From positions 1-29,641 of the forward strand of contig JAGGVJ010000011.1 in NCBI GenBank assembly GCA_021158055.1: a DNA stretch of 29,641 nt, written 5' to 3'. This stretch comes from Candidatus Iainarchaeum sp. (lineage in GTDB: Archaea > Iainarchaeota > Iainarchaeia > JAGGVJ01). Position 1 is the first letter of the stretch; each line of letters starts with the position of its first letter. Made by a program: the position numbers and the translations under genes. Positions 1-29,641 of this stretch are shown here, one piece after another. The notes below the pieces were generated by a model. The model did not search any database. It was not told where the DNA came from and saw only the letters and a program-made list of their open reading frames with translations.

Positions 1-1
1 C

Positions 2-11
2 TTTTTATATA
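2..11 (+). promoter_or_regulatory. Putative TATA box of the giant exoprotein gene
   Basis: The sequence TTTTTATATA matches the archaeal TATA consensus. It would place the transcript start near position 35 and give a leader of about 65 nt. A second candidate, TTTTAAAG near 71-78, would give an almost leaderless transcript. The choice is not settled by sequence. Confidence 0.4.
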
Positions 12-100
12 GAATGTTACTTTTTGCTTACTATTATTGTTATAATGACATTTTGGAGTAAAATTAACAGTTTTAAAGTAAATTTTAACGGTGAGAGAAT

Positions 101-3100
101 ATGATGAAAATGAAATCTTTTAAAGTAAACAGCTTGTTTTTGGTTTTTATAACATTCATTGCAATACTTGCAGTAGGCCAAGCGCAAGTACTTGACTCAA
201 TGACATACACTGATCAGGAAGGATGCACCGCGAAAGTTGACGTCGGCGACGGGATTTTCAATAACAACGTGTACTGTACAGGTTGTGCGGATCCAAGGGT
301 TGTAATCGAAAAAACCGCGGATCCCGAATCTGTCGCAATGAACCCCAATGTCGAGTTGGATAAAAACACCAAAGTCACAATAACTCTCACCATAAAAAAC
401 TACAGTGGCCTTGCAATCAAGGGAACTGTCTGGGACGCTATAAGCGGAACAAACATTGAACTGGTTGATAACATAGACGGGGACATTTACAGCACAAAAA
501 CAGAAAATTACTTCAAATCAATAGAACCAACTGAAGAAGAACTAGAAACCATCAACACAGTTGTTCCCACTGCAAAAATAACAAAATACCTCCAGACTAT
601 CTATTACAACGAAATAAGCAAATTGTCAGACAAAAAAAATTACATAATGAAAATCAACGCAGTTGATTCAAAAACAAAACTTCCAAACGGGCGATTTGAA
701 ATTATCGACTCAACCACAGAAATGCTTCCCCCGGAAAACACCGGTTATCCGTGGTTTTTCCTTGACAAGCAACTGGAAAGAATGGATGGGATTTCATACA
801 AAGAATACAACTACCTTCTTTCATGGGACATCAACGTCGACAGGTGCGCTCTTGAAACAGACGGAAGTTGCCCTGCCCCGACAATCCACAAAATAGTCTA
901 CACTGTGCGGCCGCTTCAAAGAGGAACCATAAAACTTGGAAGGTCATTCCTTGAATACAAAAACAGCGTAACTGAAAATTTTGACATATCCATTCCTGAC
1001 CTGATAAACCCAATCATAAAAAAACCGGGCGAAACAGAACTGGTCAACTTAACAATCAGCAACTCAAGCCCCGAAGCAATCAGCAACCTTTCAGTCATGA
1101 TGCTTGGAGACCTGGGCTACAGGAACTGGGTAAGCTTTCCCGGACGCGAAAAACTATGCACCAGCACAGAACACGAACCAACCAACGTAAACATGTGGCT
1201 AAACCCTGATGAAACAATAGTCATGCCCGTGAAAATATCTGTTCCGGAAACAGAAACCGAAAAAGCCGCAACAGGATTATACGTGGGATACATCAACGTC
1301 TGCATTACTGACGCTGAAGACGGCCTTGACAATTTCCAGATCGGAAGAAGCCAAAACTGCAAGCACATTCCCCTGGTTGTCATGGTGGAACGGCCGCCGG
1401 AATACGGCGACCCGATAGACCTGGGTTACACAAACCACACGCCAGACGACTGCATGCCATGCTCTGACAGCCTGCTGCCTAAAGAAACATGCAGTATGTG
1501 TTCAGTACAGCAAAAAGTAACTGACGTGCTTGACAAACCAATCAACAGCGCAAACCTTGAAATAAAATACCTTGACGAAAACCTGAATCTGGTAACCGAC
1601 CATTTCACAACCGACTCAGACGGAATTGCGAACGTCACATACCCTTACGGAGAATCACTAAACTGCAGCCACACAGTAAAAGTAAGCAAATCCGACCCGA
1701 TAAACCCGAAAATGAATGAAATAACCGCTCATACCTACAGCAGGCAATGGTTCAACTGCACCCCGACAGACACAATCGTCGGATACAAACCTCTGGAACT
1801 GATAATAGAAGCGCCTTCAATAGTTGCTGCAGTCGGAGCATACAATATGATCGTAACCGCAAACATACCTGTCTTTGACGTGATATACACACAGGCAACA
1901 CGCGCTCTTTACACCACCGTAACCAGGGGAAAAACTTCCCCGCCACTGCCGCCGGAAGACCTCATTGGGGGCCCATTATGCGGAGACGGGAACATAGACG
2001 CGGGTGAAGAATGCGACCCACCGGGAACACTTAGCGGCTGGTACATACAGGGAGACACAACCACATATTACTTATGCGGACAAGACTGCAAATTGCACCC
2101 CCAACAAATAAGCGGAACCTTCAATATCTGCGACCAGCTAAAACAAGCAGCAGACAACTGCAACGAAACCGAAACGCATTACATAAAGGTTTCTGAAGAC
2201 CGTGTCTTAATCAACCCGGAAGAATCGCCGACAATGAGCGCTTACGAACACGTGCAATTAGTCGATGCCAAAGAATGCAAATTAAGCTGTCACATCGCCT
2301 GGCAAACACAAACCGACATGCATCTGCAAAACTCGCCACCACTCTACCAGATACTGGAACTTGAAGAAGAAGTGGACGCTTCTTACGAGGCACAGCCAGG
2401 GGAGTCAATAAGAACATACACCGTGACCAATCCCGAATGCAGGGCACTAAAAGACACTTACCAAGACACGTGTGTCGGAGAACCAAACCGGATACTAGGA
2501 AGGGTACTAAACCTTTCAGGAAGTGGAGGAAGCGGAGGAGGTACAGGAGGGAGTGCATGGAGCAGTCCGGCACCGCGAAGAAGAACAACCGACACCCCCC
2601 GACAGACATTTGATTCGACAGATGACTCAAACAGCCAATGCACATCTGCAAGAGACGGCTGCTGTTACCCCGTAGAGGACGGCATATGCGACCCTGACTG
2701 CGAAGGAATATACGGTTTCTGCGACACCCCTTCCTGCGTAGACACATTCACAACAGAGGCAGAAGCAGAAGCATGTTATAGCGAAGCTGTAAGTACGGTA
2801 AACTGCGCTTCTGACCCCGACTGCACAATGATTTCCTGGAACCCACCAACCATAACTGTTGCAGGAGTAAAAGTAATCAAAATGACAATCAGTGAAACAG
2901 TTGTAGTAGACGACATGCCGTTTGAAAAATCAGTTACGGTAAGTGCACATAACACCGTATCTGACGAAGCCATAGAAATGTGGGCAAGACTAACCATGGT
3001 CTGGGAAACCCCTGCAACAGGCGTCAAGAAATACGTTACACTAAACTCGGGCGGTACCGGCGACGGCAAAATGCAAATCAAACAAGGAATCGGCCTGGTT

Positions 3101-6100
3101 GGAGTCGGACAGGAATTCTCAACAGACTTCCTCCCATACTCTCCAAACAACAGTGAATTCGATGGGGAAAACAACCTGCCGACAACTGTGTATCTTACTT
3201 CAGAAGTATTTGAAGGGACATGCAACCCGGCACAACCGGAAACCCTGACAAACTGCTACAAAGGAACAAGACTCAAAATCGACACATCTGAAGAAAACGG
3301 GCTTGGACTGGGCACCCCAAGAGACGTATACTACGGGACGCTTGGAAAAGTAGAAGCGCCAATAGTCATAACCAAACCAGCCCTTCTCAACATATCTTTT
3401 GTTGAAGACATGGATGGGGACGGAGCAAACGACATCATCACCCAAGTCAACAGAGGTGAAATAATAGATGTCGGCGTCAAGGTAACCAACGAAGGAGGCA
3501 TGCCTGCAAGAAACGCATACGTGCAGCTATCCAACAAATGCATGGAAAACATCACTCCTATAACCCTTGAAGACGGTGAATGCCTCGGAACCTGTTCCCC
3601 GTTAGAAACAACCACCACCACTTGGAAAAACATCACTAAAAACTCTGAAAAACTTGAACTGGCACCTGGACAACCGTCAAGAATGGACTTCGGGACACTT
3701 GCACCGACCCAGACAGGAACAGCAGTGTTTTCAATGAAAATAAAGAAAGGAGCAGACCTGCAATACGTTTACCAGTGCTTTGAAACAAACGCTGAAAACA
3801 CGGCGCTTGGCAACCTCTACCAGTCAACCAGCACACCGCACAACATATACCTGAGGAACATCAAAGCAGGAAGCTACAGCATCTTTGTATCCCCAAGAAC
3901 CTTCGTGGCAGGAAACCTGGACATATCATACGGAAGCTCATACGTAAGCGCGCCTTTCATGATAAGCAACACAACCACGGCTTACATGAAAGACCTGACA
4001 GCAACATGCGAGGGAACAATATGTGACAACGGGATACTATCCATAAACGGACACTACTTCACGGCAGACACCTCCACACTTGTGGTGGGGAACATTGCAG
4101 GCGGAGGAACTGCACCACTGCACATAGGACTAAGGGCGACAACGTCAACAACACCCGGACTTTACTCCGGAACACTAACCCTTATCGGTCACCTGAACAC
4201 CGGGGAAAACATATTTGCCGGAATCACCATTGAAAAAAACAAAAACGGAATAATTGAATTCAAAGGAACTTCAGGAAAACCAATCAAAGAAAACACGCTG
4301 GACTTCTCTGCCGCAAAAACAGGCCTTAAAGAACAATCAATTGAATTTGTGGGGCTTGCGGGCGCAGACGAAACAATAAACTTTGAAGGCGACGAAAACA
4401 TTTTGGGAATCACTGAATTCGAAGTCACAAACGCAATAGAATTCAGCATAAAAAACCCAAACACGGGACAAGACCTAAACTCCATTGAAATAGTGGCGCC
4501 AATCCTGAAAGAAACCTCTTTCCCCATAACAGTGAAAAACAAAAACTCAAGCACTTTGCCGCTGAACTTAAAAACAAGCAATACCCGCATAATCTTCTTC
4601 AAAGATGCAGACGGCAACATAATTACAGGCATTTCACTGGCAGCTTCAGCTGAACAAACCGTTAACCTGGTAATAAAACCACCTTACGGCGCAAGATCAA
4701 TGAAATACCTGTACTATGCGGTAATTGAAAAACAGGGAGCCAGTGACACAAAAATAAACCTGCCGGTCTTCATCAATGTCCCTGTGGACATTGACATAAT
4801 ACCGGTGAAATTAACAAGAAACCTGCAAAGAGGAGACAAGTCATGTTCAATGCCACCGGAAAGCGACGCCACAGGGGAATGCACCCAGGAAGACGCGAAC
4901 ATCATAACCATGATAAACTATTCAAGGTGGCCGACAATGTCACTGATGAACTACGACTCTAACTGGATCCAGACAAACAAAAGTGAAAACCTGATCACAC
5001 TGGACGGTTACGATTCAGACATACTTGACTTCAACATAACAACCCCAACAAACATACCTCCTGGAGGATACGCAAAAAGAATCGAAATGAGTTCAGGCGG
5101 AAAAAGCAAAAATGCCCTGATATACATAAACGTGCCTGACGACACAAAAATATTCAGGGAAACTGATCAGGGAGACGAGTCGCTAAGAGCAATCATAAGG
5201 GCAACTTTTGAAAACACAACTGTTTCAGAAACAGTCAAAGTCGTGTCAGCAATAGAGCAAGCTGCAGACATTGCCTACTCAGGAATCGGAACCAACCCGG
5301 TTCCGGCTGAATGGGTACAGGTAAGCCAAAACATTCTGGCATTCACAGGCAGCTGCAGCAACTTCTCGTGCAGTGACACTTTTGATATCAGCATCAGCGT
5401 GCCTGAAGGGCAGCCACCGGCAACATACACCGGGCTCATAACCATAAACGCAAACAACAACATAAGCAGGGTATACATCACATTAATCGTGATGCCAAAA
5501 CCAATGCCTGTTACATACGAAGCATACGATTCGGACACAGGAGCAACGCAAAACCAAAGCATAACTGCGCCTGTTCACATCACATACAACGTAGAACCGG
5601 ACACGTGCGGAAACGGGCAGTGTGACGATACGGAAACGCCGACAAGCTGTCCAGGCGACTGCGGAAGCACCGGAGGGACAAGCTGCGGAAACGAAACATG
5701 TGAACCGGGACTTGGAGAAACAGCAAGCACCTGTTCTTACGATTGCACAACTGTCGCTGAAAACACTTGCGGTGACGGATACTGCGCAAGCCCTGAAACA
5801 GACATAAACTGTCCAAGCGACTGCGGAAGCACCGGAGGAACAGCATGTGGAGACAGCATCTGCGGACCCGGTGAAAACAATGACAACTGCAACGTGGACT
5901 GTATCGACGCAACTGACGAAAACGTTGTTGCAAACCCAATAATTGTCCGCACGACACCAAACTATTACGCGGCACAAATATATGACGGGACAAACGACTA
6001 TACAACCATAGACATTGCAAACAACTCACCGGCAGACAATGTAAGCTTCAAGATAACCTATGAAGAGCACAGCCAAGGGCTGCCAAGGTCATGGCTGAGG

Positions 6101-9100
6101 GCAAAAAGGGGAACAGGCGCTGAATACTTTGACATAACTGAAAGCTATTCAGACGAATTCACCTTGCTTGCGAAAAACGAAACCAACATTCCAAACGAGT
6201 CTGCAGACAAAGTAAACGAGACAAGCGTTACGATAGACATTGACGTTCCGCCGCTGACCCAGCCAGGAATTTACTCCGGAAAATTCATAATATCATCAGA
6301 GGTCTGGAGCGGGGAAACCCAGGGAGAAGGAGTGATAGTCTTTTACAACCAGGACATATTCCCATTGCTTATCAAAGTGCCGGAAAGAATCATTGTTTCC
6401 AGAAACCAGATAAACCTCACAGTACCCGACGGCACAACAAGTTCAGCAGCATCCTTTTCGATAACAAACCTCGGAGGAAAAGTCGACCTCGAAAATGTCA
6501 CAATCACAGCTGACAAAATAGGTCAAAACGCAATAGAACCGGACTGGGTCACCTTTACCCAAAACGATTTCACAGTATACAGCGGGGGAGGCACAGAAAC
6601 AGTTACCATGACTGTAACCGTACCTGAAGGGAAACCGTTCGGGGTAGCGACAGGAATGCTGAAAATAACCGGAACACTTGCCACTGCAAATGACTACAAA
6701 AACTACATAATGGTCTTCGTATCAATCCCGAAAAGACTTGCGGTTTCCTGTTCAACGTCTTCAGCTGTCAGCAGCTGTTCCACCCGCGGGATAAATGTTA
6801 ACGTACCGTCCAGCTATGTCGGAACCGGCGGTTCCGTGCCTGTCAATTTCACCGTAAGCAACACCAGACCTGGTTCAGGGATAACTGTGGGCTCAAGGTA
6901 CAGTGAAACAGGAGACGGGTTCTGGGACGATGAAAACATTTACATAGGAAGCCAGAACCAGTCAGAAGGTCCGTTTGTGACTCCTTCGCCGGTAAACCCA
7001 CAAGGCAGCCAGACTGTCCAGATGAACATAAGCATACCTGTAGGAATACCCCCAGGAACATACACAGGAAAAATAAGCTTCGAGTACCAGATGGAAAAAA
7101 TAACATTCCCGATAAAAATCTCTGTCCCGTTCGAATACAACTTCAGCTTTAACCAGACCGAAACAGAAGTATTTGACGGAACACCCACAAACATCGGCAC
7201 AATAACAACAGACGTCATCAACCAGGACACAAGCGCGATAGTTACAGTGACACAAAGGGGAAGTTCCCCGGTGTCACCGTTCTGGTTCAGAATTGGAGAA
7301 CCTGTCAAATGGCTTGTTTACGAGGGAGACAACACGCTGACTACAGACGTAAACATTACCGTGCCTGCCACAAACAGGACAACAACCAGGGCTTACTCCG
7401 GGTACATAGCAGTCGTGTTCACGGCAACCGCTACATACGACAGGATACCCTTCACAATAACCGTGAAAAACTCAATAAGCCCTGACCCGTCAAGCATAAG
7501 CCTTATTGTCGGAGACGGCGGTTCAATAACCACCGCAATCGGACTGAAAAACGAAAGCCCGAACGAATTTAACGTGTTCAACAGCGAATTTGTTGAATTC
7601 AGCCCGATCGGAGCAAGGACAATAAACACCGACTGGCTGATTTCCCAGCCCGCCAACAATGCATACTCTGTGTCAGGAGGGGATACTGACAGTGAAAACT
7701 ACACCTTTGAAGTTCCATTGTCAGACAGCATGAACTACGACTACTATGACTACTCCGGAACATACACTGGAAACGTGTACATCCGGGGAACAATAGAGAG
7801 CCAGGCATATTACTACAACGTGCCTGTAAGCATAAACATCCCAAAAAGCATGGAAGTAAGCCCGGGTTCACAGAGCATAAGCGGAAAATACGACGGTGAA
7901 ACAGCATCATTCAGCCCGTTTGTCATCAAAAACAGGTCTGCCGTAGCAATTGAAAACCTCAGCTACAATGTTCTGGAAACAGGGTTAAACCCGATTTCGG
8001 ACAGCTGGGTTTCAGGCTCTTTCGACGCAATAGCCATACCGGCTTGTGCCGACCAGTCAAACTGCAGCACAACCGACCTGAACCTGGACGTAACCCTTGC
8101 CGTGGACACTCCGCCCGGAACCTACACTGCCGACATCGTAATAAGCGGAGACAAAACAAAAGGCAGTGAAACAAAAACCGTGCTCTCAAAAGTCAGCATT
8201 GCAGTACAGGTTCTTGACAGGTTTGCAATCAAAAACAACCAGTCATCCATACTGCTGGTGACCCCGCCGGGAACAGGAGACAGCCTTGACTGCGAAGGAG
8301 TTCTCATACCAAAAGACACCGGATATCTAGACTGCAATCCTGAACTAAGCTGCGGAGACTCGGGATTCAACGACGACTGCAACCCGTGGGGTGAAGAAGC
8401 AGTAAGCTCGTTCACAGTGCAAAACCTCGGAAGTGATATAACACTGACCTGCACGCTTAACAAACAGCAAACCGGAACAATGCCTGCTGAAACAAGCTGG
8501 CTGACACTTGAAGTAGACGGCGTTGAAGTAACAAGTTCATTTACAGTATCCCCGACAAGTGAAAAAATAATCAACGTGAAAGCACAGGTGCCGCAGATAC
8601 CAAAAGGCGCTTACACTGCATCAGTTACAACAAGCTGCTGGGGGGGAGCCGACCCGATCAAAGCAAGGAACAAGACAGTGAACGTAACAATGAGCACTCC
8701 TCTTGCGTGGGGCATAAGCCCGCCGGAAAGTAACTGGACGCTAAGCACTTTCAGCTATGATTACCCGAACATGAATGAAGGAGACCCGTTGTACCTGGCA
8801 TTCACAGCGCAGTCAGTAAATGAAGCAACAGGCGTAACAGTAAGCATCGCCAACCCCTCAAGCGGCGCGTCTGCAAAAGACTGGCTGTCGCTTGACAGGA
8901 GTGTCCTGATAATTCCGAAAGGCGGTTCTGACACAGTCAGCGTGACCGGAAACGCGCCGATCGGGGCAAGCGGGGACTACTCTGCAGTGATCCAGTTTAA
9001 AACAACGCTAACAAACGAAATAAAAACCAGAACCATAAACTTCACAGTTGGAGCATCGCTTGAACTCACTTCAAGCGCGATAACGGCAAACACAACTGAA

Positions 9101-9811
9101 GGCGTTGAAACAGTGCTGACTGACGGATTCGGAGTAATCAACGGAACAACCGGAACATTCCACACCGTGACTTACTCGGTACTCGGTGCAAGCGGTGAAG
9201 GAACACTGCCAGTACAACCGGCATGGTTCGCTTTCTCCGAAGGGACAAGCGGATGGAACGGGACAAACGGCATTGACGGTGGAAACACCGGACTTGTCAA
9301 TGTGTCAATCACGCCAACATCCGGAACAACACCAGGAACATACACAGGAGACATTACAGTGACAACCAAAAGGGACATCACCGTAAACAGCGTCACGACC
9401 ACAATCACGCAGTCAAAAACAATACCTGTGACCATAACTGTCGGAAACACCCTCTCGCTTGACAAGACCTCGGTAATCAAATCTGTTGACGAAGGAACAA
9501 GCGGAACAGAAGTGATAACTGTGACAAACAACAGCACGGTTTCAGGCGTGAACATAGAAAGTGTGGATGTGTCCGGAACATGGCAGGCAAAAGGCGAATG
9601 GGTAACGGTGACACCTGCAACCCCGCAGGCAATTGCCGCAGGAACAAATACGGCGTTTACCATAACCGTGTCAGTTCCAACCCCTGGATCGTCTGGTGAC
9701 TACGCCGGAGAATACACGGGAACTGTTACCTTTGTTTCAGACAAGGGCGAATCAAAAACCGTGGACCTGATAGTAAGGGTCAATACAAGCGTTGTTATTG
9801 ACGTCTGCTAA
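101..9811 (+). CDS. Giant secreted surface protein with tandem Ig-like repeats and Cys-rich modules (3236 aa)
   Basis: The first ATG follows a GGTGAGA ribosome site with good spacing. Residues 1-29 look like a Sec signal peptide (charged MMKMKSFK, hydrophobic core, then AVGQAQ). The rest has no clear membrane segment. From about residue 320, and densely from about 1700 to the end, a unit of about 110-130 residues recurs. Each unit has a Trp motif (EWVQV, DWVTF, DWLIS, SWLTL, DWLSL, EWVTV) and, about 30-50 residues later, a V-P-x-G-x-PPGTYTG-like turn; I count at least a dozen. Such beta-sandwich strings are typical of archaeal adhesins or S-layer-like proteins. Cys-rich islands lie at about 627-670 (CGDGNIDAGEECD) and 1836-1934 (four CGxxxCxxxExxxxCxxDC modules). 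A Gly/Ser linker lies at about 804-818. N-x-S/T sequons are frequent, suggesting glycosylation. The last residue is Cys, and no C-terminal anchor is visible. Exact function is unknown; adhesion or an outer sheath is inferred. Confidence 0.9.
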   Translation: MMKMKSFKVNSLFLVFITFIAILAVGQAQVLDSMTYTDQEGCTAKVDVGDGIFNNNVYCTGCADPRVVIEKTADPESVAMNPNVELDKNTKVTITLTIKNYSGLAIKGTVWDAISGTNIELVDNIDGDIYSTKTENYFKSIEPTEEELETINTVVPTAKITKYLQTIYYNEISKLSDKKNYIMKINAVDSKTKLPNGRFEIIDSTTEMLPPENTGYPWFFLDKQLERMDGISYKEYNYLLSWDINVDRCALETDGSCPAPTIHKIVYTVRPLQRGTIKLGRSFLEYKNSVTENFDISIPDLINPIIKKPGETELVNLTISNSSPEAISNLSVMMLGDLGYRNWVSFPGREKLCTSTEHEPTNVNMWLNPDETIVMPVKISVPETETEKAATGLYVGYINVCITDAEDGLDNFQIGRSQNCKHIPLVVMVERPPEYGDPIDLGYTNHTPDDCMPCSDSLLPKETCSMCSVQQKVTDVLDKPINSANLEIKYLDENLNLVTDHFTTDSDGIANVTYPYGESLNCSHTVKVSKSDPINPKMNEITAHTYSRQWFNCTPTDTIVGYKPLELIIEAPSIVAAVGAYNMIVTANIPVFDVIYTQATRALYTTVTRGKTSPPLPPEDLIGGPLCGDGNIDAGEECDPPGTLSGWYIQGDTTTYYLCGQDCKLHPQQISGTFNICDQLKQAADNCNETETHYIKVSEDRVLINPEESPTMSAYEHVQLVDAKECKLSCHIAWQTQTDMHLQNSPPLYQILELEEEVDASYEAQPGESIRTYTVTNPECRALKDTYQDTCVGEPNRILGRVLNLSGSGGSGGGTGGSAWSSPAPRRRTTDTPRQTFDSTDDSNSQCTSARDGCCYPVEDGICDPDCEGIYGFCDTPSCVDTFTTEAEAEACYSEAVSTVNCASDPDCTMISWNPPTITVAGVKVIKMTISETVVVDDMPFEKSVTVSAHNTVSDEAIEMWARLTMVWETPATGVKKYVTLNSGGTGDGKMQIKQGIGLVGVGQEFSTDFLPYSPNNSEFDGENNLPTTVYLTSEVFEGTCNPAQPETLTNCYKGTRLKIDTSEENGLGLGTPRDVYYGTLGKVEAPIVITKPALLNISFVEDMDGDGANDIITQVNRGEIIDVGVKVTNEGGMPARNAYVQLSNKCMENITPITLEDGECLGTCSPLETTTTTWKNITKNSEKLELAPGQPSRMDFGTLAPTQTGTAVFSMKIKKGADLQYVYQCFETNAENTALGNLYQSTSTPHNIYLRNIKAGSYSIFVSPRTFVAGNLDISYGSSYVSAPFMISNTTTAYMKDLTATCEGTICDNGILSINGHYFTADTSTLVVGNIAGGGTAPLHIGLRATTSTTPGLYSGTLTLIGHLNTGENIFAGITIEKNKNGIIEFKGTSGKPIKENTLDFSAAKTGLKEQSIEFVGLAGADETINFEGDENILGITEFEVTNAIEFSIKNPNTGQDLNSIEIVAPILKETSFPITVKNKNSSTLPLNLKTSNTRIIFFKDADGNIITGISLAASAEQTVNLVIKPPYGARSMKYLYYAVIEKQGASDTKINLPVFINVPVDIDIIPVKLTRNLQRGDKSCSMPPESDATGECTQEDANIITMINYSRWPTMSLMNYDSNWIQTNKSENLITLDGYDSDILDFNITTPTNIPPGGYAKRIEMSSGGKSKNALIYINVPDDTKIFRETDQGDESLRAIIRATFENTTVSETVKVVSAIEQAADIAYSGIGTNPVPAEWVQVSQNILAFTGSCSNFSCSDTFDISISVPEGQPPATYTGLITINANNNISRVYITLIVMPKPMPVTYEAYDSDTGATQNQSITAPVHITYNVEPDTCGNGQCDDTETPTSCPGDCGSTGGTSCGNETCEPGLGETASTCSYDCTTVAENTCGDGYCASPETDINCPSDCGSTGGTACGDSICGPGENNDNCNVDCIDATDENVVANPIIVRTTPNYYAAQIYDGTNDYTTIDIANNSPADNVSFKITYEEHSQGLPRSWLRAKRGTGAEYFDITESYSDEFTLLAKNETNIPNESADKVNETSVTIDIDVPPLTQPGIYSGKFIISSEVWSGETQGEGVIVFYNQDIFPLLIKVPERIIVSRNQINLTVPDGTTSSAASFSITNLGGKVDLENVTITADKIGQNAIEPDWVTFTQNDFTVYSGGGTETVTMTVTVPEGKPFGVATGMLKITGTLATANDYKNYIMVFVSIPKRLAVSCSTSSAVSSCSTRGINVNVPSSYVGTGGSVPVNFTVSNTRPGSGITVGSRYSETGDGFWDDENIYIGSQNQSEGPFVTPSPVNPQGSQTVQMNISIPVGIPPGTYTGKISFEYQMEKITFPIKISVPFEYNFSFNQTETEVFDGTPTNIGTITTDVINQDTSAIVTVTQRGSSPVSPFWFRIGEPVKWLVYEGDNTLTTDVNITVPATNRTTTRAYSGYIAVVFTATATYDRIPFTITVKNSISPDPSSISLIVGDGGSITTAIGLKNESPNEFNVFNSEFVEFSPIGARTINTDWLISQPANNAYSVSGGDTDSENYTFEVPLSDSMNYDYYDYSGTYTGNVYIRGTIESQAYYYNVPVSINIPKSMEVSPGSQSISGKYDGETASFSPFVIKNRSAVAIENLSYNVLETGLNPISDSWVSGSFDAIAIPACADQSNCSTTDLNLDVTLAVDTPPGTYTADIVISGDKTKGSETKTVLSKVSIAVQVLDRFAIKNNQSSILLVTPPGTGDSLDCEGVLIPKDTGYLDCNPELSCGDSGFNDDCNPWGEEAVSSFTVQNLGSDITLTCTLNKQQTGTMPAETSWLTLEVDGVEVTSSFTVSPTSEKIINVKAQVPQIPKGAYTASVTTSCWGGADPIKARNKTVNVTMSTPLAWGISPPESNWTLSTFSYDYPNMNEGDPLYLAFTAQSVNEATGVTVSIANPSSGASAKDWLSLDRSVLIIPKGGSDTVSVTGNAPIGASGDYSAVIQFKTTLTNEIKTRTINFTVGASLELTSSAITANTTEGVETVLTDGFGVINGTTGTFHTVTYSVLGASGEGTLPVQPAWFAFSEGTSGWNGTNGIDGGNTGLVNVSITPTSGTTPGTYTGDITVTTKRDITVNSVTTTITQSKTIPVTITVGNTLSLDKTSVIKSVDEGTSGTEVITVTNNSTVSGVNIESVDVSGTWQAKGEWVTVTPATPQAIAAGTNTAFTITVSVPTPGSSGDYAGEYTGTVTFVSDKGESKTVDLIVRVNTSVVIDVC
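5606..5902 (+). repeat. Four-copy Cys-rich module inside the giant exoprotein
   Basis: Four copies of a CGxxxCxxxExxxxCxxDC pattern occur in a row. Copies 1 and 3 are followed by nearly identical 33-nt stretches (5648-5680 and 5810-5842, two mismatches) encoding a CGSTGGT-type linker. This shows duplication of a two-module unit 162 nt (54 residues) long. The cysteines probably form disulphides outside the cell. The module interrupts the Ig-like repeat string. Confidence 0.8.
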
Positions 9812-9836
9812 GGCAGGGTTCCGCAAACCAGGATTA

Positions 9837-9861
9837 AAGAAGGGAACTTGTTTCCCTTCTT
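9837..9861 (+). terminator. Hairpin plus T-rich tail after the giant exoprotein gene
   Basis: A perfect 10-bp stem (AAGAAGGGAA with TTCCCTTCTT) and a 5-nt loop lie 26 nt after the stop codon. A CTCTTTATTTTT tail follows. The form is that of an intrinsic terminator. Confidence 0.7.
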
Positions 9862-9940
9862 CTCTTTATTTTTAACACTCTAAAAATATTTCTGAGACCC
9901 TGAAAAAATCAAATTCCGCAACGCAAAAACACTAGTATGA

Positions 9941-9948
9941 TTTAAATA
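9941..9948 (+). promoter_or_regulatory. TATA box of smc
   Basis: TTTAAATA lies about 42 nt before the smc start, predicting a transcript start near 9970 and a leader of about 17 nt. That leader contains GTGATT as ribosome site. The core ATTTAAAT is a palindrome. Confidence 0.6.
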
Positions 9949-9986
9949 CAAAAAAACTCTTTCTTTTAATGTAAAAAAGTGATTTC

Positions 9987-12900
9987 ATGGACATAAAAAT
10001 TGAAAAAATGATTCTTAAGAATTTCAAATCCTTTAAAAAAGGAAATGTCTTGTTCTCAGACGGGTTCAGCGTAATCGGGGGCCCGAACGGCAGCGGAAAA
10101 AGCAACATAATCGACGCCATATGCTTTGTCCTCGGAACCGGCAGCATGAAAAACCTGCGGGCTTCAAGGCTGACTGACCTTGTAAACAGCAAATCAAAAA
10201 ACGACAGCGCCGAAGTAAGCATTTACCTAAAGGAAAACGATGAAAAATACAAGGTAACAAGGATAATTGACAAAAAAGGAAAAGGAACCTACAAACTAAA
10301 CAACAAAAACACAAGCAAAACAGCACTCATCCAGTTCCTGCGAAGCAAAGGGATCTCACCAAACGGATACAACATCATCATGCAGGGAGACGTTGAAGGG
10401 ATAATCAAGATGAACTCCAGGCAACGCAGGCAGATCATCGACGAAGTTGCGGGGATTGCAGAATACGACGAAAAAAAAGAAGAGGCACTAAAAGAACTTC
10501 TAAAAGTGGAATCCAAAGTATCTGACGCAAACCTCATAACAAGCCAGAAAGAAGGCGGGATAGAACAGCTGAAAATCGAAAGGGACGACGCAATAAAATA
10601 CACCGAACTTAAAACCAGGTTGAAACGGGCAAAAGTAACAGTCATGAAAGAAGAATTCAATGTCATTAACGACAAAAACGAAACCCTTAAAAAGAAAATA
10701 TCTGTCCGCGATGAACGCATGGAAGAACTTGAAAAAAACAGGCAGGAACTCAACGAGGAACTTGGGGAAAAAGAAACGGAACTTCTGGAAATCAACAAAG
10801 AAATACTTGAAAAAGGCGAAAAAAGCCAGATAGAACTAAGCAAACTCGTGGACAACGCGCGGACACAATTAAGGATAACCGAAAACGAAGTAAACAGCAA
10901 AAAAGAAACAATCGAAAAAGGAAACGAGAAAATAAAAGAGCTTTCAGAACAAACAACTGAACTTGACAAAAGCTTCAAAGGCAAAAAAAATGAGCTTTCC
11001 CAAAAAGAAAAAGACCTTCAAAAACTCAATTCAATAACAGCAAAAAAAGAAGCAGACCTTGCGGCAGTTATAAGCATGCTTGAAAGCAAAAACACGGGAT
11101 TATTTGAAACTCAAAAAATGGTTGAAGAACTGGCAAAAAAAATAGACGAAAAAACAGAGGAAAACAACAAAATAAAAATAGACTCGGAAGCACTCAAAGA
11201 AAGAATCCAGCTTAAACAAGAGCACTTGAATGAACTATCCGGAAACGACGCTGAAAAAGAAAAAAGCACCGAAGAACTGAACGAAAAACACAACAACCTT
11301 GCAAGCGCCGAAAAATCACTGAACAAAAAAATAAGCAAACTTGAAGCTGAAATCAGCGACCTGTTCCAGCAGGAAAAGAAAATGAATTCGGAGTTTGAAA
11401 AAAACGAAAGAGACCTGAACGACGCCCGCGACAAGCTCACAAGCCTTCGCGCAAAATACCGGGCATACAAAGACGCCGGAATAGGCCCGACTCCCGCAAT
11501 AAAGCTTTTGAACGAGGCAAAAGAAAAAGGGCTTATTCAGGGGATACACGGAACCATTACCGAACTCTGCGAATACGACGCAAAATACGCGGGCGCAATT
11601 GAAGCGGCTGCCGGCGGAAGAATGTTTTTTGAAGTGGTCCGCGACGACAACGTCGCCGCCGAATGCATCAACTTCCTGAAAAAGAAAAACGCGGGAAGAG
11701 TCACTTTTATTCCCCTCAACAAAATCCGCTCAAGAAAACTCAGTGCATCTGAAGAAGCGTGCCTGACAAAACAAGGCGCAATTGACGTTGCAATCAACCT
11801 GATCGACTTCAACCCCGGCTACCTCAAAGCATTTGAAAACGTATTTGGCACAACTTTAATTGTTGACGACTTAACTGCAATGAAAAGAATCGGAGTCGGC
11901 TCTGCAAGGATGGTGACCCTCGAAGGAGACATAAGCGAGCTAAGCGGTACAATGAGCGGGGGGTCGAAAAGGAAATCCGGCGTGAGCCTGGTTGAGCTGA
12001 AAAAGATCGATGAGCTGGAAGCCAAAACAAAAGAATTTGATGCTGTCAAAAGAAACCTTGTAAGCCAGCTTGAATTTGTCCGCAGCTGCTCAAACAACAA
12101 AAGAGAGGAAAAAACCAGCCGGGAAATTGAACTGAAAGGAACCCAAGTTGAAAAAAAAACAATCAGCGAAATGATCGTGCAAAGGCAACATTCAGGTTCA
12201 GGCAACAGAGTTGACGAATTAAAATCAGAGATCTCAAAAATCAAGTCAGAAATAGAAAAGAAAAAAGAACTGCAGAAAAAAGCAGAGTTTCAATTAAAGG
12301 AACTGCGCGACAAGCGGGCTTCACACGAAAAAAAACTTGAAAAATCAAGGGACTCAAAAGACAACAAGGCAATTGAAAAAGAAAGAACTGAACTTGAAAA
12401 ACTGAAAGAGGAAAAAACCACGCTTGTTGTTGAAATAGAATCCCTGAAATCGGAAGTTGAAAAAGTTTACGATGCAAAAAACCAGTCCTTTTCAGCGCGG
12501 ATCGACGATATAACAAACGAAAACGAACTGCTCAACAATGAAATAAAAAAACGAACAGAAGAAAGCGACAAAATAAAAGAAGAACTCAGGAAAAACGAAG
12601 CTGAACTTGACAAAGTTTCAGGGACAATGCACAAGTTGAACCTTCAAAAAACCAAACTCGCAAACGAACTGGAGGAAAAAAGCAGAAGCTGCGGTAAAAT
12701 AAACCAGGAACTGACAAAGCTTGAGCGCGAAATAAACAACTTCAGGATAGAAAAAGCAAGGATTGAAACCCGTCTGGAGGATTTGCTGGCGGAATCCGGA
12801 ATGGAAAAAGAAAGCGAAGACGAAGAAATAAAACCGCTGAAAGAGCCCGTGAAAAAACTCGTTGAAGAAATCCCAAAAATAGAGGATGAATTAAGGTCTC

Positions 12901-13523
12901 TTGAACCTATTAACCTGCGCGCGATCGAGTCTTATGACGAGCAAAAAAAAGAACTTGAATATATGAAAGAAAAAATAACCCAGCTTTCAGACGAGAAAAA
13001 AGCAATACTTCAAATGATGGACACAATTGAAAGCAACCGCTATGAAGTGTTCATGAAAACCTTCAACAAAGTAAATGAAAACTTCAAAAAAATATTCAGA
13101 AAAATGGCCAACGGTGACGGCGAACTTTCCCTTGAAAACGCTTCGGATCCCCTTGAAACAGGGCTCACGATTTCTGCCCAGCCGTCAGGAAAAGAAGTGA
13201 AAAACCTGGATTCAATGAGCGGCGGGGAAAAAGCACTCACTGCACTTACCTTTGTTTTTGCAATTCATTTGTCTGAACCAGCGCCGTTTTACATCCTTGA
13301 CGAGGCAGACGCCCCGCTTGACAAGGTAAACAGTGAAAAGCTCGGGGAAATGATTAAAGAATTTTCCTCTGAAACCCAGTTCATTGCCATTTCCCACAAC
13401 GACACCATGTTCCGCTCAGCAAACCAGGTCATAGGAGTCGCTTTAAACGGCAGTGACGGCTCCTCAGTTTTGGGCCTTCCGCTTCGGGAGCACTCGCAGT
13501 CGCCTAAAAAAGTAAAAAGCTGA
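9987..13523 (+). CDS. smc: Chromosome segregation/condensin ATPase SMC
   Basis: This is a full-length SMC (1178 aa). It is the ATP-driven DNA-loop-forming subunit of prokaryotic condensin and acts on the chromosome as a dimer. The N-terminal half of the ATPase head carries Walker A GGPNGSGKSN at about residues 31-40. Long Lys/Glu-rich coiled coils flank a hinge at about 500-665, which contains a glycine-rich dimerisation region (GAIEAAAGGR). The C-terminal head has the ABC signature SMSGGEKAL at about 1076 and Walker B FYILDEADAPLD at about 1101-1112. All catalytic motifs are intact. The gene is preceded by its own TATA box and appears monocistronic. No ScpA/kleisin gene is adjacent in this window. 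It faces the ribosomal stalk operon, with a 136-nt gap containing the tails of both genes. Confidence 0.97.
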   Translation: MDIKIEKMILKNFKSFKKGNVLFSDGFSVIGGPNGSGKSNIIDAICFVLGTGSMKNLRASRLTDLVNSKSKNDSAEVSIYLKENDEKYKVTRIIDKKGKGTYKLNNKNTSKTALIQFLRSKGISPNGYNIIMQGDVEGIIKMNSRQRRQIIDEVAGIAEYDEKKEEALKELLKVESKVSDANLITSQKEGGIEQLKIERDDAIKYTELKTRLKRAKVTVMKEEFNVINDKNETLKKKISVRDERMEELEKNRQELNEELGEKETELLEINKEILEKGEKSQIELSKLVDNARTQLRITENEVNSKKETIEKGNEKIKELSEQTTELDKSFKGKKNELSQKEKDLQKLNSITAKKEADLAAVISMLESKNTGLFETQKMVEELAKKIDEKTEENNKIKIDSEALKERIQLKQEHLNELSGNDAEKEKSTEELNEKHNNLASAEKSLNKKISKLEAEISDLFQQEKKMNSEFEKNERDLNDARDKLTSLRAKYRAYKDAGIGPTPAIKLLNEAKEKGLIQGIHGTITELCEYDAKYAGAIEAAAGGRMFFEVVRDDNVAAECINFLKKKNAGRVTFIPLNKIRSRKLSASEEACLTKQGAIDVAINLIDFNPGYLKAFENVFGTTLIVDDLTAMKRIGVGSARMVTLEGDISELSGTMSGGSKRKSGVSLVELKKIDELEAKTKEFDAVKRNLVSQLEFVRSCSNNKREEKTSREIELKGTQVEKKTISEMIVQRQHSGSGNRVDELKSEISKIKSEIEKKKELQKKAEFQLKELRDKRASHEKKLEKSRDSKDNKAIEKERTELEKLKEEKTTLVVEIESLKSEVEKVYDAKNQSFSARIDDITNENELLNNEIKKRTEESDKIKEELRKNEAELDKVSGTMHKLNLQKTKLANELEEKSRSCGKINQELTKLEREINNFRIEKARIETRLEDLLAESGMEKESEDEEIKPLKEPVKKLVEEIPKIEDELRSLEPINLRAIESYDEQKKELEYMKEKITQLSDEKKAILQMMDTIESNRYEVFMKTFNKVNENFKKIFRKMANGDGELSLENASDPLETGLTISAQPSGKEVKNLDSMSGGEKALTALTFVFAIHLSEPAPFYILDEADAPLDKVNSEKLGEMIKEFSSETQFIAISHNDTMFRSANQVIGVALNGSDGSSVLGLPLREHSQSPKKVKS

Positions 13524-13623
13524 CAAAAAACAACAAAAAACAGTAATTGATTTTTTTTATTTGACAAAAAAGGCAAAAAAACAATTGCTATAGATTAAAA
13601 GTTATTAAACTAAAAAAGAGTGG

Positions 13624-13643
13624 GGGTGAAGTTGCCTTCACCC
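13624..13643 (-). terminator. Terminator of the ribosomal stalk operon
   Basis: Reading the minus strand, GGGTGAAG and CTTCACCC form a perfect 8-bp stem with a GCAA (GNRA-type) loop, 16 nt after the P1 stop. The run TCTTTTTT follows. On the plus strand, smc may end at the separate T-rich run near 13551-13558. Confidence 0.7.
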
Positions 13644-13659
13644 GCAATTTGTTTTGATT

Positions 13660-13962
13660 TTATCCGAAGAGCGCGCCAAGTCCTGCGGCTGCTTCTTCTT
13701 CTTTCTTTTCTTCTTTTTCTTCTTCTTTCTTTTCTTCAGCTGCCGGTGCCGCTTCCGCTGCCGGTGCTGCTGCGGGTGCCGCTGCAACTGCCGCGGTTTT
13801 TATTGCTTCTTCGATGTCAACACCGTCGAGAGCTGCAACCATTGCTTTTACCCGTGCGCCGTCTGCTTCTACGCCTGCGGCTTTCATTATCTTGGTTATC
13901 GCGTCTTCAGTTATGTCCTTTTTTGCTGCGTGCAAGAGCATTGCACTGTAAACATATTCCAT
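13660..13962 (-). CDS. rpl12: Ribosomal protein P1 (L12, bL12 functional analogue)
   Basis: This 100-residue acidic stalk protein forms dimers on P0 and recruits translation GTPases. It has the classic archaeal P1 form. A helical dimerisation domain covers about residues 1-60 (start [15 protein letters not shown]). An Ala/Pro hinge follows at about 61-75, then a Glu/Lys-rich segment. The protein ends with the conserved factor-binding peptide GLGALFG. The ATG follows a strong GGAGGTAA ribosome site. It is the last gene of the L11-L1-P0-P1 operon, 122 nt after P0, and is followed by a hairpin terminator. Confidence 0.97.
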
Positions 13963-14084
13963 TTCATTACCTCCAGCTTATACTTTGTTCTCCTTTGTCT
14001 TTATCATTTCTTGCTTGTTTTTCTTGTATCTTAAACTTCTTTATCCATCTGCTTCTTCTGTTTTTTCAATAACATTTATTTCAT

Positions 14085-15212
14085 TCATTTCTTTGAATCT
14101 GCCAAAGTCTCCTTTTTTGACTCTTTGTCAGAAAATTTTTCTGCCGGTTCTGCCCGGGCTGCTTTGTCAGCCTTTGGCTCGGCTGAATCATCGGACTTTG
14201 GTTCTGCTGAATCACCACTTTTCGCTTCTTCAGCTGAAGATTCCTCTTTTTTTGAATCAGTTTCAGTTTCAGCTGCTTCAGCCTTCAAGTCAGTTTCAAC
14301 TGATTCAGCCGGATGTTCTTTGTCAACTGCTTCAGCTGACTGTTTCTGACCAGCTGCTTCAACTTGTTCCGGAATCACCGCGGCAAGGGCAGCTGACTGC
14401 CTGCCTGCTTTTTGAATGACTTGCGTTATCGTCTCTTTTGTGAGAATATTTGCCTCTATTGCGAGTGCGCGTGCGTCACTGAATGCTTTTGACATCATCA
14501 AAGGCAACGTGTCTTTGTTGTGTATTCCTGCATTGAACGCAAGATTAAAGGCGCTTGAATACGCTGTTGCGAAATTGCCCGCGTATTCTTCTTCGTCGAT
14601 TTTCAGGACACTGCCTGTGAAAACAGAGCCCCCTTCGCATACTGCAACAAGGTTCATTCCTACTTTAAGCGGTTCAATTTTAAGCTTTGTGAGGGCTGCT
14701 GCCACTTTATCGCTTATGACTTCGCCTGCCCTGACCACCACTTTGTCTTTTGCAACCGCTATTTTTCCTTCCTGGATTTTTGTTTCAAGCCCTGCCTGCT
14801 TGAGAACAGAAAGATCCGGTCCGGGAATCATGTCTGTTTTTCCTGCCTTGACCTTAACATCTTCCGGGGCAATTGCCCCTGCTTTTGCAGGCGCTGACGA
14901 CTTGTTTTTGTTGATTGTCGCGTAAAGCTTGAACGGGTTCATTTCAGTCATGACTATTACGCACGGTCCTTTAAAGTGAGGGATCAGCTCTTTCAGACCC
15001 TCTTTTTTTGACTCTGTTATCGCCCTTTCAAACAAGGTCTTTTTGGCCATGCGCATTTTCATGCCTGAACGCAGTGACGCCCTCATTTTCTGCAGTTGTT
15101 TTGCAGGGAGGTTTTCAAGGTTTATTATCCCGACTATCGACGGGGAAGAAATAACTTGCGACAAATCTTTTACTTCCTTGACTTTCCAGTCGGCAATTGC
15201 TGCTGAGCCCAT
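14085..15212 (-). CDS. rplP0: Ribosomal protein P0 (L10, uL10), atypical C-terminal tail
   Basis: This is the stalk base protein. It binds 23S rRNA together with L11 and carries the P1 dimers. Residues 1-105 form the rRNA-binding body (IVGIINLENLPAKQLQKMR, then MAKKTLFERAI). The archaeal domain II insertion is at about 110-185 (PGPDLSVLKQAGL). The P1-binding helices follow to about 285 (AFSDARALAIEANILTKETI). The last roughly 90 residues are a low-complexity Glu/Ala/Ser/Lys tail with SAEPK-like repeats, ending ADSKK. The GLGALF-type peptide that normally ends archaeal P0 is missing. I looked in the other two frames of the downstream gap and did not find it, so a simple frameshift is not the explanation. 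It starts 3 nt after L1, with a GGTGGGGGTG ribosome site overlapping the L1 end. Confidence 0.95.
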   Translation of the reverse strand: MGSAAIADWKVKEVKDLSQVISSPSIVGIINLENLPAKQLQKMRASLRSGMKMRMAKKTLFERAITESKKEGLKELIPHFKGPCVIVMTEMNPFKLYATINKNKSSAPAKAGAIAPEDVKVKAGKTDMIPGPDLSVLKQAGLETKIQEGKIAVAKDKVVVRAGEVISDKVAAALTKLKIEPLKVGMNLVAVCEGGSVFTGSVLKIDEEEYAGNFATAYSSAFNLAFNAGIHNKDTLPLMMSKAFSDARALAIEANILTKETITQVIQKAGRQSAALAAVIPEQVEAAGQKQSAEAVDKEHPAESVETDLKAEAAETETDSKKEESSAEEAKSGDSAEPKSDDSAEPKADKAARAEPAEKFSDKESKKETLADSKK

Positions 15213-15215
15213 TTC

Positions 15216-15866
15216 TTACACCCCCACCTTTACAGGCGAACCCATCGTGGTTTTCACATAAATTGATTTTATGTTGACATCGCCTTTCTCAAGTTTGGAC
15301 TTCACTGCCTCGTAAACTGCGAAAGCATTGTCTGCTATCTCGTTTACAGGCATAGACTCCGAGCCGATTGAAACATGCACTACGGGCATGAACTTTCCTT
15401 TTGCGTTTGAAACAGTAATCATTGACTTTGCTCTTTTTACAATGGCTTCAAGGTTCTGGTTTGGCAAAAGCGGTTTAGGCATTTTTTTCCTGGGCCCGAG
15501 AACAACACCCCATGTTTTACCGATTTCGGCCATGAGTTGCGGTTCTGAAAAGAAAAAGTCAAATTCTTCTGCAATGTCTTTCAATGCCTTTTTGTCTTTT
15601 GCAAGTTCTGTTACCTTGTCTTTTTTTATGATCCGGTCTACTTTTCCCTGCGCTGTTTTTGCCATTGCGTCTTCTGCAAACAAACACACTTTGGGTTCTT
15701 TTCCCCTGCTCTTCGGCAAATGCACTTCAACATTGATTCTCTTTTCCGGTTTTGAAAAATCTATTGCCCTGAAATTCATGATTAAATCCACTGACTGGGT
15801 AAACTTTCTTTTCTTTGAGTTTTCAAGGGCTGTTTTTATTCCCTGCTCAAACATTTTTTTTTCCAT
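15216..15866 (-). CDS. rpl1: Ribosomal protein L1 (uL1)
   Basis: This 216-residue protein builds the L1 stalk near the E site of the large subunit. In some methanogens L1 also represses its own operon by binding the mRNA (known for the family, not shown here). Family features include the N-terminal MNFRAIDFSKPEKRINVEVHLP region and the motif VLGPRKKMPKPL at about residue 120. The C-terminal strand ends IKSIYVKTTMGSPVKV. The ATG follows the ribosome site AGGAGGGAT. It lies 40 nt after L11 and 3 nt before P0, so translation of L1 and P0 is probably coupled. Confidence 0.97.
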   Translation of the reverse strand: MEKKMFEQGIKTALENSKKRKFTQSVDLIMNFRAIDFSKPEKRINVEVHLPKSRGKEPKVCLFAEDAMAKTAQGKVDRIIKKDKVTELAKDKKALKDIAEEFDFFFSEPQLMAEIGKTWGVVLGPRKKMPKPLLPNQNLEAIVKRAKSMITVSNAKGKFMPVVHVSIGSESMPVNEIADNAFAVYEAVKSKLEKGDVNIKSIYVKTTMGSPVKVGV

Positions 15867-15906
15867 TTTATCCCTCCTGCTTGTATTTTAGCAGTGATTG
15901 CGGGTT

Positions 15907-16377
15907 TTAAAACAACGAGTCGTGTTTTCCCTTATCTATTTCCGTTTGGATTTTTCTCGGGTCTTTTCCTTCAACAGTTATTCCCATGGAAGTTGCTGTT
16001 CCAAGCACTTCCTTGGTTTTTGCCTTGAGGGTTCCGCCGAGAAGCGAGTCGCTTTTCATTCTCGCGACCTTTGTTATTTGTTCAAGCGAAATGTCCCCTG
16101 CGACTTCAGAGCCCGGTTTTTGGCTTGCTTTCTTGAGGCCAATCTCTTTTTTGACCAGCGAGCTTGTCGGCGGGGTTCCGACTTCTATGTCAAACTCTTT
16201 TGTCTTGTCGTCAATCTTGACTTTCACGGGAACCTGCATTCCGGCAAAATCTTTTGTTTTTTCATTTATTTTTGTTATGACGTCGTTTATATTGACGCCC
16301 ATCGGTCCGAGACTTGGTCCGAGCGGTGGTCCTGCACTTGCTTTTCCTCCGTCGACCAGTGCTTCTACTACTGCCAT
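15907..16377 (-). CDS. rpl11: Ribosomal protein L11 (uL11)
   Basis: This 156-residue protein binds the GTPase-centre rRNA beside P0. The N-terminal domain has the expected GGKASAGPPLGPSLGPMGVN at about residues 10-29. The C-terminal domain includes GDISLEQITKVARMK and the rRNA-contacting KEVLGTATSMGITVEG. The ATG follows GGTGATT. It is the first gene of the stalk operon and has a leader of roughly 120 nt with two small hairpins. Confidence 0.97.
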   Translation of the reverse strand: MAVVEALVDGGKASAGPPLGPSLGPMGVNINDVITKINEKTKDFAGMQVPVKVKIDDKTKEFDIEVGTPPTSSLVKKEIGLKKASQKPGSEVAGDISLEQITKVARMKSDSLLGGTLKAKTKEVLGTATSMGITVEGKDPRKIQTEIDKGKHDSLF

Positions 16378-16532
16378 TCAATCACCTTTTTTACCCCGTA
16401 GTTCGGGCCGCGTTGAAACGCGTTTGATTATTTTTCGGTTTTTTCTTTATTTACGTCTATTTATCTTTATTTTTTGTTGTCTGCTTCCTTGTTTCCTTGT
16501 TTCCTTGTTATTTTGTTTTCGTATTTTTAAAG
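16378..16532 (-). promoter_or_regulatory. Promoter and structured leader of the stalk operon
   Basis: On the minus strand a TATA-like CTTTAAAAATACG lies at 16532-16520 and predicts a start near 16500. The leader carries three AAGGAAAC-like copies at about 16508-16486. It then has two adjacent hairpins just before the GGTGAT ribosome site. The first pairs CGCGT with ACGCG (16422-16409) and the second pairs CCCG with CGGG (16407-16395). Their position suits translational feedback by a ribosomal protein, but I cannot match them to the known L1 site. Confidence 0.4.
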
Positions 16533-16830
16533 CAAAAACAGTTTTTACTTAAAAACACCTTAACACTATAATACTTCAAAAAGAGTGTTTAACTCTAAAC
16601 TGCTTGTTGTATTGCTTGTTAAAAACAGCGTTTCAAGTGAAACATCAATAATACAGTGTTTTTTATATTTAAATGATTCGGACAGTGGTGTTTTAATCGC
16701 GCTTTCAGGTGTGAAGCTGCAATTATTCGCTGTTATCCATCATCTGCGTAATACTAACTATTAATATTTATTTGATTCGACAAGTGCTTTGTTTTGGTGT
16801 GCGTTGGGTGTGCTTAGCCGGGGGGATTGA
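16533..16830. other. Intergenic stretch with promoter-like AT boxes, no clear gene
   Basis: I see no long coding frame and no tRNA or known RNA family here. The plus strand holds two TATA-like boxes (TTTATATTTAAAT near 16660-16675 and AATATTTATTT near 16763-16773). Each is followed by a similar GATTCG(G)ACA sequence. Short inverted repeats occur at 16583-16597 (AGAGT/ACTCT) and about 16631-16644 (GTTTCA/TGAAAC). The stretch may hold the promoter of the short reading frame at 16831 or of an unrecognised small RNA. Confidence 0.35.
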
Positions 16831-16902
16831 ATGGTTTATTTTGTCTGGTGCGGTTTGGCTTCTGCTGAGTCAGAGTTTTTTGTTCAGGTAAATCTGAATT
16901 AA
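16831..16902 (+). CDS. Possible 23-residue small ORF
   Basis: ATG at 16831 opens a 23-codon frame (starts MVYFVWCGLAS, ends VQVNLN) with a stop at 16900-16902. A G-rich ribosome-site-like GGGGGGATTG lies at a suitable distance upstream, resembling the GGGGG site of the TBP gene. A TATA-like AATATTTATTT sits about 60 nt upstream. I recognise no family. The frame is so short that chance is a serious alternative. Confidence 0.25.
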   Translation: MVYFVWCGLASAESEFFVQVNLN

Positions 16903-16925
16903 TTTAAATCCATTATTATTGAATG

Positions 16926-17426
16926 TCAAGTTACTTGTGTAAACGAAGATGTTCTTTTTCCCATGGGATCCTGAATCGAAAACGGCATTGAGTGGTTTCT
17001 AAACGCTGCGCTTGCGGCTTTTGAAATGCATTCCTGTGTTATGATGCTTTGGCGTGTGCTTAAATCATTGTAACGCAAAACTCTTCTTTCCCCGACCTCA
17101 AGTTCCTTTTCCACTTTCGTGGTTGCGCAGTAAGCGCCGTTGAAGTAAAAGTCATAGGAACCGCTTGGAATCGGTTCAATGCCTTTGTTTTTCACAGCTA
17201 TTACAACAGGGTTGAACATGTTGATGTCTGTGTTTTTGAGCTGGGAGTCTATCTGGATATAATATTGGCGCACGCCGATTGACTGTGCCTGGCTTCTCAC
17301 CGCAGCCTGTGAATTTTCCTGCGTGTTCGTAATCCACAAAAACACAAGGGACCCTGAAACAAGAGCTATAAACATAAGCAAAAGAAGAGTGACAAGTGAT
17401 GATGCTGGTTTTCCGCCTATAGACAT
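16926..17426 (-). CDS. Type IV pilin-like protein (166 aa)
   Basis: The protein has a single N-terminal hydrophobic helix of the type IV pilin/archaellin type (SSLVTLLLLMFIALVSG, then VFLWI). A beta-rich domain of about 120 residues follows. It contains VVIAVKNKGIEPIPSGSYDF, a pattern seen in archaeal pilin domains that end in Ig-like strands. I chose the internal ATG at 17426 because GCGGTGA lies just before it. A TATA box at 17468-17460 predicts a transcript start near 17438, downstream of the alternative ATG at 17456. The prepilin peptidase site is less clear than in the neighbouring pilins (GGKPASS region). It lies downstream of another pilin gene but has its own promoter. It is probably a minor subunit of the pilus made by the operon at 21781-27186. 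Confidence 0.75.
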   Translation of the reverse strand: MSIGGKPASSLVTLLLLMFIALVSGSLVFLWITNTQENSQAAVRSQAQSIGVRQYYIQIDSQLKNTDINMFNPVVIAVKNKGIEPIPSGSYDFYFNGAYCATTKVEKELEVGERRVLRYNDLSTRQSIITQECISKAASAAFRNHSMPFSIQDPMGKRTSSFTQVT

Positions 17427-17459
17427 TGTTTCACCGCAAACACTGAAAGTGGACAATGG

Positions 17460-17468
17460 AATATAAAC
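17460..17468 (-). promoter_or_regulatory. TATA box of the 166-aa pilin gene
   Basis: GGTTTATATTCC on the minus strand places the start about 12 nt before the chosen ATG at 17426. The short leader contains the GCGGTGA ribosome site. Confidence 0.55.
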
Positions 17469-17572
17469 CTTGATTAAATAACCAAAAAAAGAGATAACTG
17501 AATATTATAAAATTATAAAAACTTGACAAGAAACAGGGATTAAAAACAGTTGAAAAAGAAAAAAAAGAAAAT

Positions 17573-17592
17573 AGAGCAACCGAAGCTGCCCT
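17573..17592 (-). terminator. UUCG-tetraloop terminator after the 160-aa pilin gene
   Basis: On the minus strand AGGGCAGC and GTTGCTCT pair over 8 bp (two G-U pairs) around a TTCG loop. The T-rich run ATTTTCTTTTTTTTC follows. It starts 15 nt after the stop of the pilin gene at 17608. Confidence 0.7.
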
Positions 17593-17607
17593 ATTCAGTT
17601 AAAAAAC

Positions 17608-18090
17608 TTATGCTACGAGGGTGTATTCTTCACCGACAACTCCTTCAGGTCCAGTTACTTTGAACTTATGTGAAGTTGAACTACCTGAAACATCACATGC
17701 TGCAAGAAGTGCGTCGGTGAATATAATGGTTGTTCTGTTTCCATCACCCAATGCATCCTCTGTGTCAGTATCACTACAATACTGCCCATCAACATACAAC
17801 GAATATGCTCCACTATTAATTATGCTTCCACCGATGTTCCTGATTGAAACACTAACATCTACAGCGTCAGCAACTAAATCACTATTTGCTATCTGTGACT
17901 CAATAGCAATCTGCTTGTTTTTGTTGATCTTTGTGTCAACTGTGTCTCTTACTTTTGCCTGTGTTCCGGACTGAAGTCCTACGCTCCAAATGTAAGCGAG
18001 AACTGCGGCTGCTACTGCAACTGCGACCATCAGAACGACGGCAATAACTGGAGACAACGCTCTTTTATCTTTTCTTAATATTGTCTTCAT
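17608..18090 (-). CDS. Type IV pilin (archaeal class III signal peptide), 160 aa
   Basis: The N-terminus KDKRALSPVIAVVLMVAVAV is a textbook archaeal prepilin signal. Cleavage by a PibD/FlaK-type peptidase is expected after the Lys-Arg, before ALSPVIA. The roughly 22-residue hydrophobic helix would form the filament core. The remaining part is a beta-rich head (DVSVSIRNIGGSIINSGAYS, VDGQYC) like the neighbouring 166-residue pilin, which shares the NIGG/NKG..I.SG.Y pattern. The ATG follows a strong GGAGGTAA ribosome site and a TATA-like CTTTTTAAAG at 18150-18141. A strong ribosome site, own promoter and strong terminator suggest a major subunit; this is inference. Confidence 0.9.
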   Translation of the reverse strand: MKTILRKDKRALSPVIAVVLMVAVAVAAAVLAYIWSVGLQSGTQAKVRDTVDTKINKNKQIAIESQIANSDLVADAVDVSVSIRNIGGSIINSGAYSLYVDGQYCSDTDTEDALGDGNRTTIIFTDALLAACDVSGSSTSHKFKVTGPEGVVGEEYTLVA

Positions 18091-18140
18091 TTATATTACC
18101 TCCATTTATGGAATAGAATACATCAAAGAAGTTACAATCC

Positions 18141-18150
18141 CTTTAAAAAG
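18141..18150 (-). promoter_or_regulatory. TATA-like box of the 160-aa pilin gene
   Basis: CTTTTTAAAG on the minus strand predicts a start near 18120 and a leader of about 28 nt. An 11-bp inverted repeat lies immediately upstream. Confidence 0.45.
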
Positions 18151-18154
18151 ATTA

Positions 18155-18210
18155 CTGAAAAAACGACACCACTAAATAGTAACAACAGGCGCAAAACAGC
18201 GTTTTTTCAG
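18155..18210. repeat. 11-bp perfect inverted repeat between coiled-coil gene and pilin gene
   Basis: CTGAAAAAACG (18155-18165) and CGTTTTTTCAG (18200-18210) are perfect reverse complements separated by 34 nt. For minus-strand transcripts this could be the terminator of the coiled-coil gene, because CTTTTT follows. Alternatively it could be a two-site operator just upstream of the pilin TATA box. Confidence 0.5.
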
Positions 18211-18281
18211 GAATAATTATATATAATATATGATATAAAACTAATTTCCAAGCAAAATTCAATCAAAAAATCAAGCCGGTT

Positions 18282-20579
18282 TCAAAGCCGTTTAATGTTC
18301 ATTTGCTTGCCGGCAAGCTTGTGGAAAAACGAGTCCTTTTCTATTTTTGCCAAAACATCTTTTCTTCCGACAATGGAACGAACCGCTTTCTTTGCAACAG
18401 GAACCGAAACATTGGCAGAAGACGCAATCTTTTTTACAGAACACACGTCGCCGCTCTTCAACGCCTTGATCATTGAATAAACCCGATTGTACTCTTTTTC
18501 AGAAACCCCGCCGAACTTTGCTGAAGAATCCGCTTTTTTTATAGATGCCTCGGCTTCCTTAAGATGCGAACTGCTCTTTTTTTCCTCAAAATGCTTTTTC
18601 ACTTTCTCTGCCTTTTCCTCAACCCTCAAAACATGCGACGCAATCCTGCCGGCTTCGCTGCCTGAAAGCTTCTTCTTGTTTCCGTCAATTTTTGCCAGCA
18701 TTTTTTCAATCTGGGGCTTTGACTTGCCGATGATTTCCGGGTGAGACGCCTTTTCAACTGACTTAATCGAATCCTTGATCTCATCAAGCTGCCTTGAAAC
18801 ATTTGCCTTCACGGACTTTGCTTCAACGGCCTGTTTCCTGACCCCCAGAAGCTGTGCTTTAAGGCTGCTCAGCGAATCCGCAAAACCGGTCGAAACTTTA
18901 GTGGAGCCCGACTCAAGCGAAACCTGTTCTTTTCTCAGTTTCAGCTTCGCGTCATCAATGTGCTTGCCGGTCTTGCTTCCTGCGCCGACAGTTGAAATCT
19001 GGTTCTTGAGGCTCCTGACTGCCTTTCTTGCCTCGTCCAGATCATGCTTTGAAACAACCGCCTTTGAAGACCCGAGATGCGACTCCATTTCAGAAAACCT
19101 TTTCTCGACTTCTTTCAGGTGGCCGGCTATCCTTGCAACCCGTGTATCCTCGCTTGACTCAAACGACTTAAAACCTGATTCAATGGACTCAAGCCTGGAC
19201 TTAAGCTCGCCCGACGAAAGCTGCCCGTGATAAACATCTGCTTCAATGTCCTTTAATTTCCCGAGAACCATCGAAACATTTTTTGAAAGGGCTTCCACTC
19301 CCTTTGAAGGCGAATCCCTTTTCATTGCCGACAAGTCCCTTGAAACACTGCCAAGCTCTTTTTTAATTGTATTTACCTGCGAATCGAAATAAACTGCCAA
19401 ATCCTTGTTGGACTTCACTGCCTGCTCTGTTGCATGAAGTTCTTTTGAAAGCTCGTCAAGGGCTTTTTTAATGTCCCTGGAATCACCCGAATCCCTGCCC
19501 TGTGCGGACAACGGCTTGAGCTTGAGGAAAATGTTGTCTTCAACACCGTTCATCTTTGACTCAAGCTTGTCAAAATGAGTTTCAAGCTCTTCTATCTCAT
19601 AAGCAAACATCTTTGACAGGTCGTCGCGGCTTTTCACCTGCTTTGAAAAAGAAGAAAACCTGTCAAGAAGAGCGCTAACCTGCGTCTTAAGAACATCAAA
19701 CTTTTCCACTGAAATGCCGCTTTTTTTAATTTGGCCCGAAAGCAAACCAAGTTCATTTTCAAACTTTTTCAGCTCGTTTGACACGCCGGCCTCGATTTCA
19801 CCGATGTTTTCAGACATCTTGGAATCCAGGTCGTCAAGTTTTAACTTGACTTCAACAAGGTCTCCCTGAAGAGACTCAGTCTTGTAGATTGACGGGATTA
19901 TCCCCTTCAGTTCAGTGTCAATTGACTCAAGCTTTGAATCCAGGCCGGAAACAGTTCTCCTCAACGCGTCCATTTTTGCCAGATGTTCCCCGGAATCACT
20001 TTCCTCAAACAAGGCCTTTTCAACAGAACTTATTTCTTCGTGAGTTTTTGCAATGGATTCTTTAATGGAAGCCATTTCAGAATCAAGCTTGTCAAAATTC
20101 AAAATACCCTTGAATTCCTCGACTTCAGAAGCAATCTTTTCAATGCCCTCGCCTTCTGATTCAAGGAAAGTGATCATCTTGTCAAGCTTTTTATCTATCG
20201 CCCTGACCGTGTCAGCAGAAGACGAACCAACGGAGTTGTCAAGTTTCCCGAGGCGTTCAAGGACTTCAACCTGCGACCTTGCGACTGCTTCAATCAGCTC
20301 TGTTGTGTCAGTGTCCTCGCTCATTGAATCAGCAGCATCCAAAAGCAGGTTCATCAAGTAATCGATTTTCTCAGACAATTCCTTGTTTTCTGAAATATTT
20401 TCATTAAGCAGTGACACGGCGTCAGAAAGATTGCTCTTTGTTTGCTGCTCGCGCAAAAGCGACTTTATTTCAGAAGCCGACTCGCTGTTTTTTACTTTCT
20501 CAAACTCCTTGAGTTTTTCCCGCAGCTTGTCTCTCCTCGACTTTCCCAATTTTGACTCAGTAACAGTTTTAGTACTCAA
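18282..20579 (-). CDS. Long coiled-coil protein with probable C-terminal winged-helix domain (765 aa)
   Basis: I do not recognise a named family. The start is TTG at 20579, with GGTG six bases upstream, because no ATG occurs until about residue 75. There is no signal peptide or membrane helix, so it is cytoplasmic. Residues 1-680 are almost entirely Lys/Glu/Ser/Leu-rich heptads, with breaks near 120, 360 and 550. This is long enough for a rod of tens of nanometres. No Walker motifs are present, so it is not an SMC or Rad50. Residues about 690-765 form a compact domain with a helix-turn-helix look (CSVKKIASSANVSVPVAKKA, then IVGRKDVL and a basic end). The gene sits between pilin genes and an archaeosortase. 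A role in scaffolding the pilus or linking envelope and chromosome is speculative. A 15-bp tandem repeat lies in its leader. Confidence 0.75.
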   Translation of the reverse strand: MSTKTVTESKLGKSRRDKLREKLKEFEKVKNSESASEIKSLLREQQTKSNLSDAVSLLNENISENKELSEKIDYLMNLLLDAADSMSEDTDTTELIEAVARSQVEVLERLGKLDNSVGSSSADTVRAIDKKLDKMITFLESEGEGIEKIASEVEEFKGILNFDKLDSEMASIKESIAKTHEEISSVEKALFEESDSGEHLAKMDALRRTVSGLDSKLESIDTELKGIIPSIYKTESLQGDLVEVKLKLDDLDSKMSENIGEIEAGVSNELKKFENELGLLSGQIKKSGISVEKFDVLKTQVSALLDRFSSFSKQVKSRDDLSKMFAYEIEELETHFDKLESKMNGVEDNIFLKLKPLSAQGRDSGDSRDIKKALDELSKELHATEQAVKSNKDLAVYFDSQVNTIKKELGSVSRDLSAMKRDSPSKGVEALSKNVSMVLGKLKDIEADVYHGQLSSGELKSRLESIESGFKSFESSEDTRVARIAGHLKEVEKRFSEMESHLGSSKAVVSKHDLDEARKAVRSLKNQISTVGAGSKTGKHIDDAKLKLRKEQVSLESGSTKVSTGFADSLSSLKAQLLGVRKQAVEAKSVKANVSRQLDEIKDSIKSVEKASHPEIIGKSKPQIEKMLAKIDGNKKKLSGSEAGRIASHVLRVEEKAEKVKKHFEEKKSSSHLKEAEASIKKADSSAKFGGVSEKEYNRVYSMIKALKSGDVCSVKKIASSANVSVPVAKKAVRSIVGRKDVLAKIEKDSFFHKLAGKQMNIKRL

Positions 20580-20591
20580 TAAAACACCAGT

Positions 20592-20621
20592 TCAAATTAA
20601 AGTAAATCAAATTAAAGTAAA
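20592..20621 (-). repeat. 15-bp tandem repeat in the leader of the coiled-coil gene
   Basis: TCAAATTAAAGTAAA (plus strand) occurs twice in perfect tandem. A partial third copy (TAAAATAAAGTAAA) lies at about 20636-20649. The repeats lie between the TATA box and the TTG start. A related TTAAAGTAAA occurs in the leader of the giant exoprotein gene (about 73-82). Confidence 0.7.
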
Positions 20622-20653
20622 TACATTACCCAAACTAAAATAAAGTAAATGCC

Positions 20654-20661
20654 TTTATAAA
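20654..20661 (-). promoter_or_regulatory. TATA box of the coiled-coil gene
   Basis: TTTATAAA on the minus strand predicts a start near 20632 and a leader of about 50 nt. The leader contains the tandem repeat and a GGTG ribosome site before the TTG start. Confidence 0.5.
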
Positions 20662-20755
20662 TTATTTGCTTTTTTCAAACTAAAAACAATGCAAAGAACA
20701 CAAAAACCAGAAAAAATGTAACTACTTGAAAGTGGTTAACTGCCTGTTTGCTGGT

Positions 20756-21523
20756 TCACTCAATATTCGTCTCACCATTGTCCGGCATACGGGTCCAAAA
20801 AAACCATATGCCAAGGGACACAAGTATCATGCCTTCCCGCCAGATAAATATGTGGAAAAGGTCAAATACCCAGTAACCAATGTCGTGGACACCCATCATT
20901 ATTGTGGTAATTCTGACTACATTTGCAAAGTAAATCAGCGGAACACCAATCAGAAGGCCAAAAAGTTTTTTTCTAAAGCCTGCAAACGGATACCCGACGA
21001 TTAAACCGATCACCGCAAGAATGCTTATGTAGCCAACGCATTCCCTTACTATCGAGCTTCTGAAAACTGCCTGGTTTTCGTTAGAGTCCCTGAATTCCAT
21101 TACTATTGTGGGGCCCTCTTCCCCCCATTTTACATCGCTTTCCTCAAGCGCGTTGACAATGGCAGCCCTGGACTCGTCAGTGTACGCCAGAACAGCAATA
21201 AACACATCGCCGTTCTTTTGAATCAAGGGGTCTTCGCTTGCCGAAAGGGCAATTACTTTTGACACCGCTCCGTTTGAAAAATCTTTCTTCTCAAACTCGA
21301 CAATCAGATTCTTGTCTTCAAAAGTTGAAGGATAGCCGACCATGTTAAGCAGCAAAGTCGAATGAACTGACACAAGCTCTCTTACCTGGGGTATGTCCAG
21401 CTGGGAATTGGAAATAAAAAACACGACAGCTCCGAAAAAAGCCATCACCACCAAAAAAGAAAGCACATTTAGCAAAAATTTATCTTTTTTTTCAAGCCTC
21501 AAGTCAACCAAAAAAACACCCAT
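20756..21523 (-). CDS. Exosortase/archaeosortase-family transpeptidase
   Basis: Enzymes of this family are membrane cysteine proteases. They cleave a C-terminal sorting signal from exported proteins and join the protein to a lipid or another anchor. Numbered from an upstream TTG (21529), the three family hallmarks are present: Cys164 in VRECVGY, Arg206 in NVVRI and His226 in DLFHIF. All lie in or next to the C-terminal hydrophobic helices. One N-terminal helix (about 21-40) is followed by a roughly 120-residue soluble segment and then three or four helices, so this is a short family form. The start is uncertain: TTG 21529, ATG 21523, or TTG 21511, which has GGTG at good spacing. A TATA-like GTTAATATACG at 21558-21549 fits all three. 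No PGF-CTERM-like substrate tail is encoded in this window. Confidence 0.85.
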   Translation of the reverse strand: MGVFLVDLRLEKKDKFLLNVLSFLVVMAFFGAVVFFISNSQLDIPQVRELVSVHSTLLLNMVGYPSTFEDKNLIVEFEKKDFSNGAVSKVIALSASEDPLIQKNGDVFIAVLAYTDESRAAIVNALEESDVKWGEEGPTIVMEFRDSNENQAVFRSSIVRECVGYISILAVIGLIVGYPFAGFRKKLFGLLIGVPLIYFANVVRITTIMMGVHDIGYWVFDLFHIFIWREGMILVSLGIWFFWTRMPDNGETNIE

Positions 21524-21622
21524 CCACAAAAAAAATAATAATGTAATCGTATATTAACATTGCGACTGAACCAAACCCCAAAGTAACTGCAACACCTCAA
21601 CAAATCCGCTGCAACAACAAAC

Positions 21623-21648
21623 TGCTGCAACCTTATGCTGCAACCTTA
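21623..21648 (+). repeat. 13-bp tandem repeat upstream of the pilus promoter
   Basis: TGCTGCAACCTTA occurs twice in perfect tandem, with a degenerate copy (CGCTGCAACAACA) at about 21607. The pair ends 20 bp before the TATA element at 21669, a usual place for an activator site in archaea. CTGCAAC-like words recur after the operon (about 27235-27310). Confidence 0.75.
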
Positions 21649-21668
21649 TTTTAGTTCCTGTATGAAAA

Positions 21669-21680
21669 TGTATATATACA
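21669..21680 (+). promoter_or_regulatory. Palindromic TATA element of the pilus operon
   Basis: TGTATATATACA is a perfect 12-bp palindrome of TATA type. It predicts a start near 21700 and a leader of about 80 nt before the pilin gene at 21781. Confidence 0.55.
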
Positions 21681-21780
21681 AACATCCATTTAGTTCATTC
21701 AGACTTGCGGCACCATACAAAAATACAACACAAAAAAATCATTAATCAACAGGGAAAAACCACTTCAAAAGGGAATCAAC

Positions 21781-22647
21781 ATGTTTTGCAGGAAAAGAAA
21801 AACTGTCTTAAGAGGGCTTTCAAACATAATATCATTTACTTTGCTGGTCTTCATTGCAGTGGTGCTTGTCGCAGGAATTTACGCATGGTCAAACAATCTT
21901 CTGACAACATACACGTCAAAACTTGACAGGGAAAGCACAGACACATACAAATCACTCCAGTCATCCATTACGCTGTCCCTTCCGGCATACGCGCGCGAAA
22001 ACAAACCCTACTACGCAGTGGCATACAACAACGGCAACTTCGGAGTCAAAAAACTGCGCGCAACACTCTACAAAAACTCCGGGGGAACAGAAACACCCAC
22101 AATACTTGACGAAAACCACACCGTCGCAACCACACTGAACACAGGGAAAACCGTGCTTCTGAAATTTGACTCCTACAAGCCAAAACAAGGCGACCAACTG
22201 GTTCTCTGGAGCGCAGAATACATGGCAAGGCAAACTTACAAAAGCGACATTGAATTCGTGCTTGCGTCCGGAAACGAACAAAGCACGCCGTCAAAAACAG
22301 ATGTTGACAGCGTTGATTCAAACAAGTTGGCTCTTTCAAACAACTCAAACTGCGTGGCAGCAAACACATTCGAATGGGACCTTGGAACAACAGAACCGAA
22401 AATTGACAGCATTTTCCTTGACGCGTACCTTGACGTGAACGCTTCAAGCACCATTGAAATACGCGACCAAAACGATGTGCTTGTCGAAACAGACACAGTG
22501 CAAACCCAAACCTCAGCCCACTACACTTACAACATTTCAGGCGCAGACACCTCAACACCCGCGACTTTCAAGATATGCATAAAAGAAACAAGCGGAAACC
22601 AGTTAAACATTAATTACTTAAAACCGGTGGTCATCTATGAACAGTAA
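21781..22647 (+). CDS. Pilin-like/archaellin-like surface protein, 288 aa
   Basis: The N-terminus RKTVLRGLSNIISFTLLVFIAV has a class III prepilin form: charged segment, Gly, then a hydrophobic helix. Cleavage is expected after LRG. It continues into AGIYAWSNNLL. The remaining 240 residues are soluble, rich in Ser, Thr and Asn, and carry several N-x-S/T sites. The segment 60-130 (YYAVAYNNGNFGVKKLRATLY) resembles the Ig-like fold of pilin-associated proteins. It is the first gene of the pilus operon, with AAGGGAA as ribosome site. It overlaps the next gene by 11 nt, so the two products are probably made in similar amounts. It is larger than the two minus-strand pilins, so it may be a minor or tip subunit. 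Confidence 0.8.
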   Translation: MFCRKRKTVLRGLSNIISFTLLVFIAVVLVAGIYAWSNNLLTTYTSKLDRESTDTYKSLQSSITLSLPAYARENKPYYAVAYNNGNFGVKKLRATLYKNSGGTETPTILDENHTVATTLNTGKTVLLKFDSYKPKQGDQLVLWSAEYMARQTYKSDIEFVLASGNEQSTPSKTDVDSVDSNKLALSNNSNCVAANTFEWDLGTTEPKIDSIFLDAYLDVNASSTIEIRDQNDVLVETDTVQTQTSAHYTYNISGADTSTPATFKICIKETSGNQLNINYLKPVVIYEQ

Positions 22648-23110
22648 AAAAAGCCGGAGCAAAGCCCTTTTCGGTAAAAGGGGACAGTCGCAAATGATTG
22701 CCTTTCCAATCCTGTTCGCAATACTTTTGGTCACGTGGGTTCTTTTAACTTACAGCTTTTACGACTCCTCAAACAACTCCCAAAAAGCACTAAACGAGCT
22801 CAACGACCGCCACAGGATCGAAATCCATTCCTCGTTTTCAGCCGAAAACCTGCCAGGTCCGACCAGTTCAGGCGGGCATGTAAAAAACAGCGGGGAAATC
22901 ACTTTCACAAACACAAACGCAATACTCGTGCCGTTCGACGGCTCAAATTCAACTCACTCAAAAAACCTTGGAAGGATAATCCCGAAACAAACAAAAGCAG
23001 TGTCTTTTGACCCTGCAACCATAACTTACGGAGACATTGTAATTCTCAGGTCAGTGCAAACGCACCTCGTGTCAAACATCCTGCCGCTTGAAAACAAAGC
23101 AAGCGGGTGA
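22637..23110 (+). CDS. Pilin-like protein, 157 aa
   Basis: The prepilin-type N-terminus FGKRGQSQMIAFPILFAILL suggests cleavage after KRG. The hydrophobic helix runs on to VTWVLLTYSFY. The head of about 110 residues has the beta pattern GEITFTNTNAILVPFDG, with no cysteines. The ATG overlaps the preceding pilin gene, whose 3' end supplies a GGTGG ribosome site. The 156-nt gap to the ATPase gene contains a further promoter. It probably assembles with the 288-residue partner as a minor component; the family is not identified more closely. Confidence 0.8.
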   Translation: MNSKKSRSKALFGKRGQSQMIAFPILFAILLVTWVLLTYSFYDSSNNSQKALNELNDRHRIEIHSSFSAENLPGPTSSGGHVKNSGEITFTNTNAILVPFDGSNSTHSKNLGRIIPKQTKAVSFDPATITYGDIVILRSVQTHLVSNILPLENKASG

Positions 23111-23224
23111 AAATAACGTTAAACGGATAACCTAAAAAATAACCTGAACTTTTATTCAGGAACAAAAGATGAAACAGATAGAAACAGGTCAACAGATAAT
23201 GTTTTTTTCAAAAAACAAAAAACA

Positions 23225-23232
23225 TTTATAAA
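23225..23232 (+). promoter_or_regulatory. Internal promoter before the pilus ATPase gene
   Basis: TTTATAAA predicts a start near 23254. This lies after the upstream ATG (23237) and 13 nt before the ATG at 23267. It supports the later start and allows the motor genes to be expressed apart from the pilins. Confidence 0.5.
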
Positions 23233-23266
23233 CAACATGAAACTTTCAATAATTCAGGGCGAGATT

Positions 23267-25108
23267 ATGTCAAAAAAAACAATTTCACTAACGCAGACTA
23301 AAAAAAAACAGCCGGCCAAACAAAGATACGCATCCAAAACCGAAAAATCAGGTGTTAGAAGAAAGAAAAGACAAGAAAAACAAGCTGATCTAAAAATCGA
23401 AACCAAGGTAATACCTGAAAAAAACCTTGAATTCAAGTTATTTAATGAAGAAGCCCTTAAACTGCAGACACTGAACAAAACATCAACAATCAATAAAACA
23501 GCAATCAAAATTAAAAAAACTGACCTTGCCAAAAACAAGGTAAAAGCAATAAAAGAAAAACACGCTGACAAAAAATTTCTTGGCTCGACCGACTCAAAGT
23601 TTTTGGAATCGCTTGAAAACAAAATGAAAGCAAACCTTGTGGAAATCGAAAACTACGAAGTGCTCAAAGACACAGTGACAGTCAAAATAGTCAGCGAAGA
23701 AGGAAACTTTTATTACCTCATAAAAGAACCGCCTCTTTCAAAAAGCGAAACTGCATTGCTTGAACTGTTAAAAGAGTCGATAATACAGCTCTCGGAAGGC
23801 ACAAAGCAGCCGATCAACCAGCAGATAGACCAGGCAACCAAACGGTTCATGATCCCCATTCCAAACGAATCCCTTGAAAAAATAAAATACTTCATAAGGC
23901 GCGATTTTCTCGGGTACGGAATCATTGACGCCATAATGCATGACCCGCAAATAGAAGACATCAGCTGCAACGGGACACAAAGCCAGATCTATGTGCATCA
24001 CAGAAAATACGGTTCAATTGAAACAAACATCGGCTTTGACGAGCTGGAACAACTGAAATCATACGTTGTAAGGCTCTCCCAACAGTGCAACAAATTCATC
24101 TCCTTTGCAGAACCGCTCATGGACGGGACCCTGCCTGACGGAAGCAGGGTGCAAAGCACCTACGGCGCAGGAATAACCGTAAACGGCCCGACTTTTTCAA
24201 TAAGGAAAATCACAAAAACACCGCTGACTCCGCTGGACCTTATCCGGTTCAAGACACTGAGCCCTGAAATGGTTGCTTATTTCTGGCTTGTCATTGAAAA
24301 CAAAATGAACATGCTGATAAGCGGGGGAACAGCAACAGGAAAAACCGCAATGCTTAACTCGCTTGCAATGTTCATCCCTGAAAACCTCAAGATAGTTTCA
24401 GTGGAAGACACTTCCGAACTGAACTTAATCCACAAAAACTGGATTCATTCAATCTCAAGGCCCGGTTACGGGCCGGCTGACGCACAAGGAAACCGCTACG
24501 GTGAAGTTTCTCTTTTTGACCTCGTGAAAGCATCTTTAAGGCAAAGGCCTGATTACCTGATAGTAGGTGAAGTCAGGGGACAGGAAGCATACACTCTTTT
24601 TCAGGGAATGGCAACAGGACACGCCGGACTCGGAACATTTCACGCAAAATCACTTGAGTCAATCATTGACAGGCTTACAATGCCCCCAATAAACCTGCCT
24701 TCTTCCCTGCTGGAACTCCTGGATGTCGTTGCAATCCAGACACTTGCGCCTGAATACGGAAACAACGCAAGAAGAAGCCAGAAAGTGCTTGAAATTGCAA
24801 AAATAAGTAAAACTCACGCTTATTCAAACACTGTTTTTGAATGGAAGCCTGCCAAAGACAACTACACAATAAACAAAAAAAGCCTGAATCTGGAAAAAAT
24901 CGCCCATCATCGCGGCATGACTTACCCGGAAATAAAAAAAGAACTCAAAAGGCGCGCGAAGTTCCTTAAAGCAATGTCTGATAAAAAAGTGGACTTTGAA
25001 AAGTTCAACACCCACTTGAGAAACTACAGGAGAGACCCTGAAAACACCCTGGACAGACTCAAGGGAAAGACCAACGCCCTAAAAAAAGTTAAAGGAAAGA
25101 TTAAATGA
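23267..25108 (+). CDS. Type IV pilus/archaellum-type secretion ATPase (ArlI/VirB11/TadA superfamily), 613 aa
   Basis: This is the cytoplasmic hexameric motor that powers filament assembly. The N-terminal extension (about 110 residues) is Lys-rich and unusual. The N-terminal domain (about 110-300) includes YGIIDAIMHDPQIEDISCNG and the arginine-rich DGTLPDGSRVQ segment. In the RecA-like domain I see Walker A GGTATGKTAM, the Asp box VEDTSELN, Walker B/Glu region LIVGEVRGQEAYTLFQ, and the His box ATGHAGLGTFHAKS. All catalytic motifs are intact. I prefer ATG 23267 over 23237 because of the TATA box at 23225. The stop overlaps the start of the next gene (ATGA), indicating translational coupling to the platform protein. 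No archaellum arlC-H genes are present, so an adhesive pilus is more likely than an archaellum. Confidence 0.95.
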   Translation: MSKKTISLTQTKKKQPAKQRYASKTEKSGVRRKKRQEKQADLKIETKVIPEKNLEFKLFNEEALKLQTLNKTSTINKTAIKIKKTDLAKNKVKAIKEKHADKKFLGSTDSKFLESLENKMKANLVEIENYEVLKDTVTVKIVSEEGNFYYLIKEPPLSKSETALLELLKESIIQLSEGTKQPINQQIDQATKRFMIPIPNESLEKIKYFIRRDFLGYGIIDAIMHDPQIEDISCNGTQSQIYVHHRKYGSIETNIGFDELEQLKSYVVRLSQQCNKFISFAEPLMDGTLPDGSRVQSTYGAGITVNGPTFSIRKITKTPLTPLDLIRFKTLSPEMVAYFWLVIENKMNMLISGGTATGKTAMLNSLAMFIPENLKIVSVEDTSELNLIHKNWIHSISRPGYGPADAQGNRYGEVSLFDLVKASLRQRPDYLIVGEVRGQEAYTLFQGMATGHAGLGTFHAKSLESIIDRLTMPPINLPSSLLELLDVVAIQTLAPEYGNNARRSQKVLEIAKISKTHAYSNTVFEWKPAKDNYTINKKSLNLEKIAHHRGMTYPEIKKELKRRAKFLKAMSDKKVDFEKFNTHLRNYRRDPENTLDRLKGKTNALKKVKGKIK

Positions 25109-25962
25109 AGTTCTTTCAACAATGCCATGCCCTGCTCAGGAAACCAAAAATAACTGCGTTTAGCGAACTCAACAAGCCGATATTTAAATCAAACATAGGT
25201 TCAACCCCCTACGAATTCAAGGCCGGGCTTGTGGTTATTCCCATACTGACTTTTATTTTCACTGCCGCAGTTTCAACCCTGATAGCCATCACAGTATTCA
25301 GTATCAAACCAGACATGATATTAGTACTTTTAATCTCCACTGTTTTTTTCCTTATCTCCTTTGTTTTTGTCTATTACTACCCTGAAGAAATAATTTCCAC
25401 AAGAAACAGGAAAATAAACAGCAACCTGCCGTACGCGCTAAACTACATGTCTGCGATAATTGACGCGGGAGTAACTCCCCTCGGTTCTTTCAAAACCCTT
25501 TCCGAACTAAGTTACGGCGAAGTAAGCATCGAGTCAAAAAAACTCGTGTCCGGCACAAACCTGGGCCAGGACATGATAACCGCAATGGATGAAAGAATAA
25601 ACTACTCGCCTTCAAAAAGATGGGCAGACATATTAAACTCGCTGAAAATATCTGTCCAGTCCGGGGGAAACATCCGCCAAATGCTCGCGCAAAAAGCACA
25701 GGGGGAGCAAAAAAACCTTAGTCTTGAAATAAGCAAATATCTTGTGAAAGTCGAGACAATAACAACATTTTACATCACATTATTTGTGCTTGTGCCTCTT
25801 TTGATTCTTTTGATGGCTGCAATATTCAATGTCATAAACAGTGCTCTTGACCTGGGCGGGGACATGACATTCACAATAACAGTCCTGATATTCTTTGTCT
25901 TGCCTGCCGCAAACATGATATTTTTCATCCTGCTCAGGACAAACAGGCCAGAGGTGTTTTAA
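25105..25962 (+). CDS. Pilus platform membrane protein 1 (TadC/ArlJ-type, T2SSF domain), 285 aa
   Basis: This is an inner membrane core protein on which the ATPase acts during pilin insertion. Two helices lie at about 45-105 (VIPILTFIFTAAVSTLIAI; LVLLISTVFFLISFVFVYYY). A cytoplasmic T2SSF domain at about 110-215 follows (LPYALNYMSAIIDAGVTPLG; ISVQSGGNIRQML). Two C-terminal helices lie at about 220-280. It is short, with one T2SSF domain. The start overlaps the ATPase stop by 4 nt and the stop touches the GTG start of the next platform gene. The tight packing suggests equal production of both platform proteins. Confidence 0.9.
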   Translation: MKFFQQCHALLRKPKITAFSELNKPIFKSNIGSTPYEFKAGLVVIPILTFIFTAAVSTLIAITVFSIKPDMILVLLISTVFFLISFVFVYYYPEEIISTRNRKINSNLPYALNYMSAIIDAGVTPLGSFKTLSELSYGEVSIESKKLVSGTNLGQDMITAMDERINYSPSKRWADILNSLKISVQSGGNIRQMLAQKAQGEQKNLSLEISKYLVKVETITTFYITLFVLVPLLILLMAAIFNVINSALDLGGDMTFTITVLIFFVLPAANMIFFILLRTNRPEVF

Positions 25963-27186
25963 GTGCACAGAAAAACCGCAAGAATACTCATCTTTTCAGC
26001 TTTGAACGCAGTCATCATTCTTCTGGCAGACATTTTCTGGTTCAACATGGAATACTTTGAACTAATGATATTTGCAGGGATAGTCATAACAATCGCTCCG
26101 GCGGCAATAGTGAATTTTCACCACTCTTCAGTAATTAAAAAAAGAGAAAAAGAATTCCCAAAAGTATTAAGCGACTTATCCCACTCGCTTGAAACCGAAA
26201 TGACCATCACCCAAGCAGTGGAGCTGGTAAGTAAAAGTGATTTCGGCGAGCTTGACCCGCAAATAGAGCGTTTGAAATACCGATTAACTGAAATGCACAT
26301 GCCTTTTAACCAGGCATTTGAAATTTTTGGAAAAGAAACAGAAAGCACTGAAATCAAGCAGTCAATCAAGGCAATTATCGGTGCGTACAACGACGGCGGA
26401 AACCTAAAAAAAGTTTTCGCTTCCATTTCAGAAAGTTCAAGGCAACTGACTACCCTGAAACTAAAACGCGAAAACAGGGCTTACACCCACATCCTTGTCG
26501 CTTACGTGATTTTTTTTATTTTCCTTGCAATAGTAATCGGTTTGACAGTTACATTTGCGGCGCTGACTAAAACAGACATGGACATTAACTTTGAAACCCA
26601 CGTAGGAAACCTGATTCCAGAAGAGTTTTCAATGCTTTTGTCAGAATCAGGCCAGACAATAAAACTATTCAAAGAAACAGGAATAGAACAAAAAATAACA
26701 GCCATCGTGAACAAAACACTTGAACCCGGCGAACCGGTGCCAAAAGGGCACAACAAAGATGACTTCCTGTTCATATTTGTCTCCCCGGACAAAGACCTGT
26801 CAATCCTTGACAAAGTGGAATACGCAGGAACAGACTACGAAATAACCGAACTTGTCGGGGCTTTAAAAGACGCTGACGGGGAAATGGTTTACTTAAAATA
26901 CGCGCTGAAAAAAACCAGGGAAGAAATACAACAAAGCCTGCTTAAAGAAAACGAAGAAATGCTCATGGGCGACATAGACAATGCATTCGGTGGTTTTTCA
27001 GACTTTCAGTACTTGTTTTTCGGCTTGAACATCATTATCGGAATATTCCTCGGCCTCTTCATCGGTGAAATAAACGAGGGAAGCTTCATTCTCGGCTTGA
27101 AACACAGCGCGATATTTGTCACCACCACAATAATCGCATTCTCATCAATTGACCTGGTCACTGAATTAATCGTGGGACTTATCTGA
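25963..27186 (+). CDS. Pilus platform membrane protein 2 (TadC/ArlJ-type) with large inserted domain, 407 aa
   Basis: The GTG start directly follows the stop of platform protein 1. Two N-terminal helices (about 8-52) precede a T2SSF domain at about 60-175 (PKVLSDLSHSLETEMTITQA; AYNDGGNLKKVFASISES). The third helix is at about 178-203. About 140 residues then follow without a membrane segment (from TKTDMDINFETH to roughly 340, containing YAGTDYEITELVGALKDADG) before two last helices at about 345-405. The insertion is absent from its partner. I do not recognise its fold, which includes mixed beta strands and a helical end. The two proteins probably form a heteromeric platform, as in TadB/TadC systems. 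Confidence 0.9.
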   Translation: MHRKTARILIFSALNAVIILLADIFWFNMEYFELMIFAGIVITIAPAAIVNFHHSSVIKKREKEFPKVLSDLSHSLETEMTITQAVELVSKSDFGELDPQIERLKYRLTEMHMPFNQAFEIFGKETESTEIKQSIKAIIGAYNDGGNLKKVFASISESSRQLTTLKLKRENRAYTHILVAYVIFFIFLAIVIGLTVTFAALTKTDMDINFETHVGNLIPEEFSMLLSESGQTIKLFKETGIEQKITAIVNKTLEPGEPVPKGHNKDDFLFIFVSPDKDLSILDKVEYAGTDYEITELVGALKDADGEMVYLKYALKKTREEIQQSLLKENEEMLMGDIDNAFGGFSDFQYLFFGLNIIIGIFLGLFIGEINEGSFILGLKHSAIFVTTTIIAFSSIDLVTELIVGLI

Positions 27187-27440
27187 TTTTATCCCTTGCA
27201 TGGGTAAAACAATTATCTGACAGCACTTGACAGATTGCTGCAACATAAATACACGCGCACAACCCCCGTAACACAACCCACTGCTGCACAAGCCACTGTA
27301 ACACAAAACTGCATGGCTTACGCTAAAGCCAATAGCCTTCAGATAAACAGGAAAAACCATTAAACAGTAAACAAATCAAAAACAGTGCTAAAAACAAAAA
27401 AAATGCACAAAAAAGCATAAAGAAAAAGTTAAAAAATAAG
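27187..27440. other. Gap between pilus operon and 5S rRNA
   Basis: No gene is seen. A weak stem (TTTTA-TCCC with GGGTAAAA, near 27187-27208) directly follows the operon but has no T tail. The middle contains GTAACACAA twice (27268 and 27298) and CTGCTGCA-like words related to those upstream of the operon. A 6-bp stem TGGCTT/AAGCCA lies at about 27314-27331. The right end is A-rich and gives T runs after the 5S rRNA on the minus strand. Confidence 0.4.
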
Positions 27441-27565
27441 TGTTTGGCAACGTCATGAAGTTCCCGCTTGCTCACGCAAAGCAGTACAATTCAAATCGCT
27501 GATGAACTTAACTTCTGAGTTCGAGACGAGTTCAGGTGTTGCTCCAACGCTATGATCGCCAAACA
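27441..27565 (-). rRNA. rrf: 5S ribosomal RNA
   Basis: On the minus strand the 125-nt segment starts TGTTTGGCGATCATAGCG and ends GACGTTGCCAAACA. The first and last 8 bases pair perfectly (helix I). The inner part has the conserved CGAACTCAGAAGTTAAG of loop B/helix III. The segment GGAGCAACACCTGAACT also fits archaeal 5S. A TTTAAATA box 25 nt upstream and a T-rich end support an independent transcript. No 16S or 23S gene is in this window, so the 5S is unlinked or distant from them. Confidence 0.95.
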
Positions 27566-27586
27566 TACCTAATACGGCATTACTCG

Positions 27587-27594
27587 TATTTAAA
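27587..27594 (-). promoter_or_regulatory. TATA box of the 5S rRNA gene
   Basis: TTTAAATA on the minus strand is centred 25 nt before the first base of the 5S rRNA, the standard archaeal distance. It lies only about 18 nt after the TBP stop codon. It is the best-anchored promoter in the window, because the RNA end is defined by helix I. Confidence 0.8.
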
Positions 27595-27611
27595 GATTAC
27601 TTGCCAAAAAT

Positions 27612-27884
27612 TCATTTCTTCAGACTCTTGATAATCTCAAGGGTTTTTTTCAGGGCCCTTTCAACATCCGCTTCGCACCTTGCACCAGTGCAAATTATTT
27701 TACCGTTTTTGAAAAGCAAAAGAGAGCTTTTTGGATCAGTAAGCTTTAGAATCAGACCTGGAAACTGTTCCGGTTCGTATTCTGCATTATCAATGCCTGT
27801 CGCAATACCATAAAGGTCAAGTTCCATTCCGAGAGAAGCACTGGCAACAATGTTCACTATAGTGTAATCTATCTTATCCGTCAT
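27612..27884 (-). CDS. tbp: Single-repeat TATA-binding protein (TBP half), 90 aa
   Basis: The sequence matches exactly one of the two repeats of archaeal TBP, the factor that bends promoter DNA and recruits TFB. Motifs in order are NIVAS (11-15), LGMELDL (18-24), EYEPEQFPG (35-43), LKLTDPKSSLLLF (46-58), GKIICTGA (61-68) and EADVERA (71-77). The two phenylalanines that wedge into TATA DNA are at 41 and 58. It mixes hallmarks of both halves: NIVAS is typical of the first, EYEPEQFPG and the GKI.C.GA form of the second. Canonical archaeal TBP is about 180 residues. Here the frame has its own ATG, a GGGGG ribosome site and a TGA stop. The 5S promoter follows at once, so no second repeat exists downstream. 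It should act as a homodimer or with a separate partner; a second normal TBP elsewhere cannot be excluded. Confidence 0.9.
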   Translation of the reverse strand: MTDKIDYTIVNIVASASLGMELDLYGIATGIDNAEYEPEQFPGLILKLTDPKSSLLLFKNGKIICTGARCEADVERALKKTLEIIKSLKK

Positions 27885-27903
27885 TTAATTCCCCCTTAAA
27901 AAA

Positions 27904-27940
27904 CCATATAAACTATATTTCCCTTTTCTGTCATATAAAC
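27904..27940 (-). promoter_or_regulatory. Two candidate TATA boxes of the TBP gene
   Basis: On the minus strand TTTATATGG (27912-27904) would give a nearly leaderless transcript. GTTTATATG (27940-27932) would give a leader of about 27 nt containing the AAGGGGG ribosome site. The presence of that site favours the distal box. Confidence 0.5.
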
Positions 27941-27979
27941 CATAAAAGACACATGAGAAAATAGTTTTTAAAAAAGTAT

Positions 27980-28052
27980 TATTTATGGGCTATTTATATA
28001 GACCACTATTTATATAGACCACTATTTATATAAACTGTAATCTATTTAAATA
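27980..28052. repeat. Array of TATA-like elements, 16-bp period core
   Basis: CTATTTATATAGACCA occurs at 27990 and 28006, followed by the variant CTATTTATATAAACTG at 28022, giving an exact 16-bp period. Further TATTTA words lie at 27980 and 28043 (TATTTAAATA). Both strands read as TATA boxes (TTTATATA forward, TATATAAATA reverse). The array lies about 100-160 nt upstream of the TBP start and about 330 nt upstream of eL21. Confidence 0.85.
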
Positions 28053-28235
28053 CTTCTTTTTAAACAAAGCCTAAAAACATGGAAAAATGTTTAAAGAAGA
28101 AAAGAATACAAATCCAAAAGGAAAAGAAAACCGCAGCAAAAACAAAAATAAAAAACAATTAAATCAAAAATAAAGAAACACAAAAACAACGCCCTTAAAA
28201 AACAGGACCAGCTGTAATGACACATAGTTTAATTA
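28053..28235. other. A-rich intergenic stretch with possible short reading frames
   Basis: Two overlapping plus-strand frames start at 28079 (27 codons, Lys-rich) and 28087 (28 codons, MFKEEKNTNPKGKENRSK). They begin 25-40 nt after the TATTTAAATA at 28043, so one could be a near-leaderless peptide gene. No ribosome site is seen and the composition is extremely A-rich. I would not annotate them without expression data. Confidence 0.2.
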
Positions 28236-28245
28236 TATTTAAATA
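28236..28245 (+). promoter_or_regulatory. TATA box of the eL21-rpoF-DUF655 operon
   Basis: TATTTAAATA, a perfect palindrome, predicts a start near 28265 and a leader of about 110 nt before eL21. The leader is AT-rich, and I see no known riboswitch in it. Confidence 0.55.
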
Positions 28246-28375
28246 GATGACCGCGCATAATCTTATGGGGAATGCATTGACTAATAATCAAAAAAAAACT
28301 TGAATTAGAGTCATCTGTTCAAAAAAATGAAACAAAAAATTAAGACGATTTAATGATACTTATTGAGGTGAAAAA

Positions 28376-28663
28376 ATGCCTAAATCAAACGGACCAAGAT
28401 GCAAAACAAGAAACAAATTCAAAAGAGACACAAGGCAGGTAAAACCGACTCCGAACAGCATGTTGAAAGAACTTGCCCCAAACACAAAAGTCAACATACA
28501 CGTTGAATCAAGCGTTCACAGCGGAATGCCTTTCAGGAGATTTATCGGGAAAACAGGGACAATCATGAGCAAAAGAGGCTCCTGCTACCTTGTGAAATTC
28601 AAGGACTCAAACGCTGAAAAAACCATTATAGTGCATCCGGCACATCTCAAAATACAAGGGTGA
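28376..28663 (+). CDS. rpl21e: Ribosomal protein eL21 (L21e)
   Basis: This 95-residue large-subunit protein is shared by archaea and eukaryotes and absent from bacteria. It starts with the basic MPKSNGPRCKTRNKFKRD tail that reaches into rRNA. The SH3-like barrel contains MPFRRFIGKTGTI and the closing segment IIVHPAHLKIQG. The length is typical. The ATG follows an ideal GAGGTGA ribosome site. It is first in an operon with rpoF and a DUF655 gene, an order conserved in many archaea (ksgA often follows, outside this window). Confidence 0.97.
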   Translation: MPKSNGPRCKTRNKFKRDTRQVKPTPNSMLKELAPNTKVNIHVESSVHSGMPFRRFIGKTGTIMSKRGSCYLVKFKDSNAEKTIIVHPAHLKIQG

Positions 28664-28667
28664 AATC

Positions 28668-29021
28668 ATGATCGGAAAAAAAATTACTGAATTCAAATAC
28701 ATAACAATCCCTGAAGCAAAAAAAGTGCTTGACAAAAGAGCAAAAATAGGGGAACTCGGATACGAGCAAAGGCTTGCAAGAGAATACCTAACGGAATTTT
28801 CAAGAATAAATGAAAAAGACGCAAAAAAACTCGCTGAAAAATTAAAAAAAACAGAAAAACTCTCGGAAATCGCAGTAGTGAAAATTATTGATCTGCTGCC
28901 TAAAGACGAAGACGAACTCAGGGTAATCCTTCAAAAAGAACGGTACTCGCTTGAAAAAACCGAAGTTGAAGCAGTACTTTCAGCAGTCAAAGACACACTT
29001 GGCGCAAAAGCAGAAAATTAA
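28668..29021 (+). CDS. rpoF: DNA-directed RNA polymerase subunit F (Rpb4)
   Basis: This 117-residue subunit pairs with RpoE (Rpb7) to form the polymerase stalk, which helps promoter opening and binds emerging RNA. The N-terminal part (FKYITIPEAKKVLDKRAK) contacts RpoE. The C-terminal HRDC-like helical part contains IIDLLPKDEDELRVILQKER, a strong family mark. The start lies 4 nt after the eL21 stop, with GGTGA from the eL21 end as ribosome site. Its operon partners are translation and RNA-linked genes, as usual for archaea. Confidence 0.95.
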   Translation: MIGKKITEFKYITIPEAKKVLDKRAKIGELGYEQRLAREYLTEFSRINEKDAKKLAEKLKKTEKLSEIAVVKIIDLLPKDEDELRVILQKERYSLEKTEVEAVLSAVKDTLGAKAEN

Positions 29022-29040
29022 AAATGGAAAAGAATTAAAA

Positions 29041-29595
29041 ATGGAACAAAAAATGGAAGAGTATGCAATCGTAATCGATTACATGCCTGAAGGCCGACCG
29101 CTTGACTACAAGCACGAACCAGTAGTGCAAGCAGTGGGAACCGAATACTTCACCACCCTGGAACTGATTCCAAAAAAAGACATCAAGCTTACGATAAACG
29201 AACAGATTTACATCGGAAAAGACGAACGGGAAAAAATCCAGTACATAAAAGGCAGGATAAACTACGACCAGTTAACCAACAACGCGAAATCAGAACTGCC
29301 GGTTATCCTGAAAAAACTTGTTCTGGAACAGGAAGACAAATTCGTGGACTTCATGAACAAATCAGGCTCGCTTACACTGAGAAAACACCAGCTTGAACTG
29401 ATTCCCGGAGTCGGGAAAAAACACATGCTTCAAATACTTAATGAACGGGAAAAAAAACCCTTTAAAGACTTCAAAGACATCATGGAACGGATAAGCCTCA
29501 TGCCTGACCCTCAAAAAATATTTCCGGACAGGATAATTGAAGAGCTGATGGGCAACACAAAATACCACTTGTTCACAAGACCGAAAAAAAGATAA
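29041..29595 (+). CDS. DUF655 family protein with helix-hairpin-helix, 184 aa
   Basis: This is an archaeal conserved protein usually found between rpoF and the 16S dimethyltransferase gene ksgA; its exact role is not known to me. The N-terminal part is an OB-like beta domain (EEYAIVIDYMPEGRPLDYKH). The C-terminal part holds a helix-hairpin-helix nucleic-acid-binding motif, LIPGVGKKHMLQIL, at about residues 120-133. The end TKYHLFTRPKKR is a family mark. The frame is open further upstream (to 28951), but that part overlaps rpoF and is not conserved-looking. ATG 29041 lies 19 nt after the rpoF stop with GGAAAAG before it; ATG 29053 is an alternative. Confidence 0.92.
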   Translation: MEQKMEEYAIVIDYMPEGRPLDYKHEPVVQAVGTEYFTTLELIPKKDIKLTINEQIYIGKDEREKIQYIKGRINYDQLTNNAKSELPVILKKLVLEQEDKFVDFMNKSGSLTLRKHQLELIPGVGKKHMLQILNEREKKPFKDFKDIMERISLMPDPQKIFPDRIIEELMGNTKYHLFTRPKKR

Positions 29596-29641
29596 GCAGT
29601 CAAAGCAACCAGCTTAAACCTCAGAGCAACCAGTTTAAACC

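Follow-up and report, generated by a model that had tools for sequence, protein, structure and literature searches.

Can an archaeon run its transcription on a TATA-binding protein (TBP) that has only one of the usual two repeats? Canonical archaeal TBPs (M. jannaschii 2z8u, P. woesei 1ais) carry two repeats in a chain of ~180-200 aa, whereas a gene near one end of the 29,641-nt stretch of DNA that we analysed (the whole of it is called the window below) encodes one repeat in 90 aa, a protein that would have to work either as a lone chain or together with another. It resembles the canonical proteins in its domain, residues and fold, in its locus as seen in relatives and in its TFB partner. The window corresponds to contig 38 in a metagenome-assembled genome (MAG) of 45 contigs and 1.15 Mb, rated 94.93% complete and 0.05% contaminated.

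The gene is an intact open reading frame of 90 codons, from ATG to TGA. The lone Pfam domain of its product is TBP (PF00352), which covers residues 6-87 and profile positions 1-84 of 85 and scores 100.8 bits against a cut-off of 22.9, so the protein has a TBP domain. It has just one in its 90 aa, short of the two repeats per chain of a canonical archaeal TBP, and the full-length NCBIfam TBP models give 65.8-93.3 bits against cut-offs of 181-347. When solved structures were searched, the two lobes of M. jannaschii TBP scored almost equally (77 and 78 bits). N11, V13, F41, L56, F58 and T66, all invariant across the 33 archaeal repeats of our alignment, complete the set of DNA contacts expected in one lobe (Asn, Val, two Phe, Leu, Thr); by the contact roles in established TBP structures, the two intercalating phenylalanines are F41 and F58. 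The AlphaFold2 model is a half-saddle, the fold of half a TBP (mean pLDDT 93.1), and fits M. jannaschii TBP to 0.7 Å over ~81 residues. The earlier note on this DNA had described an intact one-repeat gene with both wedging phenylalanines, and the single PF00352 domain with F41 and F58 agrees with that description. It had also argued that the second repeat was not merely frameshifted, which holds as well: the 5S rRNA gene begins 48 nt past the TBP stop and therefore leaves no room for a second repeat. Upstream, the candidate TATA box has a further copy at 27932-27939. The 16-bp tandem array that lies 5' of the gene had no other occurrence in the assembled genome by pattern search, and one might guess that it serves TBP autoregulation.

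Features at and around the single-repeat TBP gene, in window coordinates
Feature	Position	Strand	Basis and remarks
5S rRNA gene	27442..27563	-	Rfam RF00001, 84.3 bits; 48 nt 3' of TBP stop
Single-repeat TBP gene (90 aa)	27612..27884	-	PF00352 E 3.9e-29; genome's only TBP match; AF2 pLDDT 93.1
Putative ribosome-binding sequence AAGGGGG	27891..27897	-	Sequence reading
Candidate TATA box TTTATATG of TBP gene	27905..27912	-	Sequence reading; similar to a motif that is enriched 30-45 nt upstream of starts across the genome
16-bp unit, 2.7 exact tandem copies, with TATA-like TATATAAATAG	27990..28032	-	TRF
Ribosomal protein L21e, divergent neighbour	28376..28663	+	PF01157; same position in relatives
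RNA polymerase subunit RpoF/Rpb4	28668..29021	+	PF03874; same position in relatives
DUF655 protein	29044..29595	+	PF04919 E 6.6e-62; same position in relatives

The surroundings of the gene tell what it is. Where the neighbouring genes of relatives were read, the two-repeat TBP and an L21e-RpoF-DUF655 operon typically point away from each other. Downstream of TBP and on its own strand, 18 of 20 loci have a 5S gene, at a distance of 28-92 nt in most. In the window, too, the 5S gene lies downstream and the L21e-RpoF-DUF655 genes are divergent, and from the same gene order and the 48-nt gap it follows that the 90-aa gene is a real TBP gene rather than a paralogue, with the two-repeat gene as its positional orthologue, and that the loss occurred in place. 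Secondary loss of one repeat in the host lineage, rather than a primitive state, is thus supported, since the two-repeat TBPs of the relatives occupy this same locus. Of the three origins that had been proposed from the sequence, secondary loss is the one that stands; synteny and the survey described below speak against a primitive state, and the lack of a matching half in the assembled genome speaks against a split protein. The distance between TBP and 5S in the 18 loci (among L002-L028) spans 28-715 nt overall, and with so many loci keeping the two genes side by side in one orientation, they may be co-transcribed across the phylum.

Which of the two lobes survives is less clear-cut. Neither placement is rejected in the lobe tree (AU p 0.33 with the N side, 0.26 with the C side), and the log-odds lobe score of the 90-aa protein, +6.4 bits, falls below those of N lobes (leave-one-out, +14 to +110) and above those of C lobes (-130 to -3), as would be expected if one chain filled both roles. 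The back half is N-type at K47, S53, S54, T66 and V74, five positions that differ between the lobes of relatives, and these comparisons weakly favour an N-type origin for the surviving lobe; that relatives' lobes differ at such positions suggests that each lobe has some private roles, a point against the homodimer proposed below. Phylum-specific residues (LLFKNGK, IIC) are common to the 90-aa protein and the relatives' lobes. Within the relatives' genes (L002-L030), both TBP repeats contain identical stretches of DNA as long as 47 bp, and the phylum-specific motifs FPGA and FKNGK, rare among other aligned archaea, stand on both lobes; together these suggest gene conversion between the lobes.

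Such common words also bear on whether the gene could be an artefact, in which the assembly of a two-repeat gene jumped from repeat 1 into repeat 2 at a common word and so deleted one repeat. We consider this unlikely, even though the source is a MAG, the exact words common to relatives' repeats (9-47 bp) fall mostly at EYEPEQFPG, a collapse there would preserve frame, stop and spacing, and the gap to the 5S gene agrees with that of relatives. A join at EYEPEQFPG would give the protein a C-type back, whereas its back half is N-type, which disfavours recombination at this segment, be it real or artificial. Even the 47-bp word is shorter than the final k-mers usual in modern assemblers. In G082, moreover, the Aenigmatarchaeota MAG to which L098 belongs and which has several TBP genes, the contigs stop at TBP genes and show no collapse, whereas the host contig continues. 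The TBP genes of that MAG lie on C43, C52, C80, C88 and C136, most of them cut at contig ends, and it seems that multiple TBP genes break assemblies.

We consider it decidedly unlikely that the 90-aa gene is a reduced accessory TBP and that a normal two-repeat TBP resides in a part of the genome outside the search. The Pfam TBP model and the archaeal repeat alignment each hit one single site in the source genome, and unfiltered N-lobe and C-lobe profiles, run in six frames over all contigs but C7 and C44 (5.5 kb), found no other TBP repeat or half, which answers the earlier call to look for a second TBP or TBP half in favour of a sole copy in the assembled genome. The runner-up in the lobe-profile search scored 13 bits; it is a 326-codon frame at C45:37155-38132 that may encode a DNA glycosylase. 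Hence no normal two-repeat TBP accompanies the 90-aa protein in this assembly, which is ~5% incomplete. An accessory role could be accommodated by the 94.9% completeness, by the two contigs left aside and by the several TBP genes of some class members (e.g. G056, G022), but a simple estimate puts the chance that any one gene was missed at ~5%, the 90-aa gene retains every invariant residue and it occupies the main conserved TBP locus, where an accessory copy would require a swap of roles. A split TBP with its other half elsewhere was also considered and is disfavoured, since no such half was found in the assembled genome: the N- and C-lobe profiles gave one match above threshold.

The state appears to be rare. 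The host phylum, represented by one class, has a TBP-family match above cut-off in 72 of 80 genomes, and among these 72 we found no second intact single-repeat gene as sole TBP. Two other phyla were surveyed. In the one to which a Nanoarchaeia genome belongs, every one of the 358 genomes that match has at least two TBP matches; in that of an Aenigmatarchaeota genome this holds for 95 of 97, the remaining two running off contig ends. Altogether, no other intact single-repeat sole TBP was seen among ~520 genomes with a TBP-family match in three archaeal phyla, a survey that rests partly on match counts, with open frames read for the best-ranked matches. Two groups of apparent single-match cases were set aside: the genes of G473 and G495 are truncated by a contig end, and halovirus TBPs with one match are encoded by genes of 179-204 aa, the size of a two-repeat TBP. 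The closest relative in a scan of named genomes is 64% identical. The source genome is the only member of its order among the genomes compared, so the one-lobe state is not replicated.

How could one lobe do the work of two? We think it probable that the 90-aa protein is the organism's own general TBP, that it has lost one lobe and that it would act as a homodimeric saddle, with direction given by TFB and BRE. For the wider claim that all transcription of the host depends on such a homodimer, with the ancient duplication and fusion undone and direction left to TFB and BRE, we see the chances as evenly balanced. Two copies would come together about the pseudo-twofold axis familiar from TBP, whether free in solution or once on the TATA box; the homodimer of the surviving lobe would restore a symmetric ten-stranded saddle, and this would bend DNA through four wedging phenylalanines. 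A single, normal TFB would then dock on one stirrup (E37, E39), and its contact with BRE would set the direction. Expression, dimerisation, DNA bending and TFB docking are here inferred for the 90-aa protein, and a homodimer is likely. The partner is at hand: TFB is encoded once in the source genome (~302 aa) and is canonical, with a zinc ribbon, a VPRT motif and two cyclin folds.

The docking surface is also in place. One study describes TFB as docking on two glutamates of the C-terminal TBP lobe (PMC7221094), which by our own mapping correspond to E37 and E39 within EYEPEQFPG of the 90-aa protein. In all 28 class members aligned, the TFB-contacting glutamates are present on both lobes, and either lobe could therefore serve for docking. 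It had been proposed earlier that both stirrups of a homodimer would carry EYEPEQFPG; they would, but this is no novelty of the present protein, and since nearly all relatives have the segment on both lobes the symmetry of the stirrups predates the loss of the repeat.

A monomer, with one lobe gripping half of the TATA box and TFB giving the remaining grip, is possible although less likely than the homodimer, and on balance we find it very improbable. In a normal TBP the first strands of the two lobes pair with each other, so that this edge would be left exposed on a lobe that stands alone; the TATA elements of the genome, besides, are still canonical and 8 bp long. A monomer would nevertheless be in keeping with the requirement of many archaeal TBPs for TFB to form a stable complex with DNA (PMC7289017), with the conserved TFB-contacted glutamates on one lobe only (PMC7221094), and with the ability of the single TBP-like domain of RNase HIII to bind nucleic acid (PMC4132731). 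That the protein is a primitive single-repeat TBP kept from before the duplication is scarcely credible: its intermediate sequence and the two tree placements would suit such an origin, but every other archaeal lineage covered by the searches has two-repeat TBPs, and in the host phylum they occupy this very locus; with the lobes of that phylum the protein has the phylum-specific residues in common.

The promoters of the source genome also bear on the homodimeric reading. The 8-mer most enriched upstream of its genes is TTTATATA. At 30-45 nt before starts, TTTAWATA occurs 18 times in forward and 7 times in reverse orientation, and AAAnnTTTAWA 14 times and once, both above upstream background; in a relative with a two-repeat TBP the corresponding ratio for TTTAWATA is 27:11, a similar polarity. 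Motif discovery by EM recovered BRE-TATA in G003, gave a weaker version of it in G012, and drifted to low-complexity or tRNA sequence in the source genome. Tandem-intergenic counts had hinted at a lost TATA polarity (Fisher p ~0.01, for two of six words), a candidate that we rejected as position-specific counts are normal. Oriented BRE/TATA promoters are thus what the source genome still relies on; since these elements are kept, it must have a working TBP, and promoter direction persists. The intact polarity fits a direction that is set by BRE and TFB, and in known archaea direction relies on the TFB-BRE contact (PMC7289017).

Single TBP domains as such have precedents. Those in archaea are noted as single-lobe versions of TBP (PMC7221094). 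The host phylum has a family of small single-lobe TBP-like proteins (95-118 aa, 20-32 bits) in many genomes of the class, mostly beside a two-repeat TBP; one member is L174:38-325 (G003:C1:420038-420325), and the one that we read has neither the N-terminal strand nor the EPEQFPG stirrup. No member of this family was found in the window's genome. The 90-aa protein differs from it in scoring ~100 bits and in being the sole TBP found, with canonical residues; it is not one of the divergent proteins without contact residues, and it gives 17.6 bits to one 95-aa member of the family. In G031 and G070 a small-family protein is the only TBP-family match, perhaps due to genome incompleteness. Monopartite TBP-domain proteins of archaea were reportedly treated by Brindefalk et al. 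in 2013, and like them the 90-aa protein consists of a single TBP domain and nothing else. The N-terminal domain of RNase HIII and the TBP-like domain of DNA glycosylases likewise use a single TBP-like fold for nucleic-acid binding, but they belong to enzymes and are distant in sequence, glycosylases being weak fold matches to the 90-aa model. Nature has departed from the two-lobe standard in poxviruses as well, whose TBP-like factors VETF-l and VITF-3l are bipartite or tripartite (PMC12917281), whereas the 90-aa protein has a single lobe. Single-lobe TBP-domain proteins were therefore known; what is new is a protein that is TBP by ancestry and by the features of its lobe and yet lacks the two repeats. 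In the partial literature covered we found no report of a genome with a canonical single lobe as its sole TBP.

If it is true that a one-lobe protein is the sole TBP of this organism, the fusion of the two repeats is dispensable. The organism would then be a natural test of the homodimeric ancestor that has been proposed for TBP, and so of the origin of a universal protein, and would separate the share that TBP asymmetry has in promoter direction from that of TFB and BRE. Elsewhere in the window, positions 101-9811 encode a 3236-aa, cysteine-containing, repetitive protein of surface type with no Pfam match, and type IV pilus/archaellum-like genes (an ATPase, two TadC-like membrane proteins and pilin-like proteins; 21781-27186 and 17608-18090) are found alongside a gene for an exosortase-like protein (20756-21529).
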